A DNA stretch of 55,815 nt from Acetobacteraceae bacterium (GTDB lineage Bacteria > Pseudomonadota > Alphaproteobacteria > Acetobacterales > Acetobacteraceae): positions 1 to 55,815 of the forward strand of contig JAIYDS010000037.1 of assembly GCA_027487385.1 (NCBI GenBank), in the 5' to 3' direction. The position numbers and the translations under genes were made by a program. The notes beneath the pieces are model-generated. The model worked only from the letters and a program-made list of their open reading frames with translations, was not told the DNA's origin and did not search any database. Positions 1 to 55,815 of this stretch are shown here, piece by piece (within the stretch, counting starts at the first letter, position 1; each line of letters opens with the position of its first letter).

Positions 1-474
1 ATCGAGTTCTTCTCCCTCACCTGCGGCCATTGCGCGGCCTTCCACAACCAGGTCTGGCCCCAGGTGAAGCTGGAGCTGGTGAACACCGGCCGCATCCGCA
101 TGGTCTGGCGCGATTTCCCGCTGGATGGCGTGGCACTCGCTGCCGCCGCCATCGCCCGCGCCCTGCCGGAGGACCGCTATGAGGCCTTCATCGGCACGCT
201 CTTCCAGACGCAGGACCGCTGGGCCTTCGCCCAGGGCCGCCAGATCGACGAGCTGGCCCGCATCGCGGCCCTGGCCGGCATGGACCGCGCGAGCTTCGAC
301 ACCGCCCTGGCCGATGAAGGCCTGCGGCGCGGCATCCTGGAACAGCGCGTCGCCGCCGAGCGCGAATTCCAGATCCGCGCCACGCCCTCCTTCGCCTTCA
401 ACGGGCGCATGCACAGCGGCAACCTGCCCTTCGCGCAATTCGCCCGGCTGGTGCAGGACGCGCCGCGTACGTGA
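1..474 (+). CDS. DsbA-family thioredoxin-fold protein, 5' truncated
   Basis: The reading frame is open from the first base, so the N-terminus lies outside the window. The visible part begins with a CGHC redox motif in the context FFSLTCGHCAAFH. It continues with a WRDFPLD segment and a helical insertion, then ATPSFAFNGRMHSG, which carries the cis-proline loop (TPS) of the DsbA/DSBA-like fold. These are the hallmarks of periplasmic thiol oxidoreductases of the DsbA/Com1 type. Such proteins normally carry an N-terminal signal peptide, which cannot be checked here. Its stop codon overlaps the GTG start of smc by four bases (GTGA), so the two genes are probably translationally coupled. Whether it is an oxidase or an isomerase cannot be told from this fragment. 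Confidence 0.88.
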   Translation: MEFFSLTCGHCAAFHNQVWPQVKLELVNTGRIRMVWRDFPLDGVALAAAAIARALPEDRYEAFIGTLFQTQDRWAFAQGRQIDELARIAALAGMDRASFDTALADEGLRRGILEQRVAAEREFQIRATPSFAFNGRMHSGNLPFAQFARLVQDAPRT

Positions 475-3400
475 TTGACGCGACGCCGGAGCTTTCCGGC
501 GATCTTCCCGCCCCCCGCCGGCTTTCCGCCACGCTGACCGGCCTGCGCGTGGCCGGCTTCAAGAGCTTCGCCGAGCCCGTGCAGGTGCCCGTCCTGCCCG
601 GGCTGACGGGCATTGTCGGCCCCAATGGCTGCGGCAAGTCCAACGTGGTCGAGGCGCTGCGCTGGGCCATGGGCGAAAGCTCGGCCCGCAGCCTGCGCGG
701 CGGCGAGATGGATGACATCATCTTCGCCGGCACCGCGACGCGCCCCGCCCGCAACCTGGCCGAGGTGGTGCTGAGCCTGGAGGATGCGGAGGGCGTCGCC
801 CCCGCGCCGATGGACCAGGCCGCCGAGCTGGAGGTGATCCGCCGGATCGAGCGCGGCTCGGGCAGCCATTACCGGATCAATGGGCGCGAGGTCCGCGCGC
901 GGGACGTGCAGACCATGTTCGCCGACCTCGCCAGCGGGCCACGCGCCTCGGGCATGGTCAGCCAGGGGCGGGTGGCGACGCTGATCGGCGCCAAGCCCGA
1001 GGAACGGCGCTCCGTGCTGGAGGAGGCGGCCGGGATCGCCGGCCTGCGCGCGCGGCGGCATGAGGCGGAGCTCAAGCTGCGCCAGGCCGAGGCGAACCTC
1101 GCCCGCAGCGAGGATCTGCTGGCGCAGCTGAACGTCCAGCAGGAGGCGCTGCGCAAGCAGGCGCGGCAGGCGGCGCGCTACCGAAACCTCTCGGGGCTGG
1201 TGCGCGATGCGGAGGGCGAGTGGTTCGCCATCCTCGTCGCCCGCGCCGAGGCGGCGATCGAGGCGGCGCGGGAGAACCGGGCCGGCCGCGCCGAAGCGCT
1301 GCGCCATGCCGAGGCGGCAGCCGAGGAGGCGCAACGCCTGGCGCAGGCCGCGCAGGCCGCGATCGAGGCCCCGCGCGCCGAGGAAGGCGTGGCCCGCACC
1401 CTGCTGGAGCGCCGCCGCGTCGAGGCCGAGAACACCGCCGCCGAGGCCGGCCGCGCCGCCCAGGCCCTGGCCGAGGCGGAATCCGCCTATGCCCAGCTGA
1501 TGGCCGATCTGGAGGATGCGGCGGGCGTGGAGCGCGACGCCCGCGCCGCCGAGACCCGCGCCCAGCGCGAGGCGGCGGGCCTCGCCTCGGCCGAGGCGCA
1601 GCTCCCCGACCGCATCGTCGCCGCCGAGGCCGAGGCGGCCGGGCTGGAGGGTGAACTCGCCGCCGCCGAGGCGGCCAATGAGGCGGCGACGGAAGCCGCC
1701 GCGGCCCTCGCAGCCCGCGCCAATCAGCTGGCGGCGGAGCTGGCTTTCAGCGACCAGCGCGCCCGTCGCCTGGCCGAGCAGCTCGCCCAGATCGCGGCGC
1801 AGCGTGCGGCGGCCGAGGCGCAATCCGTGCCGCAAGCCGCGCTGGATGCGGCGGATGCCGGTCTGGTCTCGGCCGAAGCTGCGCTGGAGGAGGCCCGCAC
1901 CGGCTTTGAGACCGCCGAACGCGCCCGCGCCGAGGCTGAGCGCCGCGCCAATGCCGCCCGCGACGCCGCCCGCGCCGCCGAGATCGAGCGCAACGCCGCC
2001 GAGCGCGCCCGCCAATCCGCCGCCCAGCGCCTGCAATCCGCCCGCGGGCGTGAGGAGGCGGCCCGCCGCGCGGCACCCCCCACCCCCGATGCCAGCCTTC
2101 TCCCCACCGCCCAGCAAGCCGCCACCGCCGCCGAGGCCGCACTCCGCCAGGCCGAAGCCGCCCTGACCGAGGCCCGCGCCGCGCGCGAGGCCGCCGCGCG
2201 TGAGACCGCCGCCGCCCGCGCCGCCGAGGCCGCCGCGCAATCCGCCGAATCCCGCCTCAAGGCCGAGCTGCAAGGGCTGCGCGCCGCCGCCGGCGATGCG
2301 ACGGGTGAGGCCGAGCCCATCGCCCGCACCCTGACCATTCCGGAAGGCCTTGAAGCCGCGCTGGGCGCCGCGCTGGGCGAGGGGCTGGAGGGAGGGCGCG
2401 GCTCCGGCGCCAATCGCTTCTGGCGCGCTTTGCCGCCGCTGGAATCGGCGCCGCCCTTGCCCGAGGGCGCCACGCCGCTCGCCGGGCTGGTCGGCGCGCC
2501 GGCGGAACTGGCGCGGGCGCTCTCGCAGATCGGGCTGGTGGAGGATGGCGCGGGGTTGCAGGCCGCGCTGCGCCCCGGCCAGGCGCTGGTGGCGCGCTCC
2601 GGGGCGCTGTGGCGCTGGGATGGCTATGTGCTGGCGCCCGGCGCTTCCAAGGCGGGTGCGGCGCGCTTGCAGAACCTGGCGCGGCTGCGCCAGGCGGAGG
2701 CGCGGCTGGCGGAGGCCACCCCCGCCGCCCGTGCCGCGGAGCAGGCCCGCACCGCTGCCAGCGCCGCGGAAGGCCGCGCTCAGATGGCGGAGGAACAGGC
2801 CCGGATGGCGCGCAACGCCGCCGAGCCCGCCTTCGCCCGCGCCCGATCCCGCGCCGCCGAACTCGCCGCCCAGATGGAAGCGGCCGAGCGCCGGCTAGCG
2901 GAATACCGCGCCCAGACGCAGCGCCTCGCCGAGGAAGCCGCCGAAGCCCAATCCGCCCTGGCCGAGGCCGAGGCGCTGCTCGCCGCCACCCCGGCGCTGA
3001 CCGGCTTCCAGGCGGAGCTGGCCGAGGCCCAGGCCGCCCAATCCGCCGAGGCCGCCGCCCGCGAGGCCCGCCGCCAGGCCGAGGCCACGTTGGCCCGCGC
3101 CCGTTCCGAACAGGCCACGCTGCGCAGCCGCCAGACCGCCGCCCAGGCGCAGCTCGCCGCGCTCATGCCGCAACAGGAGCGGCTGGCCGCCGAATCGGCC
3201 GAGGCGGATCAAGCCCTCGCCGCCGCCCGCGCGGCGCGTGAGGCGCTGCCGGATCTGGCCGGGGCGCGCGCGGCGGTGGAGCAGGCGCGCCTCGCGCTCG
3301 CCGGGATTCGCGGCAAGGCGGCCGAAATGCGCGGCCGGGCGCTCGCGCTCCGGGCCGAGAGGGAAGGGCTCGCCACCCGGCGCGAAGCCGCGCTGGCCGA

Positions 3401-4475
3401 GCGCGCCGCCTGGGCCCAGCGCCTGGCCGATGCCGCGAGCCGGCTGGCCGGGCTGGAAGCCCGCCGCGCCGATGCGTTCAACCGCCGCGAGGCCGCCGCC
3501 CGCCTGCCCGAGCGCGTGGCCGGCGCCGCCGCCGAGGCCAGCCGCCGCATGGAAGCGGCCGAGGCCGCCCACGCCACCGCCCGCGCCGCCCTCGACGCCG
3601 CCGAATCCCGGGCCCGCGCGCGCGAGGAGGTGCGCCGCACCGCCGATGCGGCGCTGGCCCAGGCGCGCGAGGCCGCGCTGCGGGCCGAGGCCGCGCAGGA
3701 TTCCGCCCTTCAGGCCGGGCAGGCGCTGGCCGGCCGCATCCTGGAGCGCCTCGGCGAATCGGCGGAATTGCCCGCGCCGCCCGAGGATGTCTCCGACGCC
3801 GCCGAGGAACGCGCCCGCCGCCGCGCCGAACGCCTGGCGCGCGAGCGCGAGGAAATGGGCCCGGTGAACCTCCGCGCCGAAACCGAGCTGGAGGAGCTGG
3901 AGGCCCGCATCGCCGGCATCCAGCGCGACCGCGAGGAGGTGGCCTCCGCCATCGCCAAGCTGCGCGGCTCCATCGGCCACCTGAACCGCGAGGCGCGGGA
4001 ACGTTTGCGGGCCATCTTCGACCAGGTGGACCGCGAATTCCGCGCGCTCTTCAGCAAGCTCTTCGGCGGCGGGCGGGCGCATTTGGCCCTGGTCGGCAGC
4101 GAGGACCCGCTGGAAGCCGGCCTCGAAATCTATGCGGAGCCGCCGGGCAAGAAGCTTTCAGCACTCTCCCTGCTTTCAGGTGGCGAACAAGCCTTGACCG
4201 CCTTGTCCTTGATTTTCGCGGTTTTTCGCTGCCACCCGGCGCCGGTCTGCGTGCTGGATGAGGTGGATGCGCCGCTGGATGACGCCAATGTGGAGCGCCT
4301 CTGTGACCTGCTGGACAGCATGGCCGAAACCGGCACGCGCTTCCTCATCGTCACCCACCACGCGCTGACCATGGCGCGCATGCATCGCCTCTTCGGCGTG
4401 ACCATGCAGGAGCGCGGCGTTTCGCGCCTGCTTTCCGTGGATCTGGGCGAGGCTGTCGCGATGGCGGAAGGGTGA
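471..4475 (+). CDS. smc: Chromosome segregation protein SMC
   Basis: This 1,334-residue protein has the full SMC layout. The N-terminal ATPase half has Walker A GPNGCGKS at residues 50-57. Two very long Ala/Glu/Arg-rich coiled coils flank a hinge-like globular region at about residues 620-760. The C-terminal half has the ABC signature LSGGEQ at 1235-1240 and the Walker B LDEVDAPLDD around 1262-1271. SMC dimers with ScpA/ScpB act as ATP-driven DNA loop organisers; scpA and scpB are not in this window. The GTG start at 471 overlaps the upstream stop by four bases. At 1,334 residues it is longer than the usual bacterial SMC of about 1,150-1,200, the excess being in the alanine-rich arms. Identification is secure. 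Confidence 0.97.
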   Translation: MIDATPELSGDLPAPRRLSATLTGLRVAGFKSFAEPVQVPVLPGLTGIVGPNGCGKSNVVEALRWAMGESSARSLRGGEMDDIIFAGTATRPARNLAEVVLSLEDAEGVAPAPMDQAAELEVIRRIERGSGSHYRINGREVRARDVQTMFADLASGPRASGMVSQGRVATLIGAKPEERRSVLEEAAGIAGLRARRHEAELKLRQAEANLARSEDLLAQLNVQQEALRKQARQAARYRNLSGLVRDAEGEWFAILVARAEAAIEAARENRAGRAEALRHAEAAAEEAQRLAQAAQAAIEAPRAEEGVARTLLERRRVEAENTAAEAGRAAQALAEAESAYAQLMADLEDAAGVERDARAAETRAQREAAGLASAEAQLPDRIVAAEAEAAGLEGELAAAEAANEAATEAAAALAARANQLAAELAFSDQRARRLAEQLAQIAAQRAAAEAQSVPQAALDAADAGLVSAEAALEEARTGFETAERARAEAERRANAARDAARAAEIERNAAERARQSAAQRLQSARGREEAARRAAPPTPDASLLPTAQQAATAAEAALRQAEAALTEARAAREAAARETAAARAAEAAAQSAESRLKAELQGLRAAAGDATGEAEPIARTLTIPEGLEAALGAALGEGLEGGRGSGANRFWRALPPLESAPPLPEGATPLAGLVGAPAELARALSQIGLVEDGAGLQAALRPGQALVARSGALWRWDGYVLAPGASKAGAARLQNLARLRQAEARLAEATPAARAAEQARTAASAAEGRAQMAEEQARMARNAAEPAFARARSRAAELAAQMEAAERRLAEYRAQTQRLAEEAAEAQSALAEAEALLAATPALTGFQAELAEAQAAQSAEAAAREARRQAEATLARARSEQATLRSRQTAAQAQLAALMPQQERLAAESAEADQALAAARAAREALPDLAGARAAVEQARLALAGIRGKAAEMRGRALALRAEREGLATRREAALAERAAWAQRLADAASRLAGLEARRADAFNRREAAARLPERVAGAAAEASRRMEAAEAAHATARAALDAAESRARAREEVRRTADAALAQAREAALRAEAAQDSALQAGQALAGRILERLGESAELPAPPEDVSDAAEERARRRAERLAREREEMGPVNLRAETELEELEARIAGIQRDREEVASAIAKLRGSIGHLNREARERLRAIFDQVDREFRALFSKLFGGGRAHLALVGSEDPLEAGLEIYAEPPGKKLSALSLLSGGEQALTALSLIFAVFRCHPAPVCVLDEVDAPLDDANVERLCDLLDSMAETGTRFLIVTHHALTMARMHRLFGVTMQERGVSRLLSVDLGEAVAMAEG

Positions 4476-4510
4476 GTTTTCCGCGCCCTGCCTCGCTTGC
4501 CCCACCTCGC

Positions 4511-4539
4511 TTGACAGTCATGCTGCGCCGCCATAGAGG
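4511..4539 (+). promoter_or_regulatory. Candidate sigma-70-type promoter for the atp F0 operon
   Basis: A perfect TTGACA box lies at 4511-4516, just after the smc stop. A weak TAGAGG at 4534-4539 follows with a 17-bp spacer. It sits about 38 bp upstream of the atpI start. The -35 is convincing and the -10 is poor, so this is a candidate only. Confidence 0.5.
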
Positions 4540-4576
4540 CAGCCTCGCCTTCCGGCGGAAACTTCAGGAAGGAGCC

Positions 4577-4876
4577 ATGGTGGACGACCGGGATTCGCTG
4601 AACAGGCGCCTGAAGGCAGCACGAGACCGCCAAGGTCTCGACAAGCCGAAGGCAGGCCAGGGCGCACTTCCCACGTCCCCCTGGGGGTTTGGTCTCCGGG
4701 CCGGTGTGGAGGTTTTCTCTGCCCTGGTGGTTGGCGTGGGGCTTGGCTTCGCGCTGGATCGGTGGCTTGGCACCTGGCCTTGGCTCTTCATGCTGTTTTT
4801 CGTTTTGGGGGCCGCCGCCGGCGTGTTGAACGTCTACCGCCTGTTCAACCCCCGTCCCGGTGCTCGCAAGGATTGA
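4577..4876 (+). CDS. atpI: ATP synthase accessory protein AtpI
   Basis: This 99-residue protein has a charged N-terminus (about residues 1-35) and two hydrophobic segments: GVEVFSALVVGVGLGFALD, then a second helix around WPWLFMLFFVLGAAAG. This is the AtpI / F0F1 assembly protein arrangement, and it precedes atpB as expected. AtpI helps assemble the c-ring and has been linked to Mg2+ uptake. The start at 4577 is chosen because it follows a strong AGGAAGGAG Shine-Dalgarno. A longer in-frame start at 4472 would overlap the end of smc and add a low-complexity extension, so it is less likely. Confidence 0.9.
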   Translation: MVDDRDSLNRRLKAARDRQGLDKPKAGQGALPTSPWGFGLRAGVEVFSALVVGVGLGFALDRWLGTWPWLFMLFFVLGAAAGVLNVYRLFNPRPGARKD

Positions 4877-4891
4877 TTTTGGAGATGCGCC

Positions 4892-5647
4892 GTGGCCGTT
4901 GAGGGGAAAGCGATTGACGCGCTCGGGCAGTTCGAGCTCGCGACTGCGCTGGGTGCCGTGGGCCGTTCGGTCGGCTTCACGCAGTCCAACCTCTACATGC
5001 TCATCTCCGCGGGGCTGATCGTTGGCCTGATGATGTGGGGCATGCGCCACCGCGCCGTCGTGCCGGGCCGCATCCAGAGCCTGGCGGAAAGCGCCTATGG
5101 CTTCATCGATGACATGGTGCTGGCGCAGATCGGCCACGAGGGCCGCCGCTTCTTCCCCTTCGTCTTCACGCTCTTCATGTTCATCCTCTTCGGGAACATG
5201 CTGGGCCTCTTCCCCTATGCCTTCACCTATACCAGCCACATCACGATGACCTTCATGATGGCGCTGATCGTCTTCATCCTGATCACCGCCGTCGCCATCG
5301 CGCTGCATGGCAAGAAGTTCCTGGGCTACTTCTTCCCCGAGGGCGCGCCCATGTGGCTCGCCCCCATCATCATCCCGGTCGAGATCGTCTCCTACCTCTC
5401 CCGCCCGATCAGCCTCTCCATCCGTCTCTTCGCCAACATGGTGGCGGGCCACGTGATGCTGAAGGTCTTCGCCACCTTCGTGGTGATGCTGGCGGGCCTG
5501 GGGACGATCGGGCCGCTCATCGCCGTCATGCCGCTCGCGATCAATGTCGCGCTGGTCGGCTTCGAAGTGCTGGTCGCGTTCCTGCAGGCTTATGTGTTCG
5601 CGATCCTCACCTGCATCTACCTCCACGACGCGGTGCACCTGCACTAA
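4892..5647 (+). CDS. atpB: ATP synthase F0 subunit a
   Basis: This 251-residue multi-pass membrane protein forms the proton half-channels against the c-ring. The diagnostic segment SLSIRLFANMVAGH carries the essential arginine at residue 178, the equivalent of E. coli Arg210. Upstream, the NMLGLFPYAFTYTSH segment is also typical of subunit a. The GTG start at 4892 follows a TTTTGGAG ribosome binding site 15 bases after the atpI stop. It is the second gene of the F0 operon. Confidence 0.97.
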   Translation: MAVEGKAIDALGQFELATALGAVGRSVGFTQSNLYMLISAGLIVGLMMWGMRHRAVVPGRIQSLAESAYGFIDDMVLAQIGHEGRRFFPFVFTLFMFILFGNMLGLFPYAFTYTSHITMTFMMALIVFILITAVAIALHGKKFLGYFFPEGAPMWLAPIIIPVEIVSYLSRPISLSIRLFANMVAGHVMLKVFATFVVMLAGLGTIGPLIAVMPLAINVALVGFEVLVAFLQAYVFAILTCIYLHDAVHLH

Positions 5648-5695
5648 GTCCGCGCCGTCCACACCCGCTTCTCAGCAAACAGAAGGATTGAGAAC

Positions 5696-5920
5696 ATGGA
5701 AGTTGCTGCCGCCAAGGCCCTCGGGGCTGGCATTGCCGTCATCGCGCTGTTCGGCGTGGGCCTGGGCATTGGGAACATCTTCTCCTCGCTGATCTCCAGC
5801 GTGGCCCGCAACCCGGCCGCCCGTGACGTGGTTTTCCCGATCGGCATTCTGGGCTTCGCCCTGACGGAAGCCGTCGCGCTCTTCGCGCTGCTGATCGCCT
5901 TCCTCATCCTGTTCGCCTGA
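5696..5920 (+). CDS. atpE: ATP synthase F0 subunit c
   Basis: This 74-residue hairpin protein has two transmembrane helices. The first is the glycine-rich [20 protein letters not shown]. The polar loop RNPAARD follows. The second helix has the proton-carrying glutamate at residue 58 ([11 protein letters not shown]). This is the monomer of the rotating c-ring. It lies between atpB and atpF' in the standard alphaproteobacterial order. Confidence 0.97.
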
Positions 5921-5928
5921 GTGCATTT

Positions 5929-5949
5929 GGCGGGGCTTCGCGCCCCGCC
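5929..5949 (+). other. Intercistronic hairpin after atpE
   Basis: An 8-bp perfect stem (GGCGGGGC at 5929-5936 paired with GCCCCGCC at 5942-5949) has a 5-nt loop and is followed by a pyrimidine-rich stretch without a real T-tract. Stable stems just after atpE are known in other atp operons, where subunit c is needed in excess. Partial attenuation or protection of the atpE message is a reasonable inference here. Confidence 0.5.
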
Positions 5950-5978
5950 TTCCTGCCTTTCAGCATCAGGACGATCAC

Positions 5979-6476
5979 ATGCCGCAGCTCGACTTTGCCA
6001 ACCCATTGATGATGAGCAAGCTGGTCTGGCTGCTGATCATTTTTGGCTTCCTCTTTTTCGTCCTGAAGAACTACGCGCTGCCCCAGGTGGCGTCGGTTCT
6101 GGATGAGCGCGCTGCGCGCATCGCGGCCGACCTCAACGCCGCCCGGGACGCCCAGGCGGCCGGTGAGGCGGCACTCGCCGAAATCCGGGCCGCCACCGCG
6201 GCTGCCCGGGCCGAAGCCCAGGCCGCCATCGCGGCCGCCATGGTCGAGGCGCAGACCAAGTCCGCCGCCCAGGCCGCCGAAATCAATGCGCGCCTGGCCA
6301 CGCAGGTGGCGCAGGCCGAGCAACAGGTCCGCGCCGCGCGGGACCAGGCGATGGGCGCGCTGCGCGAAGTCGCCGGTGAGACCGCGACGGCCATGCTCTC
6401 CCGCCTCGCCATCGCGGCCCCCGCGAATGACGTGACGGCCGCCGTGGATCGCGCCGCCAGCCAGGGAGCCCGCTGA
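5979..6476 (+). CDS. atpF': ATP synthase F0 subunit b' (second peripheral stalk subunit)
   Basis: This 165-residue protein has one N-terminal membrane helix (LVWLLIIFGFLFFVL, about residues 12-27). A long alanine-rich amphipathic coiled coil follows. This is the b/b' stator architecture that links F0 to F1. Two b-type genes in tandem (b' then b) are typical of photosynthetic bacteria and many alphaproteobacteria, where b and b' form a heterodimer. Position in the operon, immediately before the second b gene, supports b'. Its stop overlaps the next start. Confidence 0.9.
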   Translation: MPQLDFANPLMMSKLVWLLIIFGFLFFVLKNYALPQVASVLDERAARIAADLNAARDAQAAGEAALAEIRAATAAARAEAQAAIAAAMVEAQTKSAAQAAEINARLATQVAQAEQQVRAARDQAMGALREVAGETATAMLSRLAIAAPANDVTAAVDRAASQGAR

Positions 6477-6964
6477 TGTTGCAGGATCCGAAATTCTGGG
6501 TTGCCGCCAGCTTCGTCATCTTCGTCCTGCTGGTGGGGAAGACGGCCTGGAGCCGCGCGACCTCCATGCTCGACGCGCGCGGCGACCGCATCCGTGCCGA
6601 GCTGGAAGAGGCGAGCCGCCTGCGCGCCGAGGCCGAGGCCATGTTGGCCAGCGCCACTGCCGAGCGTGAAGCCGCCATCGCCGAGGCCGCCGCCATGATC
6701 GAGCGCGCCCAGGCCGAGGCCCAGCGCCTGGCCGCCGCCACGGCCGCCGAGGCCGAAGCCGCCGCCAAGCGCCGCGAGCGCATGGCGATGGACCGCATCG
6801 CCGCCGCCGAGGCGAGCGCCGTGGCCGAGGTGCGCAACGCCGCCGCCGAGATCGCCACCGCCGCGGTGCGCGATGTCATCATCGCCCACCACGATGCCAG
6901 CGCCGATGCCGCGCTGATCGACGCCGCCGTCACCAGCCTGCCGGTCGCCTTCCGCGCCGCCTGA
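6476..6964 (+). CDS. atpF: ATP synthase F0 subunit b
   Basis: This 162-residue protein has an N-terminal membrane helix (FWVAASFVIFVLLVGKTAW) and an Ala/Glu-rich coiled-coil stalk. It contains the ERAQAEA-type heptads typical of subunit b. The ATG at 6476 uses the last base of the atpF' stop (TGATG), so the pair is translationally coupled. It is the last gene of the F0 operon. The F1 genes atpHAGDC are not here and must be encoded elsewhere, as is usual in this lineage. Confidence 0.92.
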   Translation: MLQDPKFWVAASFVIFVLLVGKTAWSRATSMLDARGDRIRAELEEASRLRAEAEAMLASATAEREAAIAEAAAMIERAQAEAQRLAAATAAEAEAAAKRRERMAMDRIAAAEASAVAEVRNAAAEIATAAVRDVIIAHHDASADAALIDAAVTSLPVAFRAA

Positions 6965-6990
6965 TTTCGGCGCCGTTCCCACTCGTCACG

Positions 6991-7025
6991 ATGCCGGCAC
7001 GGGTCTAGCCTGTGCCGGCATTTTT
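6991..7025 (+). terminator. Rho-independent terminator of the atp F0 operon
   Basis: A perfect 10-bp stem, ATGCCGGCAC at 6991-7000 paired with GTGCCGGCAT at 7012-7021, has an 11-nt loop. It is followed by a T-run (7021-7025), then CGTTTT. It lies 27 bp after atpF and just upstream of the next gene's ribosome binding site. Confidence 0.9.
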
Positions 7026-7043
7026 CGTTTTCGGGAGAGTTTC

Positions 7044-8621
7044 ATGTTGCGTCCCTTCCTCGCTGCGGCGGCCCTGGCGGTCAGCCTCGGCCTCGCGCCC
7101 GCCCAGGCCAATCTCTTCCGCTGGGCCAATGACGGCGACGTGAACTCGATGGACCCTTATTCCCGGTCCGAGACCTTCCTGCTCACCTTCAACGCGAATA
7201 TCTACGAGCCGCTGATCCGGCGGGACCGCAATTTGCGCCTGGAAGCGGCCCTCGCCGAGCGCTGGGAGCAGGCCGATCCGCTCACCTGGCGCTTCCATCT
7301 GCGGCGCAATGTCCGCTTCTCCGACGGCACGCCCTTCACGGCGGATGACGTGGTGTTTTCCATCGCGCGTGCGCGGGGCCCGGGCTCCAATATCGGCGCC
7401 TATTTCGCCGCCGTGGCCGAGGTCCGGAAGGTGGATGATTTCACCGTGGACCTCATCACCCGCGTCCCCAGCCCCATCCTGCCCGAGGAACTCACCAGCT
7501 TCGGCATCATGAGCAAGGCCTGGCTGGAGCGGAACAACGCCCAGCGCGTGGCCGACCTCACCTCGCGCGAGGAAAACTTCGCCACCCGCAACGCCATGGG
7601 CACCGGCCCCTTCCTGCTGGTGAGCCGCGAGCCCGATCGCCGCACCGTTCTCGCCCCCAACCCGCTTTGGTGGGACACGCCCACGCATAATCTGACGCGC
7701 GTGGAGTTCAACGTCATCGCCAATGACGCGACGCGCGTGGCCGCCCTGCTGAGCGGTGAGGTGGACATGGTCTATACCGTCCCGCCGCAGGATATGGACC
7801 GGATCGGCCGCACGCCCAATTTGCGCATCATCCAGGGGCCGGAGCTGCGGACCATCTATCTGGGCATGGACCAGAACCGCGCCGAATTGCTGAAGAGCGA
7901 CGTGCGCGGCCGCAACCCCTTCCAGGATGTGCGGGTGCGGCGCGCCATCTACCAGGCGATTGACGTGCAGGCCATCACCTCGCGCGTGATGCGCGGCCAG
8001 GCGCGGCCCACCGGGCAGATCTTCGGCCCGGGCGTGAATGGCTTCCTGGAGGCCAATGACACGCGCCTGCCGCTCGACCTCGAGGCCGCGCGCCGGCTGC
8101 TGGCGGAAGCCGGCTACCCCAATGGCTTCGGCGTCACGCTCGATTGCCCGAATGACCGCTATGTGAATGACGAGGCGATCTGCACCGCCGTGGTCGCCAT
8201 GCTGGCGCGCATCAATGTGCGCGTGACGCTCGCCGCCCAGACCCGCGCGCGCTTCTTCGCCGAGGTGAATGCGCCGCGCTACAACACCAGCTTCTACCTG
8301 CTGGGTTGGACGCCCAACACCTATGACGCGCACAATGCGCTGTTCAACCTGGCCGGCACGCGCGATGGCGTGCGGGGCGTCTTCAACAATGGCGGCTATT
8401 CCAACCCGGCCTTCGACGCGCTGGTGGACCAGATCGCCGTCGAGACCGTGCCCGCCCGCCGGCAGGAGCTGATCACCCAGGCCACGCGCCTGCTGCAATC
8501 CGATGTCGCCTATATCCCGCTGCACCAGCAGCAGGTGGTCTGGGCGGCGCGGAACAATGTGCAGCTGGTTCAGCAGGCGGATAATGGGTTTCCGCTGCGG
8601 TCGGTCAGGGTTGGCAATTAA
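7044..8621 (+). CDS. ABC transporter substrate-binding protein, family 5 (peptide/opine type)
   Basis: This 525-residue protein starts with a signal peptide (residues 1-22, ending LAPAQA). The SBP_bac_5 fold follows: SMDPYSRSETF near the N-terminus, the RFHLRRNVRFSDGTPFTADDVVFS signature region, and a C-terminal half with the LLAEAGYPNGF motif. Such proteins bind oligopeptides, glutathione, opines or other amides and deliver them to Dpp/Opp-like permeases. No permease or ATPase gene is adjacent, so it is either an orphan receptor or served by a transporter elsewhere. A D-carbamoyl hydrolase follows 65 bp downstream and may act on an imported amide; that link is inference from position only. 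Confidence 0.88.
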   Translation: MLRPFLAAAALAVSLGLAPAQANLFRWANDGDVNSMDPYSRSETFLLTFNANIYEPLIRRDRNLRLEAALAERWEQADPLTWRFHLRRNVRFSDGTPFTADDVVFSIARARGPGSNIGAYFAAVAEVRKVDDFTVDLITRVPSPILPEELTSFGIMSKAWLERNNAQRVADLTSREENFATRNAMGTGPFLLVSREPDRRTVLAPNPLWWDTPTHNLTRVEFNVIANDATRVAALLSGEVDMVYTVPPQDMDRIGRTPNLRIIQGPELRTIYLGMDQNRAELLKSDVRGRNPFQDVRVRRAIYQAIDVQAITSRVMRGQARPTGQIFGPGVNGFLEANDTRLPLDLEAARRLLAEAGYPNGFGVTLDCPNDRYVNDEAICTAVVAMLARINVRVTLAAQTRARFFAEVNAPRYNTSFYLLGWTPNTYDAHNALFNLAGTRDGVRGVFNNGGYSNPAFDALVDQIAVETVPARRQELITQATRLLQSDVAYIPLHQQQVVWAARNNVQLVQQADNGFPLRSVRVGN

Positions 8622-8628
8622 GAAAACT

Positions 8629-8665
8629 GGCCTCCGGCGGCTGGGGCCGAGAGGCCCCAGACCCC
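8629..8665 (+). repeat. GC-rich intergenic palindromic repeat, copy 1
   Basis: This 37-nt element begins GGCCTCCGGCGGCTGGGGCC and contains an internal 8-bp hairpin (CTGGGGCC at 8641-8648 paired with GGCCCCAG at 8653-8660, loop GAGA). It is identical over all 37 nt to the inverted copy at 20191-20227. It lies between the substrate-binding protein and the carbamoyl hydrolase gene. Confidence 0.85.
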
Positions 8666-8686
8666 AGGACTTTAGGGACATCCAAA

Positions 8687-9649
8687 ATGCCGAGACGAGT
8701 TACCCTTGCCGCTGCGCAGTTGGGGCCGATCCAGAAGGCCGAGGGGCGCGATGTCGCCGTGGGGCGCATGCTGCGGCTGATGGAGCATGCGCGTCGCCGC
8801 GGCGTGGAAGTCGTCGTCTTTCCGGAACTGGCGCTGACGACCTTCTTCCCGCGCTGGTATGAGGAGGACATCGCCAAGGCCGATCATTGGTATGAGCACG
8901 CCATGCCCTCCAACGAGACGGCGCCGCTGTTTGAGGCCGCGCGGAAATACGGCATCGGCTTCCACCTGGGCTATGCCGAGAAGACGCCGGATGGCCACCG
9001 CTACAACACCGCGATCTACGTCCATCCCTCGGGCGAGGTGGTGCTGAAATACCGCAAGGTGCATCTGCCCGGGCACCGCGAATACGATCCGATCCGCAAG
9101 GTGCAGCACCTGGAGAAGCGCTATTTCGAGGTGGGCAACCTCGGCTTCCCCGTGATCCGCGCGCCGGTGGGCGGGCAGCAGGCCAATATCGGCATGATGA
9201 TCTGCAATGACCGCCGCTGGCCGGAGGCCTGGCGCGTGATGGGGCTGCAGCAGGTCGAGATCGTCATGCTCGGCTACAACACGCCTTCGCTGAACATGGA
9301 CAATCGCGGCTTCGAGGCGCACCATTTGCGCGTTGAGCATTCGCACCTCTCCATCCGCGCCGGCTGCTACCAGAATGCCTGCTTCGGCGTGGCGACCGCG
9401 AAGGGCGGCACGGAGGATGGGCATGAGCTCTTCGGCCATTCCATCATCGTGAACCCGCAGGGCGAGATCATGGCCCAGGCGACCAGCTGGGGCGATGAAC
9501 TCATCACCGCCGATTGCGACCTGGATGATTGTCAGCTCGGCCGCAGCACCATCTTCAACTTCGCGGCGCATCGCCGGCCCGAGGCCTATGGGCGCATCAT
9601 CGAGCAGGTGGGTTCGGTCGAGCCGCCGGTCTGGACGCCTCAGGCATAG
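8687..9649 (+). CDS. N-carbamoyl-D-amino-acid hydrolase (nitrilase superfamily)
   Basis: This 320-residue protein of the carbon-nitrogen hydrolase superfamily has the complete Glu-Lys-Cys triad. E47 lies in VFPELALTTFFPRW, K124 in KYRKVHLPG, and C173 in MMICNDRRWPEAWR. The FPELALTTFFPRW and CNDRRWPE blocks are those of D-carbamoylase. That enzyme releases D-amino acid, CO2 and ammonia from N-carbamoyl-D-amino acids and is often paired with a hydantoinase. No hydantoinase is next to it, so the in vivo substrate is open. A cytoplasmic location is expected because no signal peptide is visible. Its last 10 bases overlap the 3' end of epmA on the other strand. Confidence 0.88.
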   Translation: MPRRVTLAAAQLGPIQKAEGRDVAVGRMLRLMEHARRRGVEVVVFPELALTTFFPRWYEEDIAKADHWYEHAMPSNETAPLFEAARKYGIGFHLGYAEKTPDGHRYNTAIYVHPSGEVVLKYRKVHLPGHREYDPIRKVQHLEKRYFEVGNLGFPVIRAPVGGQQANIGMMICNDRRWPEAWRVMGLQQVEIVMLGYNTPSLNMDNRGFEAHHLRVEHSHLSIRAGCYQNACFGVATAKGGTEDGHELFGHSIIVNPQGEIMAQATSWGDELITADCDLDDCQLGRSTIFNFAAHRRPEAYGRIIEQVGSVEPPVWTPQA

Positions 9650-10671
9650 GGGTAGCCGCCCAGCCAGAGCACATCCTCGATGCGGCGCGCCCCGCTGGCC
9701 AGCATGGCCAGCCGGTCGAAGCCCAGCGCGATGCCGCTGCCGGAGGGCATGCCATGCGCCAGCGCGGCCAGGAAATCCGCATCCACCGGCCAGGAATCCG
9801 CGGCACCGTAAAGCCGCTCGCGCTCGGCCACGTCATGGGCGAAGCGGGCGGCCTGCTCGGTGGCATCGGTCAGTTCGTCAAAGGCATTGGCGAGTTCGAT
9901 GCCGCCGGCGAACAGCTCGAAGCGCAGCGCCACGCGCGGGTCCGCCGGGTCGCGCCGCGCCAGCGCCGCCTGGGGGGTGGGCCAATGCGTCAGGAAGCTC
10001 GCGCGCGCGCGGCCCAGATGCGGTTCGACATGGTCGAGCAGGATGCGGAAGAAGGCCTCCTCCCAGCTTTCATCCGCCCGCGCGCCGAGTGCGACGCCAT
10101 CGCCCGTGCCATCGGGGCGGATGCTGGCCAGCAGATCGAGCCCGGCATGGCGCGCGAAGGCCTCGGCGCAGGTGATGCGCTCGAAGGGGAGGGTGAGGTC
10201 GGTGGTCACGCCCCCATGTGCGACGAGGGGCGGGCAGAGCGCGCGGACCAGCGCCTCGGTCTCCGCCATCAGCCCATCCAGCGTCAGGCCCGGCCGATAC
10301 CATTCCAGCATGGTGAATTCGGGCGCGTGGCGCGTGCCGATCTCGCCATTGCGCCAGACGCGGGCGAGCTCGAAGACCGGGCCGGCGCCGCCCACCAGCA
10401 GGCGCTTCAGCGCCAGTTCCGGCGAGGTGCGCAGCCAGAGCGCGCGGCGGGTACCTTGGCCCAGATGCGGCTCGTAGCGGCTCTGGAAGCCGCGCAGATG
10501 CACCTCCATCCCCGGCGCGGGAACGAGGCAGGGCGTTTCCACCTCGCGGTAGCCGCGCGCGGTGAACCAGGCGCGCGTCGCGGCGGTGAGGCGGGCGCGC
10601 GCCTCCAGGAAGGGCAGGCGGGCGGCCAGGCTCTCGGGGTGCCAAGGGGGCGATGGCTGGGGGTGGGGCAT
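9640..10671 (-). CDS. epmA: EF-P beta-lysylation ligase EpmA (PoxA/GenX)
   Basis: This 343-residue protein is a stand-alone class II lysyl-tRNA-synthetase-like catalytic core with no anticodon-binding domain. Motif 2 is RVWRNGEIGTRHAPEFTMLEWY, and motif 3 is near the C-terminus (GSGIALGFDRLAML). EpmA adenylates (R)-beta-lysine and attaches it to elongation factor P, which helps ribosomes pass polyproline stretches. The start at 10671 (MPHPQPSPP) is chosen over 10722 because the longer form would run into the divergent epmB gene. The divergent partner is EpmB, which makes the beta-lysine. The efp gene itself is not in the window. Confidence 0.93.
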   Translation of the reverse strand: MPHPQPSPPWHPESLAARLPFLEARARLTAATRAWFTARGYREVETPCLVPAPGMEVHLRGFQSRYEPHLGQGTRRALWLRTSPELALKRLLVGGAGPVFELARVWRNGEIGTRHAPEFTMLEWYRPGLTLDGLMAETEALVRALCPPLVAHGGVTTDLTLPFERITCAEAFARHAGLDLLASIRPDGTGDGVALGARADESWEEAFFRILLDHVEPHLGRARASFLTHWPTPQAALARRDPADPRVALRFELFAGGIELANAFDELTDATEQAARFAHDVAERERLYGAADSWPVDADFLAALAHGMPSGSGIALGFDRLAMLASGARRIEDVLWLGGYPYA

Positions 10672-10709
10672 TGCGCCGCAGCCCTTACCAGGGCAGAGCC
10701 TGCCCCGCC

Positions 10710-11705
10710 ATGACCCGCACATTGCGCACCCCCTCGGAGCTGGTTGACGCCGGCCTGATCGCGCCCGAAGCCGCCCCCGCGCTGGAAGCGGTGGCCGCGC
10801 GCTATTCCATCGCGGTCACGCCCGCCATGGCCGCGCTGATCCGCGACGCGGGCGCCCCCATCGCGCGCCAATACCTGCCCGAGCCCGAGGAACTCCTCAC
10901 CGCGCCGCATGAGCTGGAGGACCCCACGGCCGATGCGCCCTTCACGCCCATCAAGGGCGTGGTGCATCGCTACCCCGATCGCGCGCTGCTCAAGCCCTTG
11001 CTGGCCTGCCCGGTCTATTGCCGCTTCTGCTTCCGGCGCGAGGCGGTCGGCCCCGATGGCGGCCTGCTGACCGAGGCGGAGCTGGAAGCGGCGCTCGACT
11101 GGTTCGCCGCCACGCCTGCGGTGCGCGAGGTGATCCTGACCGGCGGCGACCCCTTGATGCTCTCGCCGCGTCGGCTGGGGCGCATCCTGGCACGGCTGGC
11201 CGCCATCCCGCATCTCGAGACGCTGCGCATCCACAGCCGCGTGCCGGTGGCGGACCCGGGGCGGATCACGCCCGGCATGCTGGCGGCGCTCACGCTGGAG
11301 CGGCCGCTCTACCTTTGCGTCCATGCCAATCACGCGGCCGAGTTCACGGATGCGGCGGCGCGCGCGCTGCGCGGGCTGCATGGGGCTGGGCTGGTGCTGC
11401 TCGGCCAATCCGTGCTGCTGCGCGGCGTGAATGACAGCGCGGCCGCGCTGGAAGACCTCTTCCGCGCCATGCTGCGGCACCGCGTGAAACCCTATTACCT
11501 GCACCAGCTGGACCCCGCACCCGGGACGGCGCGCTTCCATGTGCCGGAGGCGGAGGGGCTGGCCCTGATGCGGGAATTGCGCGGGACGGTCACCGGCCTG
11601 GCCTGGCCCGTCTATGTGCAGGAACAGGCGGAGGGGGCGGGGAAAATCCCCCTGGGCATGGCGGGTATGCGTGGCAGGGCTGGACAAGCGCGCGAAGCCG
11701 TTTAG
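10710..11705 (+). CDS. epmB: EF-P beta-lysylation protein EpmB (lysine 2,3-aminomutase-like radical SAM)
   Basis: This 331-residue radical SAM enzyme carries the cluster motif CPVYCRFC (Cys100, Cys104, Cys107). It also has the KamA-family blocks EVILTGGDPLML, IHSRVPVADPGRI, and a C-terminal PYYLHQLDPAPGTARFHV. The family converts L-alpha-lysine to (R)-beta-lysine using SAM, PLP and a 4Fe-4S cluster. The short length fits EpmB rather than the catabolic KamA. The start at 10710 (MTRTLRTPSE) is preferred over an upstream in-frame start at 10653. Only 38 bp separate the epmA and epmB starts, so the two must share a compact divergent promoter. Confidence 0.93.
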   Translation: MTRTLRTPSELVDAGLIAPEAAPALEAVAARYSIAVTPAMAALIRDAGAPIARQYLPEPEELLTAPHELEDPTADAPFTPIKGVVHRYPDRALLKPLLACPVYCRFCFRREAVGPDGGLLTEAELEAALDWFAATPAVREVILTGGDPLMLSPRRLGRILARLAAIPHLETLRIHSRVPVADPGRITPGMLAALTLERPLYLCVHANHAAEFTDAAARALRGLHGAGLVLLGQSVLLRGVNDSAAALEDLFRAMLRHRVKPYYLHQLDPAPGTARFHVPEAEGLALMRELRGTVTGLAWPVYVQEQAEGAGKIPLGMAGMRGRAGQAREAV

Positions 11706-11708
11706 AAG
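11681..11708 (+). promoter_or_regulatory. Candidate tRNA-Lys promoter inside the 3' end of epmB
   Basis: A TGGACA box (11681-11686) and a TAGAAG box (11703-11708) are separated by 16 bp and lie 11 bp before the tRNA. The TAG of the -10 box is also the epmB stop codon. Since only 14 bp separate epmB and the tRNA, any dedicated promoter has to lie inside epmB. Confidence 0.45.
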
Positions 11709-11719
11709 GCCCCCACGGC

Positions 11720-11795
<76 letters not shown>

Positions 11796-11819
11796 TCCTG
11801 CCCATCTGCAATTGCGGCC

Positions 11820-12542
11820 TCAGGCAGTCTCGGTCTCGTAGGCGAAGGCCGCGAGGCCTGTCGCGTCCAGCAGCCGGATCCGGTTGTATCCACAGACGAT
11901 CCAGCCGGCCGCCTCGAACAGGGCCAGCTTGCGGCCGACATGGTGGCGCGAGAGATTGGCCATCTCGCCCAATTGCGCATGGGTCAGCCAGAAGCCCTGC
12001 GGGTCCTCCGGCGCGACCTCCCCCATCCCCAGCACCCGCAGCAGCACCGCCGCCAGGCGCCGTGCGGCATCCGGGGTGAGCAGGTCGCGCATGGCCCAGG
12101 CGCCGAGGCGGTTGCCGATCTCCGCCAGCTGCCCCACGCGGATGGCGATGTCGGGATCGCCCTGCATCAGCGGCACGAGCCGCGTGCGGGAGATGAAGAG
12201 AAGCCGGGTCGGCTCGATCGCCCGGTAGGTCAGCACCCTCGGGCCGCCATGCAGCAGCGCCCTGATGCCAAACCACTCGCCCGGCCGCATGACATGGCCC
12301 AGCAGCGGCGTCTGGCGCCCATGCCCGCCCTCGACGCCGATCGCACCCGCGATGATCCCATAAAGGCCGTTGGACTCATCGTCGATGCGGAACACCACGC
12401 TGCCCGGCCGCACGTCCATCGGCACCGCCTCGCGGATCAGCAGCGACCGGAACGCGGCCGGATGCTCGGCGAGCCAGCCGCGCGCCGCCAGCACGGCCTG
12501 CGGATCGGGTGGGGGGCCGCCACGCGGCGTCTGCGCGATCAT
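11820..12542 (-). CDS. Crp/Fnr-family transcriptional regulator
   Basis: This 240-residue protein has an N-terminal cyclic-nucleotide-binding-like beta barrel (about residues 30-140: PGSVVFRIDDESNGLYGIIAG, then RPGEWFGIRALL). A dimerisation helix and a C-terminal winged HTH follow (LTHAQLGEMANLSRHHVGRK, about 190-210). There is no Fnr-type N-terminal cysteine set, so a redox-cluster sensor is unlikely. The barrel lacks the classical RAA-type cAMP phosphate cassette in an obvious form, so the effector is unknown. It is divergent from the Ntn hydrolase gene across 182 bp and may control it; that is inference. No other structure was recognised in that 182-bp gap. Confidence 0.88.
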   Translation of the reverse strand: MIAQTPRGGPPPDPQAVLAARGWLAEHPAAFRSLLIREAVPMDVRPGSVVFRIDDESNGLYGIIAGAIGVEGGHGRQTPLLGHVMRPGEWFGIRALLHGGPRVLTYRAIEPTRLLFISRTRLVPLMQGDPDIAIRVGQLAEIGNRLGAWAMRDLLTPDAARRLAAVLLRVLGMGEVAPEDPQGFWLTHAQLGEMANLSRHHVGRKLALFEAAGWIVCGYNRIRLLDATGLAAFAYETETA

Positions 12543-12724
12543 TGGGAAATGCTACTTCGCGCAACATCGATAGGTCGAGGCCAAGTTAGACGCGACGGCG
12601 AAGGGCGGCGGCGGGCACATGCGGCGATGTCCGGCACCGGGCCTCGGCGCCCCCTTCTCCATGGCGAGGGCGGCCGCACCCGCGGCGCAGCGCGATGCAG
12701 GCCGGAACGACAGGAGAAACCTCG

Positions 12725-13789
12725 ATGACAAGCAATCTTGGACGGCGGATGGTGCTCGGCGCAGGCGCGGCACTGCCCTTGCTGGCGGCGGTGCCGCGCC
12801 AGGCGCAAGCCTGCTCGCGGGCGCTGTGGAACTGGCCGGGCCTCGGCGTCTTCGTCGGCCGGAACATGGACTGGTTCGAGGACCTCCAGAGCAACATCTG
12901 GATCCTGCCGCGCGGCCTGGAGAAGGACGGTGCGGCGCCCGTCAACCCGCTGCGCTGGACCAGCCGCTACGGCAGCCTCGTCGTCACCGCCTATGACAGC
13001 GTCGTTGTCGACGGGGTGAACGAGGCGGGGCTCGCGGGGCACCTGCTGTATCTGCCGGAAACCACAACCGCGCCGCGCGACCCGTCGAAGCCCGGGCTGA
13101 GCATCAGCCAGTGGCTCGCCTGGTATTTCGACAATTGCGCAACGGTGGCCGAGGCGGTCGAGCGCACACGGGCCGAGCCCTTCCAGCTGCGCATGGCGCA
13201 TGAGCCGAGCAGCGGCAAATCAGGCACGATCCACATCGCGCTGAACGACCGCGGCGGCGACAGCGCGATCTTCGAGTGCATCAACGGGCGCATCAACATC
13301 TACCACGACCGCCGCTTCGTGGTGATGACCAACCAGCCGACCTTCGACAAGCAGCTCGAGAACCTGCGCCGCTTCCAGGGCTTCGGCGGGACGGAGCGGC
13401 TGCCGGGCACGCATGAGGCCGCCGACCGCTTCGTCCGCGCCGCCTACTACGTCACGCACCTGCCGACACCGCGGTCGCAGCGCGAGGCGGTGGCTGCCAT
13501 CATGAGCGTGATGCGCAACGTCTCGGCGCCCTTCGGTCTCGCCGATCCGTCACGCCCCAACATCTCCACGACCATCTGGCGCAGCGTGATCAGCCTCGAG
13601 CAGCGGACGATGTATTTCGACGGCGTCTACAGCGCCAACGTGTTCTGGATGAACTACGGCCGCTTCGATTACGCACCCGGCGCCGGCGTCCGGAAGCTCA
13701 CCGTCGTGGGCAATTTCGACCTGATCGGGGATGTCGGCGACCGCTTCGTGCCCGCCGACATCTTCCGGCCCGTGCCGTCCAACGAGTGA
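12725..13789 (+). CDS. Choloylglycine hydrolase / penicillin V acylase family protein, exported
   Basis: This 354-residue Ntn hydrolase has a Tat-like signal peptide (GRRMVLGAG, residues 6-14) ending in QAQA. The next residue is Cys30, in the context ACSRALW, followed by VFVGRNMDW. In this family the free N-terminal cysteine is the nucleophile, so signal cleavage at A29-C30 would itself create the active enzyme. Other family marks are VDGVNEAGLAGHLLYLPE and the downstream Asn/Arg blocks. Family members cleave linear amides such as bile salts, penicillin V or N-acyl-homoserine lactones; the substrate here is unknown. The start at 12725 follows an AGGAGAA site. Confidence 0.87.
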   Translation: MTSNLGRRMVLGAGAALPLLAAVPRQAQACSRALWNWPGLGVFVGRNMDWFEDLQSNIWILPRGLEKDGAAPVNPLRWTSRYGSLVVTAYDSVVVDGVNEAGLAGHLLYLPETTTAPRDPSKPGLSISQWLAWYFDNCATVAEAVERTRAEPFQLRMAHEPSSGKSGTIHIALNDRGGDSAIFECINGRINIYHDRRFVVMTNQPTFDKQLENLRRFQGFGGTERLPGTHEAADRFVRAAYYVTHLPTPRSQREAVAAIMSVMRNVSAPFGLADPSRPNISTTIWRSVISLEQRTMYFDGVYSANVFWMNYGRFDYAPGAGVRKLTVVGNFDLIGDVGDRFVPADIFRPVPSNE

Positions 13790-13861
13790 GCGGCGCGGCG
13801 GACTGTCCCCGCCTCCGTCCGGAGCCTGCGCCCGTCCTTTGAGGGGGGAGTGTTCCCAGGC

Positions 13862-13887
13862 GAGGGGGGCGCGCAGCGCCCCGCCTC
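13862..13887. terminator. Hairpin between convergent genes
   Basis: A GC stem (GGGGCGC at 13866-13872 paired with GCGCCCC at 13876-13882, extended by GAGG/CCTC with one bulge) lies directly beyond the minus-strand stop at 13888. No T-tract is present on either strand, so it would be a weak or Rho-assisted terminator. The rest of the 98-bp gap shows nothing recognisable. Confidence 0.4.
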
Positions 13888-14856
13888 TCACTCCGCCGTG
13901 ATGTTGTTGGCGCGGATCAGGTTGCCCCATTTCTCGGCCTCCGCCGCCATGAAGCGCCCCAGCGCCTCCATCGGCGCGGCCGGCGCCGGTTCGGCGCCCA
14001 GCTCCACGATCCGCCGGCGCAGCGCCGCATCGGCGATGACCTGGCCATAGGCGCCATGGAAGCGCTCCAGCAGCGCCACCGGCGTGCCGCGCGGTGCCAC
14101 CAGCGCGAACCAGGCGAAGGCTTCGAAGCCGGTGGCCCCCTGTTCGGCGGCCGTCGGCACCTCGGGCAGCGCGGCCGCGCGCGCGGGCGAGGTCACCGCC
14201 AGCGCGCGCAATTGCCCGGCCTGCACCTGCTGCAGCACATTCGGGATCAGCTGGAAGCTGGCCTGCACCCGCCCCGCCACCAGATCCGTCACCAATTGGC
14301 CGGTGATGCGGTAGGGCACATGCGTCATGCGCACATTCATCACCTGCTCGAACAGGGCGCCCGCGAGGTGCTGCGACGAGCCATTGCCGATCGAGCCGTA
14401 ATTGATCTCGCCCGGCCGTGCCCGGGCCAGCGCCGCCAGCTCGGCGATGTTCTGCACCGGCAGGGAAGGGTGCACGACGACCAGGTTCGGCAGTGTGGCG
14501 ATGAGGGCGATGGGCGCGAAGGCCGTCAGCGGATCATAGCCCATGTTGCGGAACAGGAACTGGTTCACCGCCAGCGGGCCGGAGGCGGCGAGCAGCAGCG
14601 TGTGGCCATCGGGCTCGGCGCGGGCGGCCGCCAGCGCGCCGAGGTTGCCGCTGGCGCCGGGGCGGTTGTCCACCACGAAGCGCTGGCCCAGCAGCTCGCC
14701 CATCCGCTCCAGCAGCAGCCGGCCGACGACGTCGCTCGCGCTGCCGCCGGCGAAGGGGATGATGACGTTCACCGGCCGGGCCGGCTGCGCCTGGGATGCC
14801 CTGCCAAGCGCGGGCAGGGCGAGGGTGGCCAGCGCCATGTGGCGGCGGTTCAGCAT
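13888..14856 (-). CDS. Bug/TctC-family periplasmic solute-binding protein
   Basis: This 322-residue protein has a signal peptide (residues 1-23, MLNRRHMALATLALPALGRA region). The Bug fold follows: VNVIIPFAGGSASDVVGRLL, FVVDNRPGASGNLG, and a central NYGSIGNGSSQHLAG segment. These proteins bind carboxylates, amino acids or aromatic acids, and in the TctABC system they feed a tripartite transporter. No tctA or tctB is in the window. It is followed on the same strand order by the cupin gene (cupin upstream, this gene downstream, 16 bp apart), so the two are probably cotranscribed. The ATG follows a GGGAG site. Confidence 0.9.
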   Translation of the reverse strand: MLNRRHMALATLALPALGRASQAQPARPVNVIIPFAGGSASDVVGRLLLERMGELLGQRFVVDNRPGASGNLGALAAARAEPDGHTLLLAASGPLAVNQFLFRNMGYDPLTAFAPIALIATLPNLVVVHPSLPVQNIAELAALARARPGEINYGSIGNGSSQHLAGALFEQVMNVRMTHVPYRITGQLVTDLVAGRVQASFQLIPNVLQQVQAGQLRALAVTSPARAAALPEVPTAAEQGATGFEAFAWFALVAPRGTPVALLERFHGAYGQVIADAALRRRIVELGAEPAPAAPMEALGRFMAAEAEKWGNLIRANNITAE

Positions 14857-14872
14857 GCGGCGTCTCCCAGGG

Positions 14873-15535
14873 TCAGAGCTGGATCAGATGGTCCACGAAG
14901 CCCTTGTAGGTCTGCGATTTCGGCTTGGCCCGATCCGCCTCGTTCACATAATGGATGGAGGAGGTGCCGAGCAGCCGCGCGGGCAGGATCATCACGCGGA
15001 TGAAGCGGCTCGGGCGGTCGGCGGCGGCTTGCGCAAAGACCGGGTCTGGGCCGGCCTCGAACCAGGCGCCGCCCGGGGCATGGGGGGTGGAATGGCCTTC
15101 CGTGTCGATGCGGATGCCGCCCTCGATCAGGCAACGGATGCCGGGGCCCTGGTGGGTGTGCAGGAAGGCGCAGCCGCCGGGCGGGAAGGCCACGCTGTCG
15201 CAGCGGATCAGCAGCTCCGGCGCCGGCAGGGTGATCGGGCAGGTCAGCTTGAGCAGGCTGCCGCCGGGGCAGGCCAGGGGCGGGGCGCTGCCCAGCGGCG
15301 CCAGCTCGAAGCGCCAGATCGCCGCGCCATGCGGGCCGGCCACAATCTCGCCGGCGCCCTGGCCATGCCAGGCCTGGTCATCGCTGAAGCTCGCCCCGCC
15401 GGCCGAAAAACCGCCATGCGCCGTGTAGAGCACGCGGTGCAGGCCATCCGCCGGCAAGGACCATGTCACCCCGGAGGAGAGCGTGTCCTCCAGCAGGCGC
15501 AGCTCATGCGTGGCGTGGTCGGGCGTTGGGCTCAT
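14873..15535 (-). CDS. Cupin-domain protein
   Basis: This 220-residue protein has no signal peptide. A cupin metal-site motif is visible near residues 115-145: PPGGCAFLHTHQGPGIRCLIEGGIRI, with an H-x-H followed by a glycine-bounded strand. An N-terminal half resembling a second, degenerate cupin barrel is possible. Cupins range from dioxygenases to small-molecule sensors, so the function is open. It is divergent from the second Bug gene across 126 bp and heads a two-gene unit with the first Bug gene. This suggests a role in handling the same compound as the neighbouring catabolic genes. Confidence 0.75.
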   Translation of the reverse strand: MSPTPDHATHELRLLEDTLSSGVTWSLPADGLHRVLYTAHGGFSAGGASFSDDQAWHGQGAGEIVAGPHGAAIWRFELAPLGSAPPLACPGGSLLKLTCPITLPAPELLIRCDSVAFPPGGCAFLHTHQGPGIRCLIEGGIRIDTEGHSTPHAPGGAWFEAGPDPVFAQAAADRPSRFIRVMILPARLLGTSSIHYVNEADRAKPKSQTYKGFVDHLIQL

Positions 15536-15661
15536 GGGACGATCCTCGCGTTTTTCTCAGATTGCCGGGTTTGGTCGCGGCAGGGAAGCGGCAGCGCGCC
15601 CTGGCGGCCCCACTTGCGGGGCGAAGCTGCGCGCGCAATGAAGCGAGAAGGGAGAACCGAA

Positions 15662-16624
15662 ATGATCCATCGCCGTCCATTCCTGCTGGCCACGCCCGCG
15701 CTTCTGCTGGCCGGTGGCGCCGCCGCTCAGGCCTGGCCGCAGCGCCCCGTGCGCATCATCGTGCCCTTCGGCCTCGGTGGCTCGGCCGATGTGGCGGCGC
15801 GTTTCCTGGCGGAGCCCTTGCAGCAGGCCTTCGGCCAGCCCTTCATCATCGAGAACCGGCCGGGCGCGGGGGCCACCATCGGCACCGACCAGGTGGCGAA
15901 AAGCCCGGCCGATGGCCAGACGCTGCTGCTGATGAGCAACACGCACACGGCGAACGAGACCCTGCTGCCCAACCGCCCCTATGTGCTGATGCGCGATCTG
16001 GCGCCGGTGGCGGCCATCAACATCGCCTATCACGCGCTGGTGGTGCACCCCTCGATCCAGGCGACCACCGTGCCCGAGCTGATCGCACTGCTGAAGGCCA
16101 ATCCCGGCCGCTACGACTATGCGAGCAGCGGCCCGGGCACGCCCTATCACATCGCGGGCGAGGTCTTCCGCGCGATGGCCGATGTGCAGATGCAGCACAT
16201 CCCCTTCCGTGGCTCGAACGAGGCGCGCACCGCCGTGATCTCCGGCCAGGTGCCCATCATGTTCGACGCCATTCCCACGATGCGCGAGCAGATCGCCGCC
16301 GGGCGCGTGCGCGGGCTCGCCACCAGCGGCCCGCAGCGGAATGTGCTGCTGCCCGAACTGCCCGCCGTGGCCGAGACGCTGCCGGGCTATGAGGCCTCGA
16401 TCTGGCTCGGCCTCATGGCGCCCACCGGCACGCCGCGCCCCATCATCGAGCGCCTGAACACCGAGGTGAACCGCATCCTCAACCGCCCCGAAACGCGCGA
16501 GCGCCAGGCGGCGGCGGGCGCGCAGCCGCTGCCCATGTCGGTCGAGGAATTCGCGGCGTTCCTCACGCGCGACATCGAGCGCCAGCGGGAATGGATCCGC
16601 ATGGCGCGGATCACCGCCGGGTGA
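15662..16624 (+). CDS. Bug/TctC-family solute-binding protein, first gene of the catabolic operon
   Basis: This 320-residue protein has a signal peptide (MIHRRPFLLATPALLLAGG...AAAQA). It carries the Bug motifs RIIVPFGLGGSADVAAR, FIIENRPGAGATIG, and YDYASSGPGTPYHIAGEVF. The start at 15662 follows AAGGGAGA; the open frame extends far upstream only because the opposite strand is coding. Its stop overlaps the GTG start of the iron-sulfur subunit gene by four bases. That coupling ties this binding protein directly to the molybdenum hydroxylase, so it probably captures that enzyme's substrate or a precursor. Confidence 0.9.
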   Translation: MIHRRPFLLATPALLLAGGAAAQAWPQRPVRIIVPFGLGGSADVAARFLAEPLQQAFGQPFIIENRPGAGATIGTDQVAKSPADGQTLLLMSNTHTANETLLPNRPYVLMRDLAPVAAINIAYHALVVHPSIQATTVPELIALLKANPGRYDYASSGPGTPYHIAGEVFRAMADVQMQHIPFRGSNEARTAVISGQVPIMFDAIPTMREQIAAGRVRGLATSGPQRNVLLPELPAVAETLPGYEASIWLGLMAPTGTPRPIIERLNTEVNRILNRPETRERQAAAGAQPLPMSVEEFAAFLTRDIERQREWIRMARITAG

Positions 16625-17076
16625 TCCGCTTCACGCTGAACGGCGCCGAAGTCGCGCATCCCGAGGGCGGCACGCTGCTGCAGGCGCTGCGCGGCGAATT
16701 CGCGCTGAACGGCCCGCGCTTCGGCTGCGGCGCCGAGGCCTGCGGGGCCTGCCATGTGCTGCTGGATGGAAGCTCCGTGCCCTCCTGCGCGCTGCCGGTG
16801 GAGGCCGTGGCCGGCCGGGCCGTCACCACGCTGGAAGGGCTCGGCACGCGCGCCGCGCCACATCCGTTGCAACGCGCCTTGCTGGAGGAACAGGCGGGGC
16901 AATGCGGCTTCTGCCTCTCCGGCATCCTGGTCACCGCCGAGGCCTTCCTGCGCGACAACCCCGCGCCGGATGAGGATGCGCTGCGCGTCGCGCTGGACGG
17001 GCATCTCTGCCGCTGCGGCAGCCACAACCGCATCCTGCGCGCCATCCTGCGTGCCGCTGAGGAAATGCGCGCATGA
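16621..17076 (+). CDS. Molybdenum hydroxylase small subunit, 2x[2Fe-2S]
   Basis: This 151-residue protein has the two expected clusters. A plant-type ferredoxin domain has FGCGAEACGACHVLLDG and a later PSC. A C-terminal four-helix domain has QCGFCLSG and LCRCGSH. This is the IorA/NicA/CoxS type small subunit of xanthine-dehydrogenase-family enzymes, passing electrons from the molybdenum site. The GTG start at 16621 overlaps the previous stop (GTGA) and gives IRFTLNG, the usual N-terminus. The ATG at 16591 lies inside the preceding gene and adds ten atypical residues. Confidence 0.93.
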   Translation: MIRFTLNGAEVAHPEGGTLLQALRGEFALNGPRFGCGAEACGACHVLLDGSSVPSCALPVEAVAGRAVTTLEGLGTRAAPHPLQRALLEEQAGQCGFCLSGILVTAEAFLRDNPAPDEDALRVALDGHLCRCGSHNRILRAILRAAEEMRA

Positions 17077-19160
17077 ACCTCGCCTTTGCCGGCGCTGGGC
17101 CGGATGACAAGCCCAGGCTGCCCGGCAGCCTGCATGTGAATCGCCGCCTGGATCGCTGGATCAGCTTCCTCGCCGATGGCCGCGTCGCCATCCATCCGGG
17201 CAAGGTGGAGCTGGGGCAGGGGATCATCACCGCCCTGGCGCAGATCGCCGCCGAGGAGCTGGATGTGGCGCTGGACCGCATCCTGGTCACGCCCACCATC
17301 ACCGGCAAAAGCCCGAATGAGGCCGTGACCTCGGGCAGCCTTTCCATCCAGGAGGGCGGCATGGCGCTGCGCCATGCCTGCGCCGATGCGCGCGCGCTCT
17401 GCCTTTCGGTGGCGGCGCAGGCGAGCGGCGTGGCGCTGGAGGATCTGCGCGTCGAGAACGGCGTCTTCCTGGGCCCCGATGGCCCCGTCGGCTCCTACGC
17501 CGCCATGGCCGAGCGCGATCTGCTGGATGCCGAGGCCTCGCCCGATGCGCGGCCCAAGCCGCCCGCGGAGCGGCGCGTGACGGGCGTTTCCGCGCCCCGC
17601 CTGGATTTGCCGGCCAAGATCTTCGGCGAGGCGCGCTTCATCCACGACCTGCGCTTCGCCGGCATGCGCCATGCCCGGATGATCCGCCCGCCCACGCCGG
17701 GCGCGCGGCTGCTGGAAGCGCCGCCCAGCGCGCTGCGCGATGGCGATGTGCTGGCCGTGATCGCCGACACCGAGGCTGCCGTCGAGCGCCTGGCCGAACG
17801 CGCCGCCCGCGCCGCGCGCTGGAGCGACGGCGCGCCCCTGCCCACGGATTGGCCCGCCTGGCTCGCCACCGCCCCCGGCGAGGAGAGCGTCGTCGCTGAA
17901 AAGGGCGAGGCAGCCCCCGCCGCGCAGCGCATCACGCGCCGCTTCTTCCGCCCCTTCATCGCGCATGGCTCGGTCGGCACATGCTGCGCCATCGCGGCGT
18001 TTGACGGCACCACCATGCGCGTCTGGAGCCACACCCAGGGGCCCTACAACCTCCGCGCCGATCTTGCCCTGGCGCTGAAGCTGCCGCCCGAGTCCATCAT
18101 CGTCGAGCATGTCGAGGGCGCTGGCTGCTACGGCCATAATGGCGCGGATGACGTGGCGCTGGATGCCGCCATCTGCGCGCGGCTCAGTCCGGGCGCGCCG
18201 GTGCGCGTGCTCTGGTCCCGCGCGGAGGAACTGGCCGCGGCGCCGCAGTCGCCCGCCATGCTGGTGGAGATCGAGGCCGGGCTGGATGCGGCGCGCAACC
18301 TGAGCGGATGGCGCGTGCATGTGCGCTCCAACGGGCATTCCGGGCGGCCGGGCAGGGGGGCTGTGCCGGTCCTGCTGGCCGCGCCCTTGATGGAGGGCGG
18401 CCAGCCCATGCCCGCCTCCATCAACCCGCCTTTGGCGGGCGGCGGCGGCGCGCAGCGCAACATGGTGCCGCTCTATCGCCTGCCGGGCCTGTCCGCGACG
18501 ATGACGCGCATCACCGAGATGCCCATCCGCACCTCCGCCCTGCGGGGCCTGGGCGCGCTCATCCATGTCTGGGCCATTGAGAGCGTGATGGAGGAATTGG
18601 CCGCCTTGGCCGGCGAGGATTCCATCGCCTTCCGCCTGCGCCATTGCGAGGATGAGCGCGCCGCGCATGTGCTGCGCGAAGCCGCCCGCATGGCCGGCTG
18701 GGGCCGCGCCTTGCCGGAAAACGAGGGCCTCGGCATCGCCGTCGCCCGCTACAAGAACACCGGTGCCTGGTGCGCCGTCGCCGCCCATATCCGCGCCGAG
18801 GAGCGCGTGCGCTGCGTGGCGCTCCATATCGCCTGCGACATGGGTGAGGTGATCAACCCGGATGGCGCGATCAACCAGATCGAGGGCGGCGCCATCCATG
18901 GCGTTTCCGTGGCGCTGCACGAGGCCACGCGCACGGATGGCACGCGCATCACCTCCGATTCCTGGGAGGCCTATCCGGTGCTGCGCTTCCGCGATGTGCC
19001 GCGCGTCAGTGTGAACCTGGTCCAGCGGCCTGAGGCGCCGCCGCTGGGCGCCGGCGAGGCCAGCATGGCGCCCACCATCGCCGCCATTGCGGGCGGCATC
19101 CACCAGGCGCTGGGTGTGCGCCCCGACCGCCTGCCCTTCACGCCGGAGAATCTCGTCTGA
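17073..19160 (+). CDS. Xanthine dehydrogenase-family molybdopterin-binding large subunit
   Basis: This 695-residue protein corresponds to IorB/NicB-type large subunits. The N-terminal half has VELGQGIITALAQIAAEELDV. The middle region has the RFIHDLRFAGMRHARMIRP segment typical of the family. Further on are the GPYNLRADLALAL and VEGAGCYGHNGADD pterin-site blocks, and the C-terminal LGAGEASMAPTIAAI holds the conserved catalytic Glu. These enzymes hydroxylate a carbon next to nitrogen in a heteroaromatic ring, or oxidise an aldehyde, with water as the oxygen source. There is no FAD-subunit gene, so electrons probably leave through a cytochrome or another carrier, as in IorAB-type enzymes. It is ATGA-coupled to the small subunit. 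Confidence 0.92.
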   Translation: MNLAFAGAGPDDKPRLPGSLHVNRRLDRWISFLADGRVAIHPGKVELGQGIITALAQIAAEELDVALDRILVTPTITGKSPNEAVTSGSLSIQEGGMALRHACADARALCLSVAAQASGVALEDLRVENGVFLGPDGPVGSYAAMAERDLLDAEASPDARPKPPAERRVTGVSAPRLDLPAKIFGEARFIHDLRFAGMRHARMIRPPTPGARLLEAPPSALRDGDVLAVIADTEAAVERLAERAARAARWSDGAPLPTDWPAWLATAPGEESVVAEKGEAAPAAQRITRRFFRPFIAHGSVGTCCAIAAFDGTTMRVWSHTQGPYNLRADLALALKLPPESIIVEHVEGAGCYGHNGADDVALDAAICARLSPGAPVRVLWSRAEELAAAPQSPAMLVEIEAGLDAARNLSGWRVHVRSNGHSGRPGRGAVPVLLAAPLMEGGQPMPASINPPLAGGGGAQRNMVPLYRLPGLSATMTRITEMPIRTSALRGLGALIHVWAIESVMEELAALAGEDSIAFRLRHCEDERAAHVLREAARMAGWGRALPENEGLGIAVARYKNTGAWCAVAAHIRAEERVRCVALHIACDMGEVINPDGAINQIEGGAIHGVSVALHEATRTDGTRITSDSWEAYPVLRFRDVPRVSVNLVQRPEAPPLGAGEASMAPTIAAIAGGIHQALGVRPDRLPFTPENLV

Positions 19161-20110
19161 TGACCAAGCTGCGCATCACGCTGGCCTGCACCCTCTCCGA
19201 CCGCACGCGCCCCGTGCTGGATGGGCGCGTGCAAATCCCCGGCGTGGAGTTCATCGCCCTGCCTGGCGAGCCGGAGGACATCTTCAAGCGCGCCCTGCGC
19301 GACAAGGCCTTCGACGTGACCGAGCTTTCGATGGGCAGCCACATCACCACCACGGCGCGCGGCGACAGCCCCTATATCGGCGTGCCCATCTTCCTCTCCC
19401 GCGCCTTTCGGCATTCCGCCATCTATATCCGCACCGATCGCGGCATCAGCCGCCCCGACGACCTCGCCGGCCGCACCATCGCCCTGCCGGAATACCAGCA
19501 GACCGCGGCGCTCTGGGTGCGCGGCATCCTGCGCGAGACGCATGGGGTGGACACGCGCGCCATCAAATGGCGCATCGGCGCCGAGCGCATCGCCATCACC
19601 CTGCCGGATGGCTTCGACGTGGCGCCGCTCGGCGAAAGCCCCGAGCAGGCGCTGCGCGAGGGCCGCGTGGATGCGATGATCGGGCCGCGCCCGCCCGCGC
19701 CGCATCCGCAGATCGCGCGGCTCTTCCCGGATTATCCGGCGGCCGAAAAGGCGTGGTTCGCGCAAACCGGCTTCTTCCCGATCATGCATTGCCTGGCTGT
19801 CCGCCGCGACGTGGCGGAGGCCAATCCCTGGCTGCCGCTGGTGCTGTTCCGCGCCTTCGCCGAAGCGCGCCGCCTCTCGCTGGAAGAACTGCGCCTGGTG
19901 AATGTGCTGCGCGTCTCGCTCCCCTGGATCGCGGCCGCGATGGAGGAGCAGGAACGCGCCATGGGCGGCGATGTCTGGCCCTATGGCTTTGCCAAGAACC
20001 GCGAGGAGATCGCAGCGATGATCCGCTTTGCGCGGGCGGATGGGCTCGCGGCGCGGGATGTGACGCCGGAGGAGTTGTTTCATCCTTCCGTGCTGGCGGA
20101 GATGGCGTAA
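19160..20110 (+). CDS. 4,5-dihydroxyphthalate decarboxylase-like / SBP-fold protein
   Basis: This 316-residue protein has no signal peptide. It begins LRITLACTLSDRTRPVLDGRV and continues with FDVTELSMGSHITTTARG and SAIYIRTDRGISRPDDLAGR. That is the Pht5 (4,5-dihydroxyphthalate decarboxylase) family, a periplasmic-binding-protein fold used in the cytoplasm. Known members decarboxylate dihydroxyphthalate; many others are annotated only as ABC binding proteins. The absence of a signal peptide and the coupling to the molybdenum hydroxylase (start overlaps its stop) favour an enzyme acting on the hydroxylated ring acid. The exact reaction is not established. Confidence 0.75.
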   Translation: MTKLRITLACTLSDRTRPVLDGRVQIPGVEFIALPGEPEDIFKRALRDKAFDVTELSMGSHITTTARGDSPYIGVPIFLSRAFRHSAIYIRTDRGISRPDDLAGRTIALPEYQQTAALWVRGILRETHGVDTRAIKWRIGAERIAITLPDGFDVAPLGESPEQALREGRVDAMIGPRPPAPHPQIARLFPDYPAAEKAWFAQTGFFPIMHCLAVRRDVAEANPWLPLVLFRAFAEARRLSLEELRLVNVLRVSLPWIAAAMEEQERAMGGDVWPYGFAKNREEIAAMIRFARADGLAARDVTPEELFHPSVLAEMA

Positions 20111-20118
20111 GCAAAAAA

Positions 20119-20227
20119 GGCCTCCGGCGGCTGGGGCCGGGGCCCCAGACCCCATTCCTTGGCGCCGACCTTGGAGGGCTGCGCGGTGTTGGGGTCTGGG
20201 GCCTCTCGGCCCCAGCCGCCGGAGGCC
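20119..20227 (+). repeat. Intergenic palindromic repeat, copy 2: two inverted units forming a large hairpin
   Basis: Unit 2a (20119-20153) starts GGCCTCCGGCGGCTGGGGCC. Unit 2b (20191-20227) is the reverse complement of copy 1 and pairs with 2a along nearly its whole length. Together they could form a long stem or cruciform with an apical segment at 20154-20190. An A-run (20114-20118) precedes and a T-rich stretch follows, so the structure could terminate transcription in both directions between the decarboxylase-like gene and the monooxygenase gene. Confidence 0.85.
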
Positions 20228-20253
20228 CTTCTTTCTGTTTTCGGGAGGCTTTG

Positions 20254-21423
20254 ATGAACATCCTCATCGCCGGCGGCGGCATTGGCGGGCTGGGCGCGGC
20301 ACTCGCCCTCGCGCAGCGCGGGCACAGCGTGCATGTCTTCGAGCGCACCACCGAATTCCGCGAGATCGGCGCCGGCATCCAGCTCGGCCCCAATGTCTTC
20401 AAGATGTTCGACCGGCTGGGCGTGCGCGACGCCATGCTGGACCTCGCCGCCCTCCCCAAGGCGCTGGTCATGCGCTGCGCCCTGCAAGGCCACGAGATCA
20501 CCCGCGTGCCGCTGGGCGTGGGCTTCCAGGCGCGCTTCGGCCAGCCTTATGCCGTGATCCATCGCGGCGACATGCATGGCGTGCTGCTGCGCGCCTGCAT
20601 GGCGCATCCTGGCATCCGGCTCACCACAGGCCGCGCCGCGCGCGACTACAGCCGCATCGGCAACCAGGTGGCGCTGTATTTCGAGGATGGCTCCAGCGAG
20701 CGCGGCGACCTGGTGATCGGCGCCGATGGCCTCTGGTCACGCATCCGCACCGCCATGCTGGGGGCGGAGAAGCCCGTGGTCTCCGGCCACATCGCCTATC
20801 GCGCCGTGCTGCCGATGGGCGAGGTGCCGGAGGGCATCCCGCGCGATGAGGTGCTGCTGCATGCCGGCCCGCGGCTGCATCTCGTGCATTACCCGCTGCG
20901 GCGCGGCGAGTTGATGAACCTCGTCGCCGTCTTCCACAGCGCCGAGTATTCCGAGGGCTGGGACCAGGCGGGTGACCCCGCGCTCCTGCAAAAGCACTTC
21001 GCCCGCACACGGCCCGAGGTGCGCGCCATGCTGGAGAAGATCGAGACCTGGAAATACTGGGTGCTTTGCGACAGAGAGCCGAAGCGCGGCTGGCAGGATG
21101 GCAGCGCCGTGCTGCTGGGCGATGCCGCGCACCCCATGCTGCAATACCTGGCCCAGGGGGCGAATATGGCGCTGGAAGATGCGCTCTGCCTCGCCGACAT
21201 GCTGGACGCGCTGCCCATTCCGCAGGCCCTGCCGGCTTATGAAAATGCCCGTGTGCTGCGCACCGGCCGCGTGCAATCCATGGCGCGCCTCTATGGCGAG
21301 ATCTACCACGCCGCCGATGTGCGGGCCGAGCTGCGCGACGCCATGCTGATGGGCCGCGCGCCGGAAGCCGCCTGGGAGGGCATGGCCTGGCTTTACGATG
21401 GGCCGGATTGGCAGGCACCATGA
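20254..21423 (+). CDS. FAD-dependent aromatic hydroxylase (salicylate / 3-hydroxybenzoate 6-hydroxylase type)
   Basis: This 389-residue flavoprotein monooxygenase has the three class A motifs. GGGIGG lies at residues 7-12 for FAD/ADP binding. The DG motif around D158-G159 has the sequence GADGLWSRIR. The GD motif around G289-D290 has the sequence LLGDAAHPMLQYLAQGANMALEDA. The N-terminal region (FERTTEFREIGAGIQLGPNVFKMFDRLG) resembles 3-hydroxybenzoate 6-hydroxylase and salicylate hydroxylase. Such enzymes use NAD(P)H and O2 to hydroxylate a phenolic or hydroxypyridine ring. The ATG follows GGGAGG. It probably acts after the molybdenum hydroxylase and decarboxylase-like steps; the substrate is unknown. 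Confidence 0.87.
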   Translation: MNILIAGGGIGGLGAALALAQRGHSVHVFERTTEFREIGAGIQLGPNVFKMFDRLGVRDAMLDLAALPKALVMRCALQGHEITRVPLGVGFQARFGQPYAVIHRGDMHGVLLRACMAHPGIRLTTGRAARDYSRIGNQVALYFEDGSSERGDLVIGADGLWSRIRTAMLGAEKPVVSGHIAYRAVLPMGEVPEGIPRDEVLLHAGPRLHLVHYPLRRGELMNLVAVFHSAEYSEGWDQAGDPALLQKHFARTRPEVRAMLEKIETWKYWVLCDREPKRGWQDGSAVLLGDAAHPMLQYLAQGANMALEDALCLADMLDALPIPQALPAYENARVLRTGRVQSMARLYGEIYHAADVRAELRDAMLMGRAPEAAWEGMAWLYDGPDWQAP

Positions 21424-21448
21424 CCTCCAAACACGGAGGAATCGGCAG

Positions 21449-22234
21449 ATGCAACTCACCCTCAATGGGCGGAAGGCCCTGATCACGGGCGGCTCCAAGG
21501 GCCTGGGCCTCGCCATGGGCCTGGCCTTCGCCAAGGCTGGCGGGCATGTGGCGCTGGTGGCCCGCGGCGCCGAGGCGCTGGAGGCCGCGAAGGCCGAGAT
21601 CCAGGCCGCCGCCCCCGCCGCGCGCGTCGCCGCCATTCCGGCCGATATCCGCACGGCCGAGGGCTGCGCCGCCGCCGCTTCCGCTGCCGCCGCGGCCATC
21701 GGGCCGATTGATATCCTGGTGAACAATGCCGGCACCTCCCAGCGCGGGCCCTTCCTCGATATCACCGACGCGCTTTGGGAGGATGACCTCAACCTCAAGC
21801 TTATGGCGGCCGTGCGCCTCTGCCGCGCCGTGCTGCCGGGCATGCGCGAGCGGCGCTGGGGGCGGATCATCAATGTGCTCAATATCGGGGCAAAGGCGCC
21901 GCTGGCGACCTCGACGCCGACGAGCGTGAGCCGCGCCGCCGGCATGGCGCTGACCAAGGCGATGGCGAATGAATACGCGCCCGACAATGTGCTGGTGAAT
22001 GCCCTGCTGGTCGGCATCATCGAGAGCGACCAATGGGTGCGCCGCCACGCCGCCGACAAGCGCAACATCACCTGGGAGGAGTGGAAGGAGGAGCAGGGCC
22101 GCTCCGTGCCCCTGGGCCGCATCGGCAAGGCCGAGGAATTCGCCGCCATGGCGCTGATGCTGGCGAGCGAGCAGGGGGGGTACGTGACCGGCACGGCGAT
22201 CAATGTGGATGGTGGGCGGTCGCCCGTCGTCTAA
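21449..22234 (+). CDS. Short-chain dehydrogenase/reductase-fold protein lacking the catalytic triad
   Basis: This 261-residue SDR protein has an intact NAD(P) site (TGGSKGLGLAMG, residues 13-24) and NNAG (92-95). It ends with the typical VTGTAINVDGG. The catalytic Ser-Tyr-Lys positions appear replaced: Asn145 for Ser, Thr158 for Tyr and Arg162 for Lys, in the segment TSTPTSVSRAAGMALTK. It is therefore a divergent SDR that may use different chemistry or only bind nucleotide. The start at 21449 follows GGAGGA. It is the last gene of the catabolic set, 25 bp after the monooxygenase. Confidence 0.88.
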   Translation: MQLTLNGRKALITGGSKGLGLAMGLAFAKAGGHVALVARGAEALEAAKAEIQAAAPAARVAAIPADIRTAEGCAAAASAAAAAIGPIDILVNNAGTSQRGPFLDITDALWEDDLNLKLMAAVRLCRAVLPGMRERRWGRIINVLNIGAKAPLATSTPTSVSRAAGMALTKAMANEYAPDNVLVNALLVGIIESDQWVRRHAADKRNITWEEWKEEQGRSVPLGRIGKAEEFAAMALMLASEQGGYVTGTAINVDGGRSPVV

Positions 22235-22237
22235 GCT

Positions 22238-22254
22238 TGCCTGAAATTCAGGCA
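22238..22254 (+). other. Short palindrome after the SDR gene
   Basis: TGCCTGAA (22238-22245) and TTCAGGCA (22247-22254) form an 8-bp palindrome immediately downstream of the SDR stop. No T-tract follows. It could be a 3' stabilising stem or an operator. Confidence 0.4.
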
Positions 22255-22306
22255 TGGAACGAGGGGCGCTGCCCACACCCTTTGAGTGAAGGTGCAGGAA
22301 ACCCCG

Positions 22307-22345
22307 TTTCCTGCTGGGAGAGCGCGAGAGGGCAAAGCCCTTTCG
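22307..22345 (+). repeat. GGGAGAGCGCGAGAG repeat, copy 1, with hairpin
   Basis: The block 22307-22339 matches 29276-29308 at 28 of 33 positions. Its second half forms a hairpin (GCGAGAGGGC at 22323-22332 against GCCCTTTCGC at 22336-22345, one G-U pair). The remainder of the 162-bp gap before cynA shows no gene. Confidence 0.6.
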
Positions 22346-22396
22346 CAAGCTGGCACAGCACATGCATGAGCGCCGCCCGACTCAAGGGAGCGCCCC

Positions 22397-23752
22397 ATGG
22401 CCAAAATGTTCAACCGCCTTACCGCCGCCGATCTTTGCGCCTGCGGCATCAGCCACGCCCAAGGTTTCGTCTGCGCCGAGGAAGCCCCGGCGGATGGCAC
22501 CGGCGAACTCGGCCGCGCCGTGAACGAGGCGGCGATCCGTGCCGCCTTCCCCGAGCCGGAAACCCGCCGCAACCTGCTCACCGCCTTCGGCGCCGGCACG
22601 CTGCTCGCCGCCATCGAGGGCTTCCTGCCCTTGCAGAACGCGCGCGAAGCCATGGCCCAGGCGACCGGCACGCCCGAGAAGCGCGACCTGAAGATCGGCT
22701 TCATCCCCATCACCTGCGCCACGCCCATCATCATGGCTGACCCGATGGGCTTCTACCGCAAGCACGGGCTGAATGTGGAAGTGATCCGCACCGCCGGCTG
22801 GGCGGTGATCCGCGACCGCTCCATCGCGCGCGAGTATGACGCCGCGCATATGCTCGCACCCATGCCGGTGGCCATGTCGCTCGGGATCGGCGTGGCGAAC
22901 CCGATCCCCTTCGCGGTGGCGGCGATCGAGAACATCAACGGCCAGGCCATCACCCTGGCCAACAAGCATCGTGAGCGGCGCAACCCGGCCGATTGGCGCG
23001 GCTTCCGCTTCGCCGTGCCCTTCGATTTCTCGATCCACAACTACCTGCTGCGCGCCTATGTGGCGGAGGCCGGGCTCGATCCGGACCGCGACATCCAGAT
23101 CCGCTCCGTGCCGCCGCCGGAGATGGTGGCCAATCTGCGCGCCGACAACATCGACGGCTTCCTCGGCCCCGACCCGTTCAACCAGCGCGCGGTCTTCGAC
23201 GGCGTGGGCTTCATCCACATCCTGACGCGCGAGCTGTGGGACGGGCATCCCTGCTGCGCCTTCGCCGTGCCGCGCAGCATGATCACCGACACGCCCAACA
23301 CCTATGCCGCGCTGCTGCGCGCCATCGTCGAAGCCACGGCCTATTCCGACAACCAGGCGAACCGCGTCGAGGTGGCGACGGCGATCCATGGCCCGAACTA
23401 TCTGAACCAGCCGCTGACCGTGGTGCAGCAGGTGCTGACCGGCACCTTCGCGAATGGGCTCGGCCAGGTGGTGCGCCAGCCCAACCGCATCGGCTTTGAC
23501 CCGTTCCCCTATCACTCCATGGCGGTCTGGATCCTCACCCAGATGCGCCGCTGGAACCAGCTGCAGCGGGATGTGGATTGGCGCGCGGTGGCAGAGCAGA
23601 CCTTCCTCGCGCTGGATGCCGGCCGCGTGATGCGCGACCTCGGGATGCCGGTGCCGGCCAATGCGATGCGCGTCGAGACCATCCTCGGCAAGCGCTTCGA
23701 TCCGACGCAGCCGGAAGCCTATATGGCCAGCTTCGCGATCAAGCGGAACTGA
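22397..23752 (+). CDS. cynA: Cyanate/nitrate-type ABC transporter substrate-binding protein
   Basis: This 451-residue NrtA/CmpA/CynA-family binding protein has a body beginning KRDLKIGFIPITCATPIIMADPMGFYRKHGL. It has an unusual N-terminus. Residues 1-55 form an extension with Cys14, Cys16, His20 and Cys26 (CACGISHAQGFVC). A Tat-like signal follows (RRNLLTAFGAGTLLAAIEGFLP, residues 57-78, with a likely cleavage after AMA at 85-87). It heads a transporter operon directly followed by a permease, an ATPase and cyanase, which makes cyanate the probable substrate rather than nitrate or bicarbonate. The permease start lies 4 bases past its stop. Confidence 0.85.
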   Translation: MAKMFNRLTAADLCACGISHAQGFVCAEEAPADGTGELGRAVNEAAIRAAFPEPETRRNLLTAFGAGTLLAAIEGFLPLQNAREAMAQATGTPEKRDLKIGFIPITCATPIIMADPMGFYRKHGLNVEVIRTAGWAVIRDRSIAREYDAAHMLAPMPVAMSLGIGVANPIPFAVAAIENINGQAITLANKHRERRNPADWRGFRFAVPFDFSIHNYLLRAYVAEAGLDPDRDIQIRSVPPPEMVANLRADNIDGFLGPDPFNQRAVFDGVGFIHILTRELWDGHPCCAFAVPRSMITDTPNTYAALLRAIVEATAYSDNQANRVEVATAIHGPNYLNQPLTVVQQVLTGTFANGLGQVVRQPNRIGFDPFPYHSMAVWILTQMRRWNQLQRDVDWRAVAEQTFLALDAGRVMRDLGMPVPANAMRVETILGKRFDPTQPEAYMASFAIKRN

Positions 23753-23756
23753 ACCC

Positions 23757-24608
23757 ATGACCACCACAGTTCCGGTGTGGCGGGCCGCCCTGCTTTCGGC
23801 CGCGCTGCTCTTCGCCCTGTTGTTCGCCTGGGAAATGGCCGTGAAGGGTGGCGCCACGACTGGCGCCCCCACGGTGGATCCCGAGCTGGCGGCGCTGCTC
23901 AGCCCCGAGGCCGCGCGCGGCGGGCAGACGGCGATGCCGGCGCCCTCCGATATCGGCAAGCGCCTGGTCGAGCTGCTGAGCGACCCCTTCCACCAGCGCG
24001 GCACGAATGACCAGGGCATCGGCATCCAGATCGCCTGGTCGCTCTGGCGCGTCATGGCGGGCTTCCTGCTGGCGGCGGTCATCGCCATTCCGCTTGGCTT
24101 CGTGATCGGCATGTCGCCGCTGCTCAATGCCGCGCTGAACCCCTTCATCCAGGTGCTGCGGCCGGTCTCGCCGCTCGCCTGGATGCCACTCGCGCTCTAC
24201 ACGATCAAGGACAGCAACATCTCCTCGATCTTCGTGATCTTCATCTGCTCGATCTGGCCGATGCTGCTGAACACGGCCTTTGGCGTGGCCACGGTGCGCA
24301 AGGAATGGCTGAACGTGGCGCGCACGCTGGAAGCCGGCCGCTGGCGCACGGCGATGCGCGTGATCCTGCCGGCCGCGGCACCCACCATCCTGACCGGCAT
24401 GCGGATTTCCATCGGCATCGCCTGGCTGGTCATCGTGGCGGCGGAGATGCTCGTGGGTGGCACGGGCATCGGCTACTGGGTGTGGAACCAGTGGAACAAC
24501 CTCTCCATCGCGGACATCGTCATCGCGATCCTGATGATCGGGCTGGTGGGGTTGGCGCTGGACCGGCTGCTGGGCTTCATCGCCCAGGCCGTGGCCTGGC
24601 AGGAATAG
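23757..24608 (+). CDS. cynB: Cyanate-type ABC transporter permease
   Basis: This 283-residue BPD-type permease has an N-terminal membrane helix (LLSAALLFALLFAWEMAV), a periplasmic loop and about five further helices. The EAA coupling loop is NVARTLEAGRWRTAMRVILPAAAPTILTGMRI in the NrtB/SsuC style. The start at 23757 is four bases after the cynA stop. It would form the channel of the cyanate importer with the ATPase that follows. Confidence 0.9.
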   Translation: MTTTVPVWRAALLSAALLFALLFAWEMAVKGGATTGAPTVDPELAALLSPEAARGGQTAMPAPSDIGKRLVELLSDPFHQRGTNDQGIGIQIAWSLWRVMAGFLLAAVIAIPLGFVIGMSPLLNAALNPFIQVLRPVSPLAWMPLALYTIKDSNISSIFVIFICSIWPMLLNTAFGVATVRKEWLNVARTLEAGRWRTAMRVILPAAAPTILTGMRISIGIAWLVIVAAEMLVGGTGIGYWVWNQWNNLSIADIVIAILMIGLVGLALDRLLGFIAQAVAWQE

Positions 24609-24674
24609 CAACATGCAAGACCAGGCTCAGCAGGTGCGGCGCGCGCACGGAGAATCCGCGCCGAACAGGCGCGG

Positions 24675-24694
24675 CGGAACGCTTCAGCGTTCCG
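24675..24694 (+). other. Hairpin in the cynB-cynD gap
   Basis: CGGAACGCT (24675-24683) pairs perfectly with AGCGTTCCG (24686-24694), a 9-bp stem with a 2-nt turn. It sits in the 135-bp gap between permease and ATPase genes, the rest of which shows no gene. It lacks a T-tract, so processing or mRNA stability is more likely than termination. Confidence 0.45.
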
Positions 24695-24743
24695 AAGGCA
24701 AGGGCGCGGGCGCGGCCGCCCGCCGTCTGAGGGGCGTCATGCC

Positions 24744-25577
24744 ATGACGCAGAGAATAGTTTCCGTCGAGGGAATCGCGCGCAAATTCCCAGGGCTGACG
24801 GTGTTCCAGAATGTCTGGTTCGGCATCGAGCGCGGGGAATTCGTCTGCCTCGTCGGGCATTCGGGCTGCGGCAAGACGACCATCCTGAACATCCTCGCGG
24901 GTCTTGATACGCCAAGCGACGGTGTGGTGCTGGTGGATGGCAAGGAGATCACGGGCCCCTCGCTCGACCGTGCCGTGATCTTCCAGGGCCATGCGCTGAT
25001 GCCCTGGCTGACGGCCGAGCAGAATGTCGCCTTCGCCGTCTCCTGCCGGAATCCCTCCTGGGACAAGGCGCGCGTGCGCGATGCGGCGCGCGAGGCGCTG
25101 GCGCGTGTCGGCCTGACGCAGGCGGCCGAGCGCAAGCCCTCGCAGCTTTCGGGCGGCATGAAGCAGCGCGTGGGCATCGCGCGCGCGCTCTCGGTCAATC
25201 CGAAGCTGCTTCTGATGGATGAGCCGTTTTCCGCGCTGGATGCGCTCACGCGCGGTTCGCTCCAGGAAGAGGTTTCGCGCCTGGTCACCGATGCGGGGCA
25301 GACCGCCTTCATGATCACGCATGACGTGGATGAGGCGATCCTGCTCGCCGACCGCATCCTGCTGATGACCAACGGCCCCGAGGCACGGGTGGCGGAGGTG
25401 GTGCATAACCGCCTGCCGCGGCCGCGCACCCGGGCCGATCTGCACCACATGCCGGGCTATCACCCGCTGCGCGATCACATCATGGACTTCTTGATCACGC
25501 GCAGCCGGACTTTGGCGGGCACGCCGCCCGCCGATTACGACGCCCGGAACCCGCCCGTTGTTGAACTCGGCGGCTGA
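24744..25577 (+). CDS. cynD: Cyanate-type ABC transporter ATPase
   Basis: This 277-residue ABC ATPase has Walker A GHSGCGKT (residues 38-45), a Q-loop in VIFQGHALMPWLT, the signature LSGGMKQR, Walker B LLLMDEPF, a D-loop ALD and the switch histidine in MITHDVDEA. It belongs to the NrtC/NrtD/SsuB group. It has no fused C-terminal binding domain, so it is the NrtD/CynD type. It energises uptake by CynA-CynB. Confidence 0.92.
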   Translation: MTQRIVSVEGIARKFPGLTVFQNVWFGIERGEFVCLVGHSGCGKTTILNILAGLDTPSDGVVLVDGKEITGPSLDRAVIFQGHALMPWLTAEQNVAFAVSCRNPSWDKARVRDAAREALARVGLTQAAERKPSQLSGGMKQRVGIARALSVNPKLLLMDEPFSALDALTRGSLQEEVSRLVTDAGQTAFMITHDVDEAILLADRILLMTNGPEARVAEVVHNRLPRPRTRADLHHMPGYHPLRDHIMDFLITRSRTLAGTPPADYDARNPPVVELGG

Positions 25578-25599
25578 TTTCAACTTCAACCCCCAGGGT

Positions 25600-25618
25600 C
25601 CGGCCGCAAGGCGGCCGG
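25600..25618 (+). other. Hairpin in the cynD-cynS gap
   Basis: CCGGCCGC (25600-25607) pairs with GCGGCCGG (25611-25618) across an AAG loop. A second small palindrome CACGCTG/CAGCGTG lies at 25686-25700. Both are inside the 153-bp leader of cynS. No gene is seen in this gap. The role may be mRNA processing. Confidence 0.45.
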
Positions 25619-25730
25619 CGGCGCCCCAGGGACCATGCCACCGGCGCGACCGCCGCGCGCCGAAGCCAAGCTGGTCGTCCGACTGCACGCTGTCAGCGTG
25701 ACGCCAGCGCCGGCGATTGAGGAAAGAAAA

Positions 25731-26213
25731 ATGACGCGCGCTCAACTCACGGAAAAGATTCTCGACATCAAGCGCGAGAAGGCCTGGACCTGGAAATACA
25801 TCTGCGAGGAGATCGGCGGCATGTCGCCCACGCTCATCGTCGGCGCCCTGATGGGCCAGATGAAGCTGGTGAAGCCGCTCGCCGCCAAGGCCGCCAAGCT
25901 CTTCGGCCTCTCCGAGGTCGAGGAGCGGATGCTGAACGAGGTGCCCTATCGCGGGACGCCCATGCCCCCGACCGACCCGCTGATCTATCGCTTCTACGAG
26001 ATGGTGATGGTGAACGGCCCGGCCTGGAAGGCGCTGATCGAGGAGGAATTCGGCGACGGCATCATGTCCGCCATCGATTTCGACTTCGATTTCGAGCGTG
26101 TCGCGAACCCCAAGGGCGACCGCGTGAAGATCACCATGTCCGGCAAGTTCCTGCCCTACAAGTATTACGGGAATGAGCAGGGCATCCCCGACTACGGCTT
26201 CAAGGAAGAGTAA
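25731..26213 (+). CDS. cynS: Cyanate hydratase (cyanase)
   Basis: This 160-residue protein has the full cyanase layout. An N-terminal helix-turn-helix-like bundle is followed by the open-fold catalytic C-terminus. The three active-site residues are present with exact family spacing: Arg87, Glu90 and Ser113 (in IYRFYEMV and GIMSAIDF), the equivalents of E. coli Arg96, Glu99 and Ser122. The enzyme converts cyanate and bicarbonate to ammonia and CO2, both as detoxification and as a nitrogen source. The start at 25731 follows GAGGAAAG. It completes the cynABDS operon, ended by the terminator at 26248. Confidence 0.97.
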   Translation: MTRAQLTEKILDIKREKAWTWKYICEEIGGMSPTLIVGALMGQMKLVKPLAAKAAKLFGLSEVEERMLNEVPYRGTPMPPTDPLIYRFYEMVMVNGPAWKALIEEEFGDGIMSAIDFDFDFERVANPKGDRVKITMSGKFLPYKYYGNEQGIPDYGFKEE

Positions 26214-26247
26214 GCCGTCTTCGCGCCGGCCCGATCTGGTGCTTTAT

Positions 26248-26276
26248 CCCTCCCGAGGTCTCTCGGGAGGGTTTTT
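26248..26276 (+). terminator. Rho-independent terminator of the cyn operon, abutting the nadX start
   Basis: A perfect 10-bp stem, CCCTCCCGAG (26248-26257) against CTCGGGAGGG (26262-26271), has a GTCT loop followed by TTTTT (26272-26276). The ATG of the next gene begins two bases later. GGGAGG within the 3' arm is the only plausible Shine-Dalgarno for that gene. Confidence 0.92.
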
Positions 26277-26277
26277 C

Positions 26278-27090
26278 ATGTCTGCGGAATTGACGGTCGG
26301 CATCGCGGGGCTCGGCGCCATCGGGCTGCATCTGGCGCGCGCGCTGGACCAGGGCGTGCAAGGGCTGCGCCTCGTCGCCGTCAGCGCCAAGGACCAGGCC
26401 AAGGCCGCGGCCAATATCGCCGGCTTTGCCAACAAGCCGGCCATCGTGCCGCTCGCGCAGCTCGCCGAGTTGGCGGATATCGTGGTTGAAGCCGCCCCCG
26501 CCGCCGTCTTCGAGGAAGTGGCCTCGGCCGCCATCGAACGCGGCCGCATCTTCGTGCCATCCTCCTGCGGCGCGCTGCTGCCGCGCATGCATCTGGTGGA
26601 GCGCGCGAAGCAGACGGGTGCGCGGATCATCGTGCCCACCGGCGCGCTGCTGGGCCTCGATGCCGTGCGCGCAGCGGCCGAGGGGAATGTCTCCTCCGTC
26701 ACCATCGAGACGCGCAAGCCGCCGGGTGGCCTGGTCGGCGCGCCCTATCTGGACATCCACAAGATCGACGTGCTGGCGATCACCACGCCCACCATGATCT
26801 TCAAGGGCAATGCCTTTGACGCCGCGCAGGGCTTCCCGGCCAATGTGAACGTCGCCGCCGCCCTGGCGCTGGCCGGCATCGGGCCGGAGCGCACCATGGT
26901 GGAAATCTGGGCGGACCCGGCGATGACGCGCAACCAGCACACCATCCGCGTGGAAAGCGCCGAAGTGCGCCTGACCATGACGATCGAGAATGTGCCGAGC
27001 GTGGAAAACCCCCGCACCGGCAAGATCACGCCGCTTTCCATCCTCGCCTGCCTGCGCGGGATGACGAGCACGCTCAAGGTCGGCAGCTGA
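26278..27090 (+). CDS. nadX: L-aspartate dehydrogenase (NadX family)
   Basis: This 270-residue protein has an N-terminal Rossmann motif GLGAIG (residues 11-16). The aspartate dehydrogenase domain contains PTGALLGLDAVRAA, FPANVNVAAALALAG and a DPAMTRNQHTIRV block with the family's conserved histidine. NadX oxidises L-aspartate to iminoaspartate with NAD(P)+, either feeding NAD synthesis or, in reverse, fixing ammonia. The start at 26278 directly follows the cyn terminator, so expression depends on read-through or an unseen promoter. Its location after an ammonia-producing cyanase fits an ammonia-assimilation role, but that is inference. Confidence 0.88.
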   Translation: MSAELTVGIAGLGAIGLHLARALDQGVQGLRLVAVSAKDQAKAAANIAGFANKPAIVPLAQLAELADIVVEAAPAAVFEEVASAAIERGRIFVPSSCGALLPRMHLVERAKQTGARIIVPTGALLGLDAVRAAAEGNVSSVTIETRKPPGGLVGAPYLDIHKIDVLAITTPTMIFKGNAFDAAQGFPANVNVAAALALAGIGPERTMVEIWADPAMTRNQHTIRVESAEVRLTMTIENVPSVENPRTGKITPLSILACLRGMTSTLKVGS

Positions 27091-27147
27091 GGCTTGCGCC
27101 CGGGCCGGGGGCGCGCAAGCCTGGGGGTTCCGGAGAGGAAACACCCC

Positions 27148-29103
27148 ATGCGAAACATCGCGCTCACGCTGGCCCTCTTGGCCACACCCGCCGCCGCGCA
27201 GGTGGCCCGCTTCGAGATGGAAGCGCCCAGCCCCGCCTATGCCGGCGCCAGCTTCGGCGCGGCCGGCGCCTATGAGCTGATCCGCGGCCGCGCGACCATC
27301 GCCCTCGACCCCGCCGATCCGCGCAATGCCGTCATCGCCGATATCGCGCTCGCCCCGCGCAATGCGGCGGGCCGCGTGGAGGCGGTGGCGGATGTGCTGA
27401 TCCTGCGCCCGACGGACCCCGCGCGCGCCAATGGCACGCTGCTGGTGGAGCCGCCCAATCGCGGCCGGCAGATCATCGGGCAATTGCTGAATGACGCGCC
27501 GGGCGCCAGCAATGGCCGCTACGCGACCGCCGCCGATGCCGGCAATGGCTGGATGTTCCGCCAGGGCTACACCCTCGCCTGGATCGGCTGGCAGGGCGAC
27601 CCGACGCCGGGGCAGGGGATGCGCGTCCAGGTGCCGCGCGTGCCCAATGTGACCGGCCCCGTGCGCGATGAATTCGTCTTCGACAACACGACCAACCCCG
27701 CGACCAGCCAGCTCACCTACGAACTGGCCGACCCCTCCAGCCTGCGCGTCACGACGCGCTCCCGCACCGAGGATGCGCGCGCCACGCCGGCCGGGCTCTC
27801 GGTGGCCGTGACCGCGCCGGGCCGCATCGCCATCAGCCGGCCCGAGGGCTTCGCCGCCGGCGATATCTACGAGGTCACCTACACGGCGCGCGATCCGGGC
27901 GTGATGGGCATGGGCTTCGCCGCCTTCCGCGACGTGGCGGCGGCGCTTCGGCACGGGGAGGCGCCGGGCAACCCGCAGGCGGGGCGCGGCTCGGCGCGGG
28001 CGGTGACGCTCGGCGTCTCGCAATCCGGCCGCTTCCTGCGCGATGCGGTCTATCTCGGCTTCAATGAGGACACGGCCGGGCGCCAGGTCTTCGACGCCAT
28101 GGTGCCGCATATCCCCGGCGCGCGGCGCACCGACATGAATGCCCGCTGGGCGCAGCCCGGCCGCAACCCCTCGGACCACACGGACCGCCTCTATCCGGCC
28201 GACCAGTTCCCCTTCACCTATGCCGACACCACCGACCCGCTGAGCGGCGTGACCGACGGGCTGCTGCGCCGCTGCACCGAGCGCCGCAATTGCCCGCGCA
28301 TCATGCAGACGGATAGCGAGTTCGAGTTCTGGGGCGCGCGCGGCTCCCTGACGGTGACGGATGCGGCGGGCGGGCATGTCGCGCTGCCGGCCAATGTCCG
28401 CGCCTATATGTTCACCGGCCACCCGCATTACGCCACGGCCGATGCCTGGGCCAATCAGGGCCGGCTTTGCGCCATGCCGCTGAACCCGCTCCAGGCCGGC
28501 GCGCCCATGCGGGCGCTGATGGTGGCGCTGGAGGCCTGGATGCGGGAAGGGGTGGAGCCGCCCGCCTCGCGCACCCCCACCGTCGCGGATGGCACGCTGC
28601 GCCCCTCGGGCCTGGGCGCGCCGGGGCAGCGCATCACGGCCTTTCCCTTCCCGTCCTTGCCCGGGCTGGTGGCGCCCGATTCATTGACGCCCGCGCCGCG
28701 GCTGGACCTGACCACGCTGCCGCCGCGCATCATCGGGACCTATCCCGTGCTGGTGCCCACGCTGGACGCGGATGGCAACGCCGTGGCCGGCATCCGCCTG
28801 CCGGTGATCGCGGCCCCGCGCGCCACCTACACGGGCTTCAACCCGCGCGCGGCGGGCTATGGGGCGGGCGCGCTCTGCACCAACCAGGGCGCCGTCCTGC
28901 CCTTCGCCGCCACGCGGGCCGAGCGGGAGGCGCGGAATGACCCGCGCCCCTCCATCGCCGAGCGCTGGCCGGACCAGGCCGCCTATGTGGCGGCGGTGCA
29001 GGCCAGCGCCGCGCGGCTGGTCGCCGAGCGGCTGCTGCTGGCGGAGGATGCCGAGGCCATGGTGGCCGCGGCCGCGGCCGGGACGCTGGCGCGGCTGCGA
29101 TAG
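27148..29103 (+). CDS. Secreted alpha/beta hydrolase-domain protein
   Basis: This 651-residue protein has a signal peptide (MRNIALTLALLATPAAAQ). It matches the large 'alpha/beta hydrolase domain' proteins, with EAPSPAYAGASFGAAGAYELIRGRA at the mature N-terminus and GVSQSGRFLRDAVYLGFNED around residues 289-308, which holds the putative nucleophile (Ser291 or Ser293). AFPFPSLPGLVAPDSLTP and a tail with RLPVIAAPRATYTGFNPRA follow. Members are uncharacterised exported hydrolases. The start at 27148 follows GGAGAGGAAA, 57 bp after nadX. The substrate is unknown. Confidence 0.8.
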   Translation: MRNIALTLALLATPAAAQVARFEMEAPSPAYAGASFGAAGAYELIRGRATIALDPADPRNAVIADIALAPRNAAGRVEAVADVLILRPTDPARANGTLLVEPPNRGRQIIGQLLNDAPGASNGRYATAADAGNGWMFRQGYTLAWIGWQGDPTPGQGMRVQVPRVPNVTGPVRDEFVFDNTTNPATSQLTYELADPSSLRVTTRSRTEDARATPAGLSVAVTAPGRIAISRPEGFAAGDIYEVTYTARDPGVMGMGFAAFRDVAAALRHGEAPGNPQAGRGSARAVTLGVSQSGRFLRDAVYLGFNEDTAGRQVFDAMVPHIPGARRTDMNARWAQPGRNPSDHTDRLYPADQFPFTYADTTDPLSGVTDGLLRRCTERRNCPRIMQTDSEFEFWGARGSLTVTDAAGGHVALPANVRAYMFTGHPHYATADAWANQGRLCAMPLNPLQAGAPMRALMVALEAWMREGVEPPASRTPTVADGTLRPSGLGAPGQRITAFPFPSLPGLVAPDSLTPAPRLDLTTLPPRIIGTYPVLVPTLDADGNAVAGIRLPVIAAPRATYTGFNPRAAGYGAGALCTNQGAVLPFAATRAEREARNDPRPSIAERWPDQAAYVAAVQASAARLVAERLLLAEDAEAMVAAAAAGTLARLR

Positions 29104-29436
29104 AGGCTGACAAGGCCCCAGGCCCCAGCTGTTGATCAGGCTGGGGATGTCTCGGCCTCAAGGAAAGGGGTTTGGCCCCAGCCGCCGGAGGCCCACTTCC
29201 TTTGAGGCGTCACGGCCAGAAGGAATGGTTGCCGGCACAGGCCGGGCCGTGATCGGCCTGGTCTGAATGACAGCGTTTCTTGCCGGGAGAGCGCGAGAGC
29301 ACGAAGCCGATCGCATTCCGCGCCGCGCCGGCCGACCTGGAGCGTGATGCGTTCACATGCGTTCACTCCGCACGCTCCAGACTTTGCTGAGAGGCTGCTT
29401 CAGCCTCTCGGCGATTCCGCCTCAACGCATCACGCT
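29104..29436. repeat. 333-bp gap between convergent genes, filled with repeat elements
   Basis: No gene is seen here. It holds a degenerate copy 3 of the GC-rich palindrome (GGCCCCAGCCGCCGGAGGCC at 29174-29193), copy 2 of the GGGAGAGCGCGAGAG repeat (29276-29308) and a 14-bp inverted repeat. The inverted repeat is GAGCGTGATGCGTT at 29340-29353 with AACGCATCACGCTC at 29424-29437, the latter touching the stop codon of the giant gene. Several unrelated palindromes in one gap suggest a landing site for small repeats. Confidence 0.75.
29389..29409 (-). terminator. Hairpin downstream of the giant gene
   Basis: GAGAGGCTG pairs with CAGCCTCTC across a 3-nt loop, a perfect 9-bp stem 28 bp beyond the stop of the minus-strand giant gene. 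It is nested inside the larger 14-bp inverted repeat. No T-tract follows on the minus strand, so its termination strength is uncertain. Confidence 0.5.
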
Positions 29437-30529
29437 CTATAGCCAGATCTGCGCCACGCCCAGCGCGGGCGCGCCGCTCAGGACCAGCTCGAAATCCGCG
29501 AGACCATCGCCGCTCACATCGCCGGCGAGCACGCCGCCGGCATAGCGCAGCTGCCCCGCCGTCGCCGTAAAGGCGCCGGCGCCGAGCCAGGTGAAGGCCT
29601 GGTCGCCCGCCAGCAGGCTGTTCGCATCCAGCGCGGTCAGATCCAGCGCATCGCCCGCGGCGGCCGAGAAATCCACGAGGATGTCGCGCGTGGCGCCCCC
29701 CGCGGCACTCTCCGCGATCGCCAGGAAGCGGAAGACATCCGCCCCTGCCTGGCCTTGCAGCCGGTCCTGGCCAAGGCCGCCGATCAGCGTATCCGCCCCC
29801 GCGCCGCCCAGCAGCGTGTCGTTCCCCGCATCGCCCAAGAGCAGGTTGTCGCCCGCATTGCCGGTGATGCGGTTGGCCAGCGCATTGCCGGTCCCGCTCA
29901 GATGCGCGGTGCCGGTCAGGGTGAGCTGCTCCAGCTCCGCCCCCAGGGTGAAGCTGACCGAGGCGAGGACGAGATCCAGCCCGCCGCCTGCCAGTTCCAG
30001 CGCCACATCGCCCAGATGGTCCACAATGTAGCGGTCATCCCCGGCGCCGCCCTGCATCTCGTCGGCCCCGCCACCGCCATCCAGGCTGTCCTGGCCATCG
30101 CCGCCGATCAGCCTGTCCTCGCCGAGCCCGCCATACAGGGAATCGGAGCCGCCTTCGCCGGCCAGGAGATTGCCGGCCGCATTGCCGGTGATGCGGTTGT
30201 CCAGCGCATTGCCGGTCCCGCTCAGCGGGGCCAGGCCGGAGAGGACCAACTGCTCCACCGCCTCGGGCAGGACATAGGTGATGCTGGCAGTGACAAGGTC
30301 GAGTCCCCCATCCGCCAGTTCCATCACCAGATCGCCGGCCTCATCCACGGTGTAGCGGTCATTCCCAGCCCCGCCTTCCATACGGTCGGCGCCCGCCCCG
30401 CCATCCAGCCGGTCATCGCCGGCGAGGCCGAGCAGCGTGTCGCTCCCGCCACGGCCGCGCAGCAGATCCCCGAGCGGGCCGCCGGTCAGGAGCTCATCGC
30501 CGGCCCCGCCCGTGGCATTCGTGACCTCG
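29437..30529 (-). repeat. RTX nonapeptide repeats and type I secretion C-terminus
   Basis: Glycine/aspartate nonapeptides (GGSDTLLGLAGDDRLDGG type) occur in three clusters separated by longer beta segments. A C-terminal stretch DILVDFSAAAGDALDLTALDAN and a hydrophobic end follow. This is the usual calcium-folded RTX tail with an uncleaved type I secretion signal. Confidence 0.88.
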
Positions 30530-33500
30530 GCCACATCCAGCACGGTGATGCTCACGGCCTGTTCGGTGACGCGGCTGCCATCGCTCACCCGCAGCAGCAG
30601 CTCATGGATATTGTCCGCCCCGGCATCGCGCGGCCTTTCGTGATCCGGCGCCGCGCGGAAGCGGATCGCGCCCGTCGCATCCACGGTGAAGAGCGCCGCA
30701 TCCGCGCCCGCGAGCGACCAGGTGAGCGTGGTGCCCGCATCCGGGTCTTCCGCGCCGGCCTGCAGGACGATGCCCGTGCCATTCTCGCTGAAGCTCGCCG
30801 TGCCATTGGTGGTGATGCGCGGTGCCTCATTCACATCGGTGACCGTGATGGTGAGGAAGCGCTGCGCCGTCAGGCCGCCATCCGAGGCGATGAGGGTGAC
30901 GTCATAGCCATTGTCGCCGCCCGCATCCTGCGGCGCCTCGAAATCGGGCGTTTCCCGGAAGCGCAGGGCCCCGGCCGCATCCAGGGTGAAGCGCGCGGCA
31001 TCGGCCCCGGCCAGGGACCAGATGAGGCGCGCCCCCGCATCCGGGTCGCTCGCCGTGGCCTGGTGGATGATGCCCGCCTCGTTCTCGCTGACGCTGGCCG
31101 TGGCGCCGGAGGTGATGAGCGGCGCCTCATTGGCGTCGGTCACCGTCAGGGTCAGTGCCTGCCGCACCGTCTGCGTGCCGTCCGAGACGACGAGGATCAG
31201 CGCATGGCCATTATCGGCCCCGGCATCGCCCGGCGCCTCGAAATCGGGCGCGGTGACGAAGCTGAGGGCGCCCGTGGCATCCAGGGTGAAGAGACCGGCA
31301 TCCTCCCCTTCCAGCGACCAGGTGAGGCGCGCCTCCGCATCCGGGTCGCGCGCCATGGCCTGATAGGCGATGCCGCTGCCATTCTCGGTGAAGCTGGCCG
31401 TCACGGGCGAGGTGATGGCCGGCGCCTCGGGCGCATCGGTGACGCGGATGGAAATTGCCTGCCGGTCCGCGAGCCCGCCATCCGAGGCGATGAGGGTGAC
31501 GGCATAGGCATTGTCGCCATCCGCATCCCGCGGCGCCTCGAAATCCGGGGCGTCGCGGAAGCGCAGGGCGCCTGTGGCATCCAGGGTGAAGAGCGCGGCA
31601 TCCGCCCCGGCCAGGGACCAGGTGAGGCTCGCCCCCGCATCCGGGTCCGTCGCCATGGCCTGATAGGCGATGCCGGTGCCGTTCTCGGCGAAGCTGCCCG
31701 CGGCGCCGGAGGTGATCCGCGGCGCCTCGTTCACATCGGTCACGGTGATGCGCAGCGCCTGGCTCGCGCTGATCGCGCCATCGGAGGCGATCAGGATCAC
31801 CTCATGCCCATTGTCGCCGCCGGCATCGCGCGGCGCCTCGAAATTCGGGGCGGCGGCGAAGCGCAGGGCGCCCGTGGCATCCACGGTGAAGAGCCCCGCA
31901 TCCTCTCCGGCCAGCGACCAGTTCAGGCTCGCCCCCGCATCCGCATCACGCGCCTCCGCCTGATGCACGATCCCGGTGCCGTTCTCGGCAAAGCGGGCCG
32001 TGGCGGCGGAGGTGATGACCGGCGCCTCATTCGCGTCGGTGACGGTGATGAGCAGCGCCTTCTCGCCGCGCAGCGCGCCATCCGAGGCGATGAGCGTGAC
32101 GGCGTGGCGCGCATCGCGCGGCGCCTCGAAATCGGGCGGGGCCAGGAAGCGGATCGCGCCCGTCGCATCCACGGTGAAGAGGGCGGCATCGGCGCCTTCC
32201 AGCGACCAGATGAGGGGGCTGCTGCCCTCGGGATCCGTCGCGCTGCCCTGGTAGGCGATGCCGCCGCCATTCTCGGCGAAGCTGGCCCCCGCTCCCGAGG
32301 TGATGATCGGCGCCTCATTCACCGGGGTCACGGTGATGGTGATGGCGAAGCCCACGCCGGAGAGGCCATCGGCGACGGTGACGACCAGGTCATGCACATT
32401 GTCGCCGCCGAGATCGCCCGGCGCCTCGAAATCCGGCGTGGCCTTGAAGCGGATCGCCCCCGCCGCATCCAGGGTGAAGAGCGCGGCATCGGCGCCACTG
32501 AGCAACCAGGTGAGGGTGCTGCCAGAATCCGGATCGGTCGCGCTGGCCTGATAGGCGATGCCGCTGCCATTCTCGGCGAAGGTGACGGCGCGGGCCGAGG
32601 TGACGACCGGCGGGCGGTTGGGCACCACCGCATTCTCGATCACCACGCCGGCGCTGGCGAGGCCGAGATGGGTGCCGATGGCATCCGAGAGCCGGAGGAC
32701 GAAGCCTTCCTCCAATTCGGAGAGCATGTCGCCCGCGATCTGCAGGGTGACGCTGCGGCTCGCCTCGCCGGCGGCGAAGCTGACCAGCCCGCCGGGCAGC
32801 GCGCCGCCCAGGAAATCGGCGCCGCTGGCCGGGTTGGCGCCCTGGCCGGCCACCGCCCAGCGGATCAGGGCCGAGCCGCCGACATCGCCGCTGCGGGTGA
32901 GGGTGAAGGTGACATCCGTGCTGCCCGAAAGCGCCTCGGCCACGCGGGCGGGCGCGGCGCTGATCGAGGTGGTGTTGAGCGGGGAAAAGCCGGCCGGATA
33001 GCTGGTGCCGAGGCCGGGCAGCACCTCGGCCAGGCGCACCGTGCCGCCTTCCGTGCCATCGGTGACCCAGATGCTCCCGCCCGCAGCGCCCGTGCCGTCA
33101 TTGGCGCCGAACAGCAGCCTGCCATCGGGCAGGGCGGTGAAGTCGCGCGGGTCGCTGCCATAGGCGACGCCGTTGGCGGTGGGCCGGATATCGGCCACGA
33201 GGCTGGTGCCGGCGGCGGTGCCATCGGTCACCCAGAGCTCGGTCCCGTGGGTGCCGTCATCGGCGCCGAACATCACCCGGCCATCGGCCAGCCGGCCGAA
33301 GCCGTTGGAATAGGTGGTGCCGAAGGCGCTGCCGCCCGGGTTGATGTCGGCCAGGCGCGAGGTGCCGGCCGCGCTGCCATCGGTCACCCAGAGCTCGATA
33401 TCGCCGGTGGAATCCTCGGCGCGGAAGAGCAGGCGCCCGCCCAGCGCGGCGAAGATGCCGCCCGCCTGGTAGTTGGAGCGCAGCACCGGCAGATCGGCCA

Positions 33501-36500
33501 GCATGGAGGTGCCGGCGGCGCTGCCATCGGTCACCCAGAGCTGCCGCAGCGCCTCCGCGCTGAAGACCAGCCGCCCATCCCCCAGCGCGGTGAAGCCCGT
33601 GGGCTCGCTGCCAAGGATGCCGGGGAGGATATCCTTCACCAGCGACGTGCCGGCGGTGGTGCCATCGGTGACCCAGAGCTCGCGGTCCTGGCGCGTGGAG
33701 GTGGCGCTGAACACCGCCCGCCCATCGGCCAGCAGCGTGAGTTCCAGCGGCTGGCTGCCGGCCGCGCCGGGGCGGAGATCCGCCACGCGCTGCGTGCCGG
33801 CGGCGGTGCCGTCGGTGCTCCAGAGCTCGGCCCCCGTGCTGCCATCCTGGGCCAGGAAAACCAGACGGCCATTGCCCAGCGCGGTGAAGCCCGCGGGCGA
33901 GGAGGCGCCCGCGCCCGGGTTGATATCGGCCAGCAGCGAGGTGCCGGCTTGCGTGCCATCCGTCACCCAAAGCTCGCCGCCGCGGGTGCCGTCATCCGCG
34001 GCGAAGGCGAGGCGCCCATCGGCCAGGCGGGTGAAGCCCGCCGGGTCGCTGCCCGCACCTGGATTGATCTCGACGAGGAGGGAGGTGCCGGCGGCGGTGC
34101 CGTCCGTCACCCAAAGCTCGCGATCCGTGCCATCGGTCAGGCCGCCGAACACAACGCGGCCATCCAGCAGCCCGGCGAGGTGCTGCGGCCCGAGGCCGTA
34201 GCCCGGCGTGGCGGCGCCCGTGTCCTGCACCAGGGAGGTGCCGGGGGCGGTGCCGTCCGTCACCCAAAGCTCGGCGCCCGTCCCAGGCTCGAAGCCCAGG
34301 AAGACGAAGCGCAGCGCCGTGTCGTCATTGCCGATCAGGCTGCTGGCGCTGGCCGTGATGAGCGAGGCGCCGCTCGGGTTGGAGAGGGTGACGGTGAAGC
34401 CCTCATCCGCCTCGGCCAGGGCATCGCCGGCGAGCTGGAGGGTGATGCTGCGGCTGGTCTCGCCCGGCGCGAAGAGCACCGTGCCGCTGGGCAGCACGCC
34501 GCCCGCGAAATCGCTGGCCTGGGCGGCGGCGGTGCCGCTGCCGGTGACGGCCCAATCCGCGCTGGCGCTGCCCGTGGCATCGCCCAGCCGCGTGACGGTG
34601 AAGGTCACGCTGGTGGCGCCGGACTGGCCCTCCACCACGCGCGCGGCGGGGGCGGCGATGGCCAGGCCCGCATCGTCATTCAGGATGCTGACGCTGACCG
34701 TGCTGCGCAGCAGCGAGGCCCTTACCGGATCCGCGAGGGTGAGGGTGAAGCCCTCATTCGCTTCATGCAGCGCATCGCCCGCCAGTTGCAGGGTGATGGT
34801 GCGGATGGTCTCGCCCGCCCTGAAGCTGACCAGGCCCGAGGGCAGCACGCCGCCCGCGAAATCCGCCGCATCGGCCGGGTTCGCCCCGCTGCCGGCGACC
34901 GACCAGGCGGCGCTCGCCACCTCTGCGGTCAGGCCCGTGCGGATCACGGTGAAGGTGACGGTTGTGCCGCCCGAATGCCCCTCGGTGACGCTGGCCGGCC
35001 CGCTGACCGAGATCGCCGTTCCGAGCGCGGTGAAGCCGCCAGGGTAGCTGTTCCCCGCGCCCGGATGGATGTCCCGCAGCAGGATCGTACCGGACGCGGT
35101 GCCGTCGGTGATCCAGAGTTCCTTGCCAGAGCCGGTCTGCGCGCTGAACAGGACACGGCCATCGGCCAGCGCCTTGAATCCCTCGGGATGGCCGCCGACC
35201 CCGCTGCCCGCGGGGTAGAGATCCGCCAGCAGCGAGGTGCCGGCGGCGGTGCCATCCGTCACCCAGAGTTCGCGGCCTGCCGAGGAATTCTCGGCGCTGA
35301 AGACCAGCCTTCCATCGCCCAGTGGCGTGAAGTCGCTTGGCCGGCCGCCATCCTCGCCCGGGGCGATGTCGGCCAGCAGGGAGGTGCCCGCGGCGGTGCC
35401 ATCGGTCACCCAGAGTTCATCGCCGTGCAAGCCGTCATCGGCGCTGAAGACCAGGGCGCCGTTGCGCGCCAGGGTGAAGCGCTCGGCATCGCTGCTGCGC
35501 GAACCCTGCCGGATGTCTGCGATCAGGCGGGTGCCCGCGGCGCTGCCGTCCGTGGTCCAGAGCTCGGCGCCCAGGCTCTCGCCGCGGGCGGAGAAGACCA
35601 CCTGCCCATTCGCCAGCGTGCCGATGCCGGAGACCCTGTCGAGGGCGATCTCTGCCCCGCTGGCGGGGTCTCGGGCGGTGAGGGGGCTGGTGCCGCCATA
35701 GGTGCCGTCGGTGACCCAGGGCGTGGTGTAGCTCCCGACGATGCTGCCGAAGAGCGACCGCCCGCCGGAGAGCTGGGCCGTCCCGACCCAGGGGTCGAGC
35801 CGCTCATTGTTCAGGACGGTGGTGCCGGCCTCCGTGCCATCCGTCACCCAGATGCCCAGGCCCTCGGTGTCGAAGATCAGCCGCCCATCGGGCAGCGCCG
35901 TGAAGCCGTAGGGATCGCTGGAGTCCGGCCCCGGATTCAGGTCCACCACGCGGGAGGTGCCGCCCGCCGTGCCATCCGTCACCCAGAGCTCCCGCCCGGT
36001 CAGCCCGTCATCGGCGGAGAAGACCGCGCGGCCATCGCCCAGCCGGGTGATGTAGCGCGGGTCGCTGCCATCATAGCTGGCATCGGGCCCCTGCCGCAGC
36101 ACCGCGACGCGCATCGTGCCGCCGAAGCTTCCGTCCGTGACCCAAAGCTCCCTGCCCTGGCTCGTCAGGCCGGCGCTGAAGACGACGCGGCCATCGCCCA
36201 GCCTGGCGAATTCATCGGGGAAGCTGCTGCCGAAGGGATCGGGATCGCGCAGCAGGGAGGTGCCGGCCTCGGTCCCATCGGTGATCCAAAGCTCCGTCGT
36301 GCCGATCGGCGCTTCGCTCGCGCGGAAGACGACGCGCGTGGCGGGGCCGTCATCCTCGCGGATGATGCCGCCCGCCACCTTCTGGCTGAAGCCCAGCTGG
36401 AAGGGGTGGCTGAGCGTGACCTGGAAGGCCTCGTCGCCCTCGACGAAGCGGTCCGCCGCCACCGCGATGGTGATGGTCTGCAGCGTCTCGCCCGGCTGGA

Positions 36501-39500
36501 AGACCACGGGCCCCTGCGGGAAGGCGCCGCCCAGGAAATCCTCGGCCTCGGCCGGGTTGTCGCCCATCCCCGTCACCGTCCAGGTGGCCAGGCCCAGGCG
36601 GGAGGCGTCGCCGATGCGGGTCACGGTGAAGGTGAAGAGGGTGGTCCCGGATTGCCCCTCCTGCTGCACCGAGACATCGCCCGCGATGGCGAGCCCGGCA
36701 TCGTCATTCACGATGGTGGTCACGACGCTGGGCTGGGCGAGGGAGGCGCCGAGCGGGTTGGAGAGGGTGACGGCGAGGGCCTCGTCGGCCTCGTAGGCAT
36801 CCTCGCCGCGCAGCTCCACGATGATGGTCTGCTGCGTCTCGCCGGGTGCGAAGGTGACGCGGCCCGCGAGGGGCGAGCCGGGGAGGAAATCCTCGGCATC
36901 CGTGGGTGCCGGGCCGAAGCCCGCCACCGACCAGTCGGCGCTGCTGGTCCCGGTCGTCGGGCCGGTGCGCGTGACGACATAGCTCAGGAAGGTCCAGCCC
37001 GAATGGCCCTCGATGACGCGCGAGACGGGCGCGCTGATGAAGAGCCCCGCATCGTCGTCGGTGATTTCGGCGCTGGCGGCGCCAGGCAGCAGCGAGGCGC
37101 CCTGCGGCTGCGAGAGGGTGAGGGTGAAGCCCTCGCCGGGCTCATGCCCGCTATCGGCGGCAAGCTCCAGGGTGATGCTCCGGCTGGCTTCGCCAGCGGC
37201 GAAGCTCACCACGCCCTCCGGCAGCACGCCGCCGGCGAAATCCGCCGCATCGGCGGGGCTGGCGCCGCTGCCGGTGACCGCCCAGCGGGCGCTGGCGCTG
37301 CCCGAGAGATCGCCACTGCGGGTCACGGTGAAGGTCACGGGGGTGGTGCCGCCGCTGCCCTCCAGGATGGGGGCGGCGGGGGCGCTCACGGCGAGTTGCG
37401 CGTCGTCATTGCGCAGCACCGCCTGCGCCGTCGCGGTGCCGAGGACGGCGCCCGACGGGCTGATCAAGGCCAGGGTGAAGCCCTCATCCGCCTCCAGCGC
37501 CGTATCCCCGGCGGCCAGGATGGTGATGGTCCGGCTCGCCTCGCCCGGCGCGAAGCTGATCAGGCCCTCCGGCAGCACGCCGCCCGCGAAATCCGAGGAA
37601 TCAGCCGGGTTGGCGCCGCTGCCCGCAACCGCCCAGCGGGCGCTGGCGCTGCCTGAGAGATCGCCGAAGCGGGTCACGGTGAAGGTCACGGGCGTGCTGC
37701 CGCCCTGGCCCTCGGTCACGGCCATGGCGGGGCCGGTGACGGAGAGCGCCGCATCGTCATTGCGCAGCACCGCCGTGGCCGAGGCCTGGCCCAGCCGGGC
37801 CCCCGTCGGGTTGGCGAGGGTGAGGAGGAGAACCTCATTCGCCTCCACCGCATCATCCCCCTGGATGGAGAGGGTGATGGTCCCGACCGCTTCCCCGGGC
37901 GCGAAGGCGAGGGTGCCCGAGGGCAGCCTGCCGCCCAGCAGATCCTGGCCATTGATCGGATTTCCGCTGGTGCCGGTGACGCTCCAGTCGACACTGGAGC
38001 TGCCCGTGAGATCGCCCCTGCGGGTCACGGTGAAGGTCACGGGGGTGCCGCCGACATTCCCCTCGGCCACCGGCCCGCCGGGCCCGGCGAGGGTGAGTTC
38101 CGTGTCATCGGCGCGGATCACGGCGCCGGCGGAAAGGTTCGTCGCCACCCCGCCGGCGACGTAGCTCAGGCCCAGCGCGAAACCTTCATCCGGCTCGGCC
38201 AGCAGGTCCCCCGCGACGTCGAGGGTGATGGTCTTCGACGTCTCGCCCGCCGCGAAGGTGACGCTGCCCGAGGGCAGGGCGCCGCCCAGGAAATCCGCGC
38301 CATTGGCGCCGCCTCCAGTGACCTGCCATTGGGCGGTGGCGACGCCGCTCAGATCCCCGCTGCGGGTCACGGTGAAGGTGAAGGGCGTGCGGCCCGCATC
38401 GCCCTCGGCGATGGGCGCGGCCGGGCCGGCCAGGGCCAGCGCCCATTCATCGTTGCGGATGGTGGCCGCCGCGCTGGCGGTGCCGAGCTTCGCCTGGACC
38501 GGGTTGAAGAGGGTGAGGGTGAAGCCCTCATCCGCCTCCATCACGCGGTCCCCCGCGAGCAGCACGGTGATGGTGCGGCTGGTCTCCGTCCCGAATTCGA
38601 TGACGCCGGAGGGCAGCACCCCCGCCGCGAAATCCTGGGCACTCGCCGGGTTGGCGCCGCTGCCCGTGATCGCCCAGGAGACCGCCTCGCTGGTGCCAAG
38701 CCCGGTGCGGGTCACCACGAAGCGGACCGGGGTGGTGCCGGAATCCCCCTCGGTGACGGGCAGGCTGGCGTCGCTGACGGAGATCACGCCGTCATCATCC
38801 AGCACCACGCCCAGGCGCCCGGCCAGCGGCGCCGAAGGATCGACCACCGCGCCGACGAGGTTCGAGAGGCGGAAGGTGAAGGTCTCGCCGGGCTCGATGA
38901 TGGCGTCAGGGGCCAGGGCGAGGGTCACGCTCTTGCGCGTCTCGCCCGGGGCGAAGGTGACGGTCCCGGTCGGCAGCGCGCCGCCCGCGAAATCCGCCGC
39001 CGAAACCGGGCTCGCGCCCTCCGGCACCAGGCTCCAGGTCGCGCTGCTGGTGCCGGTGGTGACGCCGGCGCGCAGGATCGTCACCTCCGCCATGCGCAGG
39101 CCCGCATCCCGCTCCAGCAGCGTGATCAGGCCCGGCTGGCCGACCTCATTGGGCAGCACGCTCAGCGTCGTGTCATCGGAGGCGATGACGGCGCTGGCGG
39201 TGGCGAGCACGCTCCCCGCCGGATTGGTCAGGGTGAGCGTGAAGCCCTCATCCGCCTCGGGCAGCTGGTCGCCACGGACCTGGATGGCGACGACGCGGCT
39301 CGTCTCGCCCGGGGCGAGGGTGATGGTGGTGGCGGGCAGACGGTCCCGCGCGCCCTCCACGAAATCCAGCCCATCGGCGGGGTTGGGGCCGCTGCCGGCG
39401 ACCGAGAGGATACCGGTGAAGGCCTCGGAGAGATCCCCCACGCGCGCCACGGTGAAGTTGAAGACGCTGAAGCCGGCATCGCCCTCGCGGATCGGCGCGG

Positions 39501-42500
39501 CCGGCCCGGTGAGGGTGAAGGCGGTCTCATCGGGCAGGATCGTGGTTTCCACGCGCCCGTTGCCCACCGGCCCATGGGCGCTGGGGAAGAGCACGAGCGC
39601 GAAGCGCTCGGCCATCTCCGCGACGCTGTCGCCCGCCACTTGGATGGTGATGCTCCGCAGGCTCTCGCCCGGGGCGAAGGTCACTTCGCCATAGGGCAGG
39701 CTGCCGCCCACGAAATCCCGGCCATTGACCGTAGTCGCCCCGGTGCCGACCACCTGCCAGGAATTGGTGACGCTGCGGCTCAGATCACCCGTGCGGGTCA
39801 CGGTGAAGACGAAGTCGGTGGCGCCCGAATTCCCCTCGGGCAGGCCCGCCGTCGGGCCGCTGAGATCGATCTGCGTGTCATCGGTGCGAATGGTGAGGCT
39901 GGCGCCGCCCTGGCCGATCTGCGTGTTGACCGGGGCGCTGAGCTGGATGGAGAATTCCTCATCCGGCTCCACCACGCGATCCGCCAGCACGCGGATGGTG
40001 ATGCTCTGGCTGGTCTCGCCCGGCGCGAAGCTGACCCGGCCCGAGGGCAGCACGCCATCCGCGAAATCGGCGGCATTGGCGCCGCTGCCGACCACCGCCC
40101 AGGCGACGCTGGCCGGGGCGTCCAGATTGCCGCTTCGGGTCACGGTGAAGGTGACGAGGGTGGGGCTGCCGCTGCCCTCCACCACGAACCCCGCCGCCGG
40201 GCCGCTGATCGAGACACCCGTGTCATCCGTCACGATCGTCGTGGCGAACTCGTTGTTCAGGAGAATGACGTCGCCCTCGGCGCGCAGCCGGAGGACGAAA
40301 TTCTCGTTCGGTTCGGGGAGGGTATCCGCGACGATGTTCACGCCGAAGAACCGGCTGGCGTCGCTGCCGAAGGTGATGGTGCCGGAGGGCAGCAGGTTCC
40401 CGACAAAGTCCGAGGCCGTGCCCGGGTTCTCGCCGATGCCCACCACCTCCCAGGTGAGGGTGATGTCGCCCCGCATGTCGCCGCTGCGCACCACCTCATA
40501 GGGGAGGAGGGTGCTGCCCGCATTGCCCTCGATGACCGCAGCGTGGCCCACCAGCGTCACGCCCTTGTCATCGGCGCCGATGGTGGCGACGGCGATCGGC
40601 TGGGCGAGCGCGGCATGGAAGCTGTTGGACAGGGTGACGCTGAAACTCTCGTCCGGCTCCACCAGCCGGTCGGCCGCCACCAGCACGGTGATGGTGGCCG
40701 TGCGCTGGCCGGGCGCGAAGGTGACGATGCCGCTGGGCAGGACGCCGCCCACGAAATCGGCCGCATCGGCGGAGCGGCCGCCATTGCGGGCGACCGTCCA
40801 CATGGCCTGGTCCGCCTGGCTGAGATCGCCGCTGCGCGTGACCACGAAGTTGAAGGGCGTGCTGCCGATCTGCCCCTCGGCCGTGGAGGTCGGGGGCGCG
40901 ATCCGCAGCGCGGAATCATCCGTGACGATGGTGATGGTCTGCGGCGCGCCCTGGATGGTCGCGTTCACCGTATTGCCGAGGCTGAGGGTGAATTCCTCAT
41001 CCTCCTCGGCCAGCGCATCGCCCGCGACGCGGATGACGAAGCTCTTCTGCGTCTCGCCGGCGGCGAAGGTGAGGGTGCCGCCAGGCAGGGTGCCGCCCGA
41101 GAAATCCGAAGCCTGGGCCGGGTTGGCGCCGCTGCCCGCGACCGACCAGCTGGCCTCGGCCCGGCTCGTCAGATCGCCCGTGCGGGTCGCGGTGAAGGTG
41201 AGGACCCGAGCGCCGGAGAGCCCCTCGGTCACGCTCGTGCCGGGGCCGGTGAGGGTGATGACTGAATCATCATCGAGGATGGTGGCGCCGAGGATCCCCG
41301 TGCCCGGCGTGCCGCCGCTGGCCGTGGTCAGCTGGACGCCGAACGTCTCGCTGCCCTCCAGGATCTGGTCGCCGGCGACCTGGATGTTGATGGTGCGGCT
41401 GGTCTGGTAGGGGGCGAAGACCACCGTGCCGCGGGGCAGCATCCCGGCGAGGAAATCCTCCCCGGAGGCGGTGTAGCCGCGATCGGGGAAGCTCGAAGCG
41501 CCCAGCACCGTCCACTCGACGCTCGCCTCATGCGCGAGGTCGCCGCTGCGGGTCACGGTGAAGGCGAAGCTGGCGCCGCTGTTGCCGCCCTCCTTCAGCG
41601 TCGGGCCTGACCCGGTGAGGGTGAAGCTGGCGGCCGGCTCGCCGCTGCGGAGGGTGAAATAGGCGGGCAGGCCGCTGCCGGCCCCAGGGTCGATGTCCCG
41701 GAGCAGGCTGGTGCCGGCGACCGTCCCATCCGTCACCCAGAGCTCGACGCCGGTGCCGACGGTGCTGTTGCGGAAGACGGCGCGGCCATCGAGCAGCGAG
41801 GTCAGCTCGATCGTCCCGCCATAGGCGCTGGTGGTGGGAATGGAGGCGATGCGCTGGGTGCCGCCGGCCGTGCCGTCGCTCGACCAGAGCTCCAGGCCGG
41901 CAGCGGAAGCATTGGCGGTGAAGACCATGCGGTTGCCGGCCACCGGCGTGAAATGGGCCGGAAAGGCGAGGCCCGCGGGGAAGGAAGCCGCGTTGAGGAG
42001 GGGGCCGGTGCCGCTCGGGGTGAAATCGGTTGTCCAGAGCAGGGTGGAGCTGCCGTCATCCACGCGCAGCAACGCGTTGCCGCTGGCCAGCAAGGTCAGC
42101 CCGGCCCCGCCGCCCAAGGGCGGAAGGCTCACCAGCATGACGGTGCCATCGGCGCTGCCATCCGTCACCCAAAGGCCGGGGAAGGCGCGGCCGCCGGAGG
42201 GCTGGTTGGAGGCGGCGAAGAAGGCGACCCGCCCATCGGGCAGGCCGGTGAAGCCATAGGGCGCGCCGCTATCCGCGAGGAAGCCCAGATCCTTCACCAT
42301 CGAGGTGCCGGCCGCGCTGCCATCGGTCACCCAGAGCTCGGTCCCCCGGTCGGCCGTGCGGGCGGCGAAGACCAGGCGGCCATCGGAGAGGGCGGTGAAG
42401 CCGGTCGGATCGCTGCTGGCGCCGCCGGGGTTGATGTCGCGCAGCAGGCGCGTGTTGACGGTGGTGCCGTCGGTCACCCAGAGCTCGCGCCCCTGGCTGC

Positions 42501-42981
42501 CATTGTCGGCGTCGAAGACCAGGCGGCCATCGGGCAACACGGCGAATTGGGTGGTGCGGCTGCTGCCGGTGCCGGGATTGATGTCCAGCAGGAGGCGGGT
42601 GTTCGCGGCGGAGATCCCGTCCGTCAGCCAGAGCTCCTGGCCGCCCAAAGGGGTATCGGCCAGGAACACCATGTTGCCGTAGAGTTTGTGGAACAGCGAG
42701 GGTGAGCTGCCGCCGGGGCCGGGGACGATGTCCAGGACGAGGATCGGCTGGTCGGAACCGGAGAGGCTGGTCGCCCAGAGCTCCCGCCCATGGCCTTCGA
42801 GATCGGCGCCGAAGAGGACGAAGCGGCCGAGATGGGTCTGCGCCTCGCTGAAGCCCAGGAAGGTGCCGTCCACCGTATTGGCGAAGCTGGTCATGGCCCG
42901 GGTGCCGGCGGCGGTCCCGTCGGTGGTCCAGATCTGCCAGCCGGCACCGGCCTGTCGGGCCGTGAAGAGCAGGTTGGCCAT
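29437..42981 (-). CDS. Giant RTX-type secreted repeat protein (ELWxxDGT / Calx-beta / cadherin)
   Basis: This single uninterrupted frame encodes 4,514 residues. Domain order by eye: ELWxxDGT block 1 (1-447, nine units); 15 Calx-beta domains (about 448-2209, roughly 117 residues each, motif FTVTRSGDL); ELW block 2 (2210-2654, nine units); two Calx-beta; ELW block 3 (2888-3337, nine units); one Calx-beta; seven cadherin-like repeats of about 100 residues (3452-4150, motif FAENGTGIAYQA); RTX calcium-binding nonapeptides (GGAGADRMEGGAGNDRY style); and a C-terminal type I secretion target region. There is no N-terminal signal peptide, as expected for type I secretion. Such proteins are surface adhesins or biofilm matrix components. 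No ABC exporter, HlyD or TolC gene is adjacent. The start at 42981 has a GGAGA site at modest distance. Confidence 0.93.
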   Translation of the reverse strand: MANLLFTARQAGAGWQIWTTDGTAAGTRAMTSFANTVDGTFLGFSEAQTHLGRFVLFGADLEGHGRELWATSLSGSDQPILVLDIVPGPGGSSPSLFHKLYGNMVFLADTPLGGQELWLTDGISAANTRLLLDINPGTGSSRTTQFAVLPDGRLVFDADNGSQGRELWVTDGTTVNTRLLRDINPGGASSDPTGFTALSDGRLVFAARTADRGTELWVTDGSAAGTSMVKDLGFLADSGAPYGFTGLPDGRVAFFAASNQPSGGRAFPGLWVTDGSADGTVMLVSLPPLGGGAGLTLLASGNALLRVDDGSSTLLWTTDFTPSGTGPLLNAASFPAGLAFPAHFTPVAGNRMVFTANASAAGLELWSSDGTAGGTQRIASIPTTSAYGGTIELTSLLDGRAVFRNSTVGTGVELWVTDGTVAGTSLLRDIDPGAGSGLPAYFTLRSGEPAASFTLTGSGPTLKEGGNSGASFAFTVTRSGDLAHEASVEWTVLGASSFPDRGYTASGEDFLAGMLPRGTVVFAPYQTSRTINIQVAGDQILEGSETFGVQLTTASGGTPGTGILGATILDDDSVITLTGPGTSVTEGLSGARVLTFTATRTGDLTSRAEASWSVAGSGANPAQASDFSGGTLPGGTLTFAAGETQKSFVIRVAGDALAEEDEEFTLSLGNTVNATIQGAPQTITIVTDDSALRIAPPTSTAEGQIGSTPFNFVVTRSGDLSQADQAMWTVARNGGRSADAADFVGGVLPSGIVTFAPGQRTATITVLVAADRLVEPDESFSVTLSNSFHAALAQPIAVATIGADDKGVTLVGHAAVIEGNAGSTLLPYEVVRSGDMRGDITLTWEVVGIGENPGTASDFVGNLLPSGTITFGSDASRFFGVNIVADTLPEPNENFVLRLRAEGDVILLNNEFATTIVTDDTGVSISGPAAGFVVEGSGSPTLVTFTVTRSGNLDAPASVAWAVVGSGANAADFADGVLPSGRVSFAPGETSQSITIRVLADRVVEPDEEFSIQLSAPVNTQIGQGGASLTIRTDDTQIDLSGPTAGLPEGNSGATDFVFTVTRTGDLSRSVTNSWQVVGTGATTVNGRDFVGGSLPYGEVTFAPGESLRSITIQVAGDSVAEMAERFALVLFPSAHGPVGNGRVETTILPDETAFTLTGPAAPIREGDAGFSVFNFTVARVGDLSEAFTGILSVAGSGPNPADGLDFVEGARDRLPATTITLAPGETSRVVAIQVRGDQLPEADEGFTLTLTNPAGSVLATASAVIASDDTTLSVLPNEVGQPGLITLLERDAGLRMAEVTILRAGVTTGTSSATWSLVPEGASPVSAADFAGGALPTGTVTFAPGETRKSVTLALAPDAIIEPGETFTFRLSNLVGAVVDPSAPLAGRLGVVLDDDGVISVSDASLPVTEGDSGTTPVRFVVTRTGLGTSEAVSWAITGSGANPASAQDFAAGVLPSGVIEFGTETSRTITVLLAGDRVMEADEGFTLTLFNPVQAKLGTASAAATIRNDEWALALAGPAAPIAEGDAGRTPFTFTVTRSGDLSGVATAQWQVTGGGANGADFLGGALPSGSVTFAAGETSKTITLDVAGDLLAEPDEGFALGLSYVAGGVATNLSAGAVIRADDTELTLAGPGGPVAEGNVGGTPVTFTVTRRGDLTGSSSVDWSVTGTSGNPINGQDLLGGRLPSGTLAFAPGEAVGTITLSIQGDDAVEANEVLLLTLANPTGARLGQASATAVLRNDDAALSVTGPAMAVTEGQGGSTPVTFTVTRFGDLSGSASARWAVAGSGANPADSSDFAGGVLPEGLISFAPGEASRTITILAAGDTALEADEGFTLALISPSGAVLGTATAQAVLRNDDAQLAVSAPAAPILEGSGGTTPVTFTVTRSGDLSGSASARWAVTGSGASPADAADFAGGVLPEGVVSFAAGEASRSITLELAADSGHEPGEGFTLTLSQPQGASLLPGAASAEITDDDAGLFISAPVSRVIEGHSGWTFLSYVVTRTGPTTGTSSADWSVAGFGPAPTDAEDFLPGSPLAGRVTFAPGETQQTIIVELRGEDAYEADEALAVTLSNPLGASLAQPSVVTTIVNDDAGLAIAGDVSVQQEGQSGTTLFTFTVTRIGDASRLGLATWTVTGMGDNPAEAEDFLGGAFPQGPVVFQPGETLQTITIAVAADRFVEGDEAFQVTLSHPFQLGFSQKVAGGIIREDDGPATRVVFRASEAPIGTTELWITDGTEAGTSLLRDPDPFGSSFPDEFARLGDGRVVFSAGLTSQGRELWVTDGSFGGTMRVAVLRQGPDASYDGSDPRYITRLGDGRAVFSADDGLTGRELWVTDGTAGGTSRVVDLNPGPDSSDPYGFTALPDGRLIFDTEGLGIWVTDGTEAGTTVLNNERLDPWVGTAQLSGGRSLFGSIVGSYTTPWVTDGTYGGTSPLTARDPASGAEIALDRVSGIGTLANGQVVFSARGESLGAELWTTDGSAAGTRLIADIRQGSRSSDAERFTLARNGALVFSADDGLHGDELWVTDGTAAGTSLLADIAPGEDGGRPSDFTPLGDGRLVFSAENSSAGRELWVTDGTAAGTSLLADLYPAGSGVGGHPEGFKALADGRVLFSAQTGSGKELWITDGTASGTILLRDIHPGAGNSYPGGFTALGTAISVSGPASVTEGHSGGTTVTFTVIRTGLTAEVASAAWSVAGSGANPADAADFAGGVLPSGLVSFRAGETIRTITLQLAGDALHEANEGFTLTLADPVRASLLRSTVSVSILNDDAGLAIAAPAARVVEGQSGATSVTFTVTRLGDATGSASADWAVTGSGTAAAQASDFAGGVLPSGTVLFAPGETSRSITLQLAGDALAEADEGFTVTLSNPSGASLITASASSLIGNDDTALRFVFLGFEPGTGAELWVTDGTAPGTSLVQDTGAATPGYGLGPQHLAGLLDGRVVFGGLTDGTDRELWVTDGTAAGTSLLVEINPGAGSDPAGFTRLADGRLAFAADDGTRGGELWVTDGTQAGTSLLADINPGAGASSPAGFTALGNGRLVFLAQDGSTGAELWSTDGTAAGTQRVADLRPGAAGSQPLELTLLADGRAVFSATSTRQDRELWVTDGTTAGTSLVKDILPGILGSEPTGFTALGDGRLVFSAEALRQLWVTDGSAAGTSMLADLPVLRSNYQAGGIFAALGGRLLFRAEDSTGDIELWVTDGSAAGTSRLADINPGGSAFGTTYSNGFGRLADGRVMFGADDGTHGTELWVTDGTAAGTSLVADIRPTANGVAYGSDPRDFTALPDGRLLFGANDGTGAAGGSIWVTDGTEGGTVRLAEVLPGLGTSYPAGFSPLNTTSISAAPARVAEALSGSTDVTFTLTRSGDVGGSALIRWAVAGQGANPASGADFLGGALPGGLVSFAAGEASRSVTLQIAGDMLSELEEGFVLRLSDAIGTHLGLASAGVVIENAVVPNRPPVVTSARAVTFAENGSGIAYQASATDPDSGSTLTWLLSGADAALFTLDAAGAIRFKATPDFEAPGDLGGDNVHDLVVTVADGLSGVGFAITITVTPVNEAPIITSGAGASFAENGGGIAYQGSATDPEGSSPLIWSLEGADAALFTVDATGAIRFLAPPDFEAPRDARHAVTLIASDGALRGEKALLITVTDANEAPVITSAATARFAENGTGIVHQAEARDADAGASLNWSLAGEDAGLFTVDATGALRFAAAPNFEAPRDAGGDNGHEVILIASDGAISASQALRITVTDVNEAPRITSGAAGSFAENGTGIAYQAMATDPDAGASLTWSLAGADAALFTLDATGALRFRDAPDFEAPRDADGDNAYAVTLIASDGGLADRQAISIRVTDAPEAPAITSPVTASFTENGSGIAYQAMARDPDAEARLTWSLEGEDAGLFTLDATGALSFVTAPDFEAPGDAGADNGHALILVVSDGTQTVRQALTLTVTDANEAPLITSGATASVSENEAGIIHQATASDPDAGARLIWSLAGADAARFTLDAAGALRFRETPDFEAPQDAGGDNGYDVTLIASDGGLTAQRFLTITVTDVNEAPRITTNGTASFSENGTGIVLQAGAEDPDAGTTLTWSLAGADAALFTVDATGAIRFRAAPDHERPRDAGADNIHELLLRVSDGSRVTEQAVSITVLDVAEVTNATGGAGDELLTGGPLGDLLRGRGGSDTLLGLAGDDRLDGGAGADRMEGGAGNDRYTVDEAGDLVMELADGGLDLVTASITYVLPEAVEQLVLSGLAPLSGTGNALDNRITGNAAGNLLAGEGGSDSLYGGLGEDRLIGGDGQDSLDGGGGADEMQGGAGDDRYIVDHLGDVALELAGGGLDLVLASVSFTLGAELEQLTLTGTAHLSGTGNALANRITGNAGDNLLLGDAGNDTLLGGAGADTLIGGLGQDRLQGQAGADVFRFLAIAESAAGGATRDILVDFSAAAGDALDLTALDANSLLAGDQAFTWLGAGAFTATAGQLRYAGGVLAGDVSGDGLADFELVLSGAPALGVAQIWL
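30530..32625 (-). repeat. Seven cadherin-like repeats
   Basis: Seven units of about 100 residues are each built as ITSGATASFAENGTGI, a DPDAGASLTWSLAG segment, ALFTLDATGALRF, and APDFEAPRDAGGDN, ending in VTLIASDG. The Asp-rich inter-domain linkers are those that bind calcium in cadherins. Confidence 0.85.
32970..34317 (-). repeat. ELWxxDGT block 3 (nine units)
   Basis: Nine units are marked ELWVTDGT (three times), ELWSTDGT, ELWVTDGT, LWVTDGS, ELWVTDGS, ELWVTDGT and IWVTDGT, about 449 residues in total. This is the most regular of the three blocks. One Calx-beta domain follows at about 32626-32969. Confidence 0.85.
35020..36355 (-). repeat. ELWxxDGT block 2 (nine units)
   Basis: Nine units are marked ELWITDGT, ELWVTDGS, ELWVTDGT, IWVTDGT, PWVTDGT, ELWTTDGS, ELWVTDGT, ELWVTDGT and ELWITDGT. 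The block is about 445 residues. It is followed by two Calx-beta domains at about 34318-35019. Confidence 0.85.
36356..41639 (-). repeat. Array of 15 Calx-beta domains
   Basis: Fifteen units each have a core FTVTRSGDLSGSASARW, a segment like DFAGGVLPSGTVTFAPGETSRSITI, and an EADEGFTLTL acidic segment that in this family binds calcium. Units at the C-terminal end of the array are most alike, pointing to recent duplication. Confidence 0.85.
41640..42981 (-). repeat. ELWxxDGT block 1 of the giant protein (nine units)
   Basis: Nine units of about 50 residues start at the first residue. The unit motifs read IWTTDGT, ELWATS, ELWLTDG, ELWVTDGT, ELWVTDGS, LWVTDGS, LWTTDFT, ELWSSDGT and ELWVTDGT. Between motifs lies a conserved strand pattern GFTALPDGRLVFAA. 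Some units are degenerate, especially 2 and 7. Confidence 0.85.
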
Positions 42982-43269
42982 CGGTCAGGGTCTCCGTTCG
43001 TCATCCCGCGCGGCCGGCGCGGTGCAGGCCCCTGCCGAAAAATCGGATTGGGCCTCACGGAATCCTAAATTCTGGCGTCTTTATTTGCAAATATTGACAA
43101 TAAATAACAACAAATTAACCCATACGGATCAATCTCCACCCGAATTTTGCGCCCACACCGTCAATTTCAGCATTTCTGCGGATTTTGATACTGACGCGCC
43201 AGACGCGGTTTACCGCTCGCGCCCCTCCGCCTAAACCGGAAGACGCCTCGCCATGCCCAAAGGCCCATC
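42982..43269. promoter_or_regulatory. AT-rich divergent control region
   Basis: This 288-bp intergenic region lies between the giant gene (minus) and the TIGR03032 gene (plus). The stretch 43069-43180 is strikingly AT-rich against the surrounding GC-rich DNA. It contains a perfect 10-bp palindrome ATTTGCAAAT (43083-43092) and a consensus-like TTGACA (43094-43099) on the plus strand. I could not assign convincing -10 boxes. AT-rich islands of this type are typical targets for MucR/Ros or H-NS-like silencers. Confidence 0.6.
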
Positions 43270-44373
43270 ATGTCCGCATCCTCGCCCGCGATCCGCACGG
43301 AAGGCGATAGCGCGCCACCCTATTCCGTCCAGGCCTCGCCCGGCTTCGCCGCCTGGCTGAACGAGGCGAAGGTCAGCCTCGCGCTCACCACCTACCAGAT
43401 CGGCAAGCTCTTCCTGATCGGCGCGGAGAGCGAGGCCGCGCTCTCCGTCTCCGAACGCACCTTCGAGCGCTGCCTCGGCGTCGCCGGCACGGGCGGGGAT
43501 GGCTTCCTGCTGGCCGGGCTGAACGCCATCTGGCGCTTCGGCAATGTCGTGCCCCCGGGGCGCGAGCTGGAGGGGCATGACGCGGTCTATGTGCCACAGG
43601 TGGCCTGGTTCACCGGCGATGTCTTCGCCCATGATGTGGGCGTCTCGGCCTCGGGCCTGCCGGTCTTCGTGAACACGCTCTTCTCCTGCCTGGCCGCGGC
43701 CGATACGGGGAGCAGCTTCCGCCCGGTCTGGAGGCCACCCTTCGTCACCCAGCTGGCGCCGCAGGATCGCTGCCACCTCAATGGCCTGGCGATGGATGCG
43801 GCCGGGCGGCCGCGCTACGTCACGGCGGCGGCCGAGACCGACACCGCTGCCGGCTGGCGGCAGGACCGGGTGGGGAAGGGCGTGGTGATCGACGTCACCA
43901 GCGATGCCGTGGTCTGCCGGGGCCTGACCATGCCGCATTCGCCCCGCCTGCATGAGGGGCGGCTTTATCTGCTCGATGCCGGGACCGGCCAGCTGGGCCT
44001 GGTGGACCCGCTGGCGGGGCGCTTCGAGCCGCTGGCCTTCCTGCCGGGCTTCACCCGCGGCCTCGCGCTGATCGGCGGCCATGCGCTGGTGGGGCTTTCC
44101 CTGCCGCGGCAGAACGCCGTCTTCAGCGGGCTCCCGCTGGATGACCGGCTGAAGGCCGAGGGCTGGCAGCCGCAATGCGCCCTGGTGGTGGTGGAACTCG
44201 CCACCGGCCGCGCGCTGCATTGGCTGCGCCTGGGCGGCGTGGTGCGCGAACTTTATGACGTGGCGCTGCTGCCCATGGCGCGCCGGCCCATGCTGGTCGG
44301 CTTGCAGCAGACCGGGCCGATCAACCGCCTGATCTCCCGCGGGCCGGACCTTCCCCTGGCCGCGCTGGACTGA
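43270..44373 (+). CDS. TIGR03032-family protein (DUF4915)
   Basis: This 367-residue protein matches the TIGR03032 family. Its family blocks include VSLALTTYQIGKLFLIG near residue 35, YVPQVAWFTGDVFAHDVG, RPVWRPPFVTQLAPQDRCHLNGLAM, ETDTAAGWR, and GLTMPHSPRLHEGRLYLLDAGTGQLGLVDP, followed by FLPGFTRGLAL. The repeated strand-turn pattern suggests a beta-propeller. There is no signal peptide, so it is probably cytoplasmic. No biochemical function is known for the family. It is divergent from the giant repeat gene and followed 4 bp later by a TPR/glycosyltransferase-like gene. Confidence 0.85.
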   Translation: MSASSPAIRTEGDSAPPYSVQASPGFAAWLNEAKVSLALTTYQIGKLFLIGAESEAALSVSERTFERCLGVAGTGGDGFLLAGLNAIWRFGNVVPPGRELEGHDAVYVPQVAWFTGDVFAHDVGVSASGLPVFVNTLFSCLAAADTGSSFRPVWRPPFVTQLAPQDRCHLNGLAMDAAGRPRYVTAAAETDTAAGWRQDRVGKGVVIDVTSDAVVCRGLTMPHSPRLHEGRLYLLDAGTGQLGLVDPLAGRFEPLAFLPGFTRGLALIGGHALVGLSLPRQNAVFSGLPLDDRLKAEGWQPQCALVVVELATGRALHWLRLGGVVRELYDVALLPMARRPMLVGLQQTGPINRLISRGPDLPLAALD

Positions 44374-44377
44374 GCCC

Positions 44378-45592
44378 TTGGCGCCGCCCACCCCCCGCAG
44401 CGCCGCCGCGCGGGCCATCGGCCAGGCGGCGCGCGAGGTGCTGGAACTGGGCGAGGTGGCGGCCGCCCGCCGGCTGGCGGCGGAGGCGCTGGCGCTCTCG
44501 GAGCAGGAGCCCAATCTGCACAGCGTCATGGCCGGGGTGCTGGAGGCCGAGGGCCGCCATGCCGAGGCGCTGCCCCACTGGCGCCGCGCCCTGGCCCTCG
44601 CCGAAGCCAGCCCCGGCCACCGCTTCAACCTGGCGCTGGCCTTGCTGCGCGCGGGGGCCGTGGCCGAGGGGCTCGCCCTCGCCGAATCCCGCTACGACAA
44701 GGACCTCTGGCGCAGCCTGGCCGCACGCGGCAGCCTCGATGGCCTGCGGCACCGCATCCCCCGCCCGGGCGAGCCGCTGGAAGGCCGGCGCATCCTGGTC
44801 TTCACCGAGCAGGGACTGGGAGATTGCCTCTGGGCGGCACGCTGGCTGCCCGCTTTGGCCCGGCGCGGCGCCGTGCTGAGCCTGGCCGCGCCGGGCGCGC
44901 TCCGCCCCCTGCTGGAGCCGCTGGCGCCCTTCGCCACCGTGCTGGAGCCGCCCGATGCGGCGGCGCGCATCAACCTCGCCGCCCTGGCCCATCGCTTCGA
45001 CGCGGTGCTGCCCCTCATGAGCCTGCCCTGGCTGCTGGGGGTGAGCGCGCCCGAGGCGGCGGGCCTGCCCTGGCTGCACCCCGACCCGGCCGAGATCGCC
45101 GCCCATCGCGCGCGCTTCCAGGCGGCACATCCGGGGCGGCGGATTGTCGGGCTGGTCTGGCAGGCCAATCCGGAGAGCGGATCGGGCGCCGAACGCTCGG
45201 TGCCGTTGGCGGAATTGGCGCCGCTGGCTGACATCCCGGGCGTGGGGCTCGTCGCGCTGCAAGGCGGTGCGGCGGCCGGCGCGCCGGGTTTCGCGGGGCT
45301 GGTGCCGGGGCTGCCGGCGGGCGAGGGGCCCTTGCCGGAGTTCGCGGCGGCACTCGCCGCCACCGACCTGCTGGTCAGCGTGGACACCATGGCGATGCAT
45401 CTGGCCGGCAGCATGGGGCATCCGGCCCTGATCCTGGTGGCCCCCTCGGCGCCGGGCTTCGTGCTGGGGCCGGAGGCGGAGCGCTGCGGCTGGTATCCCT
45501 CACTCAGGCTGCTGCGCCGCCCGGCCGGGGAGGATTGGGCGCCGACCATCCGCCGCCTCGCCACGCGGCTGGAGGACGGCAAGGCTTTCTGA
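44378..45592 (+). CDS. TPR protein with glycosyltransferase family 9-like domain
   Basis: This 404-residue protein has an N-terminal TPR-like helical region (about residues 1-110; LHSVMAGVLEAEGRHAEALPHWRRALALAE). A C-terminal heptosyltransferase-like fold follows, with LVFTEQGLGDCLWAARWLPALARRG, a middle GRRIVGLVWQANPESGSG, and a nucleotide-sugar-site-like DLLVSVDTMAMHLAGSMGHPALIL. Similar TPR-GT9 proteins occur beside large secreted repeat proteins. The proposed start is TTG at 44378, four bases after the upstream stop. No clear Shine-Dalgarno is seen, and GTG at 44438 is an alternative. It could glycosylate a surface protein, but that is inference. Confidence 0.75.
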   Translation: MAPPTPRSAAARAIGQAAREVLELGEVAAARRLAAEALALSEQEPNLHSVMAGVLEAEGRHAEALPHWRRALALAEASPGHRFNLALALLRAGAVAEGLALAESRYDKDLWRSLAARGSLDGLRHRIPRPGEPLEGRRILVFTEQGLGDCLWAARWLPALARRGAVLSLAAPGALRPLLEPLAPFATVLEPPDAAARINLAALAHRFDAVLPLMSLPWLLGVSAPEAAGLPWLHPDPAEIAAHRARFQAAHPGRRIVGLVWQANPESGSGAERSVPLAELAPLADIPGVGLVALQGGAAAGAPGFAGLVPGLPAGEGPLPEFAAALAATDLLVSVDTMAMHLAGSMGHPALILVAPSAPGFVLGPEAERCGWYPSLRLLRRPAGEDWAPTIRRLATRLEDGKAF

Positions 45593-45634
45593 CCTTGGCT
45601 GGTCCAAAACGCACCGGGGCAAAAGGAAAAAGTG

Positions 45635-45685
45635 AGGCCTCCGGCGGCTGGGGCCGGGGCGCCAGCCGCCGGAGGCTCTTTTCTT
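45635..45685. terminator. Bidirectional terminator formed by the intergenic palindrome, copy 4
   Basis: A perfect 15-bp stem (GCCTCCGGCGGCTGG at 45637-45651 against CCAGCCGCCGGAGGC at 45662-45676) has a 10-nt loop. TCTTTTCTT lies on the right and AAAAGGAAAAA on the left. It stands between two convergent genes and uses the same sequence as the other repeat copies. The rest of the 123-bp gap is empty. Confidence 0.8.
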
Positions 45686-45715
45686 CTGAAGATTCCTGGC
45701 TCCCGCAGATTCGGT

Positions 45716-46771
45716 TTACAGCACCACGCGCCCGCCCGCCCCCTTGCCCGCCATCACCTTGGCCATGTCATCCCGCACGGCGGGGATGCGCCGGTAGAAT
45801 TGGTGGCTGGAATCCAGGCTGAGCCCTGGCCCGCTGTCGCTCAGATGCTCGCAATCCACGAAGCGCCAGCGATCCTTCGGGTAGCGCGTCAGGTCCGTCC
45901 GGTCACCCGGCCCGCTGCGGCCCAGGCGCTGGATGTTGTTCACCACCTGGCTCAGCCGCAGGATCTGGTCGCCGGCCGAGTGATAGAGGCTGACGCGGCC
46001 CGAGACCTTGCCCAGATGGCTCAGCCAGGCGGGGCCCCCATCATTCTCCAGGAAGGGGGAATCGGCGGCGGCGCTGATCGCCTCGTCGAAGAGGGGGGTG
46101 CGCGGCAGGCCGCCGCCCTGGGCCCAGAGGTTCAGCGCGTGTTCCAGCGCCCAATTGCCCATGGAATGCGCCAGCAGGAAGACGCGCCCACCGCGCCGCC
46201 GCACCTTGGTGATCGCGGGGCGCAGCCGGTCGAGGAAGCTCACAAGATCGGCTGCCGAGGCGGCGGCGGCCGCCTGGTCGTCGAAATAGGCGTTGGCGAG
46301 CGGCGAGGCGGTGATGCCCAGCAGCTTCAGCGCCAGGGTCAGCGGCCCCATGGCGAGGCCGCCCAGGATATCGCCCGGATCCACCACGATGCCGCGCGAG
46401 GGCCATGAGAAGGAGACGACGCTGCAATCCGCCGCCGCGACGCCGGAAGCGGCGAGGAATTCCCGGTTGAAGGCGGCGCGGGTGATGCTGTCGGTGAAGC
46501 TGTTGGCGAAGCCGTGCAGGAAGATCAGCAGGTTGCGGCCAGAGGTGAGGTCGGCCTGCAGCTTGGCGCTGAAATCATCCGCATCCACGCCATGGATGCT
46601 CGCAAGCCGCCCGGCTTCCAGGGTGGCGAGGTTGGTGCCCTCGACAAAGGCCATGGCATGGGTGACGCGGCCGGGCATTCCGGCGGGGCCGCTTTCGCCC
46701 GCATAGTCGCTGGCCTTGCTGCCATCGCCGGTGAGCTGCCGGTTGGTGGCGAAATAGACGGTGGTGTTCAT
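45716..46771 (-). CDS. DUF900-like alpha/beta hydrolase
   Basis: This 351-residue protein has a FATNRQ start typical of DUF900 hydrolases (TTVYFATNRQLTGDG). An oxyanion-type LIFLHGFANSF follows near residue 90, then a nucleophile elbow HSMG in VFLLAHSMGNWALEHAL. No signal peptide is apparent. The start at 46771 is preferred over 46792 because MNTTVYFATNR is the family N-terminus. It is the last gene of the long minus-strand run, 33 bp after the CHR genes. The substrate is unknown; lipase or esterase activity is plausible. Confidence 0.8.
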   Translation of the reverse strand: MNTTVYFATNRQLTGDGSKASDYAGESGPAGMPGRVTHAMAFVEGTNLATLEAGRLASIHGVDADDFSAKLQADLTSGRNLLIFLHGFANSFTDSITRAAFNREFLAASGVAAADCSVVSFSWPSRGIVVDPGDILGGLAMGPLTLALKLLGITASPLANAYFDDQAAAAASAADLVSFLDRLRPAITKVRRRGGRVFLLAHSMGNWALEHALNLWAQGGGLPRTPLFDEAISAAADSPFLENDGGPAWLSHLGKVSGRVSLYHSAGDQILRLSQVVNNIQRLGRSGPGDRTDLTRYPKDRWRFVDCEHLSDSGPGLSLDSSHQFYRRIPAVRDDMAKVMAGKGAGGRVVL

Positions 46772-46804
46772 GCCGCCCATCCTGGCATGCAACCAGGCCG
46801 CGGG

Positions 46805-47335
46805 TCAGCGCAGAAACACCGCCCCCAGCACTGCGCCCGCCGCCAGCGCCCAAAGCGGGCTGAACCGGCTGCGCCAGACGAAGAGCGTGCTGGCGATGGA
46901 GATCGCCACCGCCAGCGGCGCTTCGGCCGCGCCTTGCGCCAGCAGCAGCCCCGAGGCGGCGATCAGCCCGACCGCGATGGGCACCATGCCGCGCTCAAAC
47001 ACGCGCATGGCCATGGCCCCTTGCAGATGCCCGCGCAGCCGGCAGAAGGCATAGGCCAGGATGGAGGTCGGCCCGCACATGGCCAGCATGGCGGCGAACA
47101 TCCCGGTGATGCCGGCCACATGCCAGCCAAACAGCCCCACCACCATCACATTGGGGCCGGGCGCGGCCTGGGCCAGGGCATAGCGCTTGGAGAAGGCCAG
47201 CTCATCCATCCAGCCATGGGTTTCGACCATCAGCCGGTGCATCTCGGGCAGGGCCGCGACGCCGCCGCCCACCGAGAGCAGCGAAATGCCGAGGAAGCCC
47301 CAGACCAGGGCCGCAAGATCGCCGTCCTCGCTCAT
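46805..47335 (-). CDS. CHR (chromate-type) transporter half, second pair, C-terminal type
   Basis: This 176-residue membrane protein with about six hydrophobic stretches carries the CHR-family block SVGGGVAALPEMHRLMVETHGWMDE and the PGPN motif AQAAPGPNVMVVG. Its ATG (47335) overlaps the stop of the preceding half by four bases. Classical ChrA is one chain of about 400 residues with two CHR halves; short-chain members are encoded as pairs of about 180 residues, as here. It would form a heterodimer with the gene upstream. Confidence 0.88.
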   Translation of the reverse strand: MSEDGDLAALVWGFLGISLLSVGGGVAALPEMHRLMVETHGWMDELAFSKRYALAQAAPGPNVMVVGLFGWHVAGITGMFAAMLAMCGPTSILAYAFCRLRGHLQGAMAMRVFERGMVPIAVGLIAASGLLLAQGAAEAPLAVAISIASTLFVWRSRFSPLWALAAGAVLGAVFLR

Positions 47336-47865
47336 TTCCGCAGCGCCCACCAGGCGGCGGCCAGGCCGAAGGGGGCGAGGCCCAGCACCACGAAGGGCAG
47401 GGGGGCGCGCAGCCAGGCGAGCGCCAGCGCGGCAAGGCCCACCGCCACCAAGGGCCAAGTCGGCTTCAGCTTCACGCCCATCTTGATGGCGGTGCCGAGC
47501 ACCATGCCGGCGGCCGCGGCGGCGATGCCGGTCAGCGTGGCGCGGACCAGCGGCAATTCCCCATAGGCGTCATACAGCGCCGCGATGCCGGCCAGCAGCG
47601 CCATCGGCCCGGCGAAGAGGCCCAGCGCACAGGCCAGGGCGCCCATGGCGCCGCCAAAGCGCTCGCCCACGCCGATCGCCGTGTTCAGCGCATTGGGGCC
47701 GGGCAGGACCTGGCCGATGCCGAGCGTCTCGGCATATTCCTGCTCGGTCAGCCAGCCGCGCTTTTCCACCAGCATGTGGCGCGCCCAGGCATTCACGCCG
47801 CCAAAGCCGGTCAGGCCGATCTGGAGATAGGTGAAGAAGAGGTCGCGGTTGGAAGGGGCGCTCAC
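47332..47865 (-). CDS. CHR transporter half, second pair, N-terminal type
   Basis: This 177-residue membrane protein carries LFFTYLQIGLTGFGGVNAWARHMLVEKRGWL and GQVLPGPNALNTAIGVG, the N-terminal CHR half (FGGxxA and PGPN). It overlaps both neighbours by four bases (ATGA), so it is translationally coupled to them. It is paired with the half encoded just downstream. Confidence 0.88.
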   Translation of the reverse strand: MSAPSNRDLFFTYLQIGLTGFGGVNAWARHMLVEKRGWLTEQEYAETLGIGQVLPGPNALNTAIGVGERFGGAMGALACALGLFAGPMALLAGIAALYDAYGELPLVRATLTGIAAAAAGMVLGTAIKMGVKLKPTWPLVAVGLAALALAWLRAPLPFVVLGLAPFGLAAAWWALRK

Positions 47866-48380
47866 AACAGCAGCAGCCCCAAGGCACCCCCGCCCGCCAG
47901 CACCCAGAGGGGCGAATACTTCGTGCGCCAGACGAAAATGGTGGAGACCGCGATGATCACGAAGCTGAGAAGATTGGTCCCTGCCGCCTGCGCCATGATG
48001 ACGCCTGAGCCCGCGATCAGCCCCACCGCGAGCGGCACCAGGCCGAATTGCGCGGGCTTCAGCCAGGTGTTGCCGCGCAGCCGATGCGTCAGCCCCTGCA
48101 TGCCATAGGCGAGGATGGCGGCGGGCAGCAGCATGCCGATGGTCGCCATCGCCATCCCCGCGGGGCCGGCGATGTGCCAGCCCATGACGGAAGCGGCCAG
48201 GATATTGGGCCCCGGGGCGGCCTGGGCGAGGGCGAAGAGCTGGCTGAAGGTGGCGTCATCCATCCAGCCATGCACATCCACGACGAGGCGGTGCATCTCC
48301 GGCAGCACGGCATTGGCGCCGCCGATGGCGAGCAAGGAGAGCGTGCCGAAGGCCAGCAGGATCTGCAGCAGCAGCGTCAT
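47862..48380 (-). CDS. CHR transporter half, first pair, C-terminal type
   Basis: This 172-residue membrane protein is closely similar in layout to the half at 46805. It has AIGGANAVLPEMHRLVVDVHGWMDD and AQAAPGPNILAASVMGWHIAG. ATGA overlaps tie it to both neighbours. It is one of four CHR halves in a row. Confidence 0.88.
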   Translation of the reverse strand: MTLLLQILLAFGTLSLLAIGGANAVLPEMHRLVVDVHGWMDDATFSQLFALAQAAPGPNILAASVMGWHIAGPAGMAMATIGMLLPAAILAYGMQGLTHRLRGNTWLKPAQFGLVPLAVGLIAGSGVIMAQAAGTNLLSFVIIAVSTIFVWRTKYSPLWVLAGGGALGLLLL

Positions 48381-48937
48381 GGCGCGCGCTTCCAGCTGCG
48401 CCGCAGCGAGAGCCAGATGCCGAGCGGCGCCAGCACCACCACGATGATCGGCAGCGGCAGCCGCAGGAAGGCGGCGCCGGCCACGGCGAGCAGGCCGACC
48501 ACGATCAGCTCCGGCGGCGGGCGAAGGTTCTGGCCCATCTTGATGGCGGTGCCGATCACCATCCCGGCCGCCGCCGCCGCCACCCCCTGCATGAAGGGCG
48601 CGACACCCGGCCGCGTGCCATAGAGCTCATAGAGGATGGAGAGAATGATCAGGATGCAGAGCGGCCCGATATAGAGCCCCGATGTCGCGATCAGCGAACC
48701 CGCCAGCCCATGAAAGCGCCGCCCGATCATCACCGAGGCATTGCCCACATTCGGCCCCGGCAGGATCTGGCCGAGGCCCAGCACCTCGGCATAGTCGCGT
48801 TCGGAAAGCCATTTGCGCTCCTCCACGATCACATGGCGGGACCAGGGGCCGACGCCGCCAAAGCCCAGCAGGCCGATCTTGGCGTAGCCCAGGAAGAGCT
48901 CCAGCTTGCCGGGGATGCGGGGTTCCGCCTCAGCCAC
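48377..48937 (-). CDS. CHR transporter half, first pair, N-terminal type
   Basis: This 186-residue membrane protein has LFLGYAKIGLLGFGGVGPWSRHVIVEERKWL and GQILPGPNVGNASVMIG. It is the first CHR gene in transcription order, and its start overlaps the end of the M20 gene by 8 bases. No chrB regulator or other chromate-resistance gene is present, so the transported anion may not be chromate. Confidence 0.88.
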   Translation of the reverse strand: MAEAEPRIPGKLELFLGYAKIGLLGFGGVGPWSRHVIVEERKWLSERDYAEVLGLGQILPGPNVGNASVMIGRRFHGLAGSLIATSGLYIGPLCILIILSILYELYGTRPGVAPFMQGVAAAAAGMVIGTAIKMGQNLRPPPELIVVGLLAVAGAAFLRLPLPIIVVVLAPLGIWLSLRRSWKRAP

Positions 48938-50108
48938 GGGGCAGCAACTGCTCGGTCAGCGTCACCCAGTAGCTGGCGCCGATGGGCAGGATGTCGTCGT
49001 TGAAGTCGTAGAGCGGGTGGTGGACATTGGCTTCCTTCCCCGTCTTGCCGCCGCCCAGCATGAGATAGGCGCCGGGCTTGGCGTTCAGCATGAAGGCGAA
49101 ATCCTCGGCCCCCATGGTGGGCTTGGGCATATGCGCCACCCGCGCCTCGCCAGCCACAGCGAGCGCGGCGCGGCGGGCCAGGCCCGTGCTCTCCACCTCA
49201 TTCACCGTGGCCGGATAGGCGCGCAGGAATTCCGCGGTGGCGGTGGCGCCGAAGCTGGCGGCGATGCCGGTGACCAGCCCCTTGAACTTCGCCTCCAGCA
49301 GATCCCCCACCTCGGGCAGGAACCAGCGGGCGGTGCCCAGCATCCGCACCGTCTCGGGGATCACGTTGTAGGTGTGGCCGCCGCTGATATGGCCGATGGT
49401 GATGACGCCCGCATCCGCCGCATCCAGGTTGCGCGCCACGATGCTTTGCAGCGCCTGCACGATGGCGGCCGCGATGACGATGGGATCATTGCCCTGGAAG
49501 GGCATGGCGCCATGGGCGCCCTGGCCGGTGATGGTGACCTCCAGGTTCGCGACGGCGGCCATGACCGGCCCCTCGCGCCACACGAAGGTGCCTTCCGGCA
49601 CGCTCGGGAAATTGTGCAGGCCGAAGATGCGCTCCATCGGGAAGCGCTCGAAGAGGCCCTCCTGCACCATCACGCCGCCGCCGGCGAGATTCTCCTCGGC
49701 GGGCTGGAAGACGACATAGACGGTGCCGTCGAAATTGCGCGTCTCGGCGAGATATTTGGCCGCGCCCAGCAGCATGGTGGTGTGGCCGTCATGGCCGCAG
49801 GCATGCATCTTGCCCGGGATCACGGAGGCATGCGGCAGGCCGGTCGCTTCCTCGATGGGGAGCGCATCCATGTCGGCGCGCAACCCGATGGCGCGGCCCG
49901 TCTTGCCGTTGCGGCCATGGATCACGCCCACCACGCCGGTCTTGGCGATGCCCGTCACCACCTCGTCACAGCCGAACTCGCGCAGCTTCTCGGCGACGAT
50001 GCCGGCGGTGCGATGCTCCTCGAAGCCGAGCTCGGGATGCATGTGGAAATCGCGGCGCCACTCCGTCATCTCGGGATGGAATTCGGCGATGCGGTTGATG
50101 ATGGGCAT
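48930..50108 (-). CDS. M20-family metallo-amidohydrolase
   Basis: This 392-residue protein is of the M20D (HipO/IAA-amino-acid hydrolase) type. It has RRDFHMHPELGFEEHRTA at the N-terminus, LRADMDALPIEE and the metal site KMHACGHDGHTTMLLGAA. VVFQPAEENLAGG, IFGLHNFP and the dimerisation-domain segment QGAHGAMPFQGNDPI follow. These enzymes release an amino acid from an N-acyl conjugate. The start at 50108 follows AGGAG; an earlier in-frame start at 50132 lacks that spacing. It lies 20 bp after the NAD(P)-binding gene and overlaps the first CHR gene. Confidence 0.92.
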   Translation of the reverse strand: MPIINRIAEFHPEMTEWRRDFHMHPELGFEEHRTAGIVAEKLREFGCDEVVTGIAKTGVVGVIHGRNGKTGRAIGLRADMDALPIEEATGLPHASVIPGKMHACGHDGHTTMLLGAAKYLAETRNFDGTVYVVFQPAEENLAGGGVMVQEGLFERFPMERIFGLHNFPSVPEGTFVWREGPVMAAVANLEVTITGQGAHGAMPFQGNDPIVIAAAIVQALQSIVARNLDAADAGVITIGHISGGHTYNVIPETVRMLGTARWFLPEVGDLLEAKFKGLVTGIAASFGATATAEFLRAYPATVNEVESTGLARRAALAVAGEARVAHMPKPTMGAEDFAFMLNAKPGAYLMLGGGKTGKEANVHHPLYDFNDDILPIGASYWVTLTEQLLPRG

Positions 50109-50128
50109 GGGAGAGACTCCTGTTGCCC

Positions 50129-50971
50129 TCAAGAAAACGTCCGCGCGAGACCTTCCGCAAGGGGGATGGGCGCCACGCCGAGCGTTTCGCGCATGGCGGT
50201 GATGTCGAAAGCCTTGTCCTCGGTGAGGCGGCGGATTTCATCGGGGCGGATGCGCGGCAGGAAGGGCAGGGCGGCGGTCAGCGGGCTGAGCGCCATCAGC
50301 AGCCCGGCCGGGATGGGCAGCACGGCGCGCGGCGGGATGCCGGCGGCGCGCGCCACTTCCGCGCAGAAGTCGCGATAGGCCAGCGGCGTGGGGCCGGCGA
50401 TGATGGTGACCTCGGGCGTGGGGTTGCCGCGCGCGCTGGCCGCGATCAGGCAGCGCGTCACATCCTCCTGATGGATGGGCTGCACCAGCGCGGCGGCGCC
50501 GCCGGGCAGCGGCAGCACCGGCAGGCGGCGCATCAGGGCGGCCAGGCGCTGGACGTTATCCTCGCCCTCGGCGCCATAGATCATGGTGGGGTGCAGCATG
50601 ACGCCTGGCCGGCCGCTGGCGAGGAAGGCGGCCTCGCCCGCGCGCACGCCATCGCCATGCGCATCGGGCCAGCGCGAATGGCGCCGCGTGCTGCCCATGA
50701 AGACGAAGCGGGCATCGGGCGGCGCGGCGGCGAGGATGGCCGGGATGTGCCGGGCATGGGCGCAGGAGATGACCACGGCCGCCCCCGCCAGGGCTGCGCG
50801 CAGGGCGGCTTCATCGTGCAGATCGGCCACCGCATGCGGGGCAGCGATGCCGTGGGCCTGCCACTTCTCCGCATCGCGCACCACCGCCCGGAAGGGCCGC
50901 CCCAGCGCGCGGCAGAGCGTGGCTCCCGACCGGCCGGAGGCGCCGATGACGGCGAGGGTGTCAGCCACCAT
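50129..50971 (-). CDS. NAD(P)-binding (atypical SDR / epimerase-type) protein
   Basis: This 280-residue protein has a Rossmann N-terminus LAVIGASGRSGATLCRALG, then FVFMGSTRRHSRW and LHPTMIYGAEGEDNVQRLAAL in the place of the SDR active site. It belongs to the NAD-dependent epimerase/NmrA-like group. The start at 50971 overlaps the end of the dehydratase gene by 11 bases; a longer form from 51001 is less likely. The substrate is unknown, and the context suggests a sugar acid or acyl amino-acid pathway. Confidence 0.82.
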   Translation of the reverse strand: MVADTLAVIGASGRSGATLCRALGRPFRAVVRDAEKWQAHGIAAPHAVADLHDEAALRAALAGAAVVISCAHARHIPAILAAAPPDARFVFMGSTRRHSRWPDAHGDGVRAGEAAFLASGRPGVMLHPTMIYGAEGEDNVQRLAALMRRLPVLPLPGGAAALVQPIHQEDVTRCLIAASARGNPTPEVTIIAGPTPLAYRDFCAEVARAAGIPPRAVLPIPAGLLMALSPLTAALPFLPRIRPDEIRRLTEDKAFDITAMRETLGVAPIPLAEGLARTFS

Positions 50972-52667
50972 CGGCCCGCAGGAAGCGCAGATCGGCGCCA
51001 TCCGGCGCCTGCATCACCTGCTCATGCACCAGGCGGTCCCAGCCGCGCTTCGGCCGCGTGCGGGCCTGCCACTTCGCGCGGCGCGCGGCGAGTGTGGCTT
51101 CATCCACCAGCAGATCCAGGCTGCGCGTCTTCACCGAAAGGCGGATGCGGTCCCCTGTCTCGGCGAAGGCGAGCGGGCCGCCGGCCTGGGCCTCGGGCGC
51201 GATGTGCAGCACCACCGTGCCGAAGGCGGTGCCGGACATGCGGCAATCGCTCATCCGCACCATGTCCTTCACACCGGCGCGCGCGAGCTTCTTCGGGATG
51301 GGCAGGTAACCCGCCTCAGGCATGCCGGCCGCCGAGAGCGGGCCCGCATTCTTCAGGATCATGATGGTGTCGGCCGTCACATCCAGGTCGTCGCGGTCGA
51401 TGCGCTCGGCCAGGTCCTCGACGCTGTCGAAGACCATGCAGGCAGCCTCATGCTCGAAGAGGGATTCGGTGGCGGCGGAGCGCTTGAGGATGGCGCCATC
51501 CGGCGCCAGCGAGCCGAAGAGCGCGACGAGGCCGCCGACCGGCGAGACCGGGTTCTCGCGCGCCTTGATGTATTGCCGGTCCACGAAATGCGTGCCGTCG
51601 CCGATGCGCTCGGCGAGCGTGCGGCCATAGACATCCTTGGTGCCGAGATGCAGCAGGTCGCGGATTTCCCAGAGCAGGGCGCGCATGCCGCCGGCGAAGT
51701 GGAAGTCTTCCATATAGCCCTCGCCGGTGGGTTTGAGGTCCACCAGCACGGGCGTCTCGTCGCTCATCTGATCGAGGCGCTTGAGGTCCACGCGCAGGCC
51801 GGCGCGGCCGGCAATGGCCGCCAGATGCACCAGCGCATTGGTGGAACCGCCCAGCGCGAGCAGCACCCGCATCGCGTTCTCGACCGCCTCGATCGTCATG
51901 ATCTCGGAGGGGCGCACCTTCAGGCCCATGGCGAGGCGCCCGGCTTCTTCGGCGATGCGCAGGCGGTCGGCATGGACGGCCGGCGCGCTGGCCCCCTCCA
52001 GCGGCATGAAGCCCAGCGTCGCGACGAGGCAGGCCATGGTGCTGGCCGTGCCCATCACGCCGCAGGTGCCGGCGGTGACGGCCAGCGCGTTCTCCACCTC
52101 ATTGATGCGCGCCTCACTCACATCGCCCGAGCGGTAGCGCGCCCAGTAGCGGCGGCAATCGGTGCAGGCGGCGAGCCGCTCGCCCTGGTAGCGATTGGCG
52201 CTCATCGGGCCGGTGACGAGCATCACGGCCGGCACATCGGCCGAGATGGCGGCCATGAGCTGGGCGGGCACCGTCTTGTCGCAGCCGCCCACCAGGACCA
52301 CGGAATCCATGGGCTGCGCGCTCACCATCGCCTCGGTGTCGAGTGCCATCAGGTTGCGGTAATGCATGGAGCAGGGGGTGAGGAAGGGCTCGCAGAGGCT
52401 GATGGTCGGGAAGGCCATGGGCAGGCCGCCCGAGAGCATGACGCCGCGCTTCACCGCCTCGATCAGGTCGGGCACGGAGCGGTGGCAATTGTTGAAGTCG
52501 CTGGCGGTGTCCACGATGCCGACGACGGAGCGCGTCAGCGCATCCTTGGAATAGCCCATGGAGGCGGCGAAGCTGCGGCGCAGGTAGAGCGCGAATTCGC
52601 GGTCGCCGTAATTGGCGGCGTTGCGGCCGAGACCATGGGCGGCGGGGTCGGTGGTGTCGTCGGTCAT
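50961..52667 (-). CDS. IlvD/Edd-family dehydratase
   Basis: This 568-residue protein has three conserved cluster cysteines: Cys61 (DFNNCHRS), Cys129 (VGGCDKTVPAQ) and Cys202 (AGTCGVMGTAST). It also has the family block GGSTNALVHLAAIAGRAG. The sequence resembles sugar-acid dehydratases (L-arabinonate/D-xylonate type) more than biosynthetic dihydroxy-acid dehydratase, but substrate choice cannot be read from it. The start follows AGGAGAG. It heads the minus-strand run of eight closely spaced genes. Confidence 0.9.
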   Translation of the reverse strand: MTDDTTDPAAHGLGRNAANYGDREFALYLRRSFAASMGYSKDALTRSVVGIVDTASDFNNCHRSVPDLIEAVKRGVMLSGGLPMAFPTISLCEPFLTPCSMHYRNLMALDTEAMVSAQPMDSVVLVGGCDKTVPAQLMAAISADVPAVMLVTGPMSANRYQGERLAACTDCRRYWARYRSGDVSEARINEVENALAVTAGTCGVMGTASTMACLVATLGFMPLEGASAPAVHADRLRIAEEAGRLAMGLKVRPSEIMTIEAVENAMRVLLALGGSTNALVHLAAIAGRAGLRVDLKRLDQMSDETPVLVDLKPTGEGYMEDFHFAGGMRALLWEIRDLLHLGTKDVYGRTLAERIGDGTHFVDRQYIKARENPVSPVGGLVALFGSLAPDGAILKRSAATESLFEHEAACMVFDSVEDLAERIDRDDLDVTADTIMILKNAGPLSAAGMPEAGYLPIPKKLARAGVKDMVRMSDCRMSGTAFGTVVLHIAPEAQAGGPLAFAETGDRIRLSVKTRSLDLLVDEATLAARRAKWQARTRPKRGWDRLVHEQVMQAPDGADLRFLRADGG

Positions 52668-53163
52668 GGCGCGCTCTCCTGCTGGCTTGGGCCAGTCTTA
52701 GGCCGGAAGCGCGAAGCGGCGAAGCCCCGTCGGGGCCCGTGCCTTGGGGCTATTGCCCGCTGAAGAAAAAGCTGATGGCGGCTCGGGCCAGGCGGAGGAC
52801 CATCCCTCCGCCTGGCTCGGTGCTGGCGGGCCCGCAGGTGGTTCAGTCGCGCCCATCCGCGTGGCGGTTCTGCATCTTGAACCGGACCGCGTGCGGCCTG
52901 ATGAAGCCTTCACAATTGGCGGGACTTGCTGGCGACCGGGACGCGGTCTTTGGCAGCTTCGCGACCATCGATGGCAATCTAGACGACCTTCACCCACGCC
53001 GCAGCGAACATGCCATTCGCCGAACCGAAAGCCTGGCCGCATGACGGCGTTGCGGCGCACCCAGGAGGGACTGCAGGGGAGGCAGACGAAGCTCTCGCCT
53101 TGCAGATGTGGTTTGGACGTATTCCAGCCGGGATGCTTCACCTGAGCTGGGCGGGCGGAAGGG
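52668..53163. other. 496-bp gap without a recognisable gene; contains a strong hairpin
   Basis: No open frame in this stretch resembles a known protein. A stem CCAGGCGGAGG (52788-52798) with CCTCCGCCTGG (52805-52815), extendable to about 15 bp with one G-U pair, lies 120 bp upstream of the dehydratase start. It could be a leader structure of that operon. The rest looks like non-coding or decayed sequence. Confidence 0.45.
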
Positions 53164-53535
53164 TTACTCCACCTTGCAGGTCTGACTTTCGCGGCCGAAG
53201 AAGAGGCCGCTGGTGATGAAGATGCCGCCACGCGGGTCAACGAAGTGCAGGTTGCAAGGGCCCACCTCGTGCCACGTGCCAAACCACACGAAAACTCTTA
53301 GGCGCAAATACCGCAAGACCGGATAGTCCTGACAAAAGCGTGACCTTGCTGGAATTCGCCGCCAATCATTCTCGATTTCGTAGTAGCCTAGGGATGTCTG
53401 GTAAAGCTTGATGCGCATGGGCTGAAACATTTGGTTGTCGAAACATATGACATTCCCACGCGCCCGTTCGGATGCCATGGCGGGCAGGGGGGCCGCGAGC
53501 AGGGCCAGCAGGAGGAGCAGGAGCAGCTTGCGCAT
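53164..53535 (-). CDS. Small secreted four-cysteine protein, paralogue A
   Basis: This 123-residue protein has a signal peptide (MRKLLLLLLLALLAAPLPAMA). The mature part has four cysteines at 31, 68, 94 and 120, the last four residues from the end. It is similar to the protein at 54193-54567: C-x2-N near the start, then K-[LI]-x2-Y/W, WRRIPARSRFC, PCNLHFVDPRGGI, and C-x3 at the C-terminus. I do not recognise the family. Two disulfides in the periplasm or outside the cell are likely. The DNA is visibly less GC-rich than neighbouring genes, a sign of transfer. The start at 53535 follows AAGGA. Confidence 0.75.
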   Translation of the reverse strand: MRKLLLLLLLALLAAPLPAMASERARGNVICFDNQMFQPMRIKLYQTSLGYYEIENDWRRIPARSRFCQDYPVLRYLRLRVFVWFGTWHEVGPCNLHFVDPRGGIFITSGLFFGRESQTCKVE

Positions 53536-54192
53536 TGGGGTATCCTTGGGCGTCTTGCAGGCGGGATGATGCGATATGGCGCGCGGCCCTGCCAATCGGT
53601 GCCGCCGAGGATGGCCTTCGGCGCTGCCGATGGCGGTGCCCCCCGGTGAACCGGACCGCCCCAGCCGGGCCCGTTGGCGGCGTCACGCTCCTGGCGCGGG
53701 ACCATGGGCGGAAGGCGGGCCTTGCGAGAGGGCGAAAGCACGGCTGGGAAGCCGGCCCGCACGGCGCTCATGTCCTGGCAGGCGAGGACGGCCGCCGCTA
53801 TCCGATGGTGCAGACGAAATGCCCCACCGTCGTCTTCCGGGCCCGGATGGTGGTGACGCCGGTCGGAATACGGATCGTCAGGCCGCATCCGCTGCCATCG
53901 GCCGGCTGCCAGGGGCCTTGCCAGTGCCGCACCGATGGTCCAATCGGCGATGCCGGGGCCGGGGCCGGCGTCCGGCGGCGCCGATGACGTGGGCCAGCGC
54001 CCCACCCGACAGAGGCTTCCTTGAAGCACGCCGTGCGGTCCGCGCTGGTCCATGGGGCATGTGGTCGCTGGCCTTGGCAAGGCCCCGGCGTGCGAAGGCC
54101 GCGATCTGGAGTGGCATGTCACGCCGCCCGGATCGCGTCCGGCCTCGGCCCCGGTTCAGGCGAGGGGGCCGGCAGCCGGGCGCATCGCCCGC
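53536..54192. other. 657-bp gap, mostly without a gene, containing a decayed paralogue
   Basis: Several open frames run through this gap on both strands but have no signal peptide, domain or convincing start. The only coding-like signal is the C-terminal fragment at 53798-53917. Confidence 0.5.
53798..53917 (-). pseudogene. Probable C-terminal remnant of a third four-cysteine paralogue
   Basis: Reading the minus strand gives GPWQPADGSGCGLTIRIPTG and then a tail ending HFVCTIG-stop. Aligned to the C-terminus of the paralogue at 54193 with one gap, about 12 of 37 positions are identical. The matches include GxWQ, the third Cys, T, P, G, RA and the last Cys, which is again followed by exactly three residues and the stop. 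The upstream part does not continue with the expected second cysteine in any frame, so the gene looks broken or strongly diverged. Confidence 0.4.
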
Positions 54193-54567
54193 CTATTGAA
54201 CAGCGCACAGCCAGCCAATGCCCGGGGGACGATAGGCCCGCAAAATCGCGCCGCCGGCCGGGTTGATGAGCGTCACGTTGCAATTGCCGGTGGCGCGCTG
54301 CCATCCTCCATCCAGGTCCCACATCTCCAATTCAAACCCGACGGCATGCGGGGATTGCAGACGAATGCACTCCTGCGACTTGGGAGGGACCCTGATCCAG
54401 TTCGGGTCGTTACGCTGTCCGTTGGGCTGATACTGCCTGATCTTGACCCGCAACTGATACAGCAGCAGGTCGTTGTGCAAGCAAAAGAGCTGGCCGGCGG
54501 ATTGCGCCGCCACCGGCGATGGTGCCGCCAGCGCGGCGAGCATCGCAAGAAGAGCAAGGTGACGCAC
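54193..54567 (-). CDS. Small secreted four-cysteine protein, paralogue B
   Basis: This 124-residue protein has a signal peptide (MRHLALLAMLAALAAPSPVAA) and cysteines at 29, 67, 96 and 121. The spacing is nearly that of paralogue A. Conserved stretches include WIRVPPKSQEC, GNCNVTLINPAGGAI and a C-terminal LCAVQ. The start is GTG at 54567 with GGAGG just upstream. The function is unknown. Both intact copies are on the same strand and each appears to be a single-gene unit. Confidence 0.75.
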   Translation of the reverse strand: MRHLALLAMLAALAAPSPVAAQSAGQLFCLHNDLLLYQLRVKIRQYQPNGQRNDPNWIRVPPKSQECIRLQSPHAVGFELEMWDLDGGWQRATGNCNVTLINPAGGAILRAYRPPGIGWLCAVQ

Positions 54568-54712
54568 GGAGCCTCCGTCATGTTGTGCGTCATGAAGTTA
54601 AGCGGGCCATATACCCTCTTGCCAATCGGCAAGATCAAGCTCCGGCTTCGGCCCGGCCTATGGCCAGAGTGAGAGGTATCATGTTACCGCATCACAAAAT
54701 GCAAGCCCCGGC

Positions 54713-54741
54713 TTGACCTCCCGGCACGGCTGAGGCACACA
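54713..54741 (+). promoter_or_regulatory. Candidate promoter of the rplM-rpsI operon
   Basis: TTGACC (54713-54718) is followed, after 17 bp, by CACACA (54736-54741). It lies 34 bp before the rplM start. The -35 is good and the -10 is weak. Confidence 0.4.
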
Positions 54742-54774
54742 GCGGCCCCAGATCAAGCGTATTTGAAGGTTATC

Positions 54775-55269
54775 ATGCTCAGCACACAGACCCGCTCGCT
54801 GAAGCCGGCCGAGGTGACGAAGAACTGGTGGGTGATCGATGCCGAGGGCCTCGTGCTCGGCCGTCTCGCCACCATCGTCGCCAACCGGCTGCGCGGCAAG
54901 CACAAGCCCCAGTTCACCCCGCATGTGGATTGCGGCGACCATGTCGTCATCCTCAATGCCGGCAAGGTGAAGCTCACCGGCAACAAGGGCGACCAGTCCA
55001 TCTTCTACTGGCACACCGGCTTCGCCGGCGGGATCAAGGAGCGCTCGCAGCGCCAGCTGCTGGAAGGCCGCTACCCCGAGCGCGTCATCACCAAGGCGGT
55101 GGAGCGCATGATCACGCGCGGCCCGCTCGGCCGGAAGCAGATGAAGAACCTGCACGTCTATGCCGGCACCGAGCACCCGCATGCCGGCCAGAGCCCCGTC
55201 GTGCTGGATGTCGCGGCGATGAACCGCAAGAACACCGCCATCGCGGCGTCGCAGAACAAGGTTGCCTAA
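54775..55269 (+). CDS. rplM: 50S ribosomal protein L13
   Basis: This 164-residue protein has the L13 signature [24 protein letters not shown] near residues 119-142 and the N-terminal [17 protein letters not shown] segment. The start at 54775 follows GAAGG; an in-frame TTG at 54763 is less likely. L13 is an early assembly protein of the large subunit. It is cotranscribed with rpsI, as in nearly all bacteria. Confidence 0.97.
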
Positions 55270-55272
55270 GCC

Positions 55273-55776
55273 ATGAGCGAGCAGACCACCGCCAACTCCC
55301 TCGCCGACCTCAAGAGCCTGGTGCAGGGCACGGCGGCCGCCGCCCCCGGCGCCACCGCCGCCGCCCCGGTGCAGCCGAAGCGCGACGCCCAGGGCCGTTC
55401 CTACGCGACCGGCGGCCGCAAGGAATCCGTCGCCCGCGTCTGGGTGATGCCGGGCAAGGGCAAGTTCACCATCAACGACAAGCCGGCGACGCAGTATTTC
55501 GCGCGCCCCGTGCTGCGCATGCTGATCGCCCAGCCCTTCCTGGTGGCCGACCGCTACCAGGCCTTCGACGTGGTCGCGACCGTCACCGGCGGCGGCCTCT
55601 CGGGCCAGGCCGGCGCGGTGCGCCATGGCATCAGCCGCGCGCTCGTGAATTACGAGCCGGAGCTGCGCAGCATCCTGAAGAAGGCGGGCTTCCTCACGCG
55701 CGATCCGCGTGCGGTCGAGCGCAAGAAGTACGGCAAGGCCAAGGCCCGACGTTCCTTCCAGTTCTCCAAGCGCTGA
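55273..55776 (+). CDS. rpsI: 30S ribosomal protein S9
   Basis: This 167-residue protein has the S9 core [20 protein letters not shown], the [19 protein letters not shown] block and the C-terminal [15 protein letters not shown], whose last Arg reaches the ribosomal P site. An N-terminal alanine-rich extension of about 40 residues precedes the core and is common in alphaproteobacteria. Only three bases separate it from rplM. Confidence 0.97.
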
Positions 55777-55786
55777 CGTCCAGGAT

Positions 55787-55803
55787 CCGGGCGTCACGCC
55801 CGG
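55787..55803 (+). other. Hairpin after rpsI at the window edge
   Basis: CCGGGCG (55787-55793) pairs with CGCCCGG (55797-55803) over a TCA loop. No T-run is visible in the 12 bases that remain, so termination cannot be judged. Confidence 0.4.
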
Positions 55804-55815
55804 CCTGCATGCCGG

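Follow-up and report, generated by a model that had tools for sequence, protein, structure and literature searches.

Does an array of exactly nine ELWxxDGT units, occurring three times within one bacterial protein, denote a closed ring of nine blades? The question is raised by a giant open reading frame in a 55,815-nucleotide stretch of DNA from an Acetobacteraceae bacterium, referred to here as the window, in which a first-pass annotation noted three separate blocks of nine units and proposed that each is a candidate nine-bladed β-propeller. The interval described there corresponds to the first 3337 residues of a 4514-residue frame (Table 1). The analysis favors, with a probability of ~0.84, the reading that each block forms a closed nine-bladed β-propeller, the three serving as heads on a surface protein with RTX, Calx-beta and cadherin-like regions; both the fold and its closure are predictions.

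Table 1. Features of the giant-protein locus and its surroundings (positions are those of the window).
Feature	Residues	Position	Strand	Description
Giant-protein ORF (P0001)	1-4514	29437..42981	minus	4514 aa, ring 1 right at start
Block 1	1-451	41629..42981	minus	nine units, whole-unit phase (b c d a)x9
Stalk 1	452-2210	36352..41628	minus	tandem Calx-beta domains (Pfam)
Block 2	2211-2660	35002..36351	minus	nine units
Stalk 2	2661-2885	34327..35001	minus	about two Calx-beta domains (number by eye)
Block 3	2886-3340	32962..34326	minus	nine units; predicted nine four-strand blades, last strand 3330-3335
Cadherin-like region	3341 to ~4157	30511..32961 (end approximate)	minus	one Calx-beta (by eye), then cadherin-like domains
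RTX region	~4158-4514	29437..30510	minus	RTX nonapeptide repeats (HemolysinCabind) and C-terminus
Antisense frame		29755..37656	plus	2633 aa
DUF4915 gene		43270..44373	plus	divergent neighbor of giant gene
Transport and cyanate gene row		22397..26213	plus	NMT1-like binding protein, permease, ABC ATPase, cyanate lyase genes

The giant gene has a stop codon one codon ahead of its ATG and the sequence acggaga ~9 bases upstream. Pfam models matched the 4514-residue protein in 15 stretches for Calx-beta, six for Cadherin_4 and five for HemolysinCabind, the RTX calcium-binding nonapeptide (E = 1.7e-22), and the cadherin-like region also was matched by the Big_9 and VCBS models. Tryptophans in the first stalk recur ~117 residues apart by eye. 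The NCBIfam RTX_toxin model reached 52 bits in its best stretch (residues 4356-4421) against a cut-off of 1000, and with so low a score the match is taken to reflect shared RTX repeats and gives no sign of a toxin. No Pfam family matched on the ELWxxDGT blocks of the giant protein, and in its comparison with PDB sequences all 45 matches at E ≤ 0.001 had their best stretch outside the blocks. The long frame antisense to the giant gene very probably reflects composition and repeats and does not represent a gene. The divergent neighbor of the giant gene encodes a DUF4915 protein (Pfam, E = 8.7e-117).

The units themselves belong to a named repeat. The NCBIfam model TIGR04534 (ELWxxDGT_rpt) matched the giant protein in 25 stretches with an E value of 3.4e-301 and 971.4 bits, which excludes chance and places the protein in the family, the curated cut-off being 65 bits; the family was detected in 0 of 14 control genomes. 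A relaxed motif located 27 units distributed as 9 + 9 + 9, bearing out the earlier count by eye of exactly nine in each of three blocks, with strict ELWxxDGT in 14 of the 27 (3, 5, and 6 in blocks 1, 2, and 3, respectively). The other 13 units are variants, for example IWTTDGT, LWATSLS, LLWTTDFT, and TPWVTDGT. The motif tryptophans are residues 18, 69, 118, 168, 217, 271, 316, 366, and 415 in block 1, residues 2232, 2280, 2333, 2378, 2422, 2475, 2524, 2573, and 2623 in block 2, and residues 2906, 2957, 3005, 3054, 3103, 3149, 3198, 3250, and 3305 in block 3. Their spacing from unit to unit is 44-55 residues, which agrees with the original figure of ~50 residues per unit. A hidden Markov model (HMM) of the unit, with the consensus GKLLFSADDGTNGRELWVTDGTAAGTSLVKDINPGSASSSPSGFTA, detected all 27 units, having been built partly from them; the lowest scores in the window were those of block 1 unit 7 (8.7 bits) and block 2 unit 5 (10.8 bits). 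The spans defined by this model are 440, 437, and 442 residues for the three blocks, to which the first estimates of 447, 445, and 449 residues are fair approximations. Block 1 is the most diverged of the three.

The fold of block 3 was predicted with AlphaFold2 (AF2) from an alignment, A2, of the three window blocks and 20 homologous blocks. The model had a mean pLDDT of 84.2 and a pTM of 0.85, and contained 35 strands of at least three residues arranged in groups of four. Strand a of unit 2 appeared as a two-residue bridge only, and the nine four-strand groups are complete if this bridge is counted. Strands b, c, d, and a of the unit correspond approximately to LLFSA, RELWVT, SLVKDI, and GFTAL, respectively. 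The last strand (positions 445-450 of the model) follows the ninth d strand and is predicted to be placed as the strand a that is missing from the N-terminal side of blade 1. Values of pLDDT below 50 were confined to positions 41-45, 285-289, and 333-340 and to the tail, and every unit carries strands. A Foldseek search of the PDB with the model yielded 527 matches at E ≤ 0.001. The 50 matches listed, which comprise Photorhabdus lectins, LRP2, LRP6 and megalin, sortilin, virginiamycin or streptogramin B lyases, and puromycin hydrolase, are presumed to be propellers or propeller-containing proteins, and the highest query TM score among these 50 was that for sortilin (0.55). The structure prediction of block 3 alone thus produced a confident propeller fold with four strands per unit which, as a prediction, supports the proposal of nine-bladed propellers together with the PDB matches. 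Closure of the ring is suggested by the strand order in the model and by the unit counts of homologues, and blocks 1 and 2 would be propellers by homology to block 3.

Pfam searches with the 23 blocks of A2 produced scattered matches that were given no weight. Some were to propeller families, namely Lactonase (1.9e-8), PQQ_2 (1e-5), and NHL (5.8e-5) in two members each, and PD40 (0.0022) in three members, and block 3 itself matched ChW only (0.037). The commonest Pfam match on these blocks, POT1PC (12 of 23), was taken to be a repeat artefact. An AF2 model of the relative L038, which has 18 units, had a pLDDT of 73.4 and a pTM of 0.50 and did not show two rings. Its Foldseek matches were mostly multi-propeller proteins with low TM scores and high rmsd values (query TM of 0.30 for sortilin), a result that is compatible with the matching of one ring and no more.

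The number of units was assessed in a wider set of homologues. A scan of genome contigs that used the alignment of the three blocks as query produced 446 candidate stretches, of which 364 were confirmed; the best 80 of the 364, which represent 75 loci, were used. Because the ranking of these 80 was by resemblance to a query of nine units, the set was extended with samples identified by the family model of the single unit. Matches occurred in 5 of 289 genomes of the window's class, its own included, with longer stretches from all four others; in 17 of 247 genomes of Bacteroidota (the phylum of G324), with stretches from all 17; in 22 of 149 genomes of Planctomycetota (the phylum of G325), with stretches from 20 of the 22 (G682 and G683 excepted); and in 14 of 398 genomes of the window's phylum, its own included, with stretches from 12 of the 13 others (G1019 excepted). 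Genomes rich in matches had part of their proteins sampled. The phyla are named according to the titles of the matched records and to the kinship among the genomes. Removal of copies at 80% identity left 209 blocks, 48 of which were set aside as cut by the sequence end or with spacing outside 38-66. The tally omits L001-L008, L010, L012, and L013, which are copies of other loci, L242-L244, and the short loci L145-L201, many of which are cut by their ends.

The 161 clean blocks comprised 67 with nine units, 38 with 18, and one with 27, so that 106 of 161 (106 of the 146 with at least eight units) had 9, 18, or 27. The remainder had 3 (two blocks), 4 (four), 5 (one), 6 (four), 7 (four), 8 (12), 10 (two), 12 (one), 14 (one), 16 (10), 17 (seven), or 19 units (seven). 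Counts of 10-15 form a valley with only four of the 146 blocks with at least eight units. When the ranked scan, the window's own genome and genus, viral contigs, and G325 were excluded, 9 or 18 units were present in 29 of 51 clean blocks (29 of the 40 with at least eight units), 30 further blocks of this subset, including 13 of the 28 from Bacteroidota, having been set aside. The planctomycete G325, Planctomycetales bacterium 10988 (L097-L116), has 150 or more matches to the ELWxxDGT unit, 150 of its 761 candidates having been scored, and its 32 clean blocks had 8 (three), 9 (13), 14 (one), 16 (seven), 17 (three), or 18 units (five).

At least some of the counts of 3-7 (15 of 161 clean blocks) are due to diverged units missed by the HMM; these counts are not read as small rings, and L094 has six units by HMM and nine by eye. 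Of the 12 blocks with eight units, three (two in L222 and one in L231) appear by eye to have nine, and two (L023 and L055) end at or near the frame end. Corrections by eye (L094, L222, and L231) were not entered in the tally. Eight-unit rings with matching half-units at both ends were found in L097 (831 aa), L106 (804 aa), and L112 (920 aa), and these rings, with the 16-unit arrays that make up seven of the 32 blocks of G325, rule out nine as a fixed number. Nine is the preferred unit number and eight a real alternative that is clearest in one planctomycete. Therefore, where the first-pass annotation reasoned from a fixed number to a closed fold, the closed ring survives and the fixity does not: conservation of nine holds as a preference, and the variable numbers in homologues that were to count against the proposal do occur, but are still quantized.

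This quantization bears on whether the blocks are instead open β-solenoids or strings of small independent domains, for which the number of units would be free. Such arrays could have units as regular as the 44-55 residues observed, and the homologues that depart from nine accord with them. However, the scarcity of counts between 10 and 15, the propeller character of the block 3 model and of its listed Foldseek matches, and the hidden joint at unit 9 of 18-unit arrays described below make an open arrangement highly improbable.

Several of the sampled loci are noteworthy individually. The window's own genome encodes a second ELWxxDGT protein, L009 (C198:33458-36082), a frame of 1627 aa with 18 units. 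L222 (G796, 5176-aa frame) is likewise a giant protein, and the stretch covered includes four ELWxxDGT blocks. The HMM counts nine units in one of them (ten with an 83-residue spacing filled) and eight in each of the other three, two of which show nine by eye. In L094:1681-3978 and L096 (G199 and G297), the HMM counts six units in a ring that lies between ends of helical and flagellin-like appearance by eye, and the ends of L094 had no Pfam match at E ≤ 1. Diverged ELWxxDGT units are present also in L091 and L092, which are contigs of the IMG/VR viral collection.

Should an array of 18 units represent a pair of nine-unit rings, an anomalous unit is expected where they join. The permutation p values of the joint tests are uncorrected for kinship among the proteins. 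In 18-unit arrays (n = 38), the weakest interior unit by HMM was unit 9 (mean z of -0.89, family-wise permutation p of 5e-5), and the most variable spacing was that from unit 9 to unit 10 (63%, p = 0.011). The weakest unit in 16-unit arrays (n = 10) was unit 8 (z of -1.29, p = 7.5e-4), with the most variable spacing from unit 5 to unit 6 (p = 0.057), which is a misfit to a joint between units 8 and 9. Arrays of 17 units (n = 7) leaned to unit 9 (p = 0.066), and no joint was found in 19-unit arrays (n = 7, p = 0.86). The weak unit 9 in arrays of 18 and unit 8 in arrays of 16 are as expected if these sequences specify tandem rings.

The nine-unit blocks might not form one nine-bladed ring, but eight blades with a loose unit, or a 4 + 5 split. 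A designed protein with nine repeats, Tako9, formed eight blades according to the available part of its description (PMC6805158), relatives with eight units exist, and AF2 may misjudge the blade number of repeat propellers, as the accessible text of PMC9218822 indicates. These precedents are offset by the behavior of the nine-unit blocks (n = 67), in which no interior joint was evident at units 4 and 5 (mean z of 0.05 and 0.06), contrary to a 4 + 5 split. The only weak unit was unit 8, next to the end (z of -0.51, p = 2e-4), a weakness that a loose last blade could also explain, and the strands carried by every unit of the block 3 model speak against a loose unit. For these blocks, an arrangement other than one nine-bladed ring is improbable.

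The phase of the arrays is a further consideration for the single nine-bladed ring. The window blocks consist of whole units that begin with strand b and end with strand a. The same phase was seen in 22 of 55 nine-unit blocks, namely the window's three, one of G325, and 18 from Pseudomonadota, whereas the other 33 begin with d-a or end with b-c; L071, L075, and L097, which were read individually, do both. The occurrence of the same count in two circular phases supports ring closure at the sequence level, although an open array could also have either phase.

Nine might alternatively be a historical accident that was maintained by whole-block copying without structural selection, an explanation which overlaps the preferred one in that a propeller would still be possible. 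Blocks align end to end with 41-49% identity, L009 and its near relatives L011 and L038 share an 18-unit layout, and the nearest-unit test found only one of 119 blocks in which ≥70% of the units had their nearest neighbor within the same block. Given this last result, no claim is made that single blades were amplified independently. Yet the positional register from unit to unit between the window blocks, tested with 100,000 permutations, gave p values of 0.58 (blocks 1-2), 0.06 (blocks 1-3), and 0.28 (blocks 2-3), and without such register the shared nine shows no visible echo of a recent block copy. A whole-block duplication inside the window is unsupported by this test, with blocks 1 and 3 the nearest to one, and old copying among the blocks may have taken place. 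Similarity at a lag of nine units in 18-unit arrays (z of 0.12) was no higher than at a lag of one (0.13), nine is common to two array phases and to several phyla, and the 25 most repetitive blocks (mean unit identity of 0.57-0.68) all have 8, 9, 16, 17, or 18 units, 13 of them 9 or 18. Copying without selection for structure is judged unlikely.

In the favored arrangement of closed nine-bladed propellers, the ~49-residue unit would supply strands b, c, and d, followed by a. In blade 1, strands b, c, and d would come from the start of the block, whereas strand a would be supplied by its C-terminal end, giving a 3 + 1 velcro closure. Each blade would be made by the conserved c-d turn (DGTxxGT) and a Trp/Phe core, leaving the variable b-c and d-a loops as the likely ligand surface. 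Among 1203 units, the share with insertions rounds to 0% for the c-d turn and is 6% for the b-c loop, and the d-a loop has gaps of up to ~20% and insertions of 5%; these figures cover the b-c, c-d, and d-a loops, the a-b loop being outside the unit HMM. In the nine-bladed propeller of eIF2A, the AB and CD loops are on the bottom face and variable BC loops are on the top in the part of PMC4125824 available, and by analogy a ligand of the ELWxxDGT rings may be bound on the top face. The three heads would be mounted on a stalk of Calx-beta and cadherin-like domains, stiffened by calcium and ending in RTX repeats. With such an end to the stalk, type I export and display as a large surface adhesin are most likely. 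Calcium stiffening, export route, binding face, and adhesion are each proposals of this model.

The position of ring 1 is relevant to export. With a stop one codon before the ATG and the first unit match at residue 4, ring 1 leaves no space for a preceding signal peptide. An RTX C-terminus of this kind would act as a type I secretion signal. RTX repeats near the C-terminus, the lack of space for a signal peptide, and stalks of Calx-beta and cadherin-like domains point to type I export and surface display, as far as sequence can indicate. A scan of 20 ORFs of the window revealed no type I exporter, and the only ABC ATPase among them is next to genes for an NMT1-like protein and a permease that belong to an uptake system. 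Elsewhere in the genome, two HlyD-family (TIGR01843) genes, on contigs C134 and C3, scored over the cut-off. The gene row that contains this ATPase looks like an ordinary transport and cyanate cluster. Ten relatives were scanned with NCBIfam for carrier domains. T9SS sorting tails were present in all four Bacteroidota proteins scanned (L053, L064, L075, and L090), L039 has a Ca2+-stabilized adhesin repeat over the cut-off, and L009 and L019 produced RTX-type matches below the cut-offs of those models, that of L009 near the C-terminus. L036 gave weak matches only, and L043 and L097 nothing beyond the ELWxxDGT repeat. With carrier tails that differ among relatives, the ring looks like an exported module that changes carriers.

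These carriers also inform on whether the rings are an outer-membrane anchor or plug rather than binding heads. An anchoring role would suit the position of ring 1 at the very N-terminus, the presumed site of anchoring in RTX adhesins, and the authors of the BapP study speculate along these lines for its N-terminal propeller in the part of PMC12153261 available. By contrast, rings 2 and 3 are far inside the giant protein, and the four Bacteroidota proteins consist of one or two rings with a T9SS tail, their other NCBIfam matches being T9SS-related only. An anchoring role is judged unlikely, and binding heads are preferred.

No paper on the ELWxxDGT repeat family by name was found in the open-licence literature, nor was the ELW motif found in the accessible parts of PMC9218822, PMC8023676, PMC2716378, and PMC12153261. 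Predicted-structure databases may well already show ELWxxDGT domains as propellers. Neither the fold nor the name of the repeat is new, whereas the preference for nine units and the joints between rings appear to be. More generally, the ELWxxDGT blade may have an intrinsic ring size, such that arrays are trimmed to complete rings, mostly of nine and less often of eight units, including spacerless tandems of 18 or 27 units, across at least Pseudomonadota, Bacteroidota, and Planctomycetota and whatever the export route; the odds for this generalization appear evenly balanced. If true, nine-bladed propellers built from this repeat would form a large, possibly the largest, natural family of their kind, with a blade number readable from sequence. 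What makes a repeat array stop growing once it has a certain number of blades is of current interest in the study of propeller evolution. According to PMC9218822, amplification lacks a counting system, and new propellers are expected to converge on a preferred number. Units that settle mostly at nine, with an eight-unit variant and joints in arrays of 18 and 16, make the question testable by sequence and simple constructs. For a widespread repeat whose motif is the sole source of its name, the analysis further provides a likely fold and domain boundaries, and for giant bacterial adhesins it offers a candidate head domain.

Among known systems, the TIGR04534 family comprises the same repeat, with the giant protein as a member; the model describes one 47-residue repeat, and its name and description give neither fold nor number of units. 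IPR030916 is presumably the corresponding entry for the ELWxxDGT repeat. The eIF2A, eIF3b, and SGS1 proteins were not among the PDB sequence matches of the 23-block profile, and no sequence kinship with them was found. This profile gave 22 matches with E values of 0.047-1, to LRRK2 or an unnamed kinase and to one PDZ protein; the LRRK2 stretch matched, not significantly, is presumed to be its WD40 propeller. Nine blades were called rare in the first-pass annotation, and the number is indeed uncommon but already known from eIF2A, eIF3b, and propeller 2 of SGS1, as reported in the available sections of PMC4125824 and PMC9935623. In the same sections, eIF2A resembles the proposed structure of the blocks in having nine four-stranded blades, with strand A of blade 1 contributed by the C-terminal end. 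These proteins differ in being eukaryotic, whereas ELWxxDGT blades are near-repeats of one motif and have relatives with tandem rings. The Vps10p propeller of sortilin is described as having ten blades of the Asp-box family, and has 12% identity to block 3 in the structural alignment.

The giant protein, whose first unit match starts at residue 4, lacks space for an N-terminal retention module of the LapA type ahead of ring 1. LapA-like RTX adhesins have an RTX C-terminus. Like the giant protein, they are giant and repetitive with a Calx-beta-like stalk, as outlined in the available part of PMC12153261. That source also describes BapP of Pseudoalteromonas tunicata, a Ca2+-dependent adhesin shown to act in biofilm formation, in which an N-terminal predicted propeller is followed by Calx-beta and Big_9 domains with possible type I export. 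BapP has one five-bladed propeller and a signal peptide, whereas the giant protein has three nine-unit rings and RTX repeats in 4514 aa. Of the known systems, BapP is the closest functional parallel to the giant protein.
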